Shown here piece by piece: positions 1 through 64,000 of a DNA stretch of 64,000 bases. Made by a program: the position numbers and the translations under genes. Position 1 is the first letter of the stretch. The number at the start of each line of letters is the position of its first letter. This DNA is from Candidatus Peregrinibacteria bacterium (GTDB lineage Bacteria > Patescibacteriota > Gracilibacteria > Peribacterales > Peribacteraceae). The DNA lies in assembly GCA_030649955.1 (NCBI GenBank), contig JAUSFD010000012.1, forward strand, positions 1 through 64,000, given 5' to 3'. Under the pieces are notes generated by a model. That model saw nothing but the letters and a program-made list of their open reading frames with translations, had not been told where the DNA came from and ran no database searches.

Positions 1-41
1 AACTTGTGATTTAGCAACAGGCATCGCTCCCGTGCGCGGGG

Positions 42-362
42 CTACGCCGGACGAGCGGCCTGGAGAAAGTATACCTGCTTGCGGAGTCGATGGTCTGATT
101 CCCCGGAGCTTGCTCCGGAAAAAGGAGTCCAGAGCTTGCTCTGGGGTTCATACCATTGATTGTGCCGCAGTACCCCATATCCATCTACCTTAGGCATAAG
201 AATGTCTAGCAGCAGCAGATCCGGCTTCTGATCCTCCATTATTTTGATAGCTTCTGCGCCATTCTCCGCTTGCACAACTTTGACACCTTGCTCCTCCAAA
301 TCTTCCACCATCATTTCTCGTAGCATTCGTTCATCTTCGGTGATGAGAACAGTTTTTGTCAT
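42..362 (-). pseudogene. truncated response regulator (receiver domain fragment)
   Basis: The first 65 or so residues are a clear CheY-like receiver: acidic pocket E9/D10, phospho-acceptor D53 in LLLLDILMPKVDGYG. The homology then stops abruptly. The conserved beta4 Thr/Ser and beta5 Lys needed for phosphoryl signalling are absent, and the last 40 or so residues are encoded by sequence containing two CTTG-loop hairpins (103-118 and 129-144). It overlaps the kinase start by 4 bp (ATGA), so it was the kinase's cognate partner. I read it as a receiver cut off by a repeat insertion or deletion. A functional short protein is less likely. Confidence 0.7.
103..144. repeat. two tandem CUUG-tetraloop hairpins
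   Basis: CCGGAGCTTGCTCCGG (103-118) and CCAGAGCTTGCTCTGG (129-144) each form a 6-bp stem capped by CTTG, a known stable tetraloop. They are REP-like and sit exactly where the receiver homology of the response regulator ends. Confidence 0.6.
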
Positions 363-2062
363 GGTGTAGTTTTGGAGAACCGAAGGGTGAAGGTCGTGCC
401 CTTGTCCTGCTCGGACGTGAAGGATACTTCGGCGTTGAGGAGCTTTGCAGTGAGTGCGACAAGGTAGAGGCCGAGTCCTGTTCCTTCTGTGTCCATTCCA
501 ATGACGTTCTCGCCTCGGAAGAATTTCGAAAAGATCTTTTTCTGCTGATCCGTTGGAATGCCGTAGCCTGTATCCTCCACATCGACTCGAAGATGGGTGT
601 CTTCATTCGTTACACTTAGCCATATCTTGCCTTTTTGAGGCGTGTATTTAATGGCATTGCTTATGAGATTTCCAAGAAGCTCTTTCAGGAATGTGGGATC
701 GGTGAGGATCGACAAGCTCTTGTCACAGTTCACCTCTAAAGAGATTTCTTTCTGCACATAATTTTCCTGGAATGTAAAAATGAGGCGTTCGAGAAAGTCG
801 TGAAGCCGCACATCTTCTTTGTCGAGTGCTACCTGACCGGATTCGATAAGTGAAATCTGGAGCATGGTCGTAATCGTTGCCGACATGAGTCCCGCTGCTG
901 TCTTTCCATCTTCAAGCATCTTCGCCTGTCGTGCGTCAACTTTTTCAGACAGTTCCTTCTGGAGCTTGCCCATCGTCCAGCGGATGGCCGTGAGCGGGGT
1001 ACGCAGCTGATGGGAAGCAAGCGACATGAATTCCGATTTCGCTTTGTCAATTTCTTTTTCTTTCGTAATATCGCGAAATACTTCAACTGCGCCGATAAGG
1101 TCGTCGCCTATAAAAATAGGAGCAACCGTTATAGAAACTGGAAAAGACGTCTCATCTTTCCTCTTATAGTAGATCGTAGTTGTCGTTGTAGTAGTCGTGC
1201 GCTCGTTGAGGGTTTTGGTGACTAAACGTTCTGATTCCGAAATAATGTTGCCATTCGAGTCCACCATGCGTATGACCTCGGACAGTAATTTTCCCTGTGC
1301 TTCTCCCTCCTTCCATCCGAGCATTTTCTCAAATTCCTTGTTCACGAGCAGAATCCGTTCGTTTTCATCTGTTGCCACGAGTCCATCACCAATACTCGCT
1401 AAGATCGCCTCGTCTTTAGCCCTGACCTCTTCAAGGTCTTTGGTGCGTTCACGGACTTTCTTTTCGAGCGTTTCGTGCGACATTTTGAGTTTCTTTGCCG
1501 TCACGACCAGCTTACGTCTCACATCTTCCTTTTCCTTAGCGAACACTGCGAGTTGTTTGGCTTTAAGGCGGAGTTCCTCTGCCGTCACCTCCAACTTGTG
1601 CTTGGTATCTTCCTTTTCCTTGGCGGTCACGGCGAGGTTTTTGGCTTTAAGTTTCAGTTCCTCTGCCGTCACCTCCAGCTTGCGCTTGGTATCTTCCTTT
1701 TCCTTGGCGGTCACGGCGAGTTGTTTGGCCTGGAGGCGGAGTTTCTCTGCCGTCACCTCCAACTTACGCTTGGTATCTTCCTTTTCCTTGGCCAGAACTT
1801 TGAGATTGCGCCTCACATCCTCCTTTTCCTTGGCGGTCACCGCGAGCTGTTTGGCTTTGAAGCGAAGTTTCTTTGCCGTCACCACCAGCTTCCGTCTGAC
1901 ATCCTCCTTTCCCTTGGCGGTCACGGCGAGCTGCTTCGCCTTAAGGCGAAGCTTCTCTGCCGTCACCTCCAGCTTACGTCGGACATCTTCCTTTTCCTTA
2001 GCCAAAAATTTAAGCTTGAGGGCTATGTCATCGAATGCAGAAATAATAGTTTTTTTGCTCAT
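359..2062 (-). CDS. cytosolic PAS sensor histidine kinase with 28-residue coiled-coil repeats
   Basis: 567 aa with no membrane segment. Residues about 20-195 are a tandem repeat of a 28-residue unit of type KEKEDxxRKLEVTAEKLRLKAKQL, with about five full units and shorter ones, predicted to be a long charged coiled coil. A PAS domain follows (about 218-333) with an eight-threonine run at 289-296. Then come HisKA with H351 (SLASHQLRTPL) and an HATPase domain with N-box NLISNAIKYTP, G1 DTGYGIP and G2 GTGLGLYL. The domains look active. The truncated receiver gene downstream overlaps by 4 bp, so the phosphotransfer target is probably lost or elsewhere. The input signal is unknown. The coiled coil may oligomerise the kinase or bind a scaffold. 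Confidence 0.9.
   Translation of the reverse strand: MSKKTIISAFDDIALKLKFLAKEKEDVRRKLEVTAEKLRLKAKQLAVTAKGKEDVRRKLVVTAKKLRFKAKQLAVTAKEKEDVRRNLKVLAKEKEDTKRKLEVTAEKLRLQAKQLAVTAKEKEDTKRKLEVTAEELKLKAKNLAVTAKEKEDTKHKLEVTAEELRLKAKQLAVFAKEKEDVRRKLVVTAKKLKMSHETLEKKVRERTKDLEEVRAKDEAILASIGDGLVATDENERILLVNKEFEKMLGWKEGEAQGKLLSEVIRMVDSNGNIISESERLVTKTLNERTTTTTTTTIYYKRKDETSFPVSITVAPIFIGDDLIGAVEVFRDITKEKEIDKAKSEFMSLASHQLRTPLTAIRWTMGKLQKELSEKVDARQAKMLEDGKTAAGLMSATITTMLQISLIESGQVALDKEDVRLHDFLERLIFTFQENYVQKEISLEVNCDKSLSILTDPTFLKELLGNLISNAIKYTPQKGKIWLSVTNEDTHLRVDVEDTGYGIPTDQQKKIFSKFFRGENVIGMDTEGTGLGLYLVALTAKLLNAEVSFTSEQDKGTTFTLRFSKTTP
1495..2010 (-). repeat. 84-bp tandem repeats inside the histidine kinase gene
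   Basis: Diverged copies of an 84-bp unit (28 codons), including one half-length unit, run head to tail. They preserve the reading frame and encode the coiled-coil array. Confidence 0.8.
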
Positions 2063-2446
2063 ATATCACAAAAAGTACCAACACGAACCCCGCACCAGAA
2101 TAAACTCGGTACGGGGCAGGCGTCGGTAGAAGAAATGGCTTCTCTGTGGAGAACTTTTAAGAGAGAGGAGTTGGCATTACGAGGACTTTTGTTCATGAGA
2201 TAATTGCATAATGCTGCTAGAAGCACAATACGCTGTATCGGTTGGTTTACCATGGGCAATCACACGCGAAATATGCTGGGAATGGGGATTAGACTGAAAA
2301 TGTGTTTTTGGTACGAAGACTATGGCTCCCCTGGTTGGATTCGAACTTCTGGAGAGGAGAATTTTCGAGAATGCTGTGATTGTGCAGTATTTCCATGCAT
2401 CGCTTCTGAACAATGTGACACAATAGCAACTATTACCCTTCCCACT
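2063..2446. other. intergenic region with a tRNA-Asn 3'-end remnant
   Basis: No convincing gene. At 2323-2347 the minus strand carries TTCGAATCCAACC then GGGGAGCCA, which matches the 3' end of the intact tRNA-Asn at 3158-3232 apart from one base. The 5' half of a tRNA is missing and the T-stem cannot pair, so this is a fragment, probably an old att scar. Confidence 0.5.
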
Positions 2447-2839
2447 ATGACAGGAACTCCGGCACTGTCGTCCCCGAAGTCCGTTGCAGTTTTGTACGAT
2501 GGTCACTGCGGACTCTGCACGCGGAGCATACGCGTGCTGCGATCACTTGACTGGTTGAAGCATCTCCATCTCGTCAATTTTCACGACGACGTTGAACGGA
2601 GGAACTTCGCGCCGGATCTCAGCTTCGAGGAGCTCGATCGCTCACTCCATGCCCGGTTTCGTACTGGAAAGACACGCACAGGGTTCGATGCCTTCCGTGC
2701 AATTGCCTGGCACCTGCCGTTGCTCTGGCCGGTTGCTCCCTTCCTATACCTTCCAGGGATAGCGCCGATTGGACGGAGAATCTATGCCCGTATAGCGGAA
2801 CGGCGGAAGACGTGTACCCATGACAATTGCCAGATCTAG
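2447..2839 (+). CDS. DCC family (DUF393) thiol-disulfide oxidoreductase-like protein
   Basis: 130 aa from ATG 2447. The N-terminus holds the family hallmark VLYDGHCGLCTRSIR, with a C-x-x-C in a thioredoxin-like start. The middle contains the conserved region F-x-A-(F)-R with W and P residues (GFDAFRAIAWHLPLLWP) and a hydrophobic helix before a C-terminal Cys pair (KTCTHDNC). The family is usually called predicted thiol-disulfide oxidoreductase, and its substrate is unknown. The frame is open upstream, but that part runs through the tRNA remnant and is not conserved-looking, so the internal Met is preferred. Confidence 0.8.
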   Translation: MTGTPALSSPKSVAVLYDGHCGLCTRSIRVLRSLDWLKHLHLVNFHDDVERRNFAPDLSFEELDRSLHARFRTGKTRTGFDAFRAIAWHLPLLWPVAPFLYLPGIAPIGRRIYARIAERRKTCTHDNCQI

Positions 2840-2877
2840 CGTACAATGGACCAGCGCCCTATACTCCGCGCTCCGAT

Positions 2878-3045
2878 CTTTGCTGTCCGGTCCCCGGCTT
2901 GCCGGAGCCGAAGCCCCGAGCGTAGTCGAGGGCGAAGGATCCACCTCAGAAGTAGTGTGCTCATTCCTCATCACCGTTCTCCCACGCATTCCCCGGCCGG
3001 CCGGCCGTAGCCTTCGAGGCGAAGGCCGGTAGCTCCCACCTTCGC
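2878..3045. repeat. dispersed palindromic repeats
   Basis: The gap between the DCC gene and tRNA-Asn has no gene. It holds CCGGCTTGCCGG, the motif GAGCGTAGTCGAGGGCGAAGG (same family as the copy at 42733-42750 upstream of ileS) and a GCCTTCGAGGCGAAGGC hairpin. These look like dispersed repeat elements. Confidence 0.5.
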
Positions 3046-3157
3046 CCCTTGTATACCTTCGTCCAAGGATTCTGCGCATTCACGTTCACTCTTCGGAAGG
3101 CTACGGTGGGCGAGTGCGGTCGGTTATCATCTCCAATGGGTCATTCACAATTATCGG

Positions 3158-3232
3158 TCCCCGGTAGCTCAATGGTAGAGCATCTCGCTGTTAACGAGAG
3201 GGTTGTTGGTTCGAATCCAACCCGGGGAGCCA
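3158..3232 (+). tRNA. tRNA-Asn (GUU)
   Basis: A complete cloverleaf can be folded: acceptor TCCCCGG pairs with CCGGGGA, the anticodon loop is CTGTTAA with anticodon GTT, the T-arm is GTTGG-TTCGAAT-CCAAC, the discriminator is G, and CCA is encoded at 3230-3232. It stands alone. Confidence 0.95.
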
Positions 3233-3353
3233 CTTTGACTACCTACGTAACACGGTTACTTTCCAGTCGTGAAAATACTCACAACAGTCGATTGTTTAGG
3301 AATCACGAGATCTTGCCAAATACTGAGCGACAAAAACACAAACCCCAATGTCC

Positions 3354-4601
3354 CTATTTCTTCACACGGTGCTTCAGAATCACAATCTCGCGCCCGACAA
3401 ACTGATCCGGTCGGCGGTATGTGAGGGACAGCCTCCCCGGCGTATCCGGTTTGATCCCCGGAGGCAGAGTCGCTTGGTACCCGAGCTTCCCGAGGAGGGT
3501 CCAGATCTTCTCCAGCCGCACTTCCCCTTTCGAGTGGAACCAGACGGGAAAGATGCAGACCACGGGAACACCGGGGAGCGTCTTCGCCGCATTCTCGAAG
3601 AATCCGGCCTCGATCCGCTCCACTTCATTCTTCATCTTCTCCGCCTCGCGGAGGGGTGCAGCCTTCGTGAGCGGGGGGCCCAGGGTTGTCTCCGTGACGA
3701 CGATATCGGGCTTCTCCTTGAGCTCGAACGGCTTCTGCGCATCCTGCTTCCACACGGTGCTCGGCACATCTTTCTTGAGGATCTTCTCCTCCTTGCGCAA
3801 CCAATCGAGGTTCTTCTCGCACCCGTTCACAGCCTTGAGCGATAGGTCCGATGCGAGGACCGTGGACCCACGGAGAAGTGCCTCCATCGGGATCACACCC
3901 GTGCCACAGAAGGGATCGAAAACGAGGAGTGGGGGATTCTTCTTCTTGCCCGTCACCGGAGCGAGCTTGGGATTTCCCGTACTCTTCGCCATCCACTCCC
4001 CGAAGTTGAGGAGCATCTGCGCAAGCTTGGGAGGCAGGAGTCCAACCGTCGTGTCGCGCACGGGCTTGTCCATATCGCGCTTCGTGTAAGCATCGACATC
4101 CTGCGCGCAGATCGTGCGGCCAATCCAGAGCGCATCTCCGTCGCGGATGATCGTGAGCTCACAGCCGTGCGATCCATCGACGATCCCCGCATCGTGGAGG
4201 AGTACTGCAGGCGTGAGTTTGTTCTCTGACCCCACGTATCGGCTGGGGCGGCCCTTCTTCTTCAAGTACGTTTTCGCATTGCGGTAGAGCGAGTGTAGCT
4301 CCGGCTTGCGCAGTCCGAACGTACGGAAGCTGAAGGTCGCCTTTCCCTTCACCGCGCTGAGTTCATTCCCGAGCAGTTGCGGGACATCCTCGAGCGAGAG
4401 CGATTCCTCCGTGATGCGCTTGGCGATGTACGGAGTCCCGCCGAGGTTCGAGAGTTTCTCCGGTGTGAGGTCCTCACTGCTCTCGAAGAGGATGATGTTC
4501 TTGAAAATTGTCTTCGTGAGCGAGAAGTTCTCCGCCACCGCGGCGAGCTCTGCAGTGGATATATGCGGTTGATGACCCAAGAAGGCGGCGTACGAATTCA
4601 T
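3354..4601 (-). CDS. Trm11/TrmG10-like RNA (guanine-N2) methyltransferase
   Basis: 415 aa. The N-terminal half (AFLGHQPHISTAEL) resembles the substrate-binding part of Trm11-type enzymes. The C-terminal half has the UPF0020-type methylase signature: RDMDKPVRDTTVGLLPPKLAQ before the SAM site, then DPFCGTGVIPMEALLRG. The catalytic region reads VVTETTLGPPL instead of the usual (N/D)PPY, which may mark a subfamily or altered chemistry. It probably modifies tRNA. The ATG at 4601 is chosen because upstream codons run into the heptamer hairpin at 4608-4691. Confidence 0.75.
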   Translation of the reverse strand: MNSYAAFLGHQPHISTAELAAVAENFSLTKTIFKNIILFESSEDLTPEKLSNLGGTPYIAKRITEESLSLEDVPQLLGNELSAVKGKATFSFRTFGLRKPELHSLYRNAKTYLKKKGRPSRYVGSENKLTPAVLLHDAGIVDGSHGCELTIIRDGDALWIGRTICAQDVDAYTKRDMDKPVRDTTVGLLPPKLAQMLLNFGEWMAKSTGNPKLAPVTGKKKNPPLLVFDPFCGTGVIPMEALLRGSTVLASDLSLKAVNGCEKNLDWLRKEEKILKKDVPSTVWKQDAQKPFELKEKPDIVVTETTLGPPLTKAAPLREAEKMKNEVERIEAGFFENAAKTLPGVPVVCIFPVWFHSKGEVRLEKIWTLLGKLGYQATLPPGIKPDTPGRLSLTYRRPDQFVGREIVILKHRVKK

Positions 4602-4607
4602 AGAGAG

Positions 4608-4691
4608 AATGGACAGTGGGCAACGGACAGTGGACAGTACCTGTCTCTGAACGTTTTCCATTGTCCACTATCCACTGCTCACTGTCCATTT
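4608..4691. repeat. heptamer-repeat hairpin (GGACAGT type)
   Basis: The left arm at 4608-4638 is a loose tandem of GGACAGT. The right arm at 4659-4691 is its imperfect reverse complement (about 31 bp, several G-U pairs). It lies between two genes on the minus strand, and the last codons of the upstream glycosyltransferase (KWTVSSG) are read from the right arm. Confidence 0.75.
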
Positions 4692-6089
4692 CCCTGCTTT
4701 CTCGTGGAGCAAGAGAGTGGTCAGGAGAACAGCGATGGGCATTAATTGCACCAGTCCCCTCGCGTATCCGGTCTGCTTCAGCGCCTCCGTGGAGATCCCC
4801 GTGAAGAAGTAGAGCGGCATCTGGCCCAGGTAGACGATGAGGAAGAATGCGCTGAGGATCACGAGGGGTGTGCGGAACGCTTCTTTCCGCAGGGCGATCA
4901 GCAGGAGGATCAGGAGGGGGGGAAGGAGATTCCAGTTTCCCTCGAAGAACGTGTTGATCCAGATGGCGTACGCGACACCCTCCTGCCATGCGATCGAGAG
5001 GCCGCTGATGGACTTCGCGTTCCCGAAGGGGAGGCCATGAGCAAATTTGAAGGCAATCCAGGGGATGGCGATCATCGCAATGCTCACAACGTACCATGCG
5101 AGGGCAGTCAGTGCCTGCTTCCCCGTGAGTGCGTTCTGCTTCCGCAGCCATAGGATGGAGATGAGCACGAGGAGCAGGAGCGGTGGCAGGTGCAGCACCA
5201 GCGCTTCATTCTTCGTGAAGACGAGGAGCGCGGTACACAGCGCGGAGAGGCGCATGTGCGTGAGGCACTCCTCCACGGAATCACTGCTGAGTGCATGGAA
5301 GAGGAAGGCAACTGCAGGGAGCAAATGCGCGGCGAGGAAGATATCCGCGTACGCGGTACTCCCATGGACGAGTGGCAGAGGGAGAGATGCGAAGATGTAT
5401 GTGCCCAGGAGCGCGACTGCAGTGTTCGAGCGACGACGGAGAGATCCGTAGAGGAGGACGAGGATTGCGATGTACCAGAGGATGTGCACACCGCTCACAA
5501 CGCCCTCTCGCCACTCTCCGGGTATTGTTGAGAGCATGGCCTTCACCATCGGGACGGTAGGCGGGTAGGAGCTCACACCACCGGCGGATTCGCCTTCGTT
5601 TCCTGCGGGGATCTCGAGCGTGAGGGCCTCCGTTTCGAAGAAGAGCTTCCCGCGCATGTTCCAGTTGTTGTACACGTCGTCGAAGTACGCGGGAGTGGCG
5701 AGGAGGATGAAGGCGCCGGCGGCTATCTTCGCGACGATCCAGATCCCCAGGATGACGGCGAGGCCCTTCACCCAGGGGGGGAGGGGAGGAGAAGGAGGGG
5801 GGACGGCACTCCGGAAGAGCGACGGCTGCCGACGCCACGCGAGGATGGCGATCAGGGGGATGAGGAGAACGGCATCCGCGATGGCGAAGCCCACTGCCGC
5901 GAAGGCGATGAGCCCGGTGATGTTCAGCACGAAAGCCGTGAACATCGTGAGCGTGAGCCCGAGCACGAACCCGAGCGCGATGCGCTCGATCTGCAGGAGC
6001 ACGGGTGTGCGCCCCTCGACAACGCGCACGAGGAGCCACCCAATGAGGGTTGCGGGGAGCACGCCCAGGAGGATGGTGAGGATGTTCAT
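4668..6089 (-). CDS. GT-C family membrane glycosyltransferase-like protein
   Basis: 473 aa with about eleven hydrophobic spans. After the first helices a soluble loop carries YFDDVYNNWNMRGK, a DD motif placed where GT-C enzymes hold catalytic acids, followed by NEGESAGGVSSYPPTVP. This fits an RgtA/ArnT-like polyprenyl-phosphate-sugar-dependent transferase. Donor and acceptor cannot be read from sequence. ATG 6089 overlaps the stop of the upstream gene by 4 bp (ATGA), so the two are translated together. The C-terminus extends into the hairpin at 4608-4691. Confidence 0.75.
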   Translation of the reverse strand: MNILTILLGVLPATLIGWLLVRVVEGRTPVLLQIERIALGFVLGLTLTMFTAFVLNITGLIAFAAVGFAIADAVLLIPLIAILAWRRQPSLFRSAVPPPSPPLPPWVKGLAVILGIWIVAKIAAGAFILLATPAYFDDVYNNWNMRGKLFFETEALTLEIPAGNEGESAGGVSSYPPTVPMVKAMLSTIPGEWREGVVSGVHILWYIAILVLLYGSLRRRSNTAVALLGTYIFASLPLPLVHGSTAYADIFLAAHLLPAVAFLFHALSSDSVEECLTHMRLSALCTALLVFTKNEALVLHLPPLLLLVLISILWLRKQNALTGKQALTALAWYVVSIAMIAIPWIAFKFAHGLPFGNAKSISGLSIAWQEGVAYAIWINTFFEGNWNLLPPLLILLLIALRKEAFRTPLVILSAFFLIVYLGQMPLYFFTGISTEALKQTGYARGLVQLMPIAVLLTTLLLHEKAGKWTVSSG

Positions 6090-7270
6090 GGGACGGGGTT
6101 CGTACGGAAGACGAAGGACGTGGGATCGTACTGCAGGAGCATGCGTCCGGGCTTCGATTGCGCCACGCCATCGAGGAGGAGCACCCCGCCTGATCCGACG
6201 GTGATATCGGGCCGGTCGTAGATGACCCACGTATCCACCCCCTTGAGCGACTGCGTCGGATCCGTCGGGAGGATGGGGAAGGTCATGTAGCGGATGGACC
6301 CCAGGTACGGCCACCGGTACTGCGTCATGAAGATGTAGCTCATGCGGCCGGCGATGTGCGGCCGCACCTCCTCGACGAAGTTGTAGAACCGCGCGCGCTC
6401 GCGGAAGGCTCGCTCCTCCGGAGCCGCGCTGATGTACGTGCTGTAGTCCGTGTACGCGTAGTTGAGGAACTCGAGCCCCATGCGCAGGTCATAGAAGATC
6501 CACATCCCCGCAATTGAGCATGCGAGGATAGTGATCGCGCGCTTGCGCGTTGCGTCCCTCTTCGCGCCAAACCACGAGCGTGATCGGAACACCTGCACGA
6601 ACACGTACACCAGCGGAATGGCGAGGAGTGCATAGATCACCCGGTTCGCCGACCACCCTGCCGGTGGTTGCGTGAGGAACACCCGCGCTCGCGCGATGGG
6701 ATTGAATGCGATCATCGGTCCCCAGAGGAAGTTGATCGAGTACGGCCGGAAGCCATCGAAGGTCCAGAAGGACTTCCACGCTTCGAGGAATTTCTCCGGC
6801 GGACTCCACCGTTTCGCTTCGATCTTCCTGATGGTGATATCCGCCCCCGGGGGCAGCGCAATGCCGAAGTAATCCGTGTACGGGTCCCACTGTGGGTACG
6901 CAGTCGCGTTGATGTTGAACTCGTGGTCCTCACTCGAACCGGCGATCACGAGCGGGAGCTGCACGAGCACACCCTCCGGTGTACCGCGCACATGCCAGAG
7001 GAAAGCAGCCTCCGTTGTCTCCATCGGTCCCAACGTGAGCGTGATCGCCTCCATCCGGTACGGCGACGTGTTCCTGTGCATGAGCCGCCCCTCCTTCTGC
7101 GTCGCGATGTGCATGCCCTCCGCTATCGGCTCTGCAGATGTAAGACCTCGCATGTCCCAGTGTCCCGGGATTTGCCCTCCCGTGAAATCCCACACCGTTG
7201 TTCGCATTGCGAAGGCGGACGACGGGAGGAGGAATGCGCACCCGATGATTACGCTCTTCAGGAGGAGCAC
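6086..7270 (-). CDS. exported/membrane protein partnered with the GT-C enzyme
   Basis: 394 aa from GTG 7270, chosen because TACAAT lies 6 nt upstream and because the signal peptide VLLLKSVIIGCAFLLPSSAFA starts there. After the signal peptide comes a beta-rich extracytoplasmic domain of about 180 residues, then two membrane helices (RVIYALLAIPLVYVFVQVF and AITILACSIAGMWIFYDL) and a C-terminal domain of about 120 residues. I do not recognise the family. Overlap with the glycosyltransferase gene suggests one pathway, perhaps surface polysaccharide or protein glycosylation. Confidence 0.7.
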   Translation of the reverse strand: MLLLKSVIIGCAFLLPSSAFAMRTTVWDFTGGQIPGHWDMRGLTSAEPIAEGMHIATQKEGRLMHRNTSPYRMEAITLTLGPMETTEAAFLWHVRGTPEGVLVQLPLVIAGSSEDHEFNINATAYPQWDPYTDYFGIALPPGADITIRKIEAKRWSPPEKFLEAWKSFWTFDGFRPYSINFLWGPMIAFNPIARARVFLTQPPAGWSANRVIYALLAIPLVYVFVQVFRSRSWFGAKRDATRKRAITILACSIAGMWIFYDLRMGLEFLNYAYTDYSTYISAAPEERAFRERARFYNFVEEVRPHIAGRMSYIFMTQYRWPYLGSIRYMTFPILPTDPTQSLKGVDTWVIYDRPDITVGSGGVLLLDGVAQSKPGRMLLQYDPTSFVFRTNPVP

Positions 7271-7276
7271 GGGTGC

Positions 7277-7282
7277 ATTGTA
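7277..7282 (-). promoter_or_regulatory. -10 box 6 nt before the GTG of the exported protein gene
   Basis: TACAAT on the minus strand with a 6-nt gap to GTG 7270 and no Shine-Dalgarno sequence. The mRNA would begin at or next to the start codon. Confidence 0.55.
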
Positions 7283-7325
7283 CTGGAGAGTTTTTGAATG
7301 CGAATGAGATGTTGTTGTTCTTGTT

Positions 7326-7541
7326 TGCACCTCACCCCCAACCCCTCTCCTCTCTTGGCTCGAGCACTGACATGCAGATACACACCTGTGAGCTACGAAT
7401 GGAGGAGAGGGGCGTGTATTGTTTTTGTTTTGCTGTATACGAACAGAACACCAACACTCCCCTCTCCTCCGATAGAGGCTTAAGAATGAGGGCCGCTCAT
7501 CACCTCTCGAATTAAATGAGGAGAGGGGCTGGGGGCGAGGT
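7326..7541. repeat. nested C-rich inverted repeats between alaS and the GT operon
   Basis: The outer arms CACCTCACCCCCAACCCC (7327 on) and GGGGCTGGGGGCGAGGTG (ending 7541) are complementary and enclose about 165 nt. An inner pair, GGAGGAGAGGGGC (about 7401) and CCCCTCTCCTCC (about 7459), repeats the scheme. No coding potential. It resembles a dispersed palindromic element nested in another copy, and may also terminate alaS transcription. Confidence 0.6.
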
Positions 7542-7546
7542 GTGTT

Positions 7547-9499
7547 CTACTTCACCTCTTTCGCCACCTCAATCTCCGCGGGCCCCCCACTCACGATAGC
7601 CTTTATCCTCCGCACGCCAGCAGAGGAACTCTCCTCCTTCTGAATCTTGAAGTTCCCGATCATCCCGGTTCTCGCAATATGCGGCCCACCGCAGATCTCC
7701 TTACTGAAGACGGGGCCGTCACCCATTTTCCCGCTGCCAGCAACCTTGGCACCTCCATCACCGATGACGTAGACCTTCACCTGTTCCCCGTAGCGCTCAT
7801 CGAAGACCCCGATTGCGCCCTCATCTTTCGCTCCATCGACTGTCGTCAGATGGAATGACACAGGGAGATCTGCTGCAATTGCTTCGTTCACGAGCTTCTC
7901 CGTCTCTGCAATCTGCTCCGGTGTCATCTTCTCCGCGTGATTGAAGTCGAAGCGTAGCCTCTCCGCCGTGATGTTCGATCCCTTCTGCGCAATGTGCTGC
8001 CCCAGGACTCGGTGCAGCGCAGCATTGAGGAGGTGCGTCGCTGTGTGTAGCTTCGTCGTCTCCGCGGAGTGGTCAGCCAGACCTCCCTTGAATTTCCCGA
8101 GTCCTCCGGTGCGGCTTCCCTCCTGATGCTTCTCTTTCGCGGTGTCAAAACTGGAGGGGTCAGTTACCTGCTTCCCCAGTTTCAGGGCAACTTCCTCCGT
8201 GAGTTCCCGCGGGAAGCCGTACGTTTCGTAAAAGTAGAAAACTTTCGCTCCATCCATGGTGTCTTTTGCGGAGAGGTACTCCTTCAATTCCTTCTCGCCT
8301 TTGATGAGGGTGTTGCGGAACTGCAGTTCTTCCGCACTCAGTGCAGAGAGAATCGTCTCCTTCTTCGCGACGAGATCGGGGTACGCCTTCGCGTACGTCT
8401 TGATGATCAGATCTGCGCTGAAGGAACACAGATCACTCGTTTGCAATGCCAGACGATCCGCGAAGAAGATGGCCCGTCGCACGAGACGTCGCGTGAAGTA
8501 TCCCTGGTCCTTATTACTGGGAGGAGCGCCATCGGCAATCAGGAACGTCGCTGCGCGCAAGTGGTCCAAAATCACGCGAAAAGCCCTCGTCTCCTCTGGG
8601 TTTTTTCCATACGTCTTCCCACTGAGGCGCTCCAACTCGGTTCGGAGAGGGGTGAACACATCGATCATGAACACATCGGGATCATCGTTCACTGCTGCTG
8701 CCATGCGCTCCAGTCCGCCACCAAAGTCGACGTTCCTCTGCTTCAGCTGCTCGAACCCGCTGTGTGTCTTGATGTATTCCATGAAGACGTTGTTTCCGAT
8801 TTCCAGGAAGCGTCCGCAGTCACAGTTCACATGACAGGGTTGGTCCTTCCATGCGGATATTTCGTGCAATCCACGCTCCGCACCGAAGTCCCAGAACATC
8901 TCGGAGTCCGGCCCTCCAGGTTCTCCCACGGGCATCTTCGCAGGCTCTCCTGCTCGGCTCCACCAGTTCTTCTTCTCGTTGTAGTAGAAGATGCGGCCAT
9001 CCTTCATCCCATGCATTTCCGCTTCATCGATGGCTTTCGCGTCGATACCAACGCGAGCGAATTGCTCCTTCCACACCTGCGCAGATTCATCATCGCGGGG
9101 AATCGCATCTTTTCCACGGAACACTGTGACGTACAGCCGCTGTGGGTCGAGCTTCAAACGCTCCGTGAGGAATGCGAACATCCACGGAATCTGTTCCGCT
9201 TTGAAGTACTCCCCCAGACTCCAGTTTCCAAGCATCTCGAAGAACGTCGTATGGCGGTTGTCACCGACTTCCTCGATGTCGACGGAGCGGAAGGATTTCT
9301 GGCTATCGGCGATCCGCTTCCCCAGTGGATGTTGCTCACCGAGGAGATACGGGAGCATCGGTTGCATTCCTGATCCTGTGAAGAGCGTCGTCGGATCATT
9401 CTCCGGAATGAGGGAAGCGCTCGGAATCACCGCATGTCCCTGCTCCTGGAAGAAGTCCAAGTAGGCCTGCCGAATTTGATCAACGGAAAGGGGAGGCAT
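7547..9499 (-). CDS. alaS: alanyl-tRNA synthetase, short form
   Basis: 650 aa against about 875 in E. coli. The N-terminal class II catalytic core is complete (FTGSGMQPMLPYLLG; HTTFFEMLGNWSLGEYF; GGGLERMAA). The tRNA-recognition region and the editing domain follow, with TATHLLNAALH and the distal CGGPHIARTG zinc/editing motif. The protein ends right after the editing domain (SSAGVRRIKAIVSGG). The DHHA1/C-Ala domain that normally follows is absent, which may weaken tRNA binding. The ATG at 9499 sits 10 nt after a TGC-TACACT extended -10 box. Confidence 0.95.
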   Translation of the reverse strand: MPPLSVDQIRQAYLDFFQEQGHAVIPSASLIPENDPTTLFTGSGMQPMLPYLLGEQHPLGKRIADSQKSFRSVDIEEVGDNRHTTFFEMLGNWSLGEYFKAEQIPWMFAFLTERLKLDPQRLYVTVFRGKDAIPRDDESAQVWKEQFARVGIDAKAIDEAEMHGMKDGRIFYYNEKKNWWSRAGEPAKMPVGEPGGPDSEMFWDFGAERGLHEISAWKDQPCHVNCDCGRFLEIGNNVFMEYIKTHSGFEQLKQRNVDFGGGLERMAAAVNDDPDVFMIDVFTPLRTELERLSGKTYGKNPEETRAFRVILDHLRAATFLIADGAPPSNKDQGYFTRRLVRRAIFFADRLALQTSDLCSFSADLIIKTYAKAYPDLVAKKETILSALSAEELQFRNTLIKGEKELKEYLSAKDTMDGAKVFYFYETYGFPRELTEEVALKLGKQVTDPSSFDTAKEKHQEGSRTGGLGKFKGGLADHSAETTKLHTATHLLNAALHRVLGQHIAQKGSNITAERLRFDFNHAEKMTPEQIAETEKLVNEAIAADLPVSFHLTTVDGAKDEGAIGVFDERYGEQVKVYVIGDGGAKVAGSGKMGDGPVFSKEICGGPHIARTGMIGNFKIQKEESSSAGVRRIKAIVSGGPAEIEVAKEVK

Positions 9500-9509
9500 T
9501 CGAGGGGGG

Positions 9510-9515
9510 AGTGTA
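9510..9515 (-). promoter_or_regulatory. alaS -10 box, near-leaderless
   Basis: TACACT preceded by TGC (extended -10) on the minus strand, 10 nt before the alaS ATG. The intervening leader is C-rich with no Shine-Dalgarno sequence. Confidence 0.5.
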
Positions 9516-9632
9516 GCAATGGATAGGGAGGCGTGCGAGGGGGTTTACGAAGGCAGAGAGCCTAGTTTTCTGCAGCAGATCAATGAGAAATTCTTCTGTG
9601 AAAGTGTATGTACATTTTACTTTACATTCGTG

Positions 9633-9638
9633 TATACT
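9633..9638 (+). promoter_or_regulatory. -10 box of the RsbW-like gene
   Basis: TATACT followed by 8 nt (CGCTTTCC) and ATG 9647. The same spacing and box occur before ribBA at 58888. Confidence 0.6.
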
Positions 9639-9646
9639 CGCTTTCC

Positions 9647-10288
9647 ATGCGTACTCCAGAACCTCAATCGGTATGGCACCATATCACAACGAAGGTAAAG
9701 GTAGAGTCAGATCCTTATTGGAATCTCTTCGTTGAGGGTCAGGTTCTCAAGTTCTTGAGTGATGAGAGGGTCGCTTTCCCCTCTAATCGATTGATCGGAT
9801 TGAAGACTGCTCTCCGAGAAGCCTTCATCAACGCAATCAAGCATGGGAACTGGAATGACTGTTGGAAGAAAGAAATGGAGCCGACGAAGAAGATGAAGAA
9901 CAAACTGGTGACAGTCTCTGTCGCAGTGAAGGCGATTACACCAACGAGTATGGAGGTCAAGAAGAGTGTGGGAGACACCATTGAAGTCGTCCGTCGGGAT
10001 GTCTGCGATCGCATCCTGACGATTACCATCGATGATCGGGGGAAAGGGTTCTCACCCGATGATGTTGCTAATCCTACTGATCCAGATCGTATCGAATTAG
10101 AATATGGGAGAGGGATTTTGATGATGAATCACTACTGTGACCAAGTCGTGTATCCAGAAAAGCAAGGGGGGAGGAGAGTAGTGATGACGTGGCTCTACAG
10201 CAGCAAAGAAGGCGGCAGCCCACCCGTTCCATCGGAAGCTTTCCAGGAGAGTCCTCCGGGAGATCCTTTGACGCCGGATGGAGATTGA
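9647..10288 (+). CDS. RsbW-like HATPase (anti-sigma/serine kinase-like)
   Basis: 213 aa from ATG 9647, chosen by the TATACT box 8 nt upstream. It is a lone GHKL ATPase fold: N-box ALREAFINAIKHGNW, G1 TIDDRGKGFSPDD, G2 LEYGRGILMMNHYCD. There is no HisKA domain or membrane segment. Between N-box and G1 it has a charged insertion of about 60 residues (WKKEMEPTKKMKNK), longer than in RsbW/SpoIIAB. It probably acts in a partner-switching circuit or phosphorylates a small STAS-like protein. No such partner is adjacent. Confidence 0.75.
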   Translation: MRTPEPQSVWHHITTKVKVESDPYWNLFVEGQVLKFLSDERVAFPSNRLIGLKTALREAFINAIKHGNWNDCWKKEMEPTKKMKNKLVTVSVAVKAITPTSMEVKKSVGDTIEVVRRDVCDRILTITIDDRGKGFSPDDVANPTDPDRIELEYGRGILMMNHYCDQVVYPEKQGGRRVVMTWLYSSKEGGSPPVPSEAFQESPPGDPLTPDGD

Positions 10289-10293
10289 TCGGC

Positions 10294-10557
10294 CTATCGA
10301 GTGTCGTTCTTCTTGAGCTCCCCGTACTTCTCGTAGTACGCCTCCCCCGTCGAGCCCAGGAATCGCAGGGCTTGCTTGCCAAATTTTCGCACACGGGAGA
10401 GCGCTGGCGACTTCATCGACTTCGGCTCCGGCTTCGCACCCAGCTCACGCGCGGTTTTGAGTCCCCAGATCCAGAGCCCGTCGATCATGTGCTGGACGTG
10501 GGCGAGCCCGTGGCCGAGGGTCCGGGCCGTACTTGTCGTTTTCCTCTCTGGAGCCAT
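10294..10557 (-). CDS. small hypothetical protein
   Basis: 87 aa, basic and mostly helical, starting MAPERKTTSTARTLGHGLAH. I do not recognise it. The case for a real gene is a TATCCT box preceded by TGC with an 8-nt gap to ATG 10557, the pattern shared by neighbouring genes, and its tight convergent fit (5 nt) against the RsbW-like gene. Confidence 0.55.
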   Translation of the reverse strand: MAPERKTTSTARTLGHGLAHVQHMIDGLWIWGLKTARELGAKPEPKSMKSPALSRVRKFGKQALRFLGSTGEAYYEKYGELKKNDTR

Positions 10558-10612
10558 ACGGGCTCAGGATAGCATTTCCTACGCATTTTTGCTATAATCA
10601 TGGGAAACACAC

Positions 10613-12040
10613 ATGCACCCGAACGATCCCCTGCGGGCGACACTGCACGATCCCAAAGTCGTCGCGATTGCACTGGGTGCAGTCGTCTCTGTCCTCGTCG
10701 CAGGGTCACTCTTCTTCGTGCGTGGTCGCGCGATGATGGAGACACAACTCAAGGAGAGATTGCGTGCGACAGCAGCGGTTGCCGTTCTCCAGTTCGATGC
10801 AGAGGAGATTGCGAACCTCCCGCGGACGAATCAACCCGAGAATGCGGCGTATCGTGATGCCGTCATTCGCTTGGGGAGGATTCGGCAAGAGATCCCGGGG
10901 GTGCACTACGCGTACATCATGCGGCGGACAGATGACCCGATGACCCTCCAGTTCGTCGCTGATGCCGATGCGTTCGCGACGGACGTCGATCTCGATCGCG
11001 ACAAAAATGGCACCGTCGAGGAGGATGAGGAGGCATCGTTCGCGGGGGATCCGTACGATATCAGTGAGATTCCCGCACTGCAGGGTGAAGCGTTCCTCCG
11101 TCCAACAGTGGATGAGGACATCACGGTGGATCAGTGGGGCACCCTCATCTCCGGCTACGCGCCCATCCGCCGCGCCGGCGGCGAAGTGGTTGCTGTCCTG
11201 GGACTCGACATGGATGCCGAGGAGTTCCAGGCGCTCTCGCACAGTATCTTCTCGCCCATCGCCCTTCTCCTCTTCCTCGCTGCTGGTAGTGCGATCGCTG
11301 CGGTGATCGTCGTCTCGCTCGCGCGCAGGAGGATGGCCATGCTCCGGGAGTTGAGCGACGGCAAATCCTCGCTCATGAGTCTCACGAGTCACCAGTTGGG
11401 TAGCCCCCTCACGATCTTCAAATGGTCAGTGGAGGCGCTGCGCGATCGCTCAAAGAAGGAGTCCCTTGAGCGTGCCGTGAAGGAGCACATCGCCCGCATG
11501 GATGAAGGCATCGAACGTATGGATAGCGTCCTCACCGCTCTCCAGGATGCCGATAGGATCCAGTCTGGGACACTCGGCTACCACCCGCAGAAGCTCTCTC
11601 TGAATGCCACGGTTCGTGATGTCCTGCGCACCCTCCCCGCCGTGCAGAAGATGAAGCGCAAGATCGCGCTCACCCTTGGGAAGGATGTGACGATGCCGAT
11701 TGATCGCAAGCTCCTTGCTGGAGTTCTCCGCGAGCTCATCGACAACGCCCTGAACTTCTCCCCCGAGCGCAGTGTGATCACCATCCGCACCGTCCGCCGC
11801 GCAGACGAGGTGCAGTTTTGCGTCATCGATCATGGCTGCGGTATCCCCGCGAAAGAGATCCCCCACATCTTCGAGAAGTTCGTCCGTGGCTCGAAGGCCG
11901 TGAAGCTCCAGCCCAACGGCAATGGCCTAGGCCTCTACATCGCGAAGGGCATCATCGAGCGCGCTGGCGGACGCATGTGGATCACGAGCGTGGAGGGGAA
12001 GGGAACGACGGTGTGCTTCACCTTGCGAATAACAGAATAA
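10613..12040 (+). CDS. membrane sensor histidine kinase with an EF-hand-like loop
   Basis: 475 aa. TM1 is about residues 15-37 and TM2 about 213-236, enclosing a 175-residue extracytoplasmic sensor. That sensor contains D128-R-D-K-N-G-T-V-E-E-D-E139, which satisfies the 12-residue EF-hand calcium loop (acids at 1, 3, 9 and 12, Asn at 5, Gly at 6, hydrophobic at 8). HisKA follows with H260 in LTSHQLGSPL, then HATPase with N-box ELIDNALNFSP, G1 DHGCGIP and G2 NGNGLGLYI. No response regulator is adjacent. ATG 10613 follows a TATAAT by 14 nt. The C-terminus enters the heptamer hairpin at 12026. Confidence 0.9.
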   Translation: MHPNDPLRATLHDPKVVAIALGAVVSVLVAGSLFFVRGRAMMETQLKERLRATAAVAVLQFDAEEIANLPRTNQPENAAYRDAVIRLGRIRQEIPGVHYAYIMRRTDDPMTLQFVADADAFATDVDLDRDKNGTVEEDEEASFAGDPYDISEIPALQGEAFLRPTVDEDITVDQWGTLISGYAPIRRAGGEVVAVLGLDMDAEEFQALSHSIFSPIALLLFLAAGSAIAAVIVVSLARRRMAMLRELSDGKSSLMSLTSHQLGSPLTIFKWSVEALRDRSKKESLERAVKEHIARMDEGIERMDSVLTALQDADRIQSGTLGYHPQKLSLNATVRDVLRTLPAVQKMKRKIALTLGKDVTMPIDRKLLAGVLRELIDNALNFSPERSVITIRTVRRADEVQFCVIDHGCGIPAKEIPHIFEKFVRGSKAVKLQPNGNGLGLYIAKGIIERAGGRMWITSVEGKGTTVCFTLRITE

Positions 12041-12097
12041 CCGAATAACAGAGTAACAGGACCCTGTTATTCTGTTCCCGGTTCCCTGTTCCCTGCG
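12026..12097. repeat. hairpin with 8-nt repeat arms (GAATAACA type)
   Basis: The left arm GAATAACA-GAATAACC-GAATAACA-GAGTAACA pairs with the right arm CTGTTATTCTGTTCCC and following sequence. It lies between two convergent genes and could serve as a bidirectional terminator. Confidence 0.7.
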
Positions 12098-12101
12098 TAG
12101 T

Positions 12102-12632
12102 TTACGTCGGCTCGAGAAGCACCCCACCCTTCGATACCATTGGTTCCGTACACATGCTGCGGTTAAAACAACATGGCCTTCGCTCTCCTGCCTTGAGCTT
12201 CGAGAATGCGACGTCGATCCGTTTCTTCCGTGTGTCCGGGTTTTTGGTCGAACCTATCCAGCGGAGCCAATCCCAGCGTGCCATGGGCGTGATGTCCTTC
12301 CAGAGAACGTGCACTTTTGGATTGGCCGCGAGAGCGTTGTTCACATCTGCCGGCACTTTGGGTTCCGGCCATTGTTCCATCGGCTCCATCGCCAGGGTAA
12401 CGATGTCGCCCACGTCGGCTTTGGCCGCGTCGCCTATCGCTTTTGTCACCCTGAACCAGTGACTTCCCTTGCCGTCCGGTTCTAGTGGGGCTTGGAAGGG
12501 GGCGCCATTGATGGTTCCCTCGACCATTGCCATGCCTCGAGAGGGAAGCTTCGCGCTTGCACTCTTCGGCAGCAAGAGAATGGTCCATGAGCCGATGTTG
12601 AACGGTTCGGCCGTACAACGGATTGTCGTCAT
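12102..12632 (-). CDS. YdeI/OmdA-like protein (DUF1905 plus bacteriocin-protection domain)
   Basis: 176 aa. The N-terminal half fits DUF1905 (MVEGTINGAPFQAPLEPDGKG, then GDAAKADVGDIVTLAME). The C-terminal half has the OmdA/YdeI signature ARWDWLRWIGSTKNPDTRKKRI followed by SKLKAGERRPCCFN. The family was linked to bacteriocin resistance in other bacteria, but the molecular role is unclear. TACTAT with TGC before it sits 6 nt before the ATG. It is the first chromosomal gene beyond the stacked integrative elements. Confidence 0.8.
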   Translation of the reverse strand: MTTIRCTAEPFNIGSWTILLLPKSASAKLPSRGMAMVEGTINGAPFQAPLEPDGKGSHWFRVTKAIGDAAKADVGDIVTLAMEPMEQWPEPKVPADVNNALAANPKVHVLWKDITPMARWDWLRWIGSTKNPDTRKKRIDVAFSKLKAGERRPCCFNRSMCTEPMVSKGGVLLEPT

Positions 12633-12638
12633 AGGGAA

Positions 12639-12644
12639 ATAGTA
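12639..12644 (-). promoter_or_regulatory. -10 box of the YdeI-like gene
   Basis: TACTAT (extended by TGC) on the minus strand, 6 nt before ATG 12632. Confidence 0.45.
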
Positions 12645-12659
12645 GCATTAACTTTTGGG

Positions 12660-12743
12660 GTGAAGATCCTCCGAATAAGTTTACACCACCTCGAGAAGTT
12701 GGTGATGGAGTGGGAGGAGCAGATTCAAGGGCTGCCTGTCTAA
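12660..12743 (+). pseudogene. orphan serine-recombinase C-terminus at att scar 1
   Basis: Open from GTG 12660 to TAA 12741-12743. The peptide starts VKILRISLHHLEKLVMEWEE. It aligns with the peptides at 13764 and 14102: V1, (L/V)4, R5, (S/N)7, (L/W)8, (N/H)9, W18 and E20 are shared. The preceding TGGGGTGAAGAT is a diverged copy of TGGTGGAGAT, the tmRNA 3' end read on this strand. Confidence 0.65.
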
Positions 12744-13672
12744 CGCTTTCTCAATCTACTTTTGCGGTATTCTTCGATTGCCTCCTTCGTTGTGTACCAT
12801 ATTCTCCCATGCTTTACCGCGAAGATGCGTCCCGTACGAGCGAGAAGATTGATGTACTTCTGACTGTATGGAGTACTGCGACTCACCTCACCTAAGGTGA
12901 CGAGCTTGCTCGGTTTTTCCCTGGCGAACGTCCGCAGATAGAGATCGAGTGTGCGTTCGACCGCTTGGGCAACAAAGAGCGTCAGTGGAGCAAGTTCACC
13001 GCTATCCGCTTTCTGCAGTACATCATAATATTTCTTGCGATCGTTTTTGAGAATGATGGCGATGGGAAAGCCTTTGCGCATGAGCACAACGTTCATCACG
13101 AGGCGCGCACTACGACCGTTGCCGTCAAAGAAGGGGTGAATGGCGGCAAGTTTATGGTGCAGAATCGCTGCTAGTTCAACGGTATGCAATTTCCTTTCGT
13201 TCTTCTGTAGCCACTGCATCAGATTTGCCATCTGTCGTGGAACATCAAGAGCATCCGGTGGCATATGCGCGGCTCCTCCGATGATGACGGCACCATTTCT
13301 ATATTTTCCCGCCCATTCTTTCTCTGTTTCCTGAACAACCAACTGATGGAGCTGCCGTATCAGATGCTCAGAAATCGTGCAGCGCTTTCCTGATACAAGT
13401 TCGTACAGGAATTCGAGTGCTTCTTTGTGGTCCTTCGCTTCGAGATGATCTTTGAGGGGTTTTCCTTTGATTGTCATGCCCTCATGGAGCACAAGCCAGG
13501 TTTCACGGAGCGTGAGACTGTTCCCCTCGATAGCATTGGAGTTGTACGTCATTTCGATCTCCAACTGTTCACGAAACTTCTGCACTTGCAGAGCACTGAG
13601 TGGTCTGAGTTCGTTGAGTTTCAAGAGTTTCTCATCGAGCCGTCTGCGAATGCGTGGATCAAGAAACGTCAT
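12740..13672 (-). CDS. Fic family protein, class II with N-terminal inhibitory motif
   Basis: 310 aa. The catalytic Fic motif HPFFDGNGRSAR is complete, so AMP (or another NMP) transfer from a nucleotide triphosphate to a target hydroxyl is expected. N-terminal SNAIEGN matches the (S/T)xxxE(G/N) inhibitory helix, placed ahead of the core as in class II Fic proteins, and predicts auto-inhibition. A C-terminal winged-helix-like segment (LGEVSRSTPYSQKYINLLARTG) suggests DNA binding. ATG 13672 is chosen because AAGGAT precedes it and because the operator-like repeat at 13681-13709 then falls in the promoter. It is the sole cargo of the oldest island module. Confidence 0.9.
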   Translation of the reverse strand: MTFLDPRIRRRLDEKLLKLNELRPLSALQVQKFREQLEIEMTYNSNAIEGNSLTLRETWLVLHEGMTIKGKPLKDHLEAKDHKEALEFLYELVSGKRCTISEHLIRQLHQLVVQETEKEWAGKYRNGAVIIGGAAHMPPDALDVPRQMANLMQWLQKNERKLHTVELAAILHHKLAAIHPFFDGNGRSARLVMNVVLMRKGFPIAIILKNDRKKYYDVLQKADSGELAPLTLFVAQAVERTLDLYLRTFAREKPSKLVTLGEVSRSTPYSQKYINLLARTGRIFAVKHGRIWYTTKEAIEEYRKSRLRKR

Positions 13673-13680
13673 ATCCTTAG

Positions 13681-13709
13681 TATGGCATAGATCGAATATA
13701 TATGCCATA
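13681..13709. promoter_or_regulatory. operator-like inverted repeat upstream of fic
   Basis: TATGGCATA and TATGCCATA form a perfect 9-bp inverted repeat with an 11-nt spacer, overlapping the likely -10 (CATACT on the minus strand). The Fic protein's own C-terminal helix-turn-helix could bind here. Confidence 0.55.
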
Positions 13710-13763
13710 CCATATTAAGAATGATAGCCTGTTGTGATAGTATTTGTCTGGCATTAGCCATTG

Positions 13764-13871
13764 GTGGAGATCCTGCGAAAAAGTTTGAACCAGATCACCG
13801 TGCAATTCTTCGGGTGGGCGGAGTTGCTTAATCAAACATCTTACTCACACCAGCAAAGACTTCTGCCTTGA
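13764..13871 (+). pseudogene. orphan serine-recombinase C-terminus at att scar 2
   Basis: The scar core TGGTGGAGAT (13762-13771) is identical over 10 bp to the tmRNA 3' end as read at 27625-27634. The frame from GTG 13764 gives VEILRKSLNQITVQFFGWAE and more, to TGA 13871. It is homologous to the peptides at 12660 and 14102 (shared R5, N9, W18, E20, LL). Confidence 0.65.
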
Positions 13872-14034
13872 TTCTTTCGTAGTGCGCATTGCCATCTTCA
13901 CCTCGTTCATTCATAACACGAGCTTCGGCATATGCCTCTTCAAGACGTCGATGACCATCTGCCTGACCATCAACTAATTTTTCAAAGTCACTCTTGCCTA
14001 CGCTGGATATGTCCGATCCTTGTGTGATACACAT
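13828..14034 (-). CDS. small hypothetical protein of the second module
   Basis: 68 aa, acidic and helical (SDFEKLVDGQADGHRRLEEAYAEARVMN cannot be assigned to a family). Its 3' end overlaps the antisense orphan recombinase peptide by 44 bp. The codon pattern and the lack of any other gene between the scars make it plausible cargo. Confidence 0.5.
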   Translation of the reverse strand: MCITQGSDISSVGKSDFEKLVDGQADGHRRLEEAYAEARVMNERGEDGNAHYERIKAEVFAGVSKMFD

Positions 14035-14098
14035 GCTTATAGTCTAATGAAATATTAGGATTTATCAAAAATATCATTTATTGGCTTGCAAAAGCCAT

Positions 14099-14105
14099 TG
14101 GTGGA
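14099..14105 (+). other. attL of the large integrative element
   Basis: TGGTGGA in the same orientation as TGGTGGA at 27625-27631 (tmRNA 3' terminus). Joining the recombinase gene at 27631 to this site restores an in-frame 33-codon extension, which independently fixes the crossover to this 7-bp core. Confidence 0.7.
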
Positions 14106-14202
14106 CTCCGTCAGAGAAAATTGGAACCGCCTTCAGGACATTGTTTTTGACTGGTACGAATTGCTCAGGCAATCCCCAAGGTACGTAAAAATGGCTTCTT
14201 GA
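14102..14202 (+). pseudogene. displaced C-terminus of the resident serine recombinase (scar 3)
   Basis: GTG 14102 to TGA 14202 reads VDSVRENWNRLQDIVFDWYE and 13 more residues. It is in frame with the recombinase at 26115 when the element is circularised at TGGTGGA. It is not a separate gene. It becomes the true recombinase tail only in the excised form. Confidence 0.7.
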
Positions 14203-14268
14203 TCAACTTGTAGCCAGTCATTTCACTCACTGGCAGAGAGTTGAATCATTGTATGAAGGGGCTGTGAT

Positions 14269-14952
14269 TTATTTTGATGCAGTCTCGATTCGTTTCTTGG
14301 CGATCAGAATCGCTTCTATCGTTGCCCTGTCGTCGTAAAAGTCTTCGATGATGCGTTGCGCGTAGCCGTGGGCTAGGTCTACTTCATCACTGCTTACTTC
14401 GCGCCAATCATCATGCACGACTTCATTTCCAAGGACGCGTATTTCTTCGTGTGCTCGTTTTTTTCTCGTTTCAGTCAGAACGCCATCCTTCGCCGCGGCA
14501 TCAATCTTTTGCTGCAACTTTCCTTCGGTGTAGCCGTTTGCTTTCAGAACTTTTTCAAGTACAGATCGAAACAAAGCGGATGCCGCTCTGTACGCTCCTA
14601 CCGAAGCGCTAAGCTCTGCTTCACGAAACTCCGCTTCGATTCCATCTGGCAGACCGTTTGGTAATTTGAGAGTGTTGATTGAACGCGGAAAAAACTCGAT
14701 CAGCTTGTCATGATTTCCGCCACAGATAGAAGCGATGCCGCCTCTGCCACATCCTGCACACCGCACCAAACGGTATATCGCATGGGGGTAGGTCTGTCCT
14801 TCGTGTCGATGCGGACGTTCGCAGCGAATATGCCCGAACTCCTTGTGGCCATCTGAGACTTCAAACGTTGTGACTGCTCCATCGCAATCAGGGCATCGCG
14901 CACGCACATTCGAATTATGAAGTGTCGGTTTCATATCCATATTATGCTCCAT
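14269..14952 (-). CDS. DUF4145 protein with N-terminal zinc ribbon
   Basis: 227 aa. The N-terminus has CPDC and CAGC pairs consistent with a zinc ribbon. The C-terminal 120 residues fit DUF4145 (ELSASVGAYRAASALFRSVLEKVLKA, then HEEIRVLGNEVVHDDW). The family is common beside restriction systems and is thought to have a nucleic-acid or defence role, not experimentally defined. ATG 14952 is chosen because AGGA lies 7 nt upstream. It is divergent from hsdR, about 180 bp away. Confidence 0.8.
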   Translation of the reverse strand: MEHNMDMKPTLHNSNVRARCPDCDGAVTTFEVSDGHKEFGHIRCERPHRHEGQTYPHAIYRLVRCAGCGRGGIASICGGNHDKLIEFFPRSINTLKLPNGLPDGIEAEFREAELSASVGAYRAASALFRSVLEKVLKANGYTEGKLQQKIDAAAKDGVLTETRKKRAHEEIRVLGNEVVHDDWREVSSDEVDLAHGYAQRIIEDFYDDRATIEAILIAKKRIETASK

Positions 14953-15132
14953 AATCAAATCCTAGCCAATCCTAGCCCCTTAGCTGCATTTTTCTGCTGC
15001 GTAGTTACCTATCATTCAAACATCCATTCAAAACGCCACAGAAGATTTCTAGCACTCCAGTGCCACTCGGAGTTGTCAAAACATGTTCAGAGTTGTCCAA
15101 AAACACGCTAAACTGCCGCTACCCGCGCCCCT

Positions 15133-17937
15133 ATGACACACCAATCAGAATCCAAGACTCGGCAGGAAATTATCGACGATCGCCTGAAGAAAGCAGGCTG
15201 GAACGTCAAAGACCCTTCTCAAGTGACTGAGGAGCTCGATATTTGGGTGGGTCTACCCGAAGACGCGGAGGAGCCCATGAACGAGTTTCAGGGGCATAGA
15301 TTCGCTGACTACGTACTCCTCGGAGAGGATGGATACCCGCTTGCTGTCGTTGAGGCCAAGAAGACCGCTCGTGATGCGCGGGTCGGGCAGGAACAGGCGA
15401 AGCAGTACGCCGATAACATCGCGGAGAAGGCGGGGCGTGAAATGCCTTTTGTCTTTTTCACGAATGGGCACGACATCTATTTCTGGGACACGGAGCGATA
15501 CCCACCACGAAAGGTCTATGGGTTCCCGACGCGCAAGGATTTGGAACGCCTGAAATATCTCCGCACCGCGGCTAAACCGCTCTCGCAGGAACTCATCAAC
15601 CGCGATATTGCTGAGAGGCCGTATCAGATTGAGGCTATCCGACGAGTGTTGGAAGGCGTAGAGAAGGCGCAGCGCAAGTTCCTGCTCGTCATGGCGACAG
15701 GCACAGGCAAGACACGTACATGCGTCTCCTTGCTCGACGTGCTCATGCGCGGCAACCGCGCTCAGCGTGTCCTGTTCCTTGTGGATAGAGTCGCATTGCT
15801 TGAACAGGCGCGTGATGCGTTCAGGGAGTTTTTACCCAATGCCCCGATCTGGCCGAAGCAGGGGGAGAAGGAAATCGCAACAGATCGCCGCATTTACATC
15901 GGAACGTATCCGACTCTGCTCAATATCATCGAGAAGGTGGATTGTCCTCTCAGCCCCCACTTTTTCGATCTGATCGTGGCAGACGAAAGCCACCGCTCCA
16001 TCTACAACGTCTACCGCAATATTTTCGACTATTTCGACTGCATCCAGCTCGGCCTCACAGCCACGCCTACTGACGCTATCGAGCACAACACATTCGATCT
16101 GTTCCAGTGTGAAGATGGCGACCCGACGTTTGCATACACCTATGAGGAGGCTGTGAACAACAAGCCACCGTACCTCTCTACTTTCGAGGCGTTTTCGATA
16201 CAGACGAAGTTCCAGAACGAAGGCATCCACCACGACAAATTGTCGATTGAAGACCAGAAAAAGCTGCTTTCCGAAGGCAAGGAACCCGAAGACATCAATT
16301 TCGAGGGAACAGATTTGGAGAAGAAAGTGAGCAACAAAGGAACGAACGCCCTCATCGTGCAGGAGTTTATGGAGGAGTGCATCAAGGACGACAGCGGGAC
16401 GCTGCCCGGCAAAACAATCTTCTTCGCCATGACGAAGAAACATGCGTACCGCTTGCAGGAGATTTTCGACAGCCTCTATCCCGAACTGAAGGGCAAGATC
16501 GCCAAGGTGCTCGTCTCCGAAGATAACCGCGTTCACGGCAGAGGCGGTCTGCTCGATCAATTCAAGAACAACGACATGCCGCGCATCGCTATCAGCGTGG
16601 ATATGCTTGATACGGGCATCGACGTGCGCGAAATCGTGAACCTTGTCTTTGCCAAACCAGTATTTTCGTACACGAAATTCTGGCAAATGATCGGACGCGG
16701 AACGCGCTTGCTGGAGCCGAAAGCGATGAAACCGTGGTGCTCGAAGAAGGACAAGTTCCTGATTATGGACTGCTGGAATAACTTTGCCTATTTCGAGATG
16801 AACCCGAAGGGCAAGGAAGATCGCCCGACGAAGCCGCTACCTGTGCGCGTCTTCGAAACTCGACTTCAGAAGTATATTGCTGCGGAGAAGGCTGGAGAAA
16901 AACTGATCGCTGCGAACACCATCAAGGCGCTACGTGCCGACATTGCCAAGCTGCCAGAGAACAACGTCGTGGTGCTGGATGCGAAATCGAAAATCGACAG
17001 ACTCGATGATGCGTTCTGGAAGGCACTCAACAGCGACAAACAGCTCTATCTTCAGAAGGAAATTGCGCCGCTGATGCGCTCACGCTCGAACGAGGACTTC
17101 AAGGGGATGGGTCTTGAACTCAATATGTTGCAGCTCTCTGTCGCCCGTCTTGAAGCGAACGCGGAGAAGATCGAAACGCTGGAGCAAGTCATTATCGAGA
17201 AGGTATCCGACTTACCCATGACCGTGAACACAGTCGCCAAGGAACAGGAACTGGTGGAGTCGATTTTGAATAATGGGCGTATCCACAAGGCCGATGACGA
17301 CGAATTGCAGGAGATTCAGGTCAAACTCGCACCGCTGATGAAGTTCCGCGACGAGGGTTTCAAGATCGACCAAGAGAAGATCAATTTGCGCGATATCACC
17401 GCCGATAAGCAGTTCATCGAGTTCGGCCCCGCCAACGAGCGCGTCACAGTGCAGAAGTACCGCGAGAAGGTGGAGGCACTCATCAAAAAGTTGGAGGCGG
17501 AAAATCCTATTTTGCAGAAGGTCAAAGCGGGAGAAAATCTTTCGAATAAAGAAGTCGAGCAGCTTGCCGATACACTGGAGCAATACGACCCTTACCCGAC
17601 GGAAAAGAACCTTCAGAAAGCGTACGACGCAAGAAGGGTTCAATTTCTCGATCTCATCAGGTACATTATGGGGATCGGGGAACTCAAAACATTTCCCGAC
17701 AAGGTATCAGAAGCATTTGCGGAGTTCATCACTCAGCACAATACGATGACCGCAAAACAGATTCAGTTTTTGCAGACGCTTCAGACCTTTATCGTCGAGA
17801 ACGGAAAGCTCGACAAGAAAGACCTTACGCGTGAGCCGTTCACTCGCTTCCACGCAAAAGGCTTCCTTGGCTTATTCAAGCCAAAGGAACGCGAGGAGAT
17901 TCTGACCCTCGCTACCTCACTCCTTACACATGCTTAG
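15133..17937 (+). CDS. hsdR: type I restriction enzyme, endonuclease/translocase subunit
   Basis: 934 aa. The N-terminal nuclease domain has the PD-(D/E)xK elements (FADYVLLGEDG, then AVVEAKK). The SF2 motor has Walker A MATGTGKTRT, the DEAD-box variant DESH (IVADESHRSIYN), motif III LTATP and motif VI QMIGRGTRL. The C-terminal EcoEI-type domain of about 300 residues binds the methylase. It cleaves unmodified DNA after ATP-driven translocation. TAAACT lies 18 nt before the ATG and no Shine-Dalgarno site is visible. It overlaps hsdM by 8 bp. Confidence 0.95.
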   Translation: MTHQSESKTRQEIIDDRLKKAGWNVKDPSQVTEELDIWVGLPEDAEEPMNEFQGHRFADYVLLGEDGYPLAVVEAKKTARDARVGQEQAKQYADNIAEKAGREMPFVFFTNGHDIYFWDTERYPPRKVYGFPTRKDLERLKYLRTAAKPLSQELINRDIAERPYQIEAIRRVLEGVEKAQRKFLLVMATGTGKTRTCVSLLDVLMRGNRAQRVLFLVDRVALLEQARDAFREFLPNAPIWPKQGEKEIATDRRIYIGTYPTLLNIIEKVDCPLSPHFFDLIVADESHRSIYNVYRNIFDYFDCIQLGLTATPTDAIEHNTFDLFQCEDGDPTFAYTYEEAVNNKPPYLSTFEAFSIQTKFQNEGIHHDKLSIEDQKKLLSEGKEPEDINFEGTDLEKKVSNKGTNALIVQEFMEECIKDDSGTLPGKTIFFAMTKKHAYRLQEIFDSLYPELKGKIAKVLVSEDNRVHGRGGLLDQFKNNDMPRIAISVDMLDTGIDVREIVNLVFAKPVFSYTKFWQMIGRGTRLLEPKAMKPWCSKKDKFLIMDCWNNFAYFEMNPKGKEDRPTKPLPVRVFETRLQKYIAAEKAGEKLIAANTIKALRADIAKLPENNVVVLDAKSKIDRLDDAFWKALNSDKQLYLQKEIAPLMRSRSNEDFKGMGLELNMLQLSVARLEANAEKIETLEQVIIEKVSDLPMTVNTVAKEQELVESILNNGRIHKADDDELQEIQVKLAPLMKFRDEGFKIDQEKINLRDITADKQFIEFGPANERVTVQKYREKVEALIKKLEAENPILQKVKAGENLSNKEVEQLADTLEQYDPYPTEKNLQKAYDARRVQFLDLIRYIMGIGELKTFPDKVSEAFAEFITQHNTMTAKQIQFLQTLQTFIVENGKLDKKDLTREPFTRFHAKGFLGLFKPKEREEILTLATSLLTHA

Positions 17938-19444
17938 TTCCAAACTCCGCTCCGCCGTTGACCGCCTATGGGACAAGTTCTGGAGCGGTGGCATCTCCAA
18001 TCCACTGACCGCAATCGAACAGATTTCGTATCTTCTGTTTATGAAACGGCTTGATGAACTCGATTTGAAGAAAGCGCAGGACGCGGAGTTCACAGGTGAA
18101 AAGTTCACGTCATTCTTCAATGGAGTAAATCAGGGACTGCGCTGGAGCCAATTCAAACAGATGGAAGGCGGGGCGATGCTCGATCACATGCAGCAGAAAG
18201 TATTTCCGTTCCTGAAGACACTGGGCAAAACAGACAGCCCCTTTGCGAAGCACATGGGCAATGCTGTTTTCATTATCAACAAGCCGTCACTGCTTGTAGA
18301 AGCCGTAAGTATTATCGACGAAATATACGATGAAATATCGCGTGAGCAAACTGAGGGGCAGGAGTTTCAGGACACACAGGGTGATCTGTACGAACATTTG
18401 CTTTCGGAGATCACCAGCGCAGGCAAACTCGGCCAGTTCCGTACGCCACGCCATATCATCCAGATGATGTGTGAGTTGGTGAACCCGAAGCTCGGAGACA
18501 CGATCTGTGACCCCGCGTGTGGCACGGGCGGCTTCCTCCTCGGCGCATACCAGCACATTCTGACGCAGCATACGAGCGAGAAGCACCGTGTGACTGATGC
18601 GAATGGTCTTCAGCGTGGTCTTGTAGGCGATAAGCTCACAGATGAGCGGCAGTGGAAGCACTTGAAAGAAAAAACATTCTTCGGTTATGACGCTGACGAA
18701 GCGATGGTGCGCATCGGCTTGATGAACCTGATGATGCACGGAATCAGCCATCCGAATATCACTCAGCGCGATACACTCTCCAAAAACTACAGTGAAGACG
18801 GCGTGTATGACGTGATCATGGCGAATCCACCGTTCAAAGGCAGTCTTGATACGGGCGATATCAATGAAGGTTTTATGCTCCCTACAACTAAGACGGAATT
18901 GTTGTTTGTGAACCGCATCGTCAACTCATTGAAGATCGGAGGTCGTGCTGCAGTGATCGTGCCTGACGGCGTTCTCTTTGGCTCCAGCAATGCTCACAAA
19001 CTGGCAAGAAAAATGCTCATCGAGCAATGTGAGTTACAAGGCGTGATCTCCATGCCTAGTGGTGTTTTCAGACCGTACGCAGGAGTCAGCACTGCGGTTT
19101 TGGTATTTGTGAAGGGTGGAGACACGGAGAAAGTCTGGTTTTACGATATGGAAGCCGACGGCTACAGTCTCGACGATAAGCGTGAAAAGATCGGGGCAAA
19201 CGACATACCCGACATCGTTGCACAGTGGAATAAGCGCAGTCAGATGAAGCAAGGCGATCGGAAGACTAAATGTTTTTTGGTTGGACGCGAAGAGATAGAA
19301 AAGAACGACTATGATCTGAGTTTGAGCCGCTACAAAGAAGTGACGTATGAAACCGTCGAGTATGAGAAGCCCGAGGTGATACTTGGAAAGATTGAGAAAT
19401 TGGAGAGTGAGATTATGGAGGGCATCCGCTCCTTACGCTCATAA
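17930..19444 (+). CDS. hsdM: type I restriction-modification methyltransferase subunit
   Basis: 504 aa. The N-terminal HsdM helical domain starts RSAVDRLWDKFWSGG. The SAM site is DPACGTGGFLLGAY and the catalytic motif is MANPPF, the N6-adenine type. It forms the modification complex with HsdS. It is followed 2 nt later by hsdS. Confidence 0.95.
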   Translation: MLSSKLRSAVDRLWDKFWSGGISNPLTAIEQISYLLFMKRLDELDLKKAQDAEFTGEKFTSFFNGVNQGLRWSQFKQMEGGAMLDHMQQKVFPFLKTLGKTDSPFAKHMGNAVFIINKPSLLVEAVSIIDEIYDEISREQTEGQEFQDTQGDLYEHLLSEITSAGKLGQFRTPRHIIQMMCELVNPKLGDTICDPACGTGGFLLGAYQHILTQHTSEKHRVTDANGLQRGLVGDKLTDERQWKHLKEKTFFGYDADEAMVRIGLMNLMMHGISHPNITQRDTLSKNYSEDGVYDVIMANPPFKGSLDTGDINEGFMLPTTKTELLFVNRIVNSLKIGGRAAVIVPDGVLFGSSNAHKLARKMLIEQCELQGVISMPSGVFRPYAGVSTAVLVFVKGGDTEKVWFYDMEADGYSLDDKREKIGANDIPDIVAQWNKRSQMKQGDRKTKCFLVGREEIEKNDYDLSLSRYKEVTYETVEYEKPEVILGKIEKLESEIMEGIRSLRS

Positions 19445-19446
19445 CT

Positions 19447-20643
19447 ATGCCAATTCTTGAACTTCAGAAAATCGCGCAGGTATTCAACGGCAAAACACCG
19501 TCCAAAAAAGAACAGCGCGATAAAGGTTTTCCTGTGCTGAAAATAAAGAATGTTTCAGAGGATGGTTTTTTTCGAGGGCAATTTACGTCATTTGTGGATG
19601 AAGAAATGGCAGGCTGTTTTCCTCAGAAGGTACTAAATGAAAATGACGTTTTGCTCCTGAACGCTGCCCATAACTCAGACTACGTTGGATCAAAAAACTG
19701 CTTTGTAACAACAGAAATGGCTGGCGCTCTTGCAACTGGTGAATGGATGATCATTCGAGCTGATATTTCTTCTGTTCTACCACGTTATTTGTATTTCTTC
19801 ATCAATGCGCCTCAGACCAAGCAGGCAGTCAAAAACATCGTGAAAGGTATCCACTTATATCCGAAGGATTTGAAAAAAATCAGTATTCCTATTCCCTCCA
19901 TTGAGGAGCAGAAGCGAATCGTTGTTGTCCTCAGTAGAGCTGACTCCTTACGTCGCAAGCGCAAGGAAGCAATCAAACTGTTGGATGAGTATGTGGAATC
20001 GGTATTCATTGAGATGTTTGGTGATCCGTTGATCAACCCGAAGAATTGGCAAAAAATGCCACTTGAATCTTTACAAGTAACTGATGGGATAAAGTGTGGA
20101 CCATTCGGCACGCAACTTTCAAAAAGTGAGTTTCAAGATAAGGGAGTGCCACTCTGGGGAATCAAGCATGTCAATGTTCACTTCAAATTGCCAACGAACG
20201 AGTTTTTGTCAGAAAATAAGGCCAGCCAACTAGATATGTACTCGCTATGCCCTGGTGATATCGTAATGACCCGCAAGGGAACGATTGGAAACTGCTCAGT
20301 GTACCCCACACATTTTGCCAAAGGTGTTATGCACTCTGACTTACTTCGTTTGAGGATAGATACGACAAAGTCCATTCCTGAATATCTCAGCTTTCAGCTA
20401 AGGATAAGCCCCGATGTGCGTTTCCAACTAAATCGCATTAGCGTTGGTGCAATCATGGCTGGTGTCAATGTTACGAAATTGAAAAAGTTGACCGTTCTAG
20501 TCCCTCCCTTGAATCTCCAAAGAGACTTTTTGGAATTTACAACACAGATCAACGAGATCAGAAAAAAAATGCGCTTACAATCAGATGAGCTAAATCACCA
20601 ATTCAATACAATCATGCAAAGAACGTTTGCTAATGCACTCTAG
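19447..20643 (+). CDS. hsdS: type I restriction-modification specificity subunit
   Basis: 398 aa with two target-recognition domains (about 1-150 and 205-355) separated by a conserved helical spacer (IPSIEEQKRIVVVLSRADSLRRKR) and a second spacer at the C-terminus (VPPLNLQRDFLEFTTQINEIR). Each domain should read one half of a bipartite target, which cannot be predicted. It is more A+T rich than hsdR/hsdM, as expected for an exchanged specificity module. Confidence 0.93.
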   Translation: MPILELQKIAQVFNGKTPSKKEQRDKGFPVLKIKNVSEDGFFRGQFTSFVDEEMAGCFPQKVLNENDVLLLNAAHNSDYVGSKNCFVTTEMAGALATGEWMIIRADISSVLPRYLYFFINAPQTKQAVKNIVKGIHLYPKDLKKISIPIPSIEEQKRIVVVLSRADSLRRKRKEAIKLLDEYVESVFIEMFGDPLINPKNWQKMPLESLQVTDGIKCGPFGTQLSKSEFQDKGVPLWGIKHVNVHFKLPTNEFLSENKASQLDMYSLCPGDIVMTRKGTIGNCSVYPTHFAKGVMHSDLLRLRIDTTKSIPEYLSFQLRISPDVRFQLNRISVGAIMAGVNVTKLKKLTVLVPPLNLQRDFLEFTTQINEIRKKMRLQSDELNHQFNTIMQRTFANAL

Positions 20644-20650
20644 CTACGGA

Positions 20651-20869
20651 CTATTTCAACTTCGACCGCCGTTTTTTCGGTTGACCCTGCTTCTGCTTTC
20701 GCGCCACCTGAAACGCCTCTACATCGCTTTTGAGGAAAACCATGCGTGAAGCAGTTTTCTTGTATCGGAGCTTCCCAGCTCGTGCGAGGCGGTCAACGTA
20801 CTGACGAGAAACGCGGAGGTATTTCGCCACATCACCATTGCCCATGATGTCTGGAAATTGATCTTTCAT
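20651..20869 (-). CDS. excisionase-like helix-turn-helix protein
   Basis: 72 aa. A MerR/Xis-type winged HTH (NGDVAKYLRVSRQYVDRLARAGKL), then a wing (YKKTASRMVFLKSDVEAFQ) and a Lys/Arg/Gln-rich tail (KQKQGQPKKRRSKLK). Small proteins of this type direct excision or act as repressors in integrative elements. It is convergent with hsdS (7 nt apart) and divergent from the lipoprotein-like gene, with overlapping palindromes in between. Confidence 0.75.
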   Translation of the reverse strand: MKDQFPDIMGNGDVAKYLRVSRQYVDRLARAGKLRYKKTASRMVFLKSDVEAFQVARKQKQGQPKKRRSKLK

Positions 20870-20916
20870 GCTGCTGAACTTGATCTTTTATGTTATTTCC
20901 TGAAGACTGATGTATA

Positions 20917-20946
20917 TAGGTGTCCTATGACACCTAGTTGTCATAG
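20917..20946. promoter_or_regulatory. overlapping palindromes between divergent genes
   Basis: TAGGTGTC-CTAT-GACACCTA (20917-20936) and CTATGACA-CCTAGT-TGTCATAG (20925-20946) are both perfect inverted repeats and share one half-site. This is the arrangement expected for cooperative operator sites of the excisionase-like protein. Confidence 0.6.
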
Positions 20947-20963
20947 AGCACCCCAGACTGACT

Positions 20964-21554
20964 ATGAAACAGAATCGTCTCATCCTGCTCATCATTGGCA
21001 CTGTCATTCTTGGTATTGCACTCTTTGGAGCGTTCCTCGAGTCAGAGGAGCAGAAGAAGGAGTTACCACCACAGGCTGTGACCACAAACAGCGTGTCCTC
21101 AAACGAGCCAGCCGATGCTCTACCAGTTGACCCCTATCAGCGCATTGTTGACCTTGTAGCGAAGTACGACGAGTACCCCGATATTTCCAATCTGAATGAT
21201 GTGAACGCGAAGAATCCCAAGCCGCCATTCGATGTAATCGTGGTCATGGATCATGTACAAGGCTGCGTCACGGCGAAGCAGAAGGCGCAGCGCATCATGC
21301 ACGAGCTGTACTTCGATCCTGTTGTTGGCCCGACTATCCTGCGCGTGAAGGTGATCAACAACGAGTACGTCAGCGCAAGTCTCGGCAGGGAGGGGGCGCA
21401 AAAAATGGACGCATCGTGGTGGAACGATGGGCCGTCCAATTTCATTGGTGTGCTTCAGACGGTTGCGGATTACGACATGGACATGGAGGAGGACGCAACG
21501 AGCAGGACTGTTCAGGGCTACACGTACGCGGAGTTGCAACGGGGATGCCAGTGA
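20964..21554 (+). CDS. membrane-anchored hypothetical protein
   Basis: 196 aa. An N-terminal hydrophobic helix (RLILLIIGTVILGIALFGAFL) acts as signal anchor, followed by a Ser/Pro/Glu-rich linker and a 130-residue domain with paired Cys residues (VQGCVTAKQKAQ near the middle, LQRGC at the end). I do not recognise the family. It lies inside the element ahead of the cluster leading to the tyrosine recombinase. Confidence 0.65.
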   Translation: MKQNRLILLIIGTVILGIALFGAFLESEEQKKELPPQAVTTNSVSSNEPADALPVDPYQRIVDLVAKYDEYPDISNLNDVNAKNPKPPFDVIVVMDHVQGCVTAKQKAQRIMHELYFDPVVGPTILRVKVINNEYVSASLGREGAQKMDASWWNDGPSNFIGVLQTVADYDMDMEEDATSRTVQGYTYAELQRGCQ

Positions 21555-21630
21555 GGACACCGAGGCCGCCTTTCGACGTGAGCTATGGCCTGTCCGTTTC
21601 CGATCTCACGTTTGCAGTTGAGGAATCGGA

Positions 21631-21685
21631 TTGTCAGAACTGACAACGCTGTTGACGATATTGCCAACGTTGACAATTCTGTCAG
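21631..21685. promoter_or_regulatory. TGTCA/TGACA operator-like array
   Basis: A perfect palindrome TTGTCAGAACTGACAA (21631-21646) is followed by TTGACG and then TTGACAATTCTGTCAG (21670-21685), which has 5-bp arms. The array precedes the operon that starts at 21695 and could bind a dimeric repressor. Confidence 0.5.
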
Positions 21686-21694
21686 TGCGACGAA

Positions 21695-22381
21695 ATGGAT
21701 ATTCAGGTGTATTTTGTCTCCGTGGAAACATCCCTGCACCCGTCTGGAAATGATCAGGCCATTGGTGATCTCCTCTTGCAAGGGGCGGTATGGGCAAAGG
21801 TGGAGGATATGATTCGCCTCGGCTTCCCGACTGTAGGAATCGCCAAGATGCTTCTTGATGAGTGTCCTGAGATTGCCGCGCACTATCAGCAGAACAGTAG
21901 AGCGGCAGACAGCCTCGCTCGGCTTATCCGCTACCACTCGCAGAAGCGCATTTCGATGGAGGAGCGATTCGGCTATGCCAAAATGAGAGCATATCTGGAG
22001 AGGGCGGCAGACGGCATCGACGTGCTCCAGTCGATGAAGAACACCATCGAGGTGCAGCAGGAGCGTTGCGGTCGGGCATGTCTACTGGAGAACAAGATAG
22101 GCATCCCATCGGAGATGGCAGGAAGAGAACTGGAGCGGCTTGTGACGATGCTGTTCAAGCTCGGCCAAATCTTCACCGCTGCGGGGCTCGTGTCGTACCT
22201 GCAAGCACCGAAGCCGCCTATGGATGGAGCAAGGTCTGTAGCCTCTCAGGAACGCAAAGGACGCTTTGAAAGAGCGTTGGGTAGATATCTTGAGGATCAT
22301 CCGGGTGTCACCGCAGCAAGAGCAATGGAAGACCTGACAGGCATCACGGATATTACGAGGGGCGCACCGAACTCACATTGA
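21695..22381 (+). CDS. hypothetical helical protein, first gene of the recombinase operon
   Basis: 228 aa, predicted mostly alpha-helical, no signal peptide. A segment WAKVEDMIRLGFPTVGIAKMLL looks like a helix-turn-helix (resolvase-tail or homeodomain-like), which suggests DNA binding. The rest is unrecognised. It is co-directional with three downstream genes ending in the tyrosine recombinase and lies just after the operator-like array at 21631-21685. Confidence 0.6.
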   Translation: MDIQVYFVSVETSLHPSGNDQAIGDLLLQGAVWAKVEDMIRLGFPTVGIAKMLLDECPEIAAHYQQNSRAADSLARLIRYHSQKRISMEERFGYAKMRAYLERAADGIDVLQSMKNTIEVQQERCGRACLLENKIGIPSEMAGRELERLVTMLFKLGQIFTAAGLVSYLQAPKPPMDGARSVASQERKGRFERALGRYLEDHPGVTAARAMEDLTGITDITRGAPNSH

Positions 22382-22411
22382 CCCCTCGCCGCCCTCAAGC
22401 ACGATCAAGTC

Positions 22412-22714
22412 GTGCATCAAAGTGAAGTGCGAAAAAACGGCTTACGGATAATCAAAGACGTGTATTGGACGGTGCTCGGAAGTGATGATCGCAACCTGTG
22501 GAAGGAGGCGATTCAGTCGATGCACCATCACATTGCGATGCTAGAACGAAAGGTGCGAGAAGCCGCCGCGAACGATGCGGAGAACGCCAATTTCCTTGTG
22601 ACCGAACTCTGGGCGTGGAACTCGGCACGTCGGCAGCTCTGCGCTCGGTTCGGCAGCAAATTCATACTTCCTTCCCTCCATTCCCATGAAGAAAAGTCAG
22701 ACGAGCCTCTTTGA
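22412..22714 (+). CDS. small hypothetical protein
   Basis: 100 aa from GTG 22412. A helical, charged segment (LWKEAIQSMHHHIAMLERKVRE) resembles a coiled coil. It overlaps the next gene by 29 bp, which argues for a translated member of the operon. Function unknown. Confidence 0.55.
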   Translation: MHQSEVRKNGLRIIKDVYWTVLGSDDRNLWKEAIQSMHHHIAMLERKVREAAANDAENANFLVTELWAWNSARRQLCARFGSKFILPSLHSHEEKSDEPL

Positions 22715-23387
22715 AGGCACAGAGCACGACCCGAAACCCAAACATTTTTACAACCGCTACGATCTCGTGAGCTTCCTCCTGAAGTCGATACGCCTGAATC
22801 GGAAGGAAGACGCGCTGACAGCCATGTGGTGTCTCATACAGGAAGGCGCGGGGCAGTGGTACATCGCCAAGAAGCTCGTTCAGTTTGCCAGCGAGGACGC
22901 GACCGGACCTGAAGCGTTTATTTACGCCCAGAGCGTCTTCCAGCTCATCAAGGACGTGACGGACGAAGTGAACAGCCTTTCACGCTTGATCATTTACCTC
23001 TGCGACGCTCCGAAGATGTGGGAGAGTGAAAAAGAAACGGAGTTGGAAGTCAGACGCATCCACCTGCGTGAGAAGATCAAGAAGCAGTACCAACGCGGAG
23101 AGAAGCCCATAGAGCTGCCGAGCTATGTTTTTGATGTCTACACCGCGAAAGGAAAATCGGCAGCACGTAGAGGTGAAGAAATAGATCGTAGGGCATCTGG
23201 AGTATTGGAGGGTTCAGGATTGTTCTGCCGTGCCACATACTTGCGTTACGAACGACTTGATATGGACGATACGATCATTGCTCAGGCGTACAGCAAGCAT
23301 CTGCTGAAGTGCGCGAAAGAAGGTCTGCATGTGGATGCGTATTTGCGGAAGCATGATTTGACCATTGATGAGTTTTTGAAGCCATGA
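22686..23387 (+). CDS. RarA/MgsA C-terminal-domain-like protein lacking the AAA+ ATPase
   Basis: 233 aa. Residues about 20-115 match the layout of the RarA (MgsA) C-terminal helical and oligomerisation domains: DALTAMWCLIQEGAGQWYIA, KKLVQFASEDATGPEA, and LIIYLCDAPKMWES correspond to the family blocks around 'A-x-(W)-x-R-M, I-A-R-R-(L/M)-V-x-F-A-S-E-D' and 'Y-L-A-x-A-P-K'. No Walker motifs are present. In RarA this part forms the tetramer and contacts SSB and DNA polymerase partners. Here it may modulate the host RarA or act at the element's recombination intermediate (inference). It overlaps the tyrosine recombinase start by 4 bp. Confidence 0.6.
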   Translation: MKKSQTSLFEGTEHDPKPKHFYNRYDLVSFLLKSIRLNRKEDALTAMWCLIQEGAGQWYIAKKLVQFASEDATGPEAFIYAQSVFQLIKDVTDEVNSLSRLIIYLCDAPKMWESEKETELEVRRIHLREKIKKQYQRGEKPIELPSYVFDVYTAKGKSAARRGEEIDRRASGVLEGSGLFCRATYLRYERLDMDDTIIAQAYSKHLLKCAKEGLHVDAYLRKHDLTIDEFLKP

Positions 23388-24316
23388 GCACATTTCTCCT
23401 TCCCACTCCGGCAGTCAGCAGTCCGAGCATCACGGACTATGTGCATCCGTTTCTGGTTCAGCAGGACTCCGATGGGACGCGCCGTGAATATCAAAGTGAG
23501 ATTCGCTTGTTTGGTGCGTGGATCGGAAAGCCCCTTGGTCATGTAACGCCGCTCGAGATCATCGCGTACAGGAAGCATCTTGAGGAACGAGGACTCAAAG
23601 CGGCAACCATACGGAAGAAATTGGCGATTCTGCGTAGTTTTTATGGTTTCATTTCGCAGGCGTTCGGACTCCCGAATCCTGCTCTTTGTGTGCGTCTTCC
23701 GAAGGCAACAGACCAGAGCATAAAAGCCGTGCTGTCTCTTCAGGAGGTGGGAAGACTTCTCTCGGTGATCGACATGGACACGCCCCTCGGGAAGCGCGAC
23801 CTCGCCATGCTTGGGCTGCTTCTCGTCAACGGACTTCGCAGTATCGAGGTGAGTAGAGCGAACTTCGGTGATATGCGTGAGATTGAAGGCATGATCGCAT
23901 TGCGAGTTCGTGGTAAAGGCGGACGGATTGAGGACACGCGGCTGCGGGAGGATGTCCACAGAGCGATCCAAAGTTATCTGGCAACACGACAGGAAGTGGA
24001 ACCAGACGAACCACTTTTTCGTTCCGTCGGGAACCTCGCAAGCGAGGAGGGGCGCATGAGTCCCAAGACAGTGCAGGCACGGGTGCGCTACCTCTACCGT
24101 CTTGCCAAGCTGGAGAAGCCGATGCTCAGCCCACACAGCCTTCGAGCGACCTGTGCCGTGCTGACAATTTCCATCGGGAAGGCCGACCTGCTGCAAGTCC
24201 AGCGTCTTCTTCGTCACCGTTCGCCTTCTACAACCCTTGTCTACGTTCAAGCACTCGACTCCCTCCGCGAGAGTGCGGTGAGCCGTAACCCGATCTCGCT
24301 CGATGGTCTTTTGTAA
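23384..24316 (+). CDS. tyrosine recombinase (XerC/D-like integrase)
   Basis: 310 aa. The N-terminal SAM-like DNA-binding domain (FLVQQDSDGTRREYQSEIRLFGAWI) is followed by the catalytic domain. Arg I is in LLLVNGLRSIEVSRA, the box II residues are HSLRATCAV, and the C-terminal part has LLRHRSPSTTLVYV with the nucleophilic Tyr. It starts within the stop of the RarA-like gene (ATGA). In an element already carrying a large serine recombinase it may resolve multimers or drive an internal cassette. Confidence 0.9.
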   Translation: MSTFLLPTPAVSSPSITDYVHPFLVQQDSDGTRREYQSEIRLFGAWIGKPLGHVTPLEIIAYRKHLEERGLKAATIRKKLAILRSFYGFISQAFGLPNPALCVRLPKATDQSIKAVLSLQEVGRLLSVIDMDTPLGKRDLAMLGLLLVNGLRSIEVSRANFGDMREIEGMIALRVRGKGGRIEDTRLREDVHRAIQSYLATRQEVEPDEPLFRSVGNLASEEGRMSPKTVQARVRYLYRLAKLEKPMLSPHSLRATCAVLTISIGKADLLQVQRLLRHRSPSTTLVYVQALDSLRESAVSRNPISLDGLL

Positions 24317-24368
24317 GCCCGCAGCCATGACCCAAAACTCCATACCAGTACATCACCGCATCAAGGGT

Positions 24369-24390
24369 CAGGGGGGCTTGCGCCCCCCTG
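24369..24390. terminator. GC-rich hairpin between convergent genes
   Basis: CAGGGGGGCTTGCGCCCCCCTG forms a 7-9 bp stem between the tyrosine recombinase and the DUF2188 gene. No U-run follows, so it may only pause transcription or belong to the CTTG-loop repeat family. Confidence 0.45.
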
Positions 24391-24399
24391 TGATCTGAT

Positions 24400-24624
24400 T
24401 CAGCCCTTCGGAGGAAATGGGTCTGGCTTGCCGTACGTGTTGCGTTCGCGGATGAGATTATCCCTGCCGTGCAGGAGGACATCTCCGCCTTGGTTCTCCG
24501 CGATCTTACGTGCGGCATCGAACGCCTCCTGCTGAGTATCATGCTGGGAGGAGTCTCTGCCATTCCCTTCCCCTCGTACGCCCCACTTGTTGCCGGGGCG
24601 ATGCAGCACATGCTGGTTGGCCAT
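24400..24624 (-). CDS. DUF2188 family protein
   Basis: 74 aa from ATG 24624. It carries the family pattern: HVLHRPGNKWGVRGEGN, then THDTQQEA-like HDTQQEAFDAARKIAENQGGD, then LHGRDNLIRERNTYGKP. These small proteins are widespread and of unknown function, often in mobile DNA. Confidence 0.8.
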   Translation of the reverse strand: MANQHVLHRPGNKWGVRGEGNGRDSSQHDTQQEAFDAARKIAENQGGDVLLHGRDNLIRERNTYGKPDPFPPKG

Positions 24625-24717
24625 AAAAACGAGGAAAGGTAGCGAATAAAAGATTGCCGTGACCGCGAGAACCTGCTTCAATGCCCGTTGCTATTCCAGA
24701 GCATATCTGCGATAGGA

Positions 24718-24755
24718 AAGACGCGTGGCGGCCTCGGCTGTGGCGCGTCTTTTTT
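24718..24755 (+). terminator. intrinsic terminator with no assigned upstream gene
   Basis: AGACGCG pairs with CGCGTCT across an 18-nt loop, followed by a run of T residues (24750-24755). No plus-strand gene ends nearby, so it may end a small RNA or relic transcript starting around 24630. Confidence 0.5.
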
Positions 24756-24794
24756 AGTAGCGTGTGGTGAAGCTCATAGCGAGTGGGGAAAGTT

Positions 24795-24872
24795 GTGTAT
24801 GTAAGTCATACACGCTCCGCTATCATAGAGCAAGCGTATCATTCAACGCAAACGATTGACGTGTACGTACAC
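24795..24872 (+). promoter_or_regulatory. paired operators in the XRE promoter region
   Basis: GTGTATG-TAAGT-CATACAC (24795-24813) and GTGTACGTACAC (24861-24872) are each followed by the same CGCTCCGCTA box. The second lies inside the promoter spacer, the classic placement for auto-repression by an XRE protein. Confidence 0.65.
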
Positions 24873-24885
24873 GCTCCGCTACAAT
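24856..24885 (+). promoter_or_regulatory. sigma70-type promoter of the XRE/ImmA operon
   Basis: -35 TTGACG (24856-24861), 18-nt spacer, -10 TACAAT (24880-24885). The start codon at 24895 is 9 nt after the -10, so the mRNA should be leaderless or nearly so. Confidence 0.7.
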
Positions 24886-24894
24886 CCGCGCACT

Positions 24895-25233
24895 ATGAAC
24901 GACACCACTCGGAAAGAAATAGGCAAACGCATAAAGCAGTTGCGTGAGCAGCTTGGCTTGTCTCAGCTTGTTTTGGCTCAGATGGTGGGCAAGTCTTCAG
25001 CGGCCTACATTGCGTTCATTGAATCGGGCGAACGAAATATCAGCACGATGGATATGATGGTCTTGGCTAAGAAATTGGGAACGACTGTTTCGGAATTGTT
25101 GAGCGAACCGAAACGTGAAGAGAAGCCCACTTTTATGCGTGCTTTACGGTCAAGTAAGGACTTGAGTGAGAAAGATAAACAGAAAATCACTGAGTTCTAT
25201 GAGTTCCTCAAGAGCAAAAATCGTGATGAATGA
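24895..25233 (+). CDS. XRE-family HTH repressor
   Basis: 112 aa. An HTH_3 domain covers residues about 7-65 (KRIKQLREQLGLSQLVLAQM, then KSSAAYIAFIESGERNIS), followed by a charged tail. It is probably the repressor of its own operon through the palindromes at 24795 and 24861. The next gene, an ImmA-type protease, overlaps its stop by 8 bp, which matches the ImmR/ImmA pair that controls ICE excision in Gram-positive elements. Confidence 0.85.
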   Translation: MNDTTRKEIGKRIKQLREQLGLSQLVLAQMVGKSSAAYIAFIESGERNISTMDMMVLAKKLGTTVSELLSEPKREEKPTFMRALRSSKDLSEKDKQKITEFYEFLKSKNRDE

Positions 25234-25744
25234 TGATGTGATTTCCACTTTGGCTGAACCTCGGATCGCATTGGCGAGAGGTAAAGCAAAGGAGATTTGG
25301 GAAACACTGGGTGAAAGCAAAATCCCTGTTCGCCTCCAGCCGATCATCACTGCACTCGGTATCCCCACCCGTGCTGATCATTTGGAGATCGACGGTGTAT
25401 GCCAGACCGATCAGCGAGGACAGTTTTTGATTATGTACCAAGAAGATGCTCCAGTCGTAAGGCAGCGTTTTACTGTTGCACATGAACTGGCGCACATCGC
25501 GCTCGAACATGTCAGTTTGGACGGCAGCGCAAGCAGTCACTGGTCACATAAAGCACAGGAAGCGGAGGCCAATGCGTTTGCCAACGAGTTGCTAATGCCG
25601 ACTATGGATTTGAAGACATTTCTGAAAAAGAAGGACGACAAAAGGCTTATCGAGGTAGCAAGGCGGTATTGGGTAAGCACTGCGGCAGCATCGGTAGCTA
25701 TTCTTCATAACAAGTTACTCAACAAGATCAAGATCGCTGTGTGA
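25226..25744 (+). CDS. ImmA/IrrE-type metallopeptidase (anti-repressor)
   Basis: 172 aa from ATG 25226. Zinc protease motif VAHELAHIALEH (HExxH) and a downstream AEANAFANELLMP block, the family hallmarks. ImmA cleaves the partner XRE repressor on DNA damage or cell signals and so releases the mobile element. Overlap with the XRE gene supports that pairing. Confidence 0.85.
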   Translation: MNDDVISTLAEPRIALARGKAKEIWETLGESKIPVRLQPIITALGIPTRADHLEIDGVCQTDQRGQFLIMYQEDAPVVRQRFTVAHELAHIALEHVSLDGSASSHWSHKAQEAEANAFANELLMPTMDLKTFLKKKDDKRLIEVARRYWVSTAAASVAILHNKLLNKIKIAV

Positions 25745-25805
25745 AGCCACGCACTCTCTGAGTTGTCGAAAGTTGTCGAATACTTGGCTTAGCAGAGCCA
25801 AGAAA

Positions 25806-25834
25806 TTGACACTTCACGACCGCGAGAATAAGAT
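25806..25834 (+). promoter_or_regulatory. consensus promoter upstream of the recombinase
   Basis: -35 TTGACA (25806-25811), 17-nt spacer, -10 TAAGAT (25829-25834). This is the best match to sigma70 consensus in the window and drives a leader of about 120 nt before the 49-aa gene. Confidence 0.7.
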
Positions 25835-25840
25835 ACCTAC

Positions 25841-25961
25841 ATCGGCCACGCTGGAGTAACAGTATAGGGGCTCAGACGCGCAAGCGTTGAAAGTGCATCG
25901 CCCCCGTAGATAGCTGAGCTCGTGGAAGCAGTCGAACCTTTATTCGGTTCCTCTTCCTAGT
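25841..25961 (+). promoter_or_regulatory. structured leader RNA of the recombinase operon
   Basis: Between the promoter and the GTG at 25962 lies a G+C-rich stretch with no ORF. It contains ACGC-GCAA-GCGT (GNRA-capped hairpin, 25876-25887) framed by CTCAG (25871) and CTGAG (25914), and a GAACC-N7-GGTTC hairpin (25934-25950). It may act as a cis-regulator or a small RNA. Confidence 0.5.
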
Positions 25962-26111
25962 GTGGCAGAAAAAACGGCCAATGAACGTCTGTCTGTGTCC
26001 GAATGTCGCGCAATTCTCGGCGCTTCTGAATTGTCAGATGCGGAGATTCTTGAGTTACGTGACGCGCTCTACGTTTGGCTGGAAAGGGGTCTTGATTCTT
26101 ATTTTGCATAA
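25962..26111 (+). CDS. 49-residue protein preceding the serine recombinase
   Basis: Starts GTG 25962 (VAEKTANERLSVSECRAILG) and ends 3 nt before the recombinase ATG. Predicted to be two acidic helices (SELSDAEILELRDALYVWLE). Tight spacing and coding-like composition suggest a real co-translated partner, perhaps a recombination directionality factor or regulator. No family is recognised. Confidence 0.6.
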   Translation: MAEKTANERLSVSECRAILGASELSDAEILELRDALYVWLERGLDSYFA

Positions 26112-26114
26112 ACC

Positions 26115-27665
26115 ATGCAACAAAAATCCGTAATCTACTGTCGGGTATCCTCTGAGCGTCAGGTCAATGAAGGCCACGGTTTGGACGGGCAAGAATTGCG
26201 ATGCAGACAATACTCAGACGCTAATGATTACAAAGTTGTTGCAGTCTTCCGTGACGAAGGAATATCTGGTGGCAAGAGTGATAGACCGGGGATGAAAGCC
26301 CTGATCGCATTTCTTGATGACTCAACTTTTGAAGAAGAAATAGTTGTCCTGATAGACGATATTTCCCGTATAGCAAGAGACGTTGAAGTACACTTTGAAC
26401 TGAAGGCGGCAATCGAATCACGAAATGCCCGATTGGAATCACCCTCGCATGATTTTCAGAACAATCCAATGGGCAAGTTCTTTGAAACAATCATGGCGGG
26501 ATCAGCGGAGTATTATCGAAATGAAAATCGAGTACGTGTGATGAAAAATATGAAATCCAGATTGGATAAAGGGTACTGGCCTTTTGATCAACCGCCGGGA
26601 CTCAAGAACATCAATGACCCTGTTCACGGAAAGCTCCTTACGCCAGATGAACCCAAGGCCACAATCATCCGCGAGGCACTTCGTGGTTTTTTGAGTCGGC
26701 GCTTTGATAACAGAGCTGATGTTCAGCGATTTTTGGAAGACCATCAGTTCACGCATCGAGCCAAGTACAAAGGCACAGTGCATCCTGAGCAAGTAAAACG
26801 CTTGCTCACTCGTATTCTGTACGCTGGTTGGATTGAGTATCCAAAATGGGGTGTTGCAAGAAAAAAAGGGCACCATGAAGGACTCATTACAATCGATGAG
26901 TTTGATGCAATCCAAGAGCGCCTCGCTGAAACCGAGCACGCTCCTCAGCGAAAAGATGCACACAAAGATTTCCCGTTGCGAAACTATCTGGCCTGCTCGT
27001 CGTGCAATGAGCTTGTCACCGCGAGTTGGAGCAAAGGACGTAGCAAATCATATCCGTATTATCGTTGCACGACTAAAGACTGTCCGCGGCGGAATAAAGG
27101 GATAAGGGGTGAAAAAGTTGAGATGGATTTTGAGAAGGTACTGAGTCGGCTTCGTCCGAAAAAAGAGTCCTTGAAACTCGTTGAAGCCATACTGAAAAAT
27201 CTTTGGGACAAACGCCTTGATGTTCAAAAGGAAGCTGAAGAAAATAGAGAGAAACAAATCCGTGAGACTGATGCAGAAATTGATAAACTGTGTGATCGTC
27301 TTGGGAGACTCACAGGTGAAATAATCATCAAAAAATACGAATCGCGTATTGAACAGCTTGAGGAGAAAAAGAACATTCTGAGGCGACAAAGCTCTGACGA
27401 AAAAGACCCACGGCAGAACTTTGGAACCGCGTTCAAATATGTTCTCAGATTCACTGAAAACCCCTTGGCTCTGTGGAAAACGGGGATTTTCGAGGATCAG
27501 AGATTGGTTTTGAAGCTCTCTATTTTGGGAGTTTTGCCCTACGATCCGAAGTTGGGCTTTGGAACCGTGACTTTTCCGCTTCTATTCCAGCTTTGTAAGC
27601 AGTCCGAAACTGATAAAAGTAAGATGGTGGAGATGCCGGGAATCGAACCCGGGTCCAACGTGTAG
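26115..27665 (+). CDS. large serine recombinase of the integrative element
   Basis: 516 aa. The resolvase domain has catalytic Ser12 in YCRVSSERQ, plus DEGISGGKSDRPGM and DDISRIARD. A recombinase domain follows (about 165-265), then a zinc ribbon (CSSC about 293 and CTTKDCPRR), then a coiled coil (about 350-410), the usual large serine integrase order. Residues 504-516 (MVEMPGIEPGSNV) are read antisense from the tmRNA 3' end and are a product of integration. The native tail lies at 14102-14202. Excision would replace these 13 residues with M plus 33 others. Confidence 0.92.
   Translation: MQQKSVIYCRVSSERQVNEGHGLDGQELRCRQYSDANDYKVVAVFRDEGISGGKSDRPGMKALIAFLDDSTFEEEIVVLIDDISRIARDVEVHFELKAAIESRNARLESPSHDFQNNPMGKFFETIMAGSAEYYRNENRVRVMKNMKSRLDKGYWPFDQPPGLKNINDPVHGKLLTPDEPKATIIREALRGFLSRRFDNRADVQRFLEDHQFTHRAKYKGTVHPEQVKRLLTRILYAGWIEYPKWGVARKKGHHEGLITIDEFDAIQERLAETEHAPQRKDAHKDFPLRNYLACSSCNELVTASWSKGRSKSYPYYRCTTKDCPRRNKGIRGEKVEMDFEKVLSRLRPKKESLKLVEAILKNLWDKRLDVQKEAEENREKQIRETDAEIDKLCDRLGRLTGEIIIKKYESRIEQLEEKKNILRRQSSDEKDPRQNFGTAFKYVLRFTENPLALWKTGIFEDQRLVLKLSILGVLPYDPKLGFGTVTFPLLFQLCKQSETDKSKMVEMPGIEPGSNV
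27625..27631 (+). other. attR of the large integrative element
   Basis: TGGTGGA, the complement of the CCA end and first acceptor-stem bases of tmRNA, identical to 14099-14105. It lies inside the recombinase reading frame. Confidence 0.7.
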
Positions 27666-28033
27666 GAAGTGTGCTCGTACGATCGTGAACCTCTCGTTTC
27701 TCCCGCAGGTAAGAGAGGAGCAGAGAAACTGCGGGAGAGTTGACGCGAATGTAGGGGGTGCCGTCGCGTCACGCGGCACCGTCCCCTCGCTAGTGACGCC
27801 TCATCCCTTCAGCGAGGATCGAGGGCGAGACGTGTTCCCGGTAAAGGGGAACTTATGCAGCCACAGCTACTCCGAAGCCAGAGACGAGTCTCTGACCTGC
27901 GAGAGCAGCATTGCGGAATGCAGATTGAGCTGTGTTGGCAGCTATAGGTGCGACGGTGGGTACGGGAAACATCGCGATCCCGGATCGAAGCGACAAACCC
28001 TAGAAATCACGCTGTCGAAAGCCTGTCATCCCC
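27625..28033 (-). ncRNA. ssrA: transfer-messenger RNA (tmRNA)
   Basis: The 5' end GGGGATG pairs with the 3' CATCTCC as a 7-bp acceptor stem (one G-U), followed by A-CCA. The T-arm is CCGGG-TTCGATT-CCCGG. A resume codon GCA at 27951-27949, preceded by CCGTC as in E. coli tmRNA, opens a 32-codon tag that begins APIAANTAQSAF and ends FGVAVAA before TAA (27855-27853). The tag is long but ends in a typical small-hydrophobic degron. The 3' end is the integration site of the neighbouring element, which keeps it intact. Confidence 0.92.
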
Positions 28034-28262
28034 AGAGGTAGTACTAACTGCACATTCTGGAAGAACGCTTACTCACTCCTCTCGCCCCCCGTAGTCCGCC
28101 GAGGCGGACGAAGGTGGGGCATCCCCGTGAATTCCTTGTCGTGCGATGAGCCTGCGATGCGAGAGAGCAGCACTCGATTTTAGCACAAACACCTCTCTGT
28201 CAGTGCAGAAAAGTGTACTTTTCACGTACTTCTCGAATCACATTCCCTGCGACAGTCAGGAC
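28034..28262. repeat. intergenic region upstream of tmRNA
   Basis: No gene seen. It should contain the tmRNA promoter on the minus strand, but no clear -35/-10 pair stands out. A GTCCGCCGAGGCGGAC palindrome lies at 28093-28108. Confidence 0.4.
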
Positions 28263-28499
28263 CTACCGTATATTCTGAATCGCCGCCATCGCCGCGTCGT
28301 GCCTGGTCTTCGAAGCGTTGCTGAGCGTCTGGAACTTCCGGCTCGCCGGGGCATCACTCTTGATGGGCGCGCCGAATTCCTCAACAGAACCGGCGATGAT
28401 GCCGTCGATGGAGTTGACGAGATCGGCCTTGCCGACTGCGAGGCTCACCGAGGGGAGGAGGAGTCCCAAGGACCCGAGGAAGAGGAGGAGTTTTTGCAT
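28263..28499 (-). CDS. small exported protein
   Basis: 78 aa from ATG 28499. A signal peptide (MQKLLLFLGSLGLLLPSVSLAVG) is followed by a 55-residue mature part, KADLVNSIDGIIAGSVEEFG and then a basic tail. No cysteine is present for lipidation. Family unknown. Confidence 0.65.
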   Translation of the reverse strand: MQKLLLFLGSLGLLLPSVSLAVGKADLVNSIDGIIAGSVEEFGAPIKSDAPASRKFQTLSNASKTRHDAAMAAIQNIR

Positions 28500-28574
28500 A
28501 GGAGGGTAAAGGCACTCCCTGCGCGTTTCGCAATGCAAGGTATGCAGAGCAGTTCCTAAGAGCAATTCCCTTGT

Positions 28575-28580
28575 GATACT
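28575..28580 (+). promoter_or_regulatory. -10 box of the DoxX-like gene
   Basis: GATACT, 9 nt before ATG 28590, with no Shine-Dalgarno sequence. Confidence 0.45.
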
Positions 28581-28589
28581 CTGCTTTGC

Positions 28590-28991
28590 ATGTCGTCCCG
28601 CATTGGTCACATCATCGGCTGGATCTGCGCGATAATCGTTGCCGCGTTCAACCTCTTCGCCGCGGTGATGAAATTCGTCCCCATAGTCCCCGGCTCTCCT
28701 GCAGAGGAGATGTCGCGGAAGCTGGGTATGGAGGGGCTGATGTACCCGCTCGGCGTTCTGGAGATCATCATCGTCGTGCTGTTTCTCCTCCCCCGCACTT
28801 CAACCGTGGGATTCGTGCTCATGATCGGCTACATGGGTGGCGCGCTCGCCACGAACCTCACGCATGGGTTCTCCCAGGCGGAAGTCATTCCCATCTACGT
28901 GGTGTTCTTGCTGCTCACCATCAGCGCCTACTTCCGCAATCCTGAGCTCCTGAGCAGGCTGCGCAAGAAACCTGTTCCGGCGAAGGTGTGA
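28590..28991 (+). CDS. DoxX-like four-helix membrane protein
   Basis: 133 aa with four hydrophobic segments: IIGWICAIIVAAFNLFAAVMKF, LMYPLGVLEIIIVVLFLLP, VGFVLMIGYMGGALATNL and VIPIYVVFLLLTISAYF. The K-F-x-x-x-P near helix 1 and the G-x-x-E in helix 2 fit the DoxX_2 family, small membrane proteins of undefined redox-related role. It is followed 7 nt later by the HNH gene. Confidence 0.8.
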   Translation: MSSRIGHIIGWICAIIVAAFNLFAAVMKFVPIVPGSPAEEMSRKLGMEGLMYPLGVLEIIIVVLFLLPRTSTVGFVLMIGYMGGALATNLTHGFSQAEVIPIYVVFLLLTISAYFRNPELLSRLRKKPVPAKV

Positions 28992-28998
28992 GCCGACT

Positions 28999-29337
28999 GT
29001 GAAGAGAGCGTATCGCGAGTATTTGGCGACGGATGAGTGGAAGAAAACGGCGAAGAGTGTTCGCGAGTACTACAACTACAAGTGTGCGGTGTGCGATCTG
29101 GATTACAGGGAGAAGGGTCTCTCCCTCCATGTGCACCATTTGTTTCACAGGCGGTTTGGGAAATCGATTATCGGGAGAGAGCACCCGAATCACCATTTGC
29201 GCTTACTCTGCAGCGCACATCATCCAAAGGGGAAGCTGACGAATGAATCCATCCAGCTCTGGCGGAAGGCGTACCGCTTCCGGAAACGCTGGAAGGTATT
29301 CTTCAAAGCCCTAGAGAAATTCTGGCCTACGGAGTAA
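28999..29337 (+). CDS. HNH-nuclease-like zinc protein
   Basis: 112 aa from GTG 28999. Core: YYNYKCAVCDLDYREKG, then LHVHHLFHRRFGKSI, then NHHLRLLCSAHH. CxxC plus C-x-x-H supply the zinc site and the HH pair the catalytic part of an HNH/beta-beta-alpha-metal fold. It is a plausible DNA endonuclease or a repurposed zinc protein. Close spacing to the DoxX gene suggests co-transcription. Confidence 0.75.
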   Translation: MKRAYREYLATDEWKKTAKSVREYYNYKCAVCDLDYREKGLSLHVHHLFHRRFGKSIIGREHPNHHLRLLCSAHHPKGKLTNESIQLWRKAYRFRKRWKVFFKALEKFWPTE

Positions 29338-29356
29338 TTCCGATCGCGGAGTGACA

Positions 29357-30058
29357 TTAGAATTTTTGAATGAGTGTGCTCTGCGGATACCGCGAATACA
29401 TGGCGTTCGCAGTCTGCGAGAACGTTTGCCCTGAGGAATAGGTATCGATGAACACTTCAAAGGGGAAGTCAGTGTCCGGAGCATTCGGGAGGTAGCATCG
29501 GGATTGATCTTCTGGCATGAGTTCCGGCCAAGGAACAGTTGCAGCTATGCCCATCCTCCAATGGTCGGAAGGCGGAGTACAGCGGTCATGGAATTCTTTC
29601 AGTACAGCGAGGAAGAATGCATCGGATGAGAGCGGAGCAACCGTGATGGTACGTCTATCCTCCATTTGCGCGATTGTCGGTGACCTGAAAACCCTACTCA
29701 GGCAGCGTCTGATGCTCTTGTGGAGATCCGGTGAAACGTGCTTCGCAATATCCACGATTCTGCTGCTCACACTCACTCCCGCTTTGTACGTGACAATGAT
29801 GTCGTTGTTGATTGGATGTCTCGCTGAGAATGCATCTCGCTCCGCGTCGATTGCTTCCGTGGCAGCTTGGTGTGTGGTGGGATTGAGCAGTGCACCAGTG
29901 AGATGTCGACTACATGTGATGCAGTAGTCCAAACATTCGGATAGGAGCGCTTCCGCCTGTGCCTCATCAGCATGCACTGCTATACATCGCACCCTGCGGA
30001 GTGGCTCAATAGCACTATCGCAAGCAAGGAGGAGCTCAGCCCATGCGTCAGTCATCAT
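29357..30058 (-). CDS. hypothetical soluble protein
   Basis: 233 aa, no signal peptide or membrane span. It has several Cys residues in the N-terminal third (ECLDYCITCSRH) and an aromatic-rich C-terminus. It is not recognised. The promoter side (30060-30085) is A+T rich, with TATAGT on the minus strand. Confidence 0.6.
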   Translation of the reverse strand: MMTDAWAELLLACDSAIEPLRRVRCIAVHADEAQAEALLSECLDYCITCSRHLTGALLNPTTHQAATEAIDAERDAFSARHPINNDIIVTYKAGVSVSSRIVDIAKHVSPDLHKSIRRCLSRVFRSPTIAQMEDRRTITVAPLSSDAFFLAVLKEFHDRCTPPSDHWRMGIAATVPWPELMPEDQSRCYLPNAPDTDFPFEVFIDTYSSGQTFSQTANAMYSRYPQSTLIQKF

Positions 30059-30167
30059 TGTAATACCATACTATACATATAATTTTTTGCAAGTTCACAG
30101 CGCCGCATGTTCAAATCATGGGAGTTCTGCTGACGCCTGCCCGTCGTGCCGTTGGTCAGCAGGCTGC

Positions 30168-30173
30168 TACACT
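30168..30173 (+). promoter_or_regulatory. -10 box of the methyltransferase gene
   Basis: TACACT preceded by TGC (extended -10), 6 nt before ATG 30180. Confidence 0.5.
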
Positions 30174-30179
30174 TCGCCC

Positions 30180-30812
30180 ATGGACCTGGCCAACGTCGAC
30201 ATGACCGCCCTCGCGAAGCAACTCTGTCATCCGGAGGGGGAGATGGGCATGGAAGTCGGCAAAGTGATGGAGAAGCACACGGAGCAGCTGAACATGTTCG
30301 CTCTCGATCAACTTCAATTGCAGCCAACGGATCATGTTCTGGAGATCGGCTTCGGGCCGGGAGTGGCGATTGCTGAAGTAGCGCGCCAACTTCGCGATGG
30401 ATACGCGGATGGAATAGATCAATCGAAGGAGATGCTCGCGATGGCGAGCGAGCGAAATCGCCGGGCGATCATTGAAGATCGTGTGACATTGAAACTCGGT
30501 ACTGCGCGCTCACTGCCATACGCGGATGGGAGCTTCGACAAGGTTTTCGCGGTCAATGTCTTCCACTTCTGGCCAGAGCCCGCCGCCGAACTTGCCGAAT
30601 GCCTGCGTGTCCTCAAGTCCGGTGGCATCGTGCTCTTCTACCTTACGCATCCGTCCTCATGGCCTGCGGGATTTCGCGAGTCCGGCGTCTTCATCGCACG
30701 GGAACCGGAAGAGGTTGAGGCACTCCTACAGGCTGCCGACTTCCGGAAGACAGAGCATCGCTGGGATCAGCAGAAGGACTACAAGGGGTTCGTCGTTGTT
30801 GGTGTGAAATGA
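30180..30812 (+). CDS. class I SAM-dependent methyltransferase
   Basis: 210 aa from ATG 30180. Rossmann-fold motifs in order: I VLEIGFGPGVAIAEVA, II YADGIDQSKEML, post-II GTARSLPYADGSFDKVFAVNVFHFW, and LRVLKSGGIVLFYLTHP. It belongs to the Methyltransf_11 group (UbiE/small-molecule type). The substrate cannot be told. It is divergent from the gene at 29357 and convergent with 30823. Confidence 0.88.
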   Translation: MDLANVDMTALAKQLCHPEGEMGMEVGKVMEKHTEQLNMFALDQLQLQPTDHVLEIGFGPGVAIAEVARQLRDGYADGIDQSKEMLAMASERNRRAIIEDRVTLKLGTARSLPYADGSFDKVFAVNVFHFWPEPAAELAECLRVLKSGGIVLFYLTHPSSWPAGFRESGVFIAREPEEVEALLQAADFRKTEHRWDQQKDYKGFVVVGVK

Positions 30813-30822
30813 GTGTAGTAGA

Positions 30823-32028
30823 TCACGAGTCTCTCCCCAGCATTTCCTGATTTTTCTGATACGCAATGGAGACGCTGCTCTGCGCATCAGGAGTGATCCT
30901 CTTCGCGGCGAAGCGCTCAAGGAAATGGACTGCTTCCTCGTGCCTGCCCTCGCCGTAGAGCCACCAGCTGATGCTCTCGAGTACGTCGTCCATCGTCTTC
31001 TGCATCTCAGGATTCTCCACCGGGAAAGGGCCGTACTTCTGGAGAAGGGCAAGTGCGTGATCGCAAATCTCGAGTTCCGTGAGCCAGTGGATGTGGGCAG
31101 TCAGCAGTGTGGGCGAGATCTCGTACGGATGGAGTCCCATGTCATCGCAGAAATCCATGAAGGCTTGATGTGAACCGAGGGAGCACAGCGCGTCGATGTA
31201 GGTCTTGCAGAGAAATGGCTTCTGTCGGAGGAAATCGGGGAGGGGAGTGCGGTGTTCCCTGGCGAAGGTCTCGATGAGCTGCAGCGTATCCGCGAATTCC
31301 CCTTGCTCCTCCAGAGCGGCAATGAGGACGCGCAAATGCCTCTCGTGGCGCTCGAAGAGAGAGGCGAGTCTCCTGTAGAGTGTGCGTCTGTTCGGATTCT
31401 CGAGGAGGTAATCCTGCCTGGACAATTGTTCTGCGAAGGACGATGGGTCGAAGAGATTGGGGAAGAGCGTGGGGATGCGATGCTCATCGCAGAACTCCTC
31501 GAGACCGTGGATTTCCTTCGTGTACTTCTCCACGCATGGAGCGACGTCACTCGGAGACTCCTTCGCAGTGGCGATGTGTTCCCCAACGCTCAGGTGCGTT
31601 GCGAGGAGTTTGGTGAGGAACGGACGGAACCGTTCTATGTATGCGCGTCCTCTCTCCTCACTCTCCTGCGCTCGACGTTCACTCTTGCTCTGTGGCTCCT
31701 TCTGGGGCTTTTCACTTCGCAGGCGAAGCTTCCGTTCGATGTCGACCAACTGCACGGCGAACTTGAAGTACTGCCCTGCGACAGATGCTCTCTCCGGCGG
31801 TTGTGCGCAGACGATGCCGCTCGTGGTGAGGATCTCTTCGGAGAACTCGTCCCGCAGCACACCGAGTTGCCACGCTCGACTCACCAGCTCCTCAATCTCT
31901 GCACGGTGTGCCTCGTACGCTGGGGAATCGCACGGGAGGACGTCGAAGAATTCACCAGGCTTCACACTCATGGTTGTCAGGAAGTGCCCAAGCGTACGGA
32001 GCACGCTGTCATCCGTCAACGTCGTCAC
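30823..32028 (-). CDS. hypothetical alpha-helical protein
   Basis: 401 aa from GTG 32028, almost entirely helical. A charged stretch at about 100-130 (KLRLRSEKPQKEPQSKSERRAQESEER) separates an N-terminal domain from a C-terminal array of TPR-like helical hairpins (for example ALLQKYGPFPVENPEMQKTM and WWLYGEGRHEEAVHFLERFA). Probably a protein-interaction scaffold. No family assigned. Confidence 0.65.
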   Translation of the reverse strand: MTTLTDDSVLRTLGHFLTTMSVKPGEFFDVLPCDSPAYEAHRAEIEELVSRAWQLGVLRDEFSEEILTTSGIVCAQPPERASVAGQYFKFAVQLVDIERKLRLRSEKPQKEPQSKSERRAQESEERGRAYIERFRPFLTKLLATHLSVGEHIATAKESPSDVAPCVEKYTKEIHGLEEFCDEHRIPTLFPNLFDPSSFAEQLSRQDYLLENPNRRTLYRRLASLFERHERHLRVLIAALEEQGEFADTLQLIETFAREHRTPLPDFLRQKPFLCKTYIDALCSLGSHQAFMDFCDDMGLHPYEISPTLLTAHIHWLTELEICDHALALLQKYGPFPVENPEMQKTMDDVLESISWWLYGEGRHEEAVHFLERFAAKRITPDAQSSVSIAYQKNQEMLGRDS

Positions 32029-32105
32029 ACGAATCCCCTACGCCCAATAACCGCTATTCCCTTTCGCCATCGCGGTTATCTTCGAAGAGTAGTACTCTCC
32101 CACAG

Positions 32106-33077
32106 ATGCGCACCCTCTCCAATACAGTCCTCACCGCGATTCTGGCGCTGATCGGAACCTACATGGCGGTATTCTTCGTCGAATTCTGGTGCGCGACCAC
32201 GCCGCACTGCGCTCTCTACGACAACAACTTCATCACGCCTTTCGGTCTCTTCGGGTCGCGATTCTACAACCTCTGGGAATTCTTCCCAGGAGTTCCGCTG
32301 TCCGTGGGAACGGACGGGGTGCTGATCTACCTCTACCTGCTCCTGGAATCGCTCTGGGTTCTCTCCTTCGTGCTCCTGCTCCTGCGTCTGCTGAGGACGA
32401 AGATTCCCCGGATACTGGTGCTCTCCTCTGCGGGGTACATCGCCGCAGTCATTCTGATTCTCGTCGCACTCACCCAGTACAGTCACACGGCACGAGCACG
32501 GAGTACGCATCTCACGAAACTTCTCGAGATAAGGGGCGCTGATGTCAATCAGCAAGCTTTTGACTGTGAGATCGCCACAGGCACAGCGTACGATCAGTGC
32601 ATCATGCAGCAAATTCAGGGGAATCAAGATCTGGCGCGTAATATCGCGCTCTGCGGAAATATGTCCGAGCGAGAGTTCCGGAATCACTGTCGCACGGAAA
32701 TCGCTGCGCAACAGGGAGCGATGGAGATCTGCGATACATTGGAGGGTGATCCTCAGCTTGTCGGCGTTCCCCATACTGACCAGTACTTTCCCGGCCCGTC
32801 GCCTGCGGATTGCCTCGAGATTGTAAGAGGATTTCCGACCCTCTCAAAGCCTGGATTGGATATCCTCGCGTACTGTGACAGTTTCCCGTCGTGGCCGTAC
32901 GACATCATTTGCTTCTCGCGTGCGGCCGCGCTGAATCAGGATGAGCATATTTGTGAACAACAGTACGTCACGGAATTCACAGAGTGGATGATCCATGCGT
33001 GCCGTGAGATTTCCAAGAAGGAGGACTGGAGGAATGAAGTGTCTGCCCAGGAGCTTCGGAAGTATCAAGGAGAATGA
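32106..33077 (+). CDS. membrane protein with Cys-rich helical repeats
   Basis: 323 aa. Three hydrophobic spans come first (VLTAILALIGTYMAVFFVEFW, LIYLYLLLESLWVLSFVLLLL, ILVLSSAGYIAAVILILVAL). A C-terminal region of about 190 residues then has Cys pairs spaced about 20 apart (FDCEIATGTAYDQC, ALCGNMSEREFRNHC, and so on). The repeat C-x(10)-Y-x-x-C suggests disulfide-stapled helical hairpins outside the membrane. Family unrecognised. GTACT lies 9 nt before the ATG. Confidence 0.7.
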   Translation: MRTLSNTVLTAILALIGTYMAVFFVEFWCATTPHCALYDNNFITPFGLFGSRFYNLWEFFPGVPLSVGTDGVLIYLYLLLESLWVLSFVLLLLRLLRTKIPRILVLSSAGYIAAVILILVALTQYSHTARARSTHLTKLLEIRGADVNQQAFDCEIATGTAYDQCIMQQIQGNQDLARNIALCGNMSEREFRNHCRTEIAAQQGAMEICDTLEGDPQLVGVPHTDQYFPGPSPADCLEIVRGFPTLSKPGLDILAYCDSFPSWPYDIICFSRAAALNQDEHICEQQYVTEFTEWMIHACREISKKEDWRNEVSAQELRKYQGE

Positions 33078-33098
33078 TAATGGCTCGGGGAGAGTAGA

Positions 33099-33944
33099 AT
33101 GTCCTCCATGCGCCGCCTCATCATCAACGCCGATGATCTGGGCATCAACCCCCAGCGATCGCACGGGATCTTCCAGTGCCAGGAGTTCGGGGTGGTCACG
33201 AACGCGTCGCTCATTGCCAATGGTTCCGATTCCGATGCAGCCGCGCGCAGAGCACGGGAGAGGGGAGTACCGACGGGGCTCCACCTCAATCTCACGGAGG
33301 AGGAGCCGCTCAGCAAACCCGATGACGTCCCCGGCCTCGTCGAGATGAATGGCACGTTCTTCGATCGGCTCCGCCTCCGCGCGGCACTCGATGCGGGAAC
33401 GGTTCCTGAGCGTTCTCTAGAACGCGAAATCCGTGCGCAGGTGGAGTGGTTCTTCGATGCGCACGGCAACCCCACTCACGTCGATGGGCACCACCACATC
33501 CACATCCATCCTGCTGTCATCGAAGCGCTGATTCCCATCCTCGAGCGCTACGGCATCCGCTCTGTCCGCATCCCGTGCGAGGAGCCGCTCCCTCCCTTCG
33601 GCTATGAAATTCCGGAGGAGCAACTCCTGCACACGCGTGCTCTCAATGAACTCGCGAAGAATGCGCGCGAGCGATACACGGGGCAGGGGATCCTCACGAC
33701 CGATCACTTCCGCGGTGCGACACTCGTTGGGAATGCCTCCTTGAAGAACATTCGCCACGTCCTCAGTAAGCTCCCGGAGGGCACGACGGAGCTGATGGTG
33801 CACCCGGGGAGCCCCTGCACGTTCGGCACGCCCTTCGACATCGATCCCCAACGGCAGACGGAGATGCGCATGCTCCTGGATTCCTCGATTGCAGAGCTCC
33901 TCGCGGAGAAGAAGGTCGAGCTCATCTCGTACGCGGATCTGTAA
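33099..33944 (+). CDS. YdjC/ChbG-like carbohydrate deacetylase
   Basis: 281 aa. It shows the family metal-site motifs: IINADDLGI near the N-terminus, THLHLNLTEE-type GLHLNLTEE, and DGHHHIHIHPAV. These enzymes deacetylate N-acetylated sugars such as chitobiose derivatives or lipid-linked glycans. GGGGAGAG lies just before ATG 33099, one of few purine-rich sites here. A second ATG three codons on is possible. Confidence 0.88.
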   Translation: MSSMRRLIINADDLGINPQRSHGIFQCQEFGVVTNASLIANGSDSDAAARRARERGVPTGLHLNLTEEEPLSKPDDVPGLVEMNGTFFDRLRLRAALDAGTVPERSLEREIRAQVEWFFDAHGNPTHVDGHHHIHIHPAVIEALIPILERYGIRSVRIPCEEPLPPFGYEIPEEQLLHTRALNELAKNARERYTGQGILTTDHFRGATLVGNASLKNIRHVLSKLPEGTTELMVHPGSPCTFGTPFDIDPQRQTEMRMLLDSSIAELLAEKKVELISYADL

Positions 33945-34032
33945 GATCTCTACATGGCGGCCGCTGAAGTTGTCTATCGGAGTCTTCTTTCAGAATCCTC
34001 TTGTGTAAGGTTAATGCTGCAACCTAACAAAC

Positions 34033-34060
34033 TTGACAAATATTCATTTATGTCTAAAAT
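34033..34060 (+). promoter_or_regulatory. sigma70-type promoter
   Basis: TTGACA (34033-34038), 16-nt spacer, TAAAAT (34055-34060). It drives the small gene at 34088 with a short leader of about 20 nt. Confidence 0.6.
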
Positions 34061-34087
34061 GCAGTCCAGAATTTCCCCTCCTTGTTC

Positions 34088-34351
34088 ATGTCAGAATCTC
34101 AGAGAAAACCAGATGATGTTGTCACTGACGAAGATATCGCAGTCCTCCTGAGTGCTCTCCCCGAGCCGGATCGAGATCCGGTTCTGACTGGTGTCATCAA
34201 CGAATTCTTATGGACTCTACCGTTCAAACGCGACGATACTTCAACACCAAACACTGACGATGTTCCCCGTCATGGTTTTCGGTTTACCCAAGAGGACGTC
34301 GAGATCTTGCGACGTGCTATCCAACCGGATGCTGATCCAGAGGTCGATTGA
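34088..34351 (+). CDS. small acidic hypothetical protein
   Basis: 87 aa from ATG 34088, rich in Asp, Glu and Pro (RKPDDVVTDEDIAVLLSALP). No family. Supported by the strong promoter at 34033-34060 and coding-like composition. Confidence 0.55.
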   Translation: MSESQRKPDDVVTDEDIAVLLSALPEPDRDPVLTGVINEFLWTLPFKRDDTSTPNTDDVPRHGFRFTQEDVEILRRAIQPDADPEVD

Positions 34352-34401
34352 GTCATTGCTCAACTTCGGAAACATGCGAGCGATGAAAATATCCCGCATT
34401 C

Positions 34402-36045
34402 GTGATTCGACAATCGCGGCGTAATCGGAGAATAGACAGCAGAGATTCTCGAACAGCTGCTGCGGAAATATACGTTGTGTACGAATCTGTGTATTCTTCG
34501 TTCGTGCCAGCGCGTTCCTCACTGAGGGTAACACTAGCTTCCCTGCTCGCGGGAGCTGCTGGACTCATGACTCTCTGGTTCCTCGGTGCACGACTGTGGT
34601 TCGAACTCCAGGGCACCCTCCATGACGACGTGCACACGTACTTGGCTGTGGGTCGCGGCATCCTCAATGGACTCACGCCGTACGTGGATCTCTTCGAATC
34701 GAAGCCGCCTGGGATGTTCCTCTTCAGCGCTCTTTCTTTGAAGTTCTTCGGTGATGGTTCTCTCCTGAAATTTCTGCAAGTGATCGCACTCATCGTGATC
34801 CCCACGACAACGTGCGCACTCATATGGAGAGAACTTGGTGCGCGGTCGAAGCTCGAGAAGGGCATTTGGTTCCTCACGTCACTTGCCTTCGGGTCCCTCA
34901 TCGCTGTGTACACGTTTGCGGTGAGTGGCGAGGGTTTGACGGAACCCGTCGGCGCTGCAGCGTGCCTCCTCTTCGCAGTGCTCTTCGCGGGAGCTGACGA
35001 GCGCATCCATCCCCTGCGCACCATCGGACTCACGTTTGCCATCATGCTCGCTGTCGGGGTGAAGGAGCCATTCTTGCTCACACTCCTCGCAATCGTCCTC
35101 CTCCTCGCGCGCTCGGTTCGTCATGCGATCACAGCATTCGTCGTCCCCTTCGCTATTGCCGCGTTGATTGGCCTCATCGCGCTCACGGTTCTCGGCTACC
35201 TCGGACCGTACTTCTCGATCTACCTGAAGCACATGCTCGGGTACCACGTGAACCAGCTTGCGGAATGGAATGGGAGTTTCCCCGTTCGAGGATTGCGAAT
35301 CGACAAGTCCGTGGCGAATCTCTTTGCCTTCTCCCCTCTTCTGCCGATCATACTCGGAGCACTCTTTGTAGGTTCTGTAGAGGAGAAATGGAGGATCGCT
35401 CTGCAGGGAAAAGAGAAGTTCCTCAGCATCGGCAGAGTGGTGCTCGCTCTGTATGTGCTCCTCCTCGCCGTCGGAACTGGTGGAGATTTCTACGCGCACC
35501 ACTTCGTCTTCGCTGTCCCCGGCTACATCGTCCTCTTCGTGCTCACTGTGCGGTGGATCCTCGAGAAGTGGTCCCATGCAGCGGTGAATGGTGCTGCACT
35601 TCTCTCTGCTGGGATTCTCGCAACAATCCTCCTCCACACGCGCATCGATTACGGAGAGAAGCTTGAAGCATGGAGTGGATACTCCACGATGCTGCATTCG
35701 GTTGCAGCCTCGATCGATGGAGTACTGGATCGCTGCGCATGGGATCGCTACCTGCACCTTGTGAATAAGGGTGGTGGGCCCTTCGCATTCACCACACACT
35801 CGCCTGAGGGTCCGGTCTTCGTTCAGTTCAACCGGTTCATGGATGGGTCAGAGGAGTACAAGGAGCGATTCCGCGTTGCACTCCTTGAGTCGCCCATCAT
35901 CGTGTGGAAGGGCCCGGAGCTCACGAACCTCACCGATGCGGCGAAGGACTACGTCACGCTCAACTTCACCACCGATCCACCGGCGTGTGCGCGGCCGTTC
36001 GAACAGATTGCACCGTACACAATTCTCTTTCGGAAAGGTGTGTGA
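34402..36045 (+). CDS. GT-C family membrane glycosyltransferase-like protein
   Basis: Up to 547 aa with about ten membrane helices. The first extracytoplasmic loop has LHDDVHTYLAVGRGILNGLTPYVDLFESKPPG-type sequence (shown in part): the DD and the E-x-K-P-P motif are typical of ArnT/PMT-like GT-C enzymes. A C-terminal soluble domain of about 120 residues follows the last helix. The start is uncertain: GTG 34402 has TATCCC 6 nt upstream, and a GTG at 34477 is also possible because the first 25 residues are very basic. It probably glycosylates a surface glycan or protein. Confidence 0.75.
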   Translation: MIRQSRRNRRIDSRDSRTAAAEIYVVYESVYSSFVPARSSLRVTLASLLAGAAGLMTLWFLGARLWFELQGTLHDDVHTYLAVGRGILNGLTPYVDLFESKPPGMFLFSALSLKFFGDGSLLKFLQVIALIVIPTTTCALIWRELGARSKLEKGIWFLTSLAFGSLIAVYTFAVSGEGLTEPVGAAACLLFAVLFAGADERIHPLRTIGLTFAIMLAVGVKEPFLLTLLAIVLLLARSVRHAITAFVVPFAIAALIGLIALTVLGYLGPYFSIYLKHMLGYHVNQLAEWNGSFPVRGLRIDKSVANLFAFSPLLPIILGALFVGSVEEKWRIALQGKEKFLSIGRVVLALYVLLLAVGTGGDFYAHHFVFAVPGYIVLFVLTVRWILEKWSHAAVNGAALLSAGILATILLHTRIDYGEKLEAWSGYSTMLHSVAASIDGVLDRCAWDRYLHLVNKGGGPFAFTTHSPEGPVFVQFNRFMDGSEEYKERFRVALLESPIIVWKGPELTNLTDAAKDYVTLNFTTDPPACARPFEQIAPYTILFRKGV

Positions 36046-36054
36046 GCTGTTAAC

Positions 36055-36160
36055 TCAAGAACCTGAGGAGCGGGTTTTCTCACCCGCGGTTGCCGAGGTA
36101 TTGTTCCACAACCCGCAGGTCAGAAGACCTGCTCCTCAATTGCATAGAGATGAGAGAAGT
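36055..36160. repeat. compound inverted repeat downstream of the GT-C gene
   Basis: TGAGGAGC pairs with GCTCCTCA, GCGGGTT with AACCCGC, and AGGTC-AGAA-GACCT forms an inner hairpin. It lies between convergent genes and may act as a terminator. Confidence 0.5.
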
Positions 36161-36183
36161 TAGGGATGAGGGCTCTCTCCTGT

Positions 36184-37203
36184 CTAGCCCTCGAAGTCCT
36201 CCGCAAACTTCTCGTACCATGCGTTCCACGATGCACGCACGGATGCCTTCACTTCCTCCGGTATCGGCACCTGCACAGTGGGTGCGTAATCCGGGGGGAG
36301 TTCACGACCGGAGAAGACGCGGACGTTCTCCTGCTGGGCGGCGAGGAAGAGTGCGTAGGCTGCCTGCTCGAAGCCAAAGTCTTTCTCTGTCTCATTCAAG
36401 TATGCGATGAGTCGCGGGATCACCGGTTTCCCTCTGTATCCGAGCGTTTCCGCAGCGAGGTAGAACTCCCCACTCCCGTACGACGTCGCGTACCACTCAT
36501 CCTCGAGTTTCGTGATGTAGAAGCCAATATCATCCTGCGTCAGTGCACGGATATCTGCAGTTGTATGCGATGGTTTGTCCGTTCGTGGTGCACGAATGCG
36601 GTACACAATCTCTGCCATGTCCCCGCGTGTGATCTCCGCATCGAAGCGCGTGATCCAGATGGGCATCGCGTGCTCCATGGCGAGGGCATCGGTGAAGGGC
36701 ACGAACCATTCCTCATCTGCATTCTCATTCCCGAGCGGTCCGCCCGATGCGTTCACGATGATCTTCGCGGCCTCGACGAGGGAAATCGTTGCCTCGGGTC
36801 GAAATGTGCCATCGGGGTAGCCAGAGACGGTCCCCTCCTGCTTTGCGAGACAGATGAACGGAGCAAACCACGCAGTTGCGGGAACATCGGGAAACGGAGC
36901 ACCGAGCTCCGCAAGACAATCCTCTCCGGCAGCATCGAGCAATGCGCCCGCGACGATCTTCGTGAACTCAGCCCGGTTGATCGTCTGCGACGGGTGGTAC
37001 GTCCCATCGGGGTACCCTGTGACGATCCCCTCGTGTTTCACGTACTCGATGCCGTTGTAGAAATCACTCCAGCACTCGACGTCGGGGAAGTTCTCGAATC
37101 CTCCGTCACTCACAATGCTCTCATGACAGAACGTCGAGGCTCTAAGGCTACTGGGAAGCAGAGTGGAGAAGATCCACCAGAGGAGGATGACGCGCGAATG
37201 CAC
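36184..37203 (-). CDS. SLH-domain surface protein
   Basis: 339 aa from GTG 37203. A signal peptide (VILLWWIFSTLLPSSLRAS) is followed by three S-layer homology repeats: FPDVECWSDFYNGIEYVKHEG with VTGYPDGTYHPSQTINRAEF, FPDVPATAWFAPFICLAKQEG with VSGYPDGTFRPEATISLVEA, and a more diverged third (FVPFTDALAMEHA, ITRGDMAEIVYR). A unique domain of about 130 residues ends the protein. SLH repeats bind cell-wall polymers, so it sits on the surface. Confidence 0.9.
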   Translation of the reverse strand: MHSRVILLWWIFSTLLPSSLRASTFCHESIVSDGGFENFPDVECWSDFYNGIEYVKHEGIVTGYPDGTYHPSQTINRAEFTKIVAGALLDAAGEDCLAELGAPFPDVPATAWFAPFICLAKQEGTVSGYPDGTFRPEATISLVEAAKIIVNASGGPLGNENADEEWFVPFTDALAMEHAMPIWITRFDAEITRGDMAEIVYRIRAPRTDKPSHTTADIRALTQDDIGFYITKLEDEWYATSYGSGEFYLAAETLGYRGKPVIPRLIAYLNETEKDFGFEQAAYALFLAAQQENVRVFSGRELPPDYAPTVQVPIPEEVKASVRASWNAWYEKFAEDFEG

Positions 37204-37210
37204 GGGGGTG

Positions 37211-37216
37211 ATTGTA
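37211..37216 (-). promoter_or_regulatory. -10 box of the SLH protein gene
   Basis: TACAAT on the minus strand, 7 nt before GTG 37203. It supports that GTG as the start. Confidence 0.55.
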
Positions 37217-37257
37217 TCACCCCTTGTGCATGTGCACTCGCGTTCTCGTGGGCACCA

Positions 37258-37422
37258 TTACTGCCCTGTCCCATCCACATTGATGTCGACGTTGGGCGCG
37301 ATGCCCGTATCGGCGTCACCTGCGCGACCCTGGATGAGGACGAAGTACGCAATAGCCCCGATGACGACGATGGCGACGATCGCCAGGAGCGCCATCGCGG
37401 TGCTGTTCTGTTCTTCTGCCAT
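37258..37422 (-). CDS. small single-span membrane protein
   Basis: 54 aa. One hydrophobic helix (MALLAIVAIVVIGAIAYFVLI) is followed by an acidic tail (ADTGIAPNVDINVDGTGQ). The leader upstream is purely pyrimidine-rich, with no Shine-Dalgarno site. Function unknown. Confidence 0.6.
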   Translation of the reverse strand: MAEEQNSTAMALLAIVAIVVIGAIAYFVLIQGRAGDADTGIAPNVDINVDGTGQ

Positions 37423-37505
37423 GGGAGAGAGGGGAAAAAGATGGAGAGAGGTTACCGGGAACGGAAGAAGGAGGAGCGGACCCGCTCGAATGTGCGCAGA
37501 GATCC

Positions 37506-37748
37506 TCACGCTCTCTTCACGATGCTGATCGCGCCGAGGAGGACGATCGCACCGATGACGGCCATGACGATGGCTCCACTGATCCCGTACGCACTCACAC
37601 CGAATGTACGGAAGAGCATACCTCCTACGACTGCACCGAGTACACCGACGATGAGGTCACCCAAGACGCCGAAGCCGCGGCCTTTCATGATGAGACCAGC
37701 AATCCAGCCTGCCACGATGCCGATGACGATGAACCAGAAGATTTCCAT
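37506..37748 (-). CDS. GlsB/YeaQ/YmgE-like membrane protein
   Basis: 80 aa, three helices. Family signature GIVAGWIAGLIMKGRGFGVLGD followed by IVGVLGAVVGGMLF. These proteins are common stress-associated membrane proteins named after a transglycosylase link, without proven activity. Confidence 0.85.
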   Translation of the reverse strand: MEIFWFIVIGIVAGWIAGLIMKGRGFGVLGDLIVGVLGAVVGGMLFRTFGVSAYGISGAIVMAVIGAIVLLGAISIVKRA

Positions 37749-37897
37749 ACGAAGGGGAGGAAAGGAATAGGGGAGACTGCTGTAGTTGACGAAGGAGGCG
37801 GCAAATACTGACAGAGGCTTGCTTGCAGAATCATTCTGCGCATGTCTTGCGCTATTTCTCTCACCGTCCTATCTCCGCTTGCATGCGGTGTAATCGG

Positions 37898-38284
37898 CTA
37901 TTTGATGAGGAGTTTCATCAACCAGTTCATGAATCCCAGCGTCAGCGAGACCACGGCCCAGCCCTTGAGCCCGCCCAGGATCACGAGCGTCACGTAGTCG
38001 GGGTCCATCTGGAGGATGATCCAGTAGGTGAGGTACAGGAAGATGCTGTTCGCGAGGACGATCGCCGCGATGGTCATGAGGAGCCGGAGCGGGAAGGTGA
38101 CAACGGTGAGGAGCGGCCGCACGATCAGGTTCATGAGTGTCAAGAGCGCGCCGATGATGATGTAGGCGTCGATGCCCCCGGTCACGAAGAAGTACTCACT
38201 CATTCCCGTTGCCATCCCCCAGATGAGGAGGATCGTGAAGACGGTTCGTAGCGCTAGCCGGGCGGGGAGCGGGAGCGTAACCAT
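37898..38284 (-). CDS. YvlD-like (phage holin 4 superfamily) membrane protein
   Basis: 128 aa, four hydrophobic helices. The conserved core LLTLMNLIVRPLLTVVTFPL matches the N-x-x-(I/V)-(R/K)-P motif of this family. Despite the family name it is usually a chromosomal envelope protein. TAGCAT lies 7 nt before the ATG. Confidence 0.8.
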   Translation of the reverse strand: MVTLPLPARLALRTVFTILLIWGMATGMSEYFFVTGGIDAYIIIGALLTLMNLIVRPLLTVVTFPLRLLMTIAAIVLANSIFLYLTYWIILQMDPDYVTLVILGGLKGWAVVSLTLGFMNWLMKLLIK

Positions 38285-38294
38285 CCTCTCTATG

Positions 38295-41200
38295 CTACGC
38301 CTTCGCGAAGCGAATCGTCACGGTTCCACTCTCCAGGGGGACTTCGTGCGTGTCTCCACCCGCAGCGCCTAGCGTCGCATGCGTCTCCCTGGCGATCAGT
38401 TCGCCGAAATCCGCGAGGATCTCCTTCGCCCCCTCGATCGTGAGGGTGATGCGATCTCCAACAGAGAGTCCGGCCTCCTTCCGGAGGACTTGGATAGCGC
38501 GGATCAGGTCGCGTGCTTCCCCTTCGCGCTTCAGCGCATCGGTGAGCGTTGTATCGAGGCTCACGACGATACCGCGGTCCGCGCGGACGTTCGCCCCCTC
38601 CTTCCCGCGGTACACGATCTCCGCTTCGTCGGGACTCAGGCGCTGCTCGAGGATGAGGATCGATCCATCCGCTTCCTCCGCGTAGTCCCCGCGCTTCCCG
38701 GCAGCGATGATCTCCTGCACCTGTGCTCCTAACCGTGGACCGACTTTGCGCGCATTCACCTGCACGAACGCTTCGGCGAGCGCACTCGCGTCATCCACGA
38801 ACTCGAGGTCCTTCACGTTGAGTTCATCCTTGAGGAGGGCGAGCTCATGCGGTTCCAGGATGCAGTTCTTGCGCATGGTCTTCGGGAGGGCGATCTGCGC
38901 TTTGGCGAGCGGATAGCGAGCCTTGATCCGCTGCTCCGCACGGATCTGCATTCCCAGAGAGACGATGGACCGCAGCAGCCGCGTCTTCTCGAGGAGTGCC
39001 ATCTCCTGCGCAGTGAGCTTGCGCACTTCTGGCCAGTCCGTGAGGTGGACTGATCCGTGGTCCTCCGGCACGAGGTTCAAGTAGAGCGCCTCTGTAATGA
39101 ACGGGCAGAACGGTGCCAGGAGCTGACTGATGGTGAGCAGGACATCGTGGAGTGTCGTCAGCGCCGCATGCTGATCCTCCTCGTGCGCATCGCCCACTGT
39201 CCCCTCCGCATCGTTGATGGAGGATTTCCCTGCGAAGCGCCGACGCGAGAGGCGCACGTACCAGTTCGTGAGTGCATCGATGGTGTCGTGGAGTTCCGCA
39301 CAGGTGGCGGAGAGATCGTAGTTATCGAGCTGCTCTGTCATGCGATTCACAAGATCCTGCACCTCTGCCAGGATCCACAGATCCAGCGCGTGTGTGGAGT
39401 GCGTCCGTGTCTCTGTCGGCTCGAACTTCGCCTCATTCGCGTACGTCACGAAGAACGCTGCGGTGTTCCAGAGCGGGAGGAGGACGCTGCGCACGGTTTC
39501 CTCCACCACAGTTGCAGAGAAGCGGAGGTCCTCCGCACGCACAGCGGGTGAACTCATGAGCGCGAAGCGCACGGCATCGGCGCCATGCTTCTCCACAACC
39601 TCAAGCGGCTCCGGATAGTTCTTCAGTCGCTTGCTCATCTTCCGCCCGTCCTCCGCTAGCACTGTGCCGTTCACAACGCAGTGGTAGAACGCCGGCTTCT
39701 TGAAGAGCGCCGCCGCCAGCACCGTGAGCGTGTAGAACCACCCGCGCGTTTGGTCGATGCCCTCCGCGATGAAGTCCGCGGGAAAACCAGCTGGCAGCGG
39801 TGAGCGGTCAGCGGTCAGCAATGAGTTTTGCCCTTTTCGCTGCCCGCTGCCCGCTGATAGCTGCCCGCTCTCAAAGGGGTAATGCGATTGTGCGTAAGGC
39901 ATCGAGCCGGACTCGAACCAGCAGTCGAGGACTTCGGGAATCCGTTCCATCAGAGGGTTGAGCGTGATCGTTGCTGTTCCCGCATTCTCGAGGCGCGCAC
40001 CCAGACCTTCGACGTAGTTCAAGTTCTCCGCGAGCGTGCGCAGTGCCTGAATCGTACCGCGATGGATGACGAGGAGGATCTTCTTCCCCGCGAACTTCTC
40101 GAGGAGCAGAACGTATGCCTTCTGCACTCTCGCAAAGAATTGTGAAAGAGATTCACCGTTCGGTGGCGTGAGGTAGTGGAACGCAGGATTGATGTTCTCG
40201 ATGTGCGAGGGGTGGGCACGTGCGAACTCCTCCTTCTCTTGCCCGCTCCAGTCCCCCAGGTTGCGCTCCCGCAGGAGTTCAGGAATCACGTCGTGCTGGA
40301 GGCTGAGCTCCTCTGCGAGGATGGATGCGGACTGCGATGCTCGCAGGAGATCGGAGGAGACGACGGCGTCGAACTTCTGCTTCTTGAAGGACTTCGCGAG
40401 CTCCCTCGACTGCGCCTTCCCCGTCTCGTTGAGAGGTTCATCGGCATTCCCTCCTTGGATCTTGTTCTCGAGATTCCACTCGGTCTCCCCGTGCCGCACG
40501 AGTGTCACCTCCACACTCGTCTCGTGCTTCGAGGACGGCCACGTCAGTTCATCGACGGTTTCCTTGTGCAGATCCAGCTCCGCCTGGCGGTCCTGATCCC
40601 AGTAGAACGTGAACGGACTCGCGAACCGCGGATACGGCTGCTGGCAGAGCTTCGCGGGCTCGTCTTTGCTGAAGAAGTGCCGGATTCCCAGAATGGGATC
40701 CGCATGCGTGACGATGACGATGTGCTCACCCCGGTGCTTCTCCAGCACCTCCGTGAGGAACGGCGATAGCCGCGACTGCACCTGCGACCACGTCTCCATG
40801 CCGGGGAAGTGGTAGATGCTCTCTACCTTGCCACTCTCCAGCTTGTGGGCGCGGCGCGCTTTGACGAACGTGAGGTCACCAAAGTCGATCGATTTCCCCT
40901 CGTAATCGCCGAACTCCACTTCGCGCAGTCGCTCATCGACCACGACCTCCGCGCCGGTCTCCTCTGCGATCGCCTGAGCAGTCTGCTGCGTGCGCGCGAG
41001 CGGAGAGGTGTAGATGCGTGTCACCTCTTCCGTCTTCAATTGCTCTGCGGTGCGCAGCGCCTGCGCCTTCCCGCGATCGGTGAGGTTCGTTCCGGGCAGC
41101 TTCCCCTGGTAGCGTGGGGTGATGTTGCCATCACTCTCGCCGTGGCGCATGACGGTGACGCGCGTGAAGCGGATCGGTTGTCGCTTGCGCAGATCTTCCC

Positions 41201-42704
41201 GGCTCTCGAGGACGGCAAGCTCCTCCGTTGCCCTGCATCGCCAGATCGGCAGTGGCGTCCCCCAGTAGCGATTGCGCGAGATCGCCCAGTCGCGGGCGTT
41301 CTCCAGCCATTTTCCAAAGCGCCCGTCGCGCAGGTGCGAAGGCACCCACTCCGTCTGCGCGTTCACCGCGAGCATGTCTTGCTTGATCGCCTCCACTTTC
41401 ACAAACCATGAGGACGTGGCGTAGTTGAGGAGGGGAGAGTCACACCGCCAGCAGTGCGGATAGCTGTGCGTGTAGGACTCCGTCTTGAAGAGCGAACCAT
41501 GGGCTTTCAACCACTCTGCGATCTTCTTATCTCCGGATGTGGGATCATCCTTCGGCTTCACGTGGATACCCGCGAAGTCCGTCACAGCGGCGGTGAAGTG
41601 CCCGTCGATCGACACGTGCTGGAGGAGGGGGACTTTTTCCCGCTTCGCTACGTTGAAGTCGTCGTCGCCAAACCCGGGCGCGATGTGCACAATACCCGTT
41701 CCTTCATCGGTCGTGACGAAATCCCCCCATACCACCTTGAAAGCCTTCTCCGTGTACTTCTCCGCGAAGTACGGGAATAGCGGCTCATACGTTCTCCCGA
41801 TGAGTTCTGTTGCCTTCACTGTTCCGATCACTTCGTGCTCCTTCCCCTTGAACACATCCTCGACTCTCTTCTCTGCGAGAATGAAAACCTTCCCCTCACA
41901 GCGAACGCGCACGTACACAATCTTCTTCCCGAGCGCGAGGAACAAATTCCCGGGCAGCGTCCACGGCGTCGTCGTCCACGCGAGCATATGTTCCTCGGAC
42001 TCTTCGGTCTCTTCGGACTCCCTTCTGAGTTTGAACATCGCCGTCACCGAGTAATCACTGATGTCCTTGTACCCCTGCGTGACTTCGAAGTTCGAAAGGG
42101 GAGTCGCGCATCGCGGACAGATGTGCATCGGCTTGTGACCTTCGTAAATGAGTTTCTTGTCAGCGAGCTGCTTGAACACCCACCAGATACTCTCCATGTA
42201 GTCGGGGTCCATCGTGCGGTAGTCCCAATCCATATCGACCCACCGCCCCATGCGCTCCACCGTCACGCGCCACTCCTTCGTGTAGCGCTGGACCGCCGCT
42301 CTGCAGAGAGCGTTGAACTTCGCGATGCCCATCTCCTCGATCTGCTTCTTCGTCTTGAGGCCGTGCTCCTTCTCGATCTCGTTCTCCACCGGGAGCCCGT
42401 GGCAGTCCCACCCGAACCTCCGTTCCACGCGTTTCCCGCGCATCGTCTGGTACCGCGGGATCACGTCTTTTATCGTCCCCGCGAGCAGGTGCCCGTAGTG
42501 CGGGAGTCCCGTCGCGAAGGGAGGGCCATCGTAGAAGTTGAACGATTCCTCCCGAGGCGCCGCGTGCCCATCGAGCGGATCCGTGATACCCAACTGCGTA
42601 CGGTTCTTCACCGATCGCTGGAACGTATCCTCCTCCTGCCAGTACTTGAGGATGCCCCGCTCAAGCGCCGGAAACGATTGCTTGGGGTCAATAGGATCAA
42701 ACAT
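38295..42704 (-). CDS. ileS: isoleucyl-tRNA synthetase with two inserted histidine-phosphatase domains
   Basis: 1469 aa against about 1,000-1,050 for the family. Class I motifs HYGH (69-72) and KMSKR (about 1020) are intact, as are the editing region and the RNYWGTPLPIW-type site. About 400 residues are inserted between NRYWGTPLPIWRC and VLDCWFESGSMPYAQ. They form two complete phosphoglycerate-mutase-like domains. Domain 1 has RHGE (520-523), LREVEFGDYEG and a second-His motif VTHAD. Domain 2 has RHGE (737-740), LRERNLGDWSG and VIHRG. Both catalytic sets are present. A 28-residue low-complexity stretch (944-972) is encoded by a heptamer hairpin. Function of the insert is unknown. Confidence 0.95.
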   Translation of the reverse strand: MFDPIDPKQSFPALERGILKYWQEEDTFQRSVKNRTQLGITDPLDGHAAPREESFNFYDGPPFATGLPHYGHLLAGTIKDVIPRYQTMRGKRVERRFGWDCHGLPVENEIEKEHGLKTKKQIEEMGIAKFNALCRAAVQRYTKEWRVTVERMGRWVDMDWDYRTMDPDYMESIWWVFKQLADKKLIYEGHKPMHICPRCATPLSNFEVTQGYKDISDYSVTAMFKLRRESEETEESEEHMLAWTTTPWTLPGNLFLALGKKIVYVRVRCEGKVFILAEKRVEDVFKGKEHEVIGTVKATELIGRTYEPLFPYFAEKYTEKAFKVVWGDFVTTDEGTGIVHIAPGFGDDDFNVAKREKVPLLQHVSIDGHFTAAVTDFAGIHVKPKDDPTSGDKKIAEWLKAHGSLFKTESYTHSYPHCWRCDSPLLNYATSSWFVKVEAIKQDMLAVNAQTEWVPSHLRDGRFGKWLENARDWAISRNRYWGTPLPIWRCRATEELAVLESREDLRKRQPIRFTRVTVMRHGESDGNITPRYQGKLPGTNLTDRGKAQALRTAEQLKTEEVTRIYTSPLARTQQTAQAIAEETGAEVVVDERLREVEFGDYEGKSIDFGDLTFVKARRAHKLESGKVESIYHFPGMETWSQVQSRLSPFLTEVLEKHRGEHIVIVTHADPILGIRHFFSKDEPAKLCQQPYPRFASPFTFYWDQDRQAELDLHKETVDELTWPSSKHETSVEVTLVRHGETEWNLENKIQGGNADEPLNETGKAQSRELAKSFKKQKFDAVVSSDLLRASQSASILAEELSLQHDVIPELLRERNLGDWSGQEKEEFARAHPSHIENINPAFHYLTPPNGESLSQFFARVQKAYVLLLEKFAGKKILLVIHRGTIQALRTLAENLNYVEGLGARLENAGTATITLNPLMERIPEVLDCWFESGSMPYAQSHYPFESGQLSAGSGQRKGQNSLLTADRSPLPAGFPADFIAEGIDQTRGWFYTLTVLAAALFKKPAFYHCVVNGTVLAEDGRKMSKRLKNYPEPLEVVEKHGADAVRFALMSSPAVRAEDLRFSATVVEETVRSVLLPLWNTAAFFVTYANEAKFEPTETRTHSTHALDLWILAEVQDLVNRMTEQLDNYDLSATCAELHDTIDALTNWYVRLSRRRFAGKSSINDAEGTVGDAHEEDQHAALTTLHDVLLTISQLLAPFCPFITEALYLNLVPEDHGSVHLTDWPEVRKLTAQEMALLEKTRLLRSIVSLGMQIRAEQRIKARYPLAKAQIALPKTMRKNCILEPHELALLKDELNVKDLEFVDDASALAEAFVQVNARKVGPRLGAQVQEIIAAGKRGDYAEEADGSILILEQRLSPDEAEIVYRGKEGANVRADRGIVVSLDTTLTDALKREGEARDLIRAIQVLRKEAGLSVGDRITLTIEGAKEILADFGELIARETHATLGAAGGDTHEVPLESGTVTIRFAKA
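39791..39873. repeat. heptamer-repeat hairpin inside ileS (AGCGGTC type)
   Basis: The left arm (GGCAGCGGTGAGCGGTCAGC and on, 39793-39823) pairs with the right arm (CGCTGCCCGCTGCCCGCTGA and on, 39838-39873). It is in frame and adds an SGQLSAGSGQRKG-like stretch between PFE and FPADFIAEG of the catalytic domain, a surface loop. Confidence 0.7.
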
Positions 42705-42792
42705 ATACGTGTGGAATGGTGGCGCTTACCCTGAGCGCAGTCGAACGGGCAAGAGCGGGGAATGACTGCTTTGGGTCGATCGGATCGAACAT
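42697..42792 (-). CDS. leader ORF: duplicated ileS start
   Basis: 31 codons from ATG 42792. The first 14 residues, MFDPIDPKQSFPAL, are identical to the IleRS N-terminus, but five of the codons differ at the third base, so the copy diverged while coding. It then runs into a dispersed repeat (CCTGAGCGCAGTCGAA on the plus strand) and stops 8 nt inside ileS (ATGTTTGA overlap). It has its own TATACT box 9 nt upstream. Either the remnant of a displaced older ileS or a translationally coupled leader peptide. Confidence 0.55.
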   Translation of the reverse strand: MFDPIDPKQSFPALARSTALRVSATIPHVYV

Positions 42793-42801
42793 GACTCTGG
42801 G

Positions 42802-42807
42802 AGTATA
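42802..42807 (-). promoter_or_regulatory. -10 box of the ileS leader ORF
   Basis: TATACT on the minus strand, 9 nt before ATG 42792. It is the best promoter candidate for ileS itself. Confidence 0.55.
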
Positions 42808-42953
42808 CGGTGGCAGCTCCGTTGGGGCCAGGCGTCAAGTACGCGTTCTACGACATTTGCAGAACGCAATGCGCCGCTTTGGACAGGGCTCAGAGTGCGT
42901 TTGACTTCCTCGAGTGCGGCTCGTACGTTTCCGCTGTGTCCTCTGCTGGGCTC

Positions 42954-44825
42954 ATGATGGCAGACAGGGAGGAGACGGCATCCGAGCCGAGGGAGGAATG
43001 TTTGAGCGCAGAAGAGCAGCACGAAAGAAAAGTTGGGACGAGGAAAAGGGTCGGGTACCTCTCTGCTCTGCACGCGTTCGCAGCATCTTCGTTGTTGCTG
43101 TTCGCGCAGGAGGGAGGGGGGCAGGAGGTGCAAATCGTGCCGAAGCCAGTGGATCAGCCGAAGCCCGCGGAGAGAGTTCCCCCTCCCAAGCCAGAGCACC
43201 CGCTGTGGGGGAAGTGGCAGACGCGGGAGGGGATGGTGAACGTGCTCAAAAGTAGCTTGTCGGACGATGTGAAAGACGTTGCCAATTTCCTGATCGCGAC
43301 ACCCGGTACGGTGGAGAAGTTGATTCCAGAAATCGCGGAAGCTCTGGAGCGCAGCACGGTTTTTGACGAGTCCTGTACATACAGACTCATCAGCGTTCTC
43401 CGACCACATCGACAAGCGAAACCGCTCCTGTACCGTCGCATCTTCGTTCTCTCACATCACGCATCCCACGACCGAGCTGCCGCGCAGGCGCGTCAGGTGC
43501 TGATAGAGTGGGGACCACCCACGAAGGAGGAGATTCCCAGTCTCCTGGAACTCGTTACGCAGCATTCGAGTGCGGGACACTACACGGGGAAGGATGTTCT
43601 GGAGCACATCCAGGGAATGGGGGAGCACGCGGAGCACGCACTCCCTCAGCTGCAGGCACAGCTGGGAAAGCGTCTCGAGAAGCTCAGGCAGAAGCCGAAA
43701 GGCCAGGATGCTTCCGCGGTGGAGGGATACATCTCCGCCGAGGATCTGGCAGCGACTATCGCGATCATCGGGAAGGAGAAGGTCATCCCTCTTTTCAAGG
43801 AGATCTTGGAGAGAAAAGGGGAGGCGGAACAGCATGCGCGCGTTGCTGCCCTCTCCGCGTTCAGGAGGGTTCCCGCAAAGCACGTCGCTCCGTTCCATCC
43901 GCTCCTCCTGCAAATCGTGCAGTCGAAAGGTGGACAGGAGAGCCTCGCTGCGCAGGATGTCCTCCTTGCGAACATGCGAGAGGGGGTGACGAACCGTGGA
44001 ATCTTCGATCACTTCCTCGGACGCTTGGGTGACCACCGTGTGTACCAGGCTCTCCTCAGCGCACCGGCGGAGCTCATCGTCCCCGAGCTCACGGCAAAGC
44101 TGCTCAAGGGATCAGAGGAGGAACAGTTCCAGGCGCTGTTCCTGTTCGAACGTCGCAAGGATGTTCTCGGGAAGATCGGCGAGGACCTCCTTCCCTACCT
44201 CCTCAAGAGCAGTCCGCTGGAGGCGAGACGAGGAGATGAGGCAAACCCGTACCGTCCGTCCTGGAAGCCCGGATCGAAGGATCCAGTGCGAGAGCGACAG
44301 GACGAGATGTATCAACTCAAGGTCGGGCTCATGACGAAAGTGGGTGGTGAGATCAATAACCGCGAACGGCCATTTCCTCCAAACAAGAGTGATGATGACC
44401 GCAAGGGGGCACTACAGGGAGAGACAACGGAGTACTTGTGCAGAGTCATCGCGAACGATCGCTCTCCCAATGTTGCGGTGGAGACTCTCACCAAGTACAT
44501 GAAGAGAGACCTTCCCATCGATGACGCTCTGAAGCATGCAGTCTTGAAGCTTTCTCAGCGGCAGGACTTGGGTGACGTGCACCAGTGGATGGACATCGGT
44601 GAGGTGCTTTGGCGGATGGGGGATAAGAAGCTCCTTAAGCACGTATGGGAGAAGAACATTGAAAAGCCCGAAGGGCTTCTCCTCGTGATGGGCTTACGAA
44701 GATGCGGTCGTGCTGTGGAGGGCTTCTTTGAGGAGATGGTGCGCAAGCCAGCCTACTCCGGTGCGCGAGAGGAGATGGAGATCGCGTTGCGGGGGTGGCA
44801 GAGGGCGAGGGGGGAGAAACCCTAG
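42954..44825 (+). CDS. secreted or anchored alpha-helical repeat protein (HEAT-like)
   Basis: About 623 aa from ATG 42954, chosen because TTGACT-17-TACGTT lies just upstream. A hydrophobic segment (YLSALHAFAASSLLLFAQ) at about residue 35 is a possible signal or anchor, followed by a Pro/Lys-rich linker (VPKPVDQPKPAERVPPPKP). The remaining 500 residues are helical hairpins reminiscent of HEAT repeats (for example LATPGTVEKLIPEIAEALE-like and HPLLLQIVQSKGGQES). Role unknown, perhaps scaffold or envelope adaptor. Confidence 0.65.
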   Translation: MMADREETASEPREECLSAEEQHERKVGTRKRVGYLSALHAFAASSLLLFAQEGGGQEVQIVPKPVDQPKPAERVPPPKPEHPLWGKWQTREGMVNVLKSSLSDDVKDVANFLIATPGTVEKLIPEIAEALERSTVFDESCTYRLISVLRPHRQAKPLLYRRIFVLSHHASHDRAAAQARQVLIEWGPPTKEEIPSLLELVTQHSSAGHYTGKDVLEHIQGMGEHAEHALPQLQAQLGKRLEKLRQKPKGQDASAVEGYISAEDLAATIAIIGKEKVIPLFKEILERKGEAEQHARVAALSAFRRVPAKHVAPFHPLLLQIVQSKGGQESLAAQDVLLANMREGVTNRGIFDHFLGRLGDHRVYQALLSAPAELIVPELTAKLLKGSEEEQFQALFLFERRKDVLGKIGEDLLPYLLKSSPLEARRGDEANPYRPSWKPGSKDPVRERQDEMYQLKVGLMTKVGGEINNRERPFPPNKSDDDRKGALQGETTEYLCRVIANDRSPNVAVETLTKYMKRDLPIDDALKHAVLKLSQRQDLGDVHQWMDIGEVLWRMGDKKLLKHVWEKNIEKPEGLLLVMGLRRCGRAVEGFFEEMVRKPAYSGAREEMEIALRGWQRARGEKP

Positions 44826-44873
44826 AGCTAACCATGGACAGCGGTTTCTGATAGTGTTACGGTTCTCCCTTTC

Positions 44874-46142
44874 ATGCAGAAATTTCGGACAGTGGAAGGC
44901 GGTCTCAACGAGGATGATCTGCGCGATCTGGCCGGAATGGTTGAGCTCCCTTCGTGGGTCGATCCCGAAAGGAAGATTGATGAGAGTGCTTTAGCAGAGT
45001 TCATCAGTGGGAAACTCAAAGCGGCAGGTTGCAACGTGTGGATGATGCCTGCCATTGAGGGTAAGCGGCAGAATGTGATTGCGGAGAAGGGGAGTGGAGA
45101 GAAGGTGGTCTGGATCATGGGGCACATGGACACGAACGAACCAGATCCCCGGTGGGATATTGGCTGTAAGTTTGAGCAGTCCCCCAGTGGCGATATCCTC
45201 CAGGGTGTTGGGGTGTGGGACATGAAAGTGGGTCTGCTCCAGATGCTGAAGCTCGCCAGACTCGATGTTCCCGCGGGACTCAAGTACATATTTATCTTCC
45301 TCGTGGATGAGGAACTCGATTCCCAGGGTATCGATCAGGTCATTCAGGCGTTCCCCCCACCGTTGGGGGTCTATTCTCCTGGAGAAATTCCGACGACTGC
45401 ACTTCCAGAGCTCCTCATGGGAGGGCGCAGGCACCCCATCGTCACCGCTCGCAAGGGGCATGCCAAGCTCAAGGCCACCGTCGAAGCGCCGTCTGGTCAC
45501 GGTTCTGGAGAGGGGGTACCGAATGCCATTGCCGCTTGCCGCGAGCTCATGAACAACTATTTCCAACGAGTCTACGAGATGATTCAGAATGCTCCATTCC
45601 ATCCTCTCCTCGGAAAGCCCCATATTACGGAGACGGACATCCGCACTGTGCGAAGGAAGCGGAAGTACCACAGCAATGCGAATATGGTGAAGCTGCAACT
45701 CAGCCACATGCTCACGCCTCCGATGACGCTGGAGAAAGCTGAGCAATTTCACAAGGATGTCTTCGAGAAGCTCACAAAGCAGTGCAAGTTCGAAGCTCAC
45801 AGAATTTCTGCTGCTATTCGCCTCGCTAAACCTGAGCTTGCTTGCTACGAGGCGTACGAGATGCCTACGGGTAAGGGGTTCATCCAAGCGCTCGCATCGT
45901 CCGTTGATCGCGTACACGGTAAATACGGAGTGAAGCATGTGTTCGTTGGGGGGAATTCCACATCAGATATGAGTCGTATTGCAGAGAAGGGATACATCGG
46001 AGCGGAGACTGCTGGTGAAGGGGGGAATGAGCACAGCGACCATGAGTGGACGACGAGCAGGAGCGCGCAGGACACTTACGAAGTAGGGAAGGCGTTCCTG
46101 ACGGAGGAGATACCCAAAGCCCTGAATGAGGGGAAAATGTAG
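44874..46142 (+). CDS. M20-family metallohydrolase (peptidase/deacylase)
   Basis: 422 aa. Zinc ligands and catalytic acids of the M20 clan are visible: GHMDT, GVGVWDMKVG, VDEELDSQG and near the C-terminus EHSDHEW. A dimerisation domain lies between about 200 and 320 (ARKGHAKLKATVEAPSGHGSG). It could be a dipeptidase or an ArgE/DapE/CPG2-like enzyme. The substrate is not evident. Confidence 0.85.
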   Translation: MQKFRTVEGGLNEDDLRDLAGMVELPSWVDPERKIDESALAEFISGKLKAAGCNVWMMPAIEGKRQNVIAEKGSGEKVVWIMGHMDTNEPDPRWDIGCKFEQSPSGDILQGVGVWDMKVGLLQMLKLARLDVPAGLKYIFIFLVDEELDSQGIDQVIQAFPPPLGVYSPGEIPTTALPELLMGGRRHPIVTARKGHAKLKATVEAPSGHGSGEGVPNAIAACRELMNNYFQRVYEMIQNAPFHPLLGKPHITETDIRTVRRKRKYHSNANMVKLQLSHMLTPPMTLEKAEQFHKDVFEKLTKQCKFEAHRISAAIRLAKPELACYEAYEMPTGKGFIQALASSVDRVHGKYGVKHVFVGGNSTSDMSRIAEKGYIGAETAGEGGNEHSDHEWTTSRSAQDTYEVGKAFLTEEIPKALNEGKM

Positions 46143-46287
46143 GGGGACTACGGATTGGCACAACTCGCACGTGAGTGAGTTTTTCTCCACATGTCTGTGA
46201 GGTTGCAACAGGATTTCCCGAAGAAGTATTTGGAGGAGCACAAGGTCTGAGGGGAATTCCCTGTATCAATTTTTTGTAGGGACTCCG

Positions 46288-46315
46288 TTGACTTCTCGCT
46301 AAAAATGGCTAGCAT
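46288..46315 (+). promoter_or_regulatory. sigma70-type promoter
   Basis: TTGACT (46288-46293), 16-nt spacer, TAGCAT (46310-46315), 25 nt before ATG 46341. Confidence 0.5.
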
Positions 46316-46340
46316 GAGTTACCTTCGATAACTTGTACCT

Positions 46341-46778
46341 ATGTTAAAGTTTGATACCTCAGAGGATCACCTTGGTTCAGGGGCATCGCCTTCTGATGGT
46401 GCTGATGCCACAGGGGTGGAGAAGCGATTGCCCGACGGTCAGAAAATGATCAACAGGAGGACCATCGCCGGTTTGCGGGAGCTTTTGCGAGGAGCTCTCA
46501 ACGATGTCTTATACGATATGATCGATGAGGAGATGCCAGATTATCCACTCTCTCCTGCGCAGCACAGAATTCTCGCAGAGAGTGTCGATGAAGCTGTCAA
46601 TGCATCTGCACCTCTGCTTGAAAGGTATTACCGCTACCTCCTCGCCAGTTACCTCGATAATAATAAGAACTTACCCTTCGACCCTGATGCTTTGGAGGCA
46701 ATTGCACTCCCACTGGTTTGTACGATCCTCGTGAAAGTCAGTAACACGAGAGCGGAGGAAAGCCATTCGGCTGCCTGA
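46341..46778 (+). CDS. hypothetical soluble protein
   Basis: 145 aa with a disordered acidic N-terminus (SEDHLGSGASPSDGADATG) and a helical C-terminal domain (LRELLRGALNDVLYDMIDEE). Not recognised. A promoter is visible at 46288-46315. Confidence 0.6.
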   Translation: MLKFDTSEDHLGSGASPSDGADATGVEKRLPDGQKMINRRTIAGLRELLRGALNDVLYDMIDEEMPDYPLSPAQHRILAESVDEAVNASAPLLERYYRYLLASYLDNNKNLPFDPDALEAIALPLVCTILVKVSNTRAEESHSAA

Positions 46779-46847
46779 AGGCAAATATAGGCACGAAACT
46801 TGTGTATTTGCTTTTTTTGGGGAAAATGTGTTCAATACCTCTCTTTC

Positions 46848-47876
46848 ATGAGTGCCAACCGAAGACAACACAGGATCCCTAGGGGGCCTGATTTTATCCC
46901 TGCGAACGAGGCTCTCTCTGGAGCGCAGCAGCGTACGAATCGTACTGATCCGGTGATTGGCCATCTCCAGGAGCTGCTCAAGTTGGGATTGATTGAGTTC
47001 TCGAAGTCCGCGCGCATTGATGACCCTCCGGAAGTCATCGCAGATCCATCGTACGCTCAGGAGTTATTTGACCGTCACAGGAGTCTCAACATTGCGAAGA
47101 AAGTTGCTTCCACGGTGCTGAAGACGGGTGGAGATCCTCAGCACCCCGAGATGCAGAAGCTCTACCGTTCTGTGGCGATGGATGGCGGCTTTCTCCTCCC
47201 GGAGAGTATGGGATACTCCATTGATGATTTCTCCGGGCGCTTACGCTCTCCAGAACGCTGGAAAATTGCGCACGCCCGCGGTTCCATCGTTGATTCAAAG
47301 GCAATGCAGTGGACCGATCCGCGGTACGTCGCAGACATTCAAGTGCAGGTCGCTCCCGATGATCCACAAACCCCCCTCCTCACCTACGTGCCATCGACGG
47401 ATCATCCGCAGGATTTCCACGATCACAAGAGGGAGAAGGCGATGGCCATAGCCGATGCTCTCCATGCGAATCATGCCATCCTCGCTGTCATTGAAGATGT
47501 CGGCGTCGCTCCTGAGGAGTACCACCGGAAGGGTTTTGGATCTCGCCTTCGGAATTTTGCAATTGAGAACATGGTTCGTGAGCTGGTGAATGCATGCAAG
47601 GAACGAGAACACAAGGTGCGGTTCATGCTAGCAAACATGTTCAGTATCGAGGAAGTTCGCTCAGCGAACAGAGTGGTTCGCCTCGAGAGACCACTGAGGA
47701 ATGAGGTGAGCATCATCATGCACGCACTCGCGGGAAAGTACGATTCCTGTTTGGCGTGGAGTAGTCCACCCTCAGAGGTTCCCGTGCAACTCTCACCGGA
47801 TGACGGTCATGATGCTGATGAAGAGTGTGTGATTCGCGCAGGGTGGGAGACTGCAGCGATCGTCGTCCCGGAGTAA
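46848..47876 (+). CDS. possible GNAT-type acetyltransferase
   Basis: 342 aa from ATG 46848. Residues about 220-290 resemble the acyl-CoA-binding region of GNAT enzymes (ILAVIEDVGVAPEEYHRKGF then GSRLRNFAIENMVRELVNAC, a V-x-P-x-x-(R)-x-x-G-x-G-S-x-L layout). The N-terminal 150 residues are unrecognised. I rate the family assignment as tentative. Confidence 0.45.
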   Translation: MSANRRQHRIPRGPDFIPANEALSGAQQRTNRTDPVIGHLQELLKLGLIEFSKSARIDDPPEVIADPSYAQELFDRHRSLNIAKKVASTVLKTGGDPQHPEMQKLYRSVAMDGGFLLPESMGYSIDDFSGRLRSPERWKIAHARGSIVDSKAMQWTDPRYVADIQVQVAPDDPQTPLLTYVPSTDHPQDFHDHKREKAMAIADALHANHAILAVIEDVGVAPEEYHRKGFGSRLRNFAIENMVRELVNACKEREHKVRFMLANMFSIEEVRSANRVVRLERPLRNEVSIIMHALAGKYDSCLAWSSPPSEVPVQLSPDDGHDADEECVIRAGWETAAIVVPE

Positions 47877-47917
47877 CCATCGGTGCACTAGTATCAGGAA
47901 GGATGGCTGCTGGCGTA

Positions 47918-50686
47918 TTAAACCGGCTCAGAACCACGCGTGCTGATGATACGGCTCTGCTCCCAGAGGAGGAAAATGCAGAGCGGGATGATCCAGAGCG
48001 GCTCCAAGGATCGGAGGACGATCGCCTCCCCGAGGATCGTCGCAATGCTCACGTAGGGGAGGGAGTGGAGGAGCATCTGGCTCTCCACGCGCCGCATGTA
48101 CTCGAAGAACAGCACGTACGGGAGGATGGAAAAGATGCAGATGAACGCCAGAGTGCGCACGAGGTCGATCAGTGTGTAGGAGGTGAGTTGTGTCCACGGC
48201 AGGAGGGCCAGGGAGAGGGTGAAGCCTATCGCTCCGAGCCAGAAGAGGTACGCAGGATAGCGGGCACGGATCATGCCCTGCTCCTGTTGCAGGCGCTTGC
48301 TCGCCTCGGAGTAGAGGGCAAATCCCAGTCCGCTCGTCGCGGCGAAGAGCGTCCCGAGCTGCGAGAAGCCCTGTGTACTCATGAGGATGAGCATGCTCCC
48401 GAGGACGGCGAGGAGGGAGATGACATGCCTGCTCAGTGCGTGGTGGAGTGAGACGCTGCGCAAGAGCAGTGTGATGATCACGCCGGAGACGATGAAGAGG
48501 ATGTACTGTGTGGGTGGGATGACACTCAACGTGAGGTAGGTGGCAAGACCAGTAATGAAGAGGGAGATGCCGCAGAGGAGGAGCGTGGGATTGAAGGGGG
48601 AGAGGTGCTTGAGCTTCTGCTCTGTGGCATAGCTCTGCGAGAAGTACGCGATAGCCATCACCAAGAAGAACGCCGCGAAGCGCATGAATGTCAGATCGAA
48701 TGCAGAGAGAGCTCCCTCGAGGAGAGTACGAGCGATGACGGGATCGAGCCCCCACAGGGTGACGAGAGCAATGATGCCCATCGCGGGCCGGAGCCTGGCG
48801 TACGGCTTGATCACCTGCATGTTCTCTGCACCAGCGGAGCGCAGCTCTGCGAGGAACTGCCGGAGGCCGACTGCCGAGAGATTGGCGCGGAGCACGACTG
48901 TACTCTGCTGATCGGGCTTCCCACGAGTGTACTGGATCTCCCGCAGGTCATCTCCGTGCGCTCGGTGGACGAGGTTCATGCGATCCATCACCGTGCCATC
49001 CTCCATACGAATGCGGTACGAGATCGTTCGGAGGCGCTTGCGCTCCTCCATCACGTGCTGGTGTTCGAAGATCGCCTCGTACACTTTCCCTGGATCGAGG
49101 TGACCATCGGCAATGGCGCGGTACACATCGGGGAGCGAGGATTTCCCCAGCGACCGGATCCCCCGCAGCATGCTCTCTACTTGGAACTCATCGATGAACC
49201 CGCGTCGGTGGTCGCGCAGGACAACTTCGAGCATCTGCTTACCGATCGCCTCCTGCTGGCCATCGGACTTCGTCGTACCCAGGGACCGGCGAATCATCGC
49301 GATGGCGTACCCCGTCTTCGTCCAGGAAAGCCATTCGCGCTGCACGGTTGCGTCATTGCTGAGGGTGAGGGAGACGGTATCCGCGTGCTTGAGCGAGGTA
49401 TGGAAGGGGACGGTCGTACCGTTGACTGCTACGGAGCTGAGGCGGAGGGATGCGTCGTGGAAGAGGTAGAATGCGGCATCGAGCGCCGTCGCACCCTTGG
49501 GGACAGAGACGGTCAAATCCGCAGGGCCGTGGATGACGATGGATTCGCCGAGGATGTCACTCTGCAGGCTCTGCCAGAACTCCTCACTCTGCTCCTTGGT
49601 ATCCTCGGAGAGCGAGGAGATCCGCTGTGTCCATGGGAGCTGTCCCAAGATTTCCGGGGTCTGCGTGCCGAAGCAGAACGTCGTGACACCCCGGCGAGCG
49701 TATTCCTGCATTTCCTGCGTGCGGATCTTGCACCGGACGCGCGTGCCATCCTCGAGGATGATGGTGGTGTGCAGGCCGCGGTAGCCGTTCAGGCGTGGGG
49801 AGTTGATGTAATCCTGGAAGGACATCGTCTCCCGCTGCCACAGTTGGTGGAGCGCTCCCATGACGCGGTAGCAGGTATCGACATCTCTGCAGATGAAGGC
49901 GATCGTCAGTCCGGAGAAGCCCGTAGCCGCTTCCCCTTTCAGGAGGAGCTGCGCACGCAACCGATCCCACGCCTTGTGCTCGTAGAGGAGGGATACCGAT
50001 GCGGCGATCTCCGGATAGTCCTTCGTGACGGTACTGCGCAGCAGCTTCTGCACTCTGCGGCCATGCTGCTCGTTCTCGTTGCGCAGATCCTCCAGCTGCG
50101 CGAAGGTAGCGGGATCGAGAACGGAGAGACACAGGCCTTCCAGCTCATCACGGATATCCTGCATGCAGAGGCGATCCGCGATCCGGACGTAGATCTCTGT
50201 TGTCTCCTTCGCCAGGGCTGCGCGCTTGTCCGGAGGCAAGAACTCCGCTGTTTGCATGTTGTGGAGCCGGTCGAGGAGCTTGATGACCATGATCCGCACG
50301 TCCTTCTGCATGAGGGTGAAGATCTTCCGGAGCGTTTCCACCTGCTCGTTGAGTGTCGGCTTCTCCCCAAGGTCTTGCTTGTTGAGCTTGGTCACGCCGT
50401 CAATGAGCTCCGGGACGGTTCCGTTGAACTCTCGCTGCACGTCCTGCAGAGTCAGGGGAGTGTCCTCGAGAGTATCGTGCAGCAGCGCCGCAATGAGCGT
50501 GTCTGCGTCAGCGCCGACATCCGCGAGCATATCTGCGACGGCGATCGGGTGACTGAAGTATGGCTCACCCGATTTCCGCACTTGCCCCTCATGCATGGCC
50601 TTCCCCAACTCGAACGCTACGTGCACACGTTCCTGGTCGTTCGTGGGGAGGTGCCGAATATGGGAGCGGAATTCAGGCCACTGCAT
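47918..50686 (-). CDS. Rel/SpoT-like (p)ppGpp hydrolase fused to an EamA/DMT transporter
   Basis: 922 aa in one frame. Residues 25-175 are the HD hydrolase: H46, H70-D71, E74-D75 (HDTLED) and DRLHNMQT (139 on). Residues about 215-345 are the synthetase fold, but the catalytic EIQIRT is replaced by RCKIRT (no Glu), and the Asp of the D-x-x-(A/G)-x-R strand is missing (GFSGLTIAF), so synthesis is unlikely. A TGS domain (about 390-460) and degenerate ACT-like region (about 615-650) follow. From about 660 to 910 there are nine or ten membrane helices of the EamA drug/metabolite transporter type. Alarmone hydrolysis may be coupled to transport (inference). Confidence 0.88.
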   Translation of the reverse strand: MQWPEFRSHIRHLPTNDQERVHVAFELGKAMHEGQVRKSGEPYFSHPIAVADMLADVGADADTLIAALLHDTLEDTPLTLQDVQREFNGTVPELIDGVTKLNKQDLGEKPTLNEQVETLRKIFTLMQKDVRIMVIKLLDRLHNMQTAEFLPPDKRAALAKETTEIYVRIADRLCMQDIRDELEGLCLSVLDPATFAQLEDLRNENEQHGRRVQKLLRSTVTKDYPEIAASVSLLYEHKAWDRLRAQLLLKGEAATGFSGLTIAFICRDVDTCYRVMGALHQLWQRETMSFQDYINSPRLNGYRGLHTTIILEDGTRVRCKIRTQEMQEYARRGVTTFCFGTQTPEILGQLPWTQRISSLSEDTKEQSEEFWQSLQSDILGESIVIHGPADLTVSVPKGATALDAAFYLFHDASLRLSSVAVNGTTVPFHTSLKHADTVSLTLSNDATVQREWLSWTKTGYAIAMIRRSLGTTKSDGQQEAIGKQMLEVVLRDHRRGFIDEFQVESMLRGIRSLGKSSLPDVYRAIADGHLDPGKVYEAIFEHQHVMEERKRLRTISYRIRMEDGTVMDRMNLVHRAHGDDLREIQYTRGKPDQQSTVVLRANLSAVGLRQFLAELRSAGAENMQVIKPYARLRPAMGIIALVTLWGLDPVIARTLLEGALSAFDLTFMRFAAFFLVMAIAYFSQSYATEQKLKHLSPFNPTLLLCGISLFITGLATYLTLSVIPPTQYILFIVSGVIITLLLRSVSLHHALSRHVISLLAVLGSMLILMSTQGFSQLGTLFAATSGLGFALYSEASKRLQQEQGMIRARYPAYLFWLGAIGFTLSLALLPWTQLTSYTLIDLVRTLAFICIFSILPYVLFFEYMRRVESQMLLHSLPYVSIATILGEAIVLRSLEPLWIIPLCIFLLWEQSRIISTRGSEPV

Positions 50687-50798
50687 CTTGAATGGTTATT
50701 CTACCCTCGCTTGTCAAAAAAAGTAAGCATCCCCAGCCAATTGTCGCATGCAGCGAAATGACAGCAGGACGGCAGGAATTGACGAGGGAGCCACTTCC

Positions 50799-51287
50799 CT
50801 ACGTGCGAGGGGTGAGTATTCCCACGATGTACGCCTTCACATTCGCGAAGATCTCCGTGTGCTCATCGAGCGCTTCGATCTCCTTCTGCGAGAACCACCG
50901 GAGCTCGCGTCCCTCCTCCTCCGCGAGTGTGAGTGCCTGTGTCTCATCGATCGGTCGGGCGAGGTAGAGGAAGTCCATGTGCTGGTGCGCCGGCTCCCCC
51001 CGTTCCTCGCTTGCGGGGATGTTCTCCAGGAGGAGGGCGATCGGCTTCTTCAGCATGTGGCCCTCGTCGCTATTGTCTGCGAAGAGATCCGTCTGCACGT
51101 CCCCGATGATCTCGACTGCGAGCCCCGTCTCCTCCAGGCACTCGCGCTTCGCAGTCTCCTCCGGCGTCTCATCAGCATCGACGTGCCCTCCCGGGGGCAT
51201 CCAACGCTGCAGGCGCTTGTGCCACAGGAGGAGTGTGCGATTCTGCGAATCGATGATGAAGGCCGTTGCGGTGAAGTGGCGATGCAC
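50799..51287 (-). CDS. Nudix hydrolase
   Basis: 162 aa from GTG 51287; upstream codons belong to the heptamer hairpin. The Nudix box is complete: GGHVDADETPEETAKRECLE then ETGLAVEI (G-x5-E-x7-REUxEExGU). It probably hydrolyses a nucleoside diphosphate derivative. A C-terminal acidic region (ALTLAEEEGRELRWFSQKE) follows the family pattern. Confidence 0.88.
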   Translation of the reverse strand: MHRHFTATAFIIDSQNRTLLLWHKRLQRWMPPGGHVDADETPEETAKRECLEETGLAVEIIGDVQTDLFADNSDEGHMLKKPIALLLENIPASEERGEPAHQHMDFLYLARPIDETQALTLAEEEGRELRWFSQKEIEALDEHTEIFANVKAYIVGILTPRT

Positions 51288-51290
51288 GAC

Positions 51291-51358
51291 TGAATGGAGA
51301 ATGGAAAATGTACAATGAATGACATTGTTCATTCTACATTGAACATTCTACATTTTTC
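51291..51358. repeat. heptamer-repeat hairpin (GAATGGA type)
   Basis: The left arm GAATGGAGAATGGAAAATG (51292 on) pairs with the right arm ending CATTCTACATTTTT. It lies between divergent genes, so it is not just a terminator. Confidence 0.65.
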
Positions 51359-51408
51359 CCAGATGAAGGCCTTGTGATATACTGCCCTTTACTCCTTTCA
51401 CAGCTGCT

Positions 51409-51975
51409 TTGGTTTTGATCAACGATAACTCCACCGTGCTGAACATCGGTGATTCGCTCCCGCACTTCTCACTCCCTGCAACGGATGGCATGACCGTGGA
51501 TACGCGCATGATCAAGGATCCTGTCCTCGCGATGATCTTCACCTGCAACCACTGCCCGTACGCGCAAGCCTACGAGGATCGTCTCATCGACCTCGGGAAG
51601 CGCTTGGATGGCGAAGGAGTGCAGATCGTCCTCGTCTCCGCGAACGATGCCACGGGGTACCCGGATGATTCCTTCGAGCAGATGAAGGTGAAGCACGATC
51701 TGAAGAGCTACCCCTTCCCGTACTGCTACGACGAGTCGCAGGAGGTGGCACGCTCCTTTGGAGCGCTCTGCACGCCGCACTGCTTCGTCTTCGATCGTGA
51801 GCGGATACTCAAGTACAAGGGCAGAGTCGACGACAATTGGCAGGATCCGGGGAACGTGCGCGAGCACAACCTGCACGATGCCCTCGTCGCTGTGAGCCGC
51901 GACGAAGATCCCCCCGTCACCGAAGCAAATGCCATAGGATGCTCCATCAAGTGGAAAGAAGTGGCGAGTGGATAG
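51409..51975 (+). CDS. peroxiredoxin/thioredoxin-like (AhpC-TSA) protein
   Basis: 188 aa. Thioredoxin-fold start (LNIGDSLPHFSLPATDG) and a CNHCPYAQAYED site, where CxxC replaces the TxxC of classic peroxiredoxins. A later LCTPHCFVFDRE carries the cis-Pro region. This is the 'thioredoxin family protein' group that reduces or isomerises disulfides. The start is TTG 51409 or 51415. TATACT lies at 51378-51383. Confidence 0.85.
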   Translation: MVLINDNSTVLNIGDSLPHFSLPATDGMTVDTRMIKDPVLAMIFTCNHCPYAQAYEDRLIDLGKRLDGEGVQIVLVSANDATGYPDDSFEQMKVKHDLKSYPFPYCYDESQEVARSFGALCTPHCFVFDRERILKYKGRVDDNWQDPGNVREHNLHDALVAVSRDEDPPVTEANAIGCSIKWKEVASG

Positions 51976-52080
51976 TGGACAACGGACAACGGACAATGAA
52001 ATGTTGAATCGTTGGCTCTAGGTAACCCTGCCTTTTTCTTCTTATTGTCCACTGTCCACTGTCCACTTTCTTATCACTCC
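51961..52080. repeat. heptamer-repeat hairpin (GGACAAC type)
   Basis: The left arm GTGGACAACGGACAACGGAC (51976 on) pairs with right arm TGTCCACTGTCCACTGTCC (about 52046 on). It lies between convergent genes. The last codons of the thiol-redox protein overlap its left edge. Confidence 0.7.
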
Positions 52081-52089
52081 TCCCGTTTC

Positions 52090-53070
52090 TCACTGCTCAG
52101 ATTGTTGTGTAGTGAGTACCATCACTTCCGGCCATGCGAACAGCCTTGCCCGTGCGAACGTTGCGCCGACACCGCGCGTGATGGCGAGCGTGCGGCTGCC
52201 CCCAAGGGGGAAGATCCCCTGGTCGTACTTCCTCCCCAGTTTTGTGGGGATTGGGGCGATGGGGCCGATGAGCGGGAGGCGGATTTGGCCGCCGTGGGTG
52301 TGGCCGCTCACGATGAGTGCTGCTCGATCACTCTTCGCTTCTCGGATCACGTCCGGATTATGCGAGAGGAGCAGGATGGGAACACCCTCTTCCACTTCCA
52401 TCGCCTTCGGCAGATTGTGGGAAGGTGACCATAGATCATCGATGCCGACGATGGCGAAGCGCTCATCCCCAGTACGGACAACGCGGCTCTCGTTGCGGAG
52501 CACGGTGATGCCCATCCGCTCGAGCGAGATCGTGAGATCCTCTGCCCGGTTTCCCGTCGCGTACCGCGACCCGCCGACACTGCGGAACTCACCGATGTCA
52601 TGGTTCCCCAAGACGGCGAACACTCCCAGTGATGCACGGAGGGACTCCAGGGATTTGAGCGCGTCCATATCTGTCTCCGGTACAGAAACGAAGTCGCCCG
52701 CCAGGAGTACGAGGTCGGGGAGTACAGCGTTCGCGCGGTCGACGACTCGCTGGACATCGGCCTCCTGCGCGTACGGGCCAACGTGGAAGTCTGAGAGCAC
52801 GACGATGCGCAGGGGCTGCGAGAGGGGGAACGGAACTGCGAATTCCGTGGTGCGGAGGATCGACGGCTCCACGAATGCTCCGTAGGAGATCGTGAGGAAT
52901 CCAACGAATCCGAGGACACCGACGATGCTCACGAGTACTCGCGACACGCGCGGCGAGTTGCCGTGGTGTTGGATCCACACAGCGGACACGATTGCCCCCG
53001 CTCCGCAGAGTGCGAGGAGGACGAGGATCGCGAGATCCCAGACGAAAATGTCGGGGTCGAGGAGGAACAT
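52090..53070 (-). CDS. membrane-anchored metallophosphoesterase (YkuE-like)
   Basis: 326 aa. Two N-terminal hydrophobic helices (DLAILVLLALCGAGAIVSAVW, VLVSIVGVLGFVGFLTISYG) precede a calcineurin-like core: LSDFHVGPY, LLAGDFVS, LGNHD, SHNPD and VSGHTHGGQ give the full set of metal ligands. Members act on UDP-diacylglucosamine, cyclic nucleotides or other phosphoesters. Here the substrate is open. Confidence 0.9.
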   Translation of the reverse strand: MFLLDPDIFVWDLAILVLLALCGAGAIVSAVWIQHHGNSPRVSRVLVSIVGVLGFVGFLTISYGAFVEPSILRTTEFAVPFPLSQPLRIVVLSDFHVGPYAQEADVQRVVDRANAVLPDLVLLAGDFVSVPETDMDALKSLESLRASLGVFAVLGNHDIGEFRSVGGSRYATGNRAEDLTISLERMGITVLRNESRVVRTGDERFAIVGIDDLWSPSHNLPKAMEVEEGVPILLLSHNPDVIREAKSDRAALIVSGHTHGGQIRLPLIGPIAPIPTKLGRKYDQGIFPLGGSRTLAITRGVGATFARARLFAWPEVMVLTTQQSEQ

Positions 53071-53078
53071 ACTCCGCG

Positions 53079-53084
53079 ATTGTA
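53079..53084 (-). promoter_or_regulatory. -10 box of the phosphoesterase gene
   Basis: TACAAT on the minus strand, 8 nt before ATG 53070. It sits at the edge of the adjoining hairpin. Confidence 0.55.
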
Positions 53085-53150
53085 GGATTAGGATGAGGAT
53101 TAGGGATAGGGAAAAAGGAACCCAAATCCCAATCCTAATCCAAATCCTCT
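53083..53150. repeat. heptamer-repeat hairpin (GGATTAG type)
   Basis: The left arm AGGATTAGGATGAGGATTAG (53085 on) pairs with right arm CCCAATCCTAATCCAAATCC (about 53128 on). It lies between uvrA's end and the phosphoesterase start, both on the minus strand. Confidence 0.7.
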
Positions 53151-53152
53151 TC

Positions 53153-56065
53153 TCAGCCCTTCTTCAGCACTCCCTTCAAATACTGTCCTGTGTAGCTCTC
53201 CTTGTGCTCAGCTACCTGCTCGGGCGTGCCGGAGGCAGTGATTTTCCCGCCACCTCCCCCTCCATCGGGTCCCAGATCGAGGATGTAGTCGACGCACTTG
53301 AGGACATCTAAGTTGTGCTCGATGACGAGCACGGTGTTGCCCTTGTCGACGAGCCGCTGGAGGACATCGAGTAAGCGCTGGATATCGTCAAAGTGGAGAC
53401 CCGTCGTGGGTTCGTCGAGGATGTAGAACGTCTTCCCCGTCGCACGCTTCGTGAGTTCCGTCGCCAGCTTCACGCGTTGCGCTTCCCCTCCGGAGAGTGT
53501 CGTAGCGCTCTGTCCTAGGTGAATGTAGCCGAGTCCCACGTCCTCGAGCGTCTGGAGCTTGTTCTTGATGGAGGGGATTGCGGAGAAGAAGGTGAGTGCC
53601 TCAGAGATGGTCATGTCGAGTGCCTCCGCGATATTCTTTCCTTTATACGTGATCTCCAACGTCTCGCGGTTGTAGCGCTTGCCGTGGCAGAGCTCGCAAG
53701 TGACGAAGACATCAGGGAGGAAGTGCATCTCTATCCGCTTGAGTCCGTCGCCCTCGCACTCCTCGCAGCGGCCACCCTTCACGTTGAAGCTGAAGCGCCC
53801 CGGTTTGTAACCACGCAGCTTCGCCTCTGGCGTCGTCGCGAAGAGGTCGCGTACATCCGTGAAGATGCCCGTGTACGTCGCGGGGTTACTGCGTGGGGTG
53901 CGCCCGATGGGGGACTGGTCGATGACGATCGCCTTATCGAGGTGCTCGAGCCCCTCGATGCTGCCAACGTTCTGCGGTTTCGTGTGCGCTTTGTTGAGCA
54001 CGTGCAGCAGCTCAGGGCCCAGGATGCCGTGGATGAGGCTCGATTTCCCAGAGCCAGAGACGCCGGAGATCCCAATGAAGGTCCCGAGCGGCAGAGCGAC
54101 AGAGACGTGTTGCAGGTTGTGGTGGTATGCGTCCTCGATCGTCACGAACTTCCCATTCCCGGGCCGGCGATTCTTCGGGATAACAATGCTCTTCTTCCCG
54201 CTCATGTACTGACCGGTCACGGACTGTGTGTTTGCGATGAGTTCTTCGGGGGTTCCCTGTGCAACTACCTGTCCGCCGTACTTCCCCGCGCCCGGCCCGA
54301 TCTCGAGCAGGTAGTCTGCAGCCCGGATCGTCTCCTCGTCGTGCTCAACAACGATCACGGTGTTCCCCAGGTCTCGCAATTGCATGAGTGTGCGGATGAG
54401 GCGTGAGTTATCGCGTTGATGGAGGCCGATGCTCGGTTCATCGAGGACGTAGAGGACACCCTGGAGTGCGGAGCCGATCTGCGTGGCGAGCCGAATGCGC
54501 TGCGCTTCACCACCAGAGAGCGTCGCTGCGGAGCGGGACATCGTGAGGTACTGGAGCCCGACGTTCTCCAGGAACGTGAGGCGCGCGATGATTTCCGAGA
54601 GCACTTTCTTCACAATCGTGTACTCATACGTACTGAATGTCGCACTATCTTCGCTGCCCTTGCTGCCTTCCCTGCCCTTCCTGCCTTTGTCCATAGGCAC
54701 CATTCCCTCGAAGAAGATCTTCGCCTCATCAATGCTCAGGTCCGTCGTCGTGACGATGTCCTTGTCGCCGACGGTGACCCCGAGAATCTCCTTCTTGAGG
54801 CGTCTCCCTTCGCATGCCGCGCAGGGGAGTTCCAGCATGTACGCCTCGATCTGACTGCGGATGTAGCTCGAGTCCGTCTCCTCATGGCGGCGCTTCAAGT
54901 TGGGGATCACGCCCTCGTACGTCGTCTGGTACTGCCCGCCGAACTTCGCGGTATCGAAGCGGACAGAGAGCTGCTTGTCGTAGCCCCACAGGATGACGTG
55001 GCGATGCTCCTCTGCCAGCTTCTCCCACGGCGTGTCCATGCGGAACCCAACGTGCTCCGCGAGGACTTCGAGTACGTGCGCCATGAATCCCATGCGGCTC
55101 GCCGATGTCGTCCACGGGTGGATGGCGCCCTCGGAGATGGAGAGGCGCGGATTGGGGATGATCGTCGCCTCGTCGATCTGTAAAATTATGCCGAGGCCGT
55201 GGCAAGTTTCACATGCGCCGTGCGGTGCGTTGAATGAGAAGCTCCGGGGCTCGATCTCCGGGATGTCCGCATCGGGGTGATCGGGGCAGACGAAAGACTC
55301 GGCGAATCGCTTCTCCTCGTTCGTGTCCGCATCCAGCACGATGAGCGACCCCTCGCCTTTGCGGAGCGAGAGCTCCACGGAGTCCGCGAGGCGCGTGCGG
55401 TTGGGGTTGATCGCCCCATCCTTCATGGCGAAATCTCGGACGATGAGCCGGTCCACGACGATCTGGATGGTGTGCGCTTTCTTGGGATCCAGGGCGATCT
55501 CCTCATCTACCGTCACGATCTGCTCGTCGATGCGCATGCGCACGAACCCGGCGCGGCGAATAGAGTCGAGCACCTTCACGTGCTCGCCCTTCCTCCCGTC
55601 GACGATGGGTGCGAGGAGGTAGATCTTCCTCCCTTCCGGCATGCCCGTGATGGTCTCTACAATCTGGCTTGCCGATTGCTGCGTGAGCAAGCGGCTACAT
55701 ACGCTGCAGTGCACTTTGCCCACCTTCGCCCACAGGAGACGCATATAGTCGTAGATTTCCGTCACAGTTCCCACCGTGGATCGTGGGTTCCGCGCTGCCG
55801 TCTTCTGATCGATGCTGATCGCAGGACTGAGCCCCTCGATACTCTCCACCTCCGGTTTCTCCATCTGCGCGATGAACTGGCGCGCGTATGCAGAGAGACT
55901 CTCCACGTACCGCCTCTGCCCCTCTGCGAAGATCGTGTCGAAGGCGAGCGATGATTTCCCGGAACCAGAGAGGCCGGTAATTACCGTGAGTTTGTTCCGT
56001 GGGATCGAGACGTCGATATTCTTCAGATTGTGCATCCGAGCGCCTTTGACGACGATTCTGTCCAT
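53153..56065 (-). CDS. uvrA: excinuclease ABC subunit A
   Basis: 970 aa from ATG 56065. Two ABC ATPase halves: Walker [13 protein letters not shown] and [12 protein letters not shown], signatures [13 protein letters not shown] and [14 protein letters not shown]. Zinc sites are seen at [20 protein letters not shown] and CEECEGDG with [10 protein letters not shown]. It recognises DNA damage with UvrB. A short Lys/Gly/Ser-rich insertion ([18 protein letters not shown]) before [13 protein letters not shown] is encoded by 7-8 nt repeats at about 54655-54700. It starts without a Shine-Dalgarno site, after a C-rich leader. Confidence 0.96.
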
Positions 56066-56168
56066 AGGGTGTGGAGGGTGGAGGATGAGGGAATACACAC
56101 GAAAACGGCCCGCGTGCGCAGGCCCTGAGAGGCCAAAGCTTAGCACGATTTTTCCCCTCTGTCTAGGG

Positions 56169-56174
56169 TATACT
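56169..56174 (+). promoter_or_regulatory. -10 box of the ribE-ribH operon
   Basis: TATACT, 7 nt before the GTG start of ribE at 56182. No FMN riboswitch-like leader can fit in between. Confidence 0.6.
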
Positions 56175-56181
56175 CCAGGAA

Positions 56182-56754
56182 GTGTTCACCGGGATCATCG
56201 AAGCAACGGCCGAAGTTCTCAAAAGTTCGGGCGCTTCTCTCGTTATTGGAAGACCTGCCGCATTCGACGATATCGCCCCCGGCCACAGCATCGCTGTCTC
56301 TGGTGTCTGCCTCACGGTCACGAGCGCCGATGCATCAACAACGTCCTTCGATGTGGTCTCCGAGACGATGGATCGTTCGACTCTCGGAACATTGCGGAAG
56401 GGGAGCAGAGTGAACCTCGAGCGCGCCGTTGCGGTAGGAGAACGTCTCCATGGGCACATCGTCCAAGGGCACTGCGAGGGAGTTGGCACAGTCATCGACA
56501 TCTCTGATGCGAGCCGCATGCGCGTCCGCGTACCGAAGGACCTCCTCCCGAATATTGTGCCGAAGGGATCAATGACCATTGATGGTGTTTCGCTCACCGT
56601 TGCAAGTGTGGAGGGTGACGAGATCGAGGTTGCGCTCGTGCCGTTCACTCTCGAGAACACGATATTCGGAACACTCTCCCCCGGCGATTCGGTGAACATC
56701 GAGACCGATATCATCGGTCGGTACGTAGCGCACCTCCTTCCTTCACGAACATGA
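56182..56754 (+). CDS. ribE: riboflavin synthase alpha chain
   Basis: 190 aa from GTG 56182. The hallmark [12 protein letters not shown] opens the first lumazine-binding barrel and [14 protein letters not shown] opens the second. [11 protein letters not shown] follows, as in the family. It converts two 6,7-dimethyl-8-ribityllumazine molecules to riboflavin. It overlaps ribH by 4 bp (ATGA). Confidence 0.95.
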
Positions 56755-57215
56755 CGAAAAACGTTTCGGATCATCGACGATCACTGCCGAGAGCACGCGC
56801 GGAGTGGCGAATCGCCATCGTACATGCGCTCTTCCACGAAGCGGAGGTACAGGCGATGGTGGAGTACGCGAAGCGCACACTCATCGACGCGGGCGTTTCG
56901 GAGAATGCCATCACTCTCCATCCCGTTGCGGGCTCCTTTGAAGTCCCTCTCATCGGTGCGGCGATTGCGGAGGCAAAGGGTGCAGATGCCCTCATCGGAT
57001 TCGGAGTGATCGTGGAGGGCGAGACGCACCACGCCTCTCTCCTCGCAGAGCAGACCGCACGCGGGATCATGGACGTCCAGATCCGCTACCGCATCCCCTT
57101 CGCGTTCGAGATCCTCTACGTCGCGGACTTGAATCAAGCGCGCGCGCGAGCGGAGAAGGGGCGCGAAGCGGCCGTGTCCGTCCTCCGGAGTCTCCACACT
57201 CTCCAGGATCTCTGA
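56751..57215 (+). CDS. ribH: 6,7-dimethyl-8-ribityllumazine synthase
   Basis: 154 aa, normal length. Key elements: GSFEVPLIGAAIA (substrate site), IGFGVIVEGETHHASLL (loop with the catalytic His) and the C-terminal helix EKGREAAVSVLRSL. Condenses the butanone phosphate made by RibB with the ribityl pyrimidine. Translationally coupled to ribE. Confidence 0.93.
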   Translation: MTKNVSDHRRSLPRARAEWRIAIVHALFHEAEVQAMVEYAKRTLIDAGVSENAITLHPVAGSFEVPLIGAAIAEAKGADALIGFGVIVEGETHHASLLAEQTARGIMDVQIRYRIPFAFEILYVADLNQARARAEKGREAAVSVLRSLHTLQDL

Positions 57216-57326
57216 TAGGCGATCCGACGCTGGATTCGCTTGCGTATGTCCAATCCTGCGTTCTCGCGTCATTGTGAGCACCCTTGCCCACCGGTAGCAT
57301 GCGAACCACTCTCTTCCCGCATCCTC

Positions 57327-58685
57327 ATGCGCTTCGCGTGGTTCACCGCTCTCCTGGTCCTCCTGCAGCCGATCGCTGCAGCGGCTTCGATCTTCCCGGA
57401 CGTGCTCGATGACCACCTGCACCGTGAAGCGATTGAACGCCTCGTCGGTACGCAGGTGATCGGAGGCCACCCGGACGGGACGTTTCGCCCCAACGATCCC
57501 GTGGATCGCGCGGCAATGCTGAAGATGCTCTACAAAGCGAGTGGCAAAACACCGGACCCTTCGCACGTGAAGTGCTTCAAGGACGTTCCCGAGGGGAGCT
57601 GGTTCGAGCCGTTCGTGTGCGATGCTGCTGCGAATAGGTACATCGCGGGCTACAGCGACGGCACCTTCCGTCCGGGGAATAATGTGAACAGGGTGGAGGC
57701 AATCAAGATGATCACCCTCGTGCTGGGAATCACCGTCCCGGAAATCAGTGACATCAATCGCGAGGTGCTACAGTTCGTCGATGTCTCCACGTCCGCGTGG
57801 TACACGAAGTACCTGTACACCGCGTTTGTGACGGGCATCCTCCCCATTCCCGGCCAGGATGGATCGCGCTTCTACCCCGAGTGGCCGCTGCTCCGGAGTG
57901 AAGCTGCAGCGTACATCCACAACGCTCTGAAAGTAGATCTGCAGGCGGAGCGGAAGGAGACGGAGGAAATTCTCCAGGAGGAGCAGGCACGGGAAGAGGC
58001 ACGCCCCAATCGTGCGAGCAGTTCGTCGACGAGCAAGAGTGAGGGGCCAAAGGCGCGCATCCTCGATACCGATTTCCCCTTCACCGATAGTCAGCTGTTC
58101 GAGGAGAAGCAGTCGACGTCGTACCGCTTCGGACTCAAGGCGCAGACGACCGTCGATGTGGTGGTGTCGCTCAAGGCTGGTCAAGAAGGCAAGGTGAGCT
58201 GTCGCCTCTACAAACTGGGGAAGGATGGCTACAGCAACGAGTACTACCTGGGCCTCCAGGAGGGTGCGAGCTGCTACGTGCGCGCGGTGGTGCCCGTCGG
58301 TGACTACCAACTCCAGTTGCAGCCGACAGCGGCGAATACACAGTACGAAGTATCTGCGAAGGAAGGAGAAGGCGATGGGAATGACGGATTCCTCCAAGCG
58401 AAGGCACTCAAGCGCGGCGTGCTGCGTACAGAGGTGCTCGATGGCAACGACTACGAGGATTGGTTCAGCTTCACCGTGACGGTGGAGACGCAGATGGCGC
58501 TCGAGGTGACGGGCGCGACGCGCCAACGCTGCATCATCTACCCGATGGCAGACGTCGACATCTTTGGATTCTCTGGACCCGAGTGCAACGCGAACTACCT
58601 CTACCCACCGGGGACGTACCTCGTCGGCGTCGGGCACACGGCACCTAGGGCGGAGCGGCAGACGTATTCGATCCGGTTGAAGTAA
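57327..58685 (+). CDS. SLH-domain surface protein with C-terminal PPC-like domain
   Basis: 452 aa from ATG 57327. Signal peptide RFAWFTALLVLLQPIAAAAS. Three SLH repeats: FPDVLDDHLHREAIERLVG with IGGHPDGTFRPNDPVDRAAM, FKDVPEGSWFEPFVCDAAAN with AGYSDGTFRPGNNVNRVEA, and FVDVSTSAWYTKYLYTAFVT. A Ser/Glu/Arg linker (about 210-240) leads to a C-terminal beta domain of the bacterial pre-peptidase type (DGNDYEDWFSFTVTVETQMA). It lies between rib genes but is probably unrelated to them. Confidence 0.9.
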   Translation: MRFAWFTALLVLLQPIAAAASIFPDVLDDHLHREAIERLVGTQVIGGHPDGTFRPNDPVDRAAMLKMLYKASGKTPDPSHVKCFKDVPEGSWFEPFVCDAAANRYIAGYSDGTFRPGNNVNRVEAIKMITLVLGITVPEISDINREVLQFVDVSTSAWYTKYLYTAFVTGILPIPGQDGSRFYPEWPLLRSEAAAYIHNALKVDLQAERKETEEILQEEQAREEARPNRASSSSTSKSEGPKARILDTDFPFTDSQLFEEKQSTSYRFGLKAQTTVDVVVSLKAGQEGKVSCRLYKLGKDGYSNEYYLGLQEGASCYVRAVVPVGDYQLQLQPTAANTQYEVSAKEGEGDGNDGFLQAKALKRGVLRTEVLDGNDYEDWFSFTVTVETQMALEVTGATRQRCIIYPMADVDIFGFSGPECNANYLYPPGTYLVGVGHTAPRAERQTYSIRLK

Positions 58686-58725
58686 TCCTCTTCGGTCATC
58701 GTTGATATCAGCAGTTTCTCCGATG

Positions 58726-58870
58726 GGGAAATCCCAAAACCCAAAAAACAAAACCCAAAGAAGCTCCAAACCCCAATATTCCAAAGTGTTTCCGCTTGGG
58801 ACTTTCTCACTGTTCTGTGTGTTGGATTTTGTGATTTTTTTTGGGTTTGGGGTTTGCTTTTTGGATTTTT
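58726..58870. repeat. heptamer-repeat hairpin (CCCAAAA type)
   Basis: The left arm CCCAAAACCCAAAAAACAAA (58733 on) pairs with the right arm TTTTTTTGGGTTTGGGGTTT (about 58838 on), with a loop of about 25 nt. It is the longest of the set and lies directly upstream of the ribBA promoter. Confidence 0.7.
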
Positions 58871-58887
58871 CTCACCTTGGTGAGATG

Positions 58888-58893
58888 TATACT
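58888..58893 (+). promoter_or_regulatory. -10 box of ribBA
   Basis: TATACT, then GTCCTTCC (8 nt), then ATG 58902. Same box and gap as at 9633. Confidence 0.6.
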
Positions 58894-58901
58894 GTCCTTC
58901 C

Positions 58902-60110
58902 ATGTCCCTCGCTACAATCCCTCAGGCTCTGGATGCGCTCCGCTTGGGCAAATTCGTCATCGTCGTCGACGATGAGGATCGTGAGAATGAGGGAGATCTG
59001 GTCCTCGCTGCGGAGCACACGACCGTCGATAAGATGGCGTTCCTCATCCGGCACACGGGTGGAGTCGTCTGCCTTGCTCTGAGCAACGAGATCGCGGACG
59101 TGCTCGACCTCCCGCCGATGGTGGAGCACAACACCTCCCGCCGGTCGACGCCGTTCACGGTGAGCATCGAGGCGAGAGACGGAATCGAGACGGGCATCTC
59201 CGCCGCGGATCGCACGCACACTGTGCTGGCCGCAATCAATCCCATCGCACGCGCAGAAGATCTGACGCGCCCCGGACACGTCTTCCCTCTCCGCGCGCAG
59301 GACGGCGGCGTCCTCACGCGCGCGGGACACACAGAGGCTTCGGTGGACTTGAGCAAGCTCGCGGGAATGCGATCGGGCACAGTGATCAGCGAGCTCATGC
59401 ACGATGACGGGACGATGCTGCGTCTCCCCGCACTTGAGGAGTTCGCGCGCGAGCACGATATCCCCCTCGTCTCCATCGCGGACCTCATTGCTTGGCGTCG
59501 CCAGCACGAGACGTTCGTGCGTATGGAAGCGGAGAGCGACCTGCAGACGGACACGGGACTGTGGAAATTGCGTGTGTACACGGACACGCTCACCGGTCGC
59601 GAGCACGTTGCGCTCATCAAGGGGAAGGTCGAGGCGACGGTGCCGGTACTCGTCCGCGTGCATTCAGAGTGTCTCACGGGAGACGTCTTCGGTTCGCTCC
59701 GTTGCGATTGCGGCGCACAGCTCGTGCACGCCATGGAAGCCATTGAGAAGGAGGGGAGCGGTGTCCTCCTCTACATCCGCCAGGAGGGCCGGGGCATTGG
59801 ACTCATCAACAAAGTGCGCGCGTACTCCCTCCAGCAGAGTGAGGGACTCGACACCGTGGAGGCGAACGTACGCCTGGGTCTGCCCGTCGATCTTCGCGAG
59901 TACGGTGTCGGTGCACAGATTCTCAAGGACATCGGCGTCGGGAAACTCCGTCTCCTCACGAACAATCCGAAGAAGATTATCGGACTCGATGGGTTCGGTC
60001 TCGAAGTGGTGGAGCAAGTGCCCATCGAAGTGCAGACACTCTCGGAAGATCAGCGACGCTACCTGCGTACAAAGAAAGAGAAGCTCGGACACATCCTGCG
60101 TCATGTGTGA
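58902..60110 (+). CDS. ribBA: bifunctional DHBP synthase / GTP cyclohydrolase II
   Basis: 402 aa. The N-terminal RibB domain has DDEDRENEGDLVLAAEH, RPGHVFPLRA and RAGHTEASVDL. The C-terminal RibA domain has VHSECLTGDVFGSLRCDCG (three Cys zinc site), RQEGRGIGL, LREYGVGAQIL and LLTNNPKKI. It supplies both precursors of riboflavin. ribD (deaminase/reductase) is not in the window, so the pathway needs it elsewhere. Confidence 0.96.
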   Translation: MSLATIPQALDALRLGKFVIVVDDEDRENEGDLVLAAEHTTVDKMAFLIRHTGGVVCLALSNEIADVLDLPPMVEHNTSRRSTPFTVSIEARDGIETGISAADRTHTVLAAINPIARAEDLTRPGHVFPLRAQDGGVLTRAGHTEASVDLSKLAGMRSGTVISELMHDDGTMLRLPALEEFAREHDIPLVSIADLIAWRRQHETFVRMEAESDLQTDTGLWKLRVYTDTLTGREHVALIKGKVEATVPVLVRVHSECLTGDVFGSLRCDCGAQLVHAMEAIEKEGSGVLLYIRQEGRGIGLINKVRAYSLQQSEGLDTVEANVRLGLPVDLREYGVGAQILKDIGVGKLRLLTNNPKKIIGLDGFGLEVVEQVPIEVQTLSEDQRRYLRTKKEKLGHILRHV

Positions 60111-60284
60111 TTCGGCTTCGCGATTCGCATTCACTGATGTTCAATACGGTGAGTGCGAAAAAAAATCACAGAAGTTATTTTTTGCACGAGAGCACATTTT
60201 CTTTCTCACGCTGCACGAATGATCTTTTCTTTTCCGCGGGAACACGTACAGTTGTAGGAGTTATTTTTATTCCCCAACTTTCCC

Positions 60285-60362
60285 ATGGCTACGAAGAAGA
60301 AGAAAAAGACAGCCAGGAAGTCTGTGAAGCGCAAGAGCGCAACCAAGAGGCGCAAGCGGTAG
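60285..60362 (+). CDS. 25-residue highly basic protein
   Basis: ATG 60285 to TAG: MATKKKKKTARKSVKRKSAT then KRRKR. 14 of 25 residues are Lys or Arg. It is followed directly by a good terminator, so it is a monocistronic gene. It resembles histone-tail or bTHX-like peptides and probably binds DNA or rRNA. It is too short for database-style recognition here. Confidence 0.65.
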   Translation: MATKKKKKTARKSVKRKSATKRRKR

Positions 60363-60386
60363 TCCAGCCTTCTTCGCTGGAATCAC

Positions 60387-60418
60387 ACGCCACTTCTCAC
60401 GAAGTGGCGTTGTTGTAT
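60387..60418 (+). terminator. intrinsic terminator of the basic-peptide gene
   Basis: ACGCCACTTC-TCAC-GAAGTGGCGT is a perfect 10-bp stem followed by TGTTGT. A smaller CCAGC/GCTGG hairpin precedes it at 60364-60380. Confidence 0.75.
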
Positions 60419-60467
60419 GTACGGAAGAATCATCGGAGAAGTACTCGCATCTGCTTGATGGCATCTT

Positions 60468-60473
60468 TACACT
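60468..60473 (+). promoter_or_regulatory. -10 box of the M20 peptidase gene
   Basis: TACACT, 7 nt before ATG 60481. Confidence 0.5.
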
Positions 60474-60480
60474 GCCCCCG

Positions 60481-61554
60481 ATGGAACGGAAACTCATCGA
60501 ATGGCTGCGGACGTTCATCGCTTTTCCGACGGTGCAGGACAACGCGCCGGCGAAGCGCGAGTGCCTCCAGTGGATTGGCGAAACCTTCCTTGCAGAGTGG
60601 GAAGGCGAGCGCATGGAGGGCGACATCGGTGGTGCACCGTACCTCTACCTGCGTCATCCGTCACCGGAGTTCCTCTGGTTCGCGCACATTGATGTCGTGC
60701 CGGGGAATCCCGAGCAGTTCATCCTGCAGGTGGACGGTGATCGTGCGTACGGTCGCGGCACGAAGGACATGAAGGGTGCGTCACTCCCATTCCTGTGTGC
60801 GCTGCGCTCTGTCCTCGCAGAGGGGAAGCGTCCAGCCGTGAGCGTGCTCCTCACGAGTGACGAGGAAGTGGGTGGTGCGAGTATCGCGGGTCTCGTGGAG
60901 GGTGGTGTCACGGCGCCGATCGCCTGTACTCCAGATAGCGGCAACAATCCGGCGATCATTGTGGAGCACAAGGGATCCGCGTGGGCGAAGCTCATTGTGG
61001 AGGGGAAGGATGCGCACGCGTCGTGGCCGTGGACGGGAGAGAATCCCATCCCGCTCCTCGCGCACGCGATCGAAGTGCTCACCGATGCGTTCCCCGTTCC
61101 GTTGCAGGAAGAGTGGGGTATGACCGTCACCCCTACCCAGCTCTCCGCAAGCGATGCGGTGAACAAAATCCCCGATCGTGCGGTTGCTTCCCTCGATATC
61201 CGCTTCCCCTACGACGTGTGCACGCAGGTCGATCAGGCACTCGAGCTCGTGCGGGCGGCGCTCCCGGAGGGGTGCACGCTCGAGCTTGTTCGCGGAGCAG
61301 CACCACTCCGAACAGCGCCAGATCATCCACGCATCCTCGCACTCAAGCGCCTGATTCATGAAGTGACGGGGGAGGAGATTCCCATCGGACGCGAGCACGG
61401 CGCATCGGATGCTCGCCACTTCAGCAAGCACGGCATTCCCGCATTCATCTACGGTCCGGTGGGCGGCGGTATCCACAGTAAAGAAGAGTGGATCTCCCTC
61501 ACTTCACTGGTGCACTACTGCGAGATCGAGAGGAGACTCCTCCTGGCGGTTTGA
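60481..61554 (+). CDS. M20-family peptidase (ArgE/DapE-like)
   Basis: 357 aa. Metal site: FAHIDVVPG, GRGTKDMKG, TSDEEVGG and the C-terminal HSKEEW. The dimerisation domain starts KGSAWAKLIVEGKDAHAS. Motif spacing fits DapE/ArgE-type amide hydrolases, so an N-acyl amino acid or dipeptide substrate is likely. Its 3' end overlaps the convergent aminotransferase gene by 51 bp. Confidence 0.88.
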   Translation: MERKLIEWLRTFIAFPTVQDNAPAKRECLQWIGETFLAEWEGERMEGDIGGAPYLYLRHPSPEFLWFAHIDVVPGNPEQFILQVDGDRAYGRGTKDMKGASLPFLCALRSVLAEGKRPAVSVLLTSDEEVGGASIAGLVEGGVTAPIACTPDSGNNPAIIVEHKGSAWAKLIVEGKDAHASWPWTGENPIPLLAHAIEVLTDAFPVPLQEEWGMTVTPTQLSASDAVNKIPDRAVASLDIRFPYDVCTQVDQALELVRAALPEGCTLELVRGAAPLRTAPDHPRILALKRLIHEVTGEEIPIGREHGASDARHFSKHGIPAFIYGPVGGGIHSKEEWISLTSLVHYCEIERRLLLAV

Positions 61555-62820
61555 TGTCCCGTCCTTCGCAGCAGTAACGATGCGTGCGATCGCATCGAGT
61601 CCGCGTTCGAGGGTCGGCAGATCCGGCCCGAAGCTGAGGCGACAGGCATGTTCGTAGCGCGAGTGCTTGCGACGCTTCCCTGGATTCACGTCGAAGAACA
61701 TCCCCGGGACTGTGATCACCCGTTCCCGCAGTCCCGCTTCGAAGAACGCCATCCCGTCATTGAGTGGTGCTGGTAATGCGCTCAAGTCTGCCCAGCAGTA
61801 GAACGATCCTCGCGGCGGATGTGGTACCCGAATGCCGAGGGCCTGGAGACGAGAGAGCACGTAATCACGTTTCTTGTGGAAGTGACGCTGGAGTGATGCG
61901 CAGTCCTGGACGACGAGAGCGGGATCGAGGAGGGGAACGGTCGCACGCTGCAGAGGGTGCGGAGCACCGCCATCGAGGAAGGATCCTGCGCTCGCCAACG
62001 ATTCAATGACGCTCTTTGGCCCCAGCGTCCAGCTAATGCGCCATCCGGGGTAGCGCCAGTTCTTCGTCAGACCATCGATGATTACCACGGGATCGCTCTC
62101 GACGTCGTCGATGTGCGCAGCAGCAGAGACCATGCCATGCGTAGTTTCCGTCGGTAGTGCATCGTACACGTAGTGCGAGTAGAACTCATCGACGATGAGC
62201 GTTGTTTCACATTCGCGAGCGATCTCTGTCCAAGCAGCGAGTTCCGCCCCACGCACGTGCTGACCAGTAGGGTTCGTCGGATTACTCAGGAGAATCGCGC
62301 TCAACCCCCGTCCAAGGATCTCCTGCTTCAGCTCCGCCGGAGAGATGCGGTACCCTCGCTCCTCAGAGAGGAGGATGGGGATCGGAGTGAACGCCTTGAA
62401 CATCGTGAGCAGCTCCTCGTACGCCGTGTAGTCCGGGATGAAGTGCCCCATGTTCACATCACTGAGCGACGCAGCAACACGGGCGAGTGCGAGTCTCCCC
62501 CCGCCGGAGATCGCGACGTTCTCCGCAGTGTACTTGGATGATTTCCCGCTGCGATATAGCGTGTTGTAGAGGTGTGCGACTGCCTCGCGCAATTCCCGGA
62601 GACCCGCGATCGGCGTGTACTCGTGCTCCGAATCCTCGAGGTCGATGTGGTCGATGCGGGCTATTCCGCCGGGGAGCATCCCTGTCTCCGGCGCCCCCTG
62701 TCCCAGGTTCGCCCACGTGGAATCGCCGGTGGTGAATCCGCACTCCATAGCGCGGTGCGACACGTAGATCACGCCTGTACGGGGTACAGTGCGGAAGCCG
62801 GGGAGGAGGGGAGGAGTCAT
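61504..62820 (-). CDS. pyridoxal-phosphate aminotransferase, class I/II
   Basis: 438 aa from ATG 62820. Fold-type I motifs: SGGGRLALARVAASL (cofactor phosphate loop), LLSNPTNPTGQHV, DEFYSHYVYD and GLTKNWRYPGWRISW, where K forms the Schiff base and R binds the substrate carboxylate. Substrate not predictable (AspC/AlaT/Dap-type family). Confidence 0.9.
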   Translation of the reverse strand: MTPPLLPGFRTVPRTGVIYVSHRAMECGFTTGDSTWANLGQGAPETGMLPGGIARIDHIDLEDSEHEYTPIAGLRELREAVAHLYNTLYRSGKSSKYTAENVAISGGGRLALARVAASLSDVNMGHFIPDYTAYEELLTMFKAFTPIPILLSEERGYRISPAELKQEILGRGLSAILLSNPTNPTGQHVRGAELAAWTEIARECETTLIVDEFYSHYVYDALPTETTHGMVSAAAHIDDVESDPVVIIDGLTKNWRYPGWRISWTLGPKSVIESLASAGSFLDGGAPHPLQRATVPLLDPALVVQDCASLQRHFHKKRDYVLSRLQALGIRVPHPPRGSFYCWADLSALPAPLNDGMAFFEAGLRERVITVPGMFFDVNPGKRRKHSRYEHACRLSFGPDLPTLERGLDAIARIVTAAKDGTSNRQEESPLDLAVVHQ

Positions 62821-62951
62821 GGGGAGGGGGGGGGGAGAGTACTGGAAAAACACCCTCGTGTCTGGGAGGGTGCGCGTAGAGTTCTTGGATTACGCGACGC
62901 CCTCCAGCCTAAGGCTGGCTGCTGCTACTGCGGCGGCGACGCGGAGGGATC

Positions 62952-63536
62952 TCACACGGGAATGCTAGGCTCCGGCCGCGGCGATGGCAAGCCAACCTTC
63001 GCGAAGTGCGCAGTGGCATTGGGGAGAGCAATCTTCTGCCCGGCAGCAACGCCATTGCGATCGGTTGGAGGGGTGATAACGCTGAACATCGCAAATCTTC
63101 CCGTCTTCGTCTGCCTCGTCACGTGCTTGAGGTGATGCACTTCCCGCAGGATCTGGTCTTCGAGGGGATCTTCGCCCGTCATCATAGGAGAATTCATCCT
63201 GTGCTTGAGTGCATCGATACTCCGAGTGATTTCGTGCAGCGCACTCTCGAGCAGGGGAGTGAGCCCCTCCTCCTGCCGATCATTCGTGTTGGAGGTGAAC
63301 AGGAATGGATTCTGGAAAATCGTGTGGTGCACGCGAATAGTTTCGAGGAGGAAGAGCCAGAGCTTCCACGAGAAGGCTCCAGACAGGGTCATCACGCATC
63401 CGCCGAGTGCCTCGTACTTGGCGACAATCGCAGGTTGCTCAGAGAGGGTCTGGACACACAGAATGGTGGGCGCGGGAATCGCGCGATCGCTCGGTGGAGG
63501 CTGATCAGTAGGGAGAGTGGCGCGGAAATGGTTCAT
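62952..63536 (-). CDS. hypothetical protein
   Basis: 194 aa with one moderately hydrophobic helix (SGAFSWKLWLFLLETIRV) and a helical middle part (LTPLLESALHEITRSIDALKHR) preceding a Pro-rich end. It is not recognised. The start is preceded by TATTCT with a 15-nt gap. Confidence 0.6.
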   Translation of the reverse strand: MNHFRATLPTDQPPPSDRAIPAPTILCVQTLSEQPAIVAKYEALGGCVMTLSGAFSWKLWLFLLETIRVHHTIFQNPFLFTSNTNDRQEEGLTPLLESALHEITRSIDALKHRMNSPMMTGEDPLEDQILREVHHLKHVTRQTKTGRFAMFSVITPPTDRNGVAAGQKIALPNATAHFAKVGLPSPRPEPSIPV

Positions 63537-63719
63537 GGGAGTGGGAGAACGAGAATACGAAAAAACACCATCTCTGGCTTGCAGAGGGGGAAATCAGAGC
63601 GAAGTTCGACTACGCCCTCTGGCCCCTCTGCTGTCCGCAGGAGGAGGAAGTGGGGGAGAAGCCGACTCTGTAGGCACCATTCATCGCTTCGAGCGTAAGG
63701 ACTCGTGAAGGGAGTGTCA

Positions 63720-63810
63720 ATGATGAATGCAGAATTTTGAATCTTGAATCATGGGCACATGCTCCTGAAGAACGAGGCATTCAAGATTCACGATTCATGA
63801 TTCAAGCTTC
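63720..63810. repeat. heptamer-repeat hairpin (TTGAATC type)
   Basis: The left arm TTTTGAATCTTGAATCATGG (63731 on) pairs with the right arm CATGATTCAAGCTTCA plus the preceding CATTCAAGATTCACGATT. It lies just past the clpB stop. Confidence 0.65.
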
Positions 63811-64000
63811 ACGTTTTCTTTTTCACAATCGTCAATTTCCCATCCACCAGGTCGATCTTCACAGCATCCCCCTCCTTGATCTTCCCCTCAATGATCTCCA
63901 GGGAGAGCTGATCCAGGATCTCGTTCTGGATCAAGCGCTTGAGGGGCCGCGCTCCGTAGAGCTCGTCGAAGCCGGTGGTTGCGAGGTACTCCAGAGCCTT
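63809..64000 (-). CDS. clpB: ATP-dependent chaperone ClpB, C-terminal end (partial)
   Basis: The last 63 codons only; the gene continues past the window edge. The sequence KALEYLATTGFDELYGARPL with KRLIQNEILDQLSLEIIEGK matches the Clp D2-small domain (GxDxxYGARPLKR). The end is KLTIVKKKT then TGA (63811-63809). The ClpB assignment rather than ClpC/A rests on this short end and is probable. Confidence 0.75.
   Translation of the reverse strand, partial: KALEYLATTGFDELYGARPLKRLIQNEILDQLSLEIIEGKIKEGDAVKIDLVDGKLTIVKKKT

Follow-up and report, generated by a model that had tools for sequence, protein, structure and literature searches.

Stacked recombinase C-terminal tails suggest repeated insertion of a tail-swapping serine recombinase at a tmRNA gene of the Peribacteria

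CIMEs accrete beside ICEs, and in composite SCC islands as well, att-bounded modules that lack a recombinase are stacked beside an element that bears one. Integron gene cassettes are short, mostly single-gene modules arrayed with a preferred gene orientation, in a system that relies on IntI and attC hairpins. The tmRNA locus described here, from a genome of the ultra-small Peribacteria, resembles the former in that two att-bounded modules without a recombinase (12660-13764 and 13764-14101) are stacked beside a recombinase-bearing element, and the latter in that such modules are short, mostly single-gene and arrayed with a preferred orientation. It differs from CIMEs and composite SCC islands, however, in that each boundary also bears a readable recombinase tail, mobilisation being only predicted, and from integrons in that a large serine recombinase (LSR) and putative double-strand attP halves take the place of IntI and attC hairpins.

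In the case of the streptococcal ICEs found in rumA, the att site lies within a single serine integrase gene, and integration exchanges the 3' ends and alters the integrase C-terminus (PMC4701971). The Peribacteria elements likewise appear to carry att inside a serine integrase gene whose C-terminus changes on integration, but the rumA elements target a protein gene and change frames, whereas those of the Peribacteria target the T-arm of a tmRNA or tRNA gene, with the frame kept and tail scars stacked. Mycobacteriophage BPs has its attP inside the repressor gene, and integration shifts the C-terminus of that protein by ~33 residues (PMC4557955); the likeness is an attP within a phage gene and a C-terminus changed by integration, and the difference is that a repressor is affected there and the recombinase itself here. 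Islander tDNA islands occupy the 3' end of tRNA and tmRNA genes, form tandem arrays, rely on tyrosine integrases and leave behind a displaced piece of the tDNA, and the 2014 paper describing them stated that serine integrases targeting tDNAs were not known (PMC4383910). Insertion at a tRNA or tmRNA 3' end and tandem arrays are thus shared with our locus, but the att-adjacent enzyme here is a serine recombinase with a 5-7 bp core, and in a search for a displaced tDNA fragment the only sequence shared at 13762 and 14099 was TGGTGGA, with no further tmRNA in the window. Exchange of a serine integrase C-terminus, an integration-dependent repressor C-terminus and stacked recombinase-less modules are therefore already known. 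To the extent that we searched the open-access literature, serine recombinases aimed at the tRNA/tmRNA T-arm, an attP half-site that coincides with tail code, and orphan tails that can be counted as scars throughout a bacterial family are new.

The tmRNA locus and its three tails

The window, by which we mean the whole 64,000-nucleotide stretch that was analysed, is part of a contig (C20) of a 1.67-Mb genome (G000). From left to right, a chromosomal flank with a histidine kinase and an OmdA-like gene is followed by a Fic module, a 68-aa module, the resident element and the tmRNA gene, with the following features.

3158, tRNA-Asn (ARAGORN and Rfam), one in the window
12656-12664, plus strand, degraded att core (TTGGGGTGA) of module 1, whose homology to G035 starts at 12659
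12660-12743, plus strand, orphan recombinase tail 1 and putative attP half-site (VKILRISLHHLEKLVMEWEEQIQGLPV, then stop; profile 32.2 bits)
12740-13708, minus strand, Fic protein, cargo of module 1 (SoFic-like in PADLOC)
13762-13768, plus strand, att core TGGTGGA of module 2; homology to G072 starts at 13762
13764-13871, plus strand, orphan recombinase tail 2 and putative attP half-site (VEILRKSLNQITVQFFGWAELLNQTSYSHQQRLLP, then stop; profile 35.6 bits)
13828-14034, minus strand, 68-aa protein, cargo of module 2 (homologue 85% identical at the G072 tmRNA)
14099-14105, plus strand, att core TGGTGGA at the left end of the resident element
14101-14202, plus strand, orphan recombinase tail 3 and putative attP half-site of the resident element (VDSVRENWNRLQDIVFDWYELLRQSPRYVKMAS, then stop; profile 34.8 bits)
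14101-27626, resident element, 13.5 kb, with a DUF4145 gene, type I restriction-modification, a tyrosine recombinase, an XRE and ImmA-like pair and the serine recombinase
25962-26111, plus strand, 49-aa ORF directly 5' of the LSR gene, conserved among relatives
26115-27665, plus strand, LSR gene, a 516-codon ORF with native body to 27626, its last 12 codons being tmRNA sequence
27625-27631, plus strand, att core TGGTGGA at the tmRNA 3' end, exact
27625-28033, minus strand, tmRNA (ARAGORN and Rfam), its T-arm the putative attB half-site

The LSR protein carries Resolvase (PF00239), Recombinase (PF07508) and zinc-ribbon (PF13408) domains, all above cut-off in a domain search, and its C-terminal residues (VEMPGIEPGSNV) are the tmRNA 3' end read in frame. 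When the LSR body is joined at the core to each of the three tails, reading is free of stops throughout, giving proteins of 537 aa with tail 3 and of 539 and 531 aa with the other two. The preliminary description had held that the third peptide comes into frame with the resident recombinase on circularisation; that is correct, and it applies to all three tails and not to the third only. The peptides that it had placed at 12660, 13764 and 14102 are all present, the third starting one base earlier, at 14101; the copy of the core said to precede each is exact at 13762 and 14099, as it is at 27625, but degraded at 12660 (GGGGTGAAG). The residues V1, (L/V)4, R5, (S/N)7, (L/W)8, (N/H)9, W18 and E20 recur in the three peptides as had been reported. 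Aligned over 24 residues without gaps, tails 1-3 give BLOSUM62 pair scores of 31, 30 and 43. The window has 74 other open peptides that start at GGTG[G/A]A; the best of their 2,701 pairs scores 30, and the sum seen for the tails was reached by none of ~288,000 random triples of comparable peptides.

Our main reading, to which we assign a probability of about 0.88, is that the LSR inserts at the tmRNA 3' end, swaps its own last ~30 amino acids in doing so and leaves its tails behind as stacked scars. With attB at the tmRNA 3' end and attP within the 3'-terminal part of the recombinase gene, a crossover between the two at GGTGGA would exchange the last ~25-40 codons, so that the integrated recombinase would end in tmRNA T-arm codons while its native tail would stay, bodiless, at the far end of the element. 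Each round would restore the tmRNA 3' end and the core, and newcomers would enter between the tmRNA and the older elements; on this reading the window would record at least three insertions, and because insertion would always take place beside the tmRNA, the farthest module, the Fic module at 12660, would be the oldest and the recombinase-bearing element at 14101-27626, beside the tmRNA, the youngest. From the arrangement we infer the crossover itself, this order of insertions and a loss of backbone genes by modules 1 and 2.

Comparison with other loci suits such a history. Several loci share the left flank of tRNA-Asn, AlaRS and histidine kinase by blastn, and the tmRNA site is therefore orthologous across them. 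G018, a single-contig genome, represents the empty state, with the histidine kinase, the OmdA-like ORF and the tmRNA within 1.2 kb and no tail; G072 has the 68-aa module alone beside its tmRNA, two tails are found in G030, G035, G037, G063 and G070, and three also in G071. The tail and Fic module adjoins the tmRNA in G035 too, its tail is decayed in G037, and in G025 and G021 a Fic gene adjoins the tmRNA with no recognised tail. The Fic module is homologous to G035, and the 68-aa module to G072, only from the core base onward, which fits site-specific boundaries.

As to the remaining contents, the 68-aa product matched no known family in domain and family searches, and no relaxase, coupling protein or VirB4 was found among the ten window proteins scanned for domains. 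The tyrosine recombinase (23384-24316) lies inside the resident element, away from the att ends, and the XRE and ImmA/IrrE-like pair at 24856-25744. Homologues of the 49-aa ORF occupy the same position in G016, G002, G322 and G327, related ORFs occur in L221, L230 and L233, and in G003 and G009 an ORF that resembles it sits further upstream of the LSR; an excisionase-like HTH protein takes its place in G020, G053 and G064. We regard the 49-aa ORF as a candidate directionality factor. Hairpins of the GGCTT...AAGCC type or REP-like palindromes abut the core at 13745-13763 and 14082-14100, and comparable structures lie in the right flanks of the tmRNA in G017, G029, G036 and G070. Such hairpins (GGCTT..AAGCC, GAGCGA..GAGTCGAAT) were considered as cassette ends and rejected; other loci have them right beside the tmRNA 3' end, which makes terminators downstream of the tmRNA, or REP-like repeats, the likelier identity.

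Relatives, tail survey and free forms

LSRs 44-49% identical to that of the window are present in seven other genomes of the family. Those of G003, G020, G053 and G002 read into tmRNA 3' ends, those of G009 and G016 overlap tRNA-Arg or tRNA-Ala, and that of G064 stops at the contig edge. Far-end tails that follow GTGGA are found for G003, G009 and G016 (two), those of G003 and G009 being alignable to their stop codons, and tails likewise lie behind less closely related LSRs in G054 and at another locus of the genome that contains the window (G000:C31). No far-end tail was found for G002, G020 and G053 or for the more distant G077, several of these contigs being short on that side. A search of genome contigs with one query gave no LSR relative, a search of INPHARED phages gave none either, and L233 as a single query gave no additional relatives. 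We also tried a strict nucleotide pattern for the attP half-site and abandoned it, as its matches were mostly chance-like and most true sites were missed, while a peptide profile worked.

This profile, built from nine tails, was used to scan 74 family genomes, in which its matches concentrate on the antisense strand downstream of tmRNA and tRNA genes. Across 57 oriented tmRNA loci and four tRNA elements, 33 tail sites exceed 20 bits, all on the expected strand; on the opposite strand none does, the best match reaching 4.1 bits. Extended blindly to another family, the profile returned the far-end tail as top match on the right strand both at the G322 tmRNA (18.2 bits) and at the G327 tRNA-Ala (12.7 bits), and it found no far-end tail in a third, more distant genome, G077. 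The G327 element has a 21-bp direct repeat at both ends. For some tails (G050:C1 484173, G011:C22 and G036:C42) no tRNA lies within reach, and a search of 15 other tail-bearing loci gave no relative of the recombinase; tails outnumber recombinases, so that most arrays are untraceable to a resident enzyme.

Several further loci were recorded in the course of the survey. A second array at tRNA-Ala (L035, C31:20000-39999, 11141-17900) is laid out like that of the window, with two small modules carrying collagen-like genes and then a recombinase element whose LSR is distant (25% identity). L044 (G052:C14, reverse strand 4837, 7263 and 8262) belongs to another LSR subfamily, at tRNA-Glu, and has three stacked tails of a different build (AARG.RI.NSVIEGM.EWY). 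In L265 and L266 (6001-7847) the recombinase match exceeds that of relatives by ~340 bp and one frame contains stops; the extra stretch is probably an intron-like insertion. In the tmRNA region of G023 (L169, oriented 2224), 42 bp of the tmRNA 3' end occur a second time (97.6%), as a displaced tmRNA fragment of the kind typical of tyrosine-integrase islands.

Free and integrated forms can be compared in two viral contigs, L230 and L233, whose recombinases are 72% identical. L230 is integrated in tRNA-Ala and its recombinase end is tRNA-derived (VELSGIEPLTSCMPCKRSPN); L233 has no tRNA at the recombinase end and keeps an intact 32-residue tail (VDISGESSNSFLDILRNWSDALNPYKSTLLAA), which matches the profile modestly (3.5 bits, with 7 of 2,000 shuffles as good). 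Judged from its sequence, L233 is an unoccupied, unintegrated relative. The related free phages L223 and L229 have apparent recombinase ends of only 7-8 residues. L046 (G064:C44, 7296 bp), with a recombinase at one contig end and a tail at the other, may be an excised circle, but its ends have no convincing overlap and are in frame only if they share one base, and we do not count it as proof.

The match of the three window peptides to the far-end tails of integrated relatives and to the intact tail of unintegrated L233 bears out the earlier proposal that they are recombinase C-termini. A comparison of tmRNA loci for zero, one, two or three modules, also proposed there, shows all of these states within the same family, and three successive insertions at one tmRNA gene, as first proposed, are supported by the in-frame joins, the tails of the relatives and this series of states.

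Attachment half-site and tail code in one DNA

Counted from the core, the motif GAACC starts at base 19 of the tmRNA T-arm in 54 of 57 loci, and at base 24 of the tails in 26 of 49, or in 38 of 49 when near variants are allowed. On attP the zinc domain of LSRs sits 5 bp further from the core than it does on attB (PMC3783163), and the offset between 24 and 19 equals this known shift; most simply, the tail DNA would thus be the attP half-site and the tmRNA T-arm the attB half-site. A short core of LSR type, GTGGA, is present along with the shifted zinc-domain motif, a comparison made for one half-site only, and the other attB half, in the left flank, showed no conserved motif.

Since R5, S7, W8 and N9 lie on the putative attP half-site, their conservation would be partly at the level of DNA, and one may ask if the orphan peptides are recombinase tails at all or if a conserved att half-site merely happens to be open. 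Residues 1-9 do fall on DNA-conserved half-site sequence, as such an account would have it. The coding constraint, however, sits beyond it: from codon 10 onward in the tail frame dN is below dS in 104 of 109 pairs (median 0.43 versus 1.04; the pairs are not independent), and in an alternative frame beyond the half-site the pattern is reversed (6 of 49 pairs). With the alignment of the G003 and G009 tails up to their stop codons, the intact fused tail of L233 and a frame maintained in all relatives also against it, we consider a chance-open half-site very improbable. The constraint past the half-site argues instead that the tail is real protein code as well as a putative attP half-site. A model of the L233 enzyme places the tail, at low confidence, as a separate helix (513-533) after a complete DNA-binding fold; its best PDB matches are serine integrase-att complexes (Bxb1, PhiC31, 4kis), a match at class level only, given the low pTM.

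Small modules, tail exchange and significance

The modules are mostly of 0.3-2 kb, often hold one gene and have no recombinase, and their cargo includes Fic proteins, a thymidylate-synthase-like gene, a DUF2975 gene and genes of no assigned function. Such modules are compatible both with full elements that have decayed and with compact cassettes that have dispersed; we lean slightly towards decay. At even odds, modules 1 and 2 would be full elements that lost backbone and recombinase by deletion and kept one useful cargo gene together with the tail at the far end. The full elements of G003 and G009, in fact, have minus-strand cargo by the tail, and backbone and recombinase on the tmRNA side; decayed or tail-less neighbours are known (G037 1287, G025 and G021), and the 15 tail-bearing loci without an LSR relative point the same way. 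Decay accounts less well for the 18 modules that measure less than 2.1 kb, for the compact layout of tail and Fic common to G000 and G035, and for the homology upstream of Fic, which stops at the same base in G000, G025, G037 and G021 and suggests that the compact unit predates its spread. Alternatively, recombinase-less modules may be mobilised in trans or in cis by the resident LSR and accrete at the tmRNA in the manner of cassettes or CIMEs, a possibility that we take seriously while giving it less credence. Left boundaries that lie exactly at the core despite differing flanks speak for it, as does the gene nearest the tail, which in 25 of 34 modules runs in the same sense as the tmRNA (p=0.009), and so does Fic, which is 78-84% identical between genera whose AlaRS is 52-56% and IleRS 58-64% identical. 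Fic is, however, ~72% identical across genera outside arrays too, which is compatible with vertical inheritance, and we have accordingly lowered our estimate of horizontal transfer of the Fic module as argued from identity alone. Moreover, small modules are bounded by attP' halves on both sides and by no attL/attR pair, and a canonical LSR therefore could not excise one alone; it would leave only with a recombinase-bearing neighbour via the single right-hand site, which predicts nested circles. The resident recombinase could pair that site with each of the left-hand sites, of which there are three, and so excise the resident element alone, that element with module 2, or that element with modules 1 and 2; each such circle would give it a different C-terminus. 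A serine-recombinase counterpart of the integron, in which compact modules of a single gene, with a tail-coding attP half-site at the head of each, would be captured serially at the 3' end of tmRNA/tRNA genes and pass from one Peribacteria genus to another, with the resident recombinase re-tailed by whichever module it joins, seems to us quite unlikely.

What the tail swap might do is a matter for a more tentative suggestion. It may act as a state switch, in which the tailed enzyme of the circle would favour integration and the tmRNA-tailed enzyme of the integrated element would be altered, so that the element is locked in. The low-confidence separate helix and the coding constraint on the tail are consistent with a switch, and the repressor of phage BPs is regulated by an integration-dependent C-terminal truncation (PMC4557955); the short ends that the free phages L223 and L229 seem to have are not what it would lead one to expect, and we hold a switch to be unlikely.

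If stacked tails are indeed insertion scars, as our main reading has it, a record of insertions could be read from sequence alone, with each past event countable by its tail even after the recombinase is lost. Serine recombinases that target the T-arm, stated as not known in the 2014 reference, are documented here, and natural attP/attB pairs are available for a T-arm-directed serine integrase. For the uncultured Patescibacteria, where methods based on tDNA fragments fail, the tails offer a route to mobile elements and to their cargo, such as Fic proteins and restriction systems.
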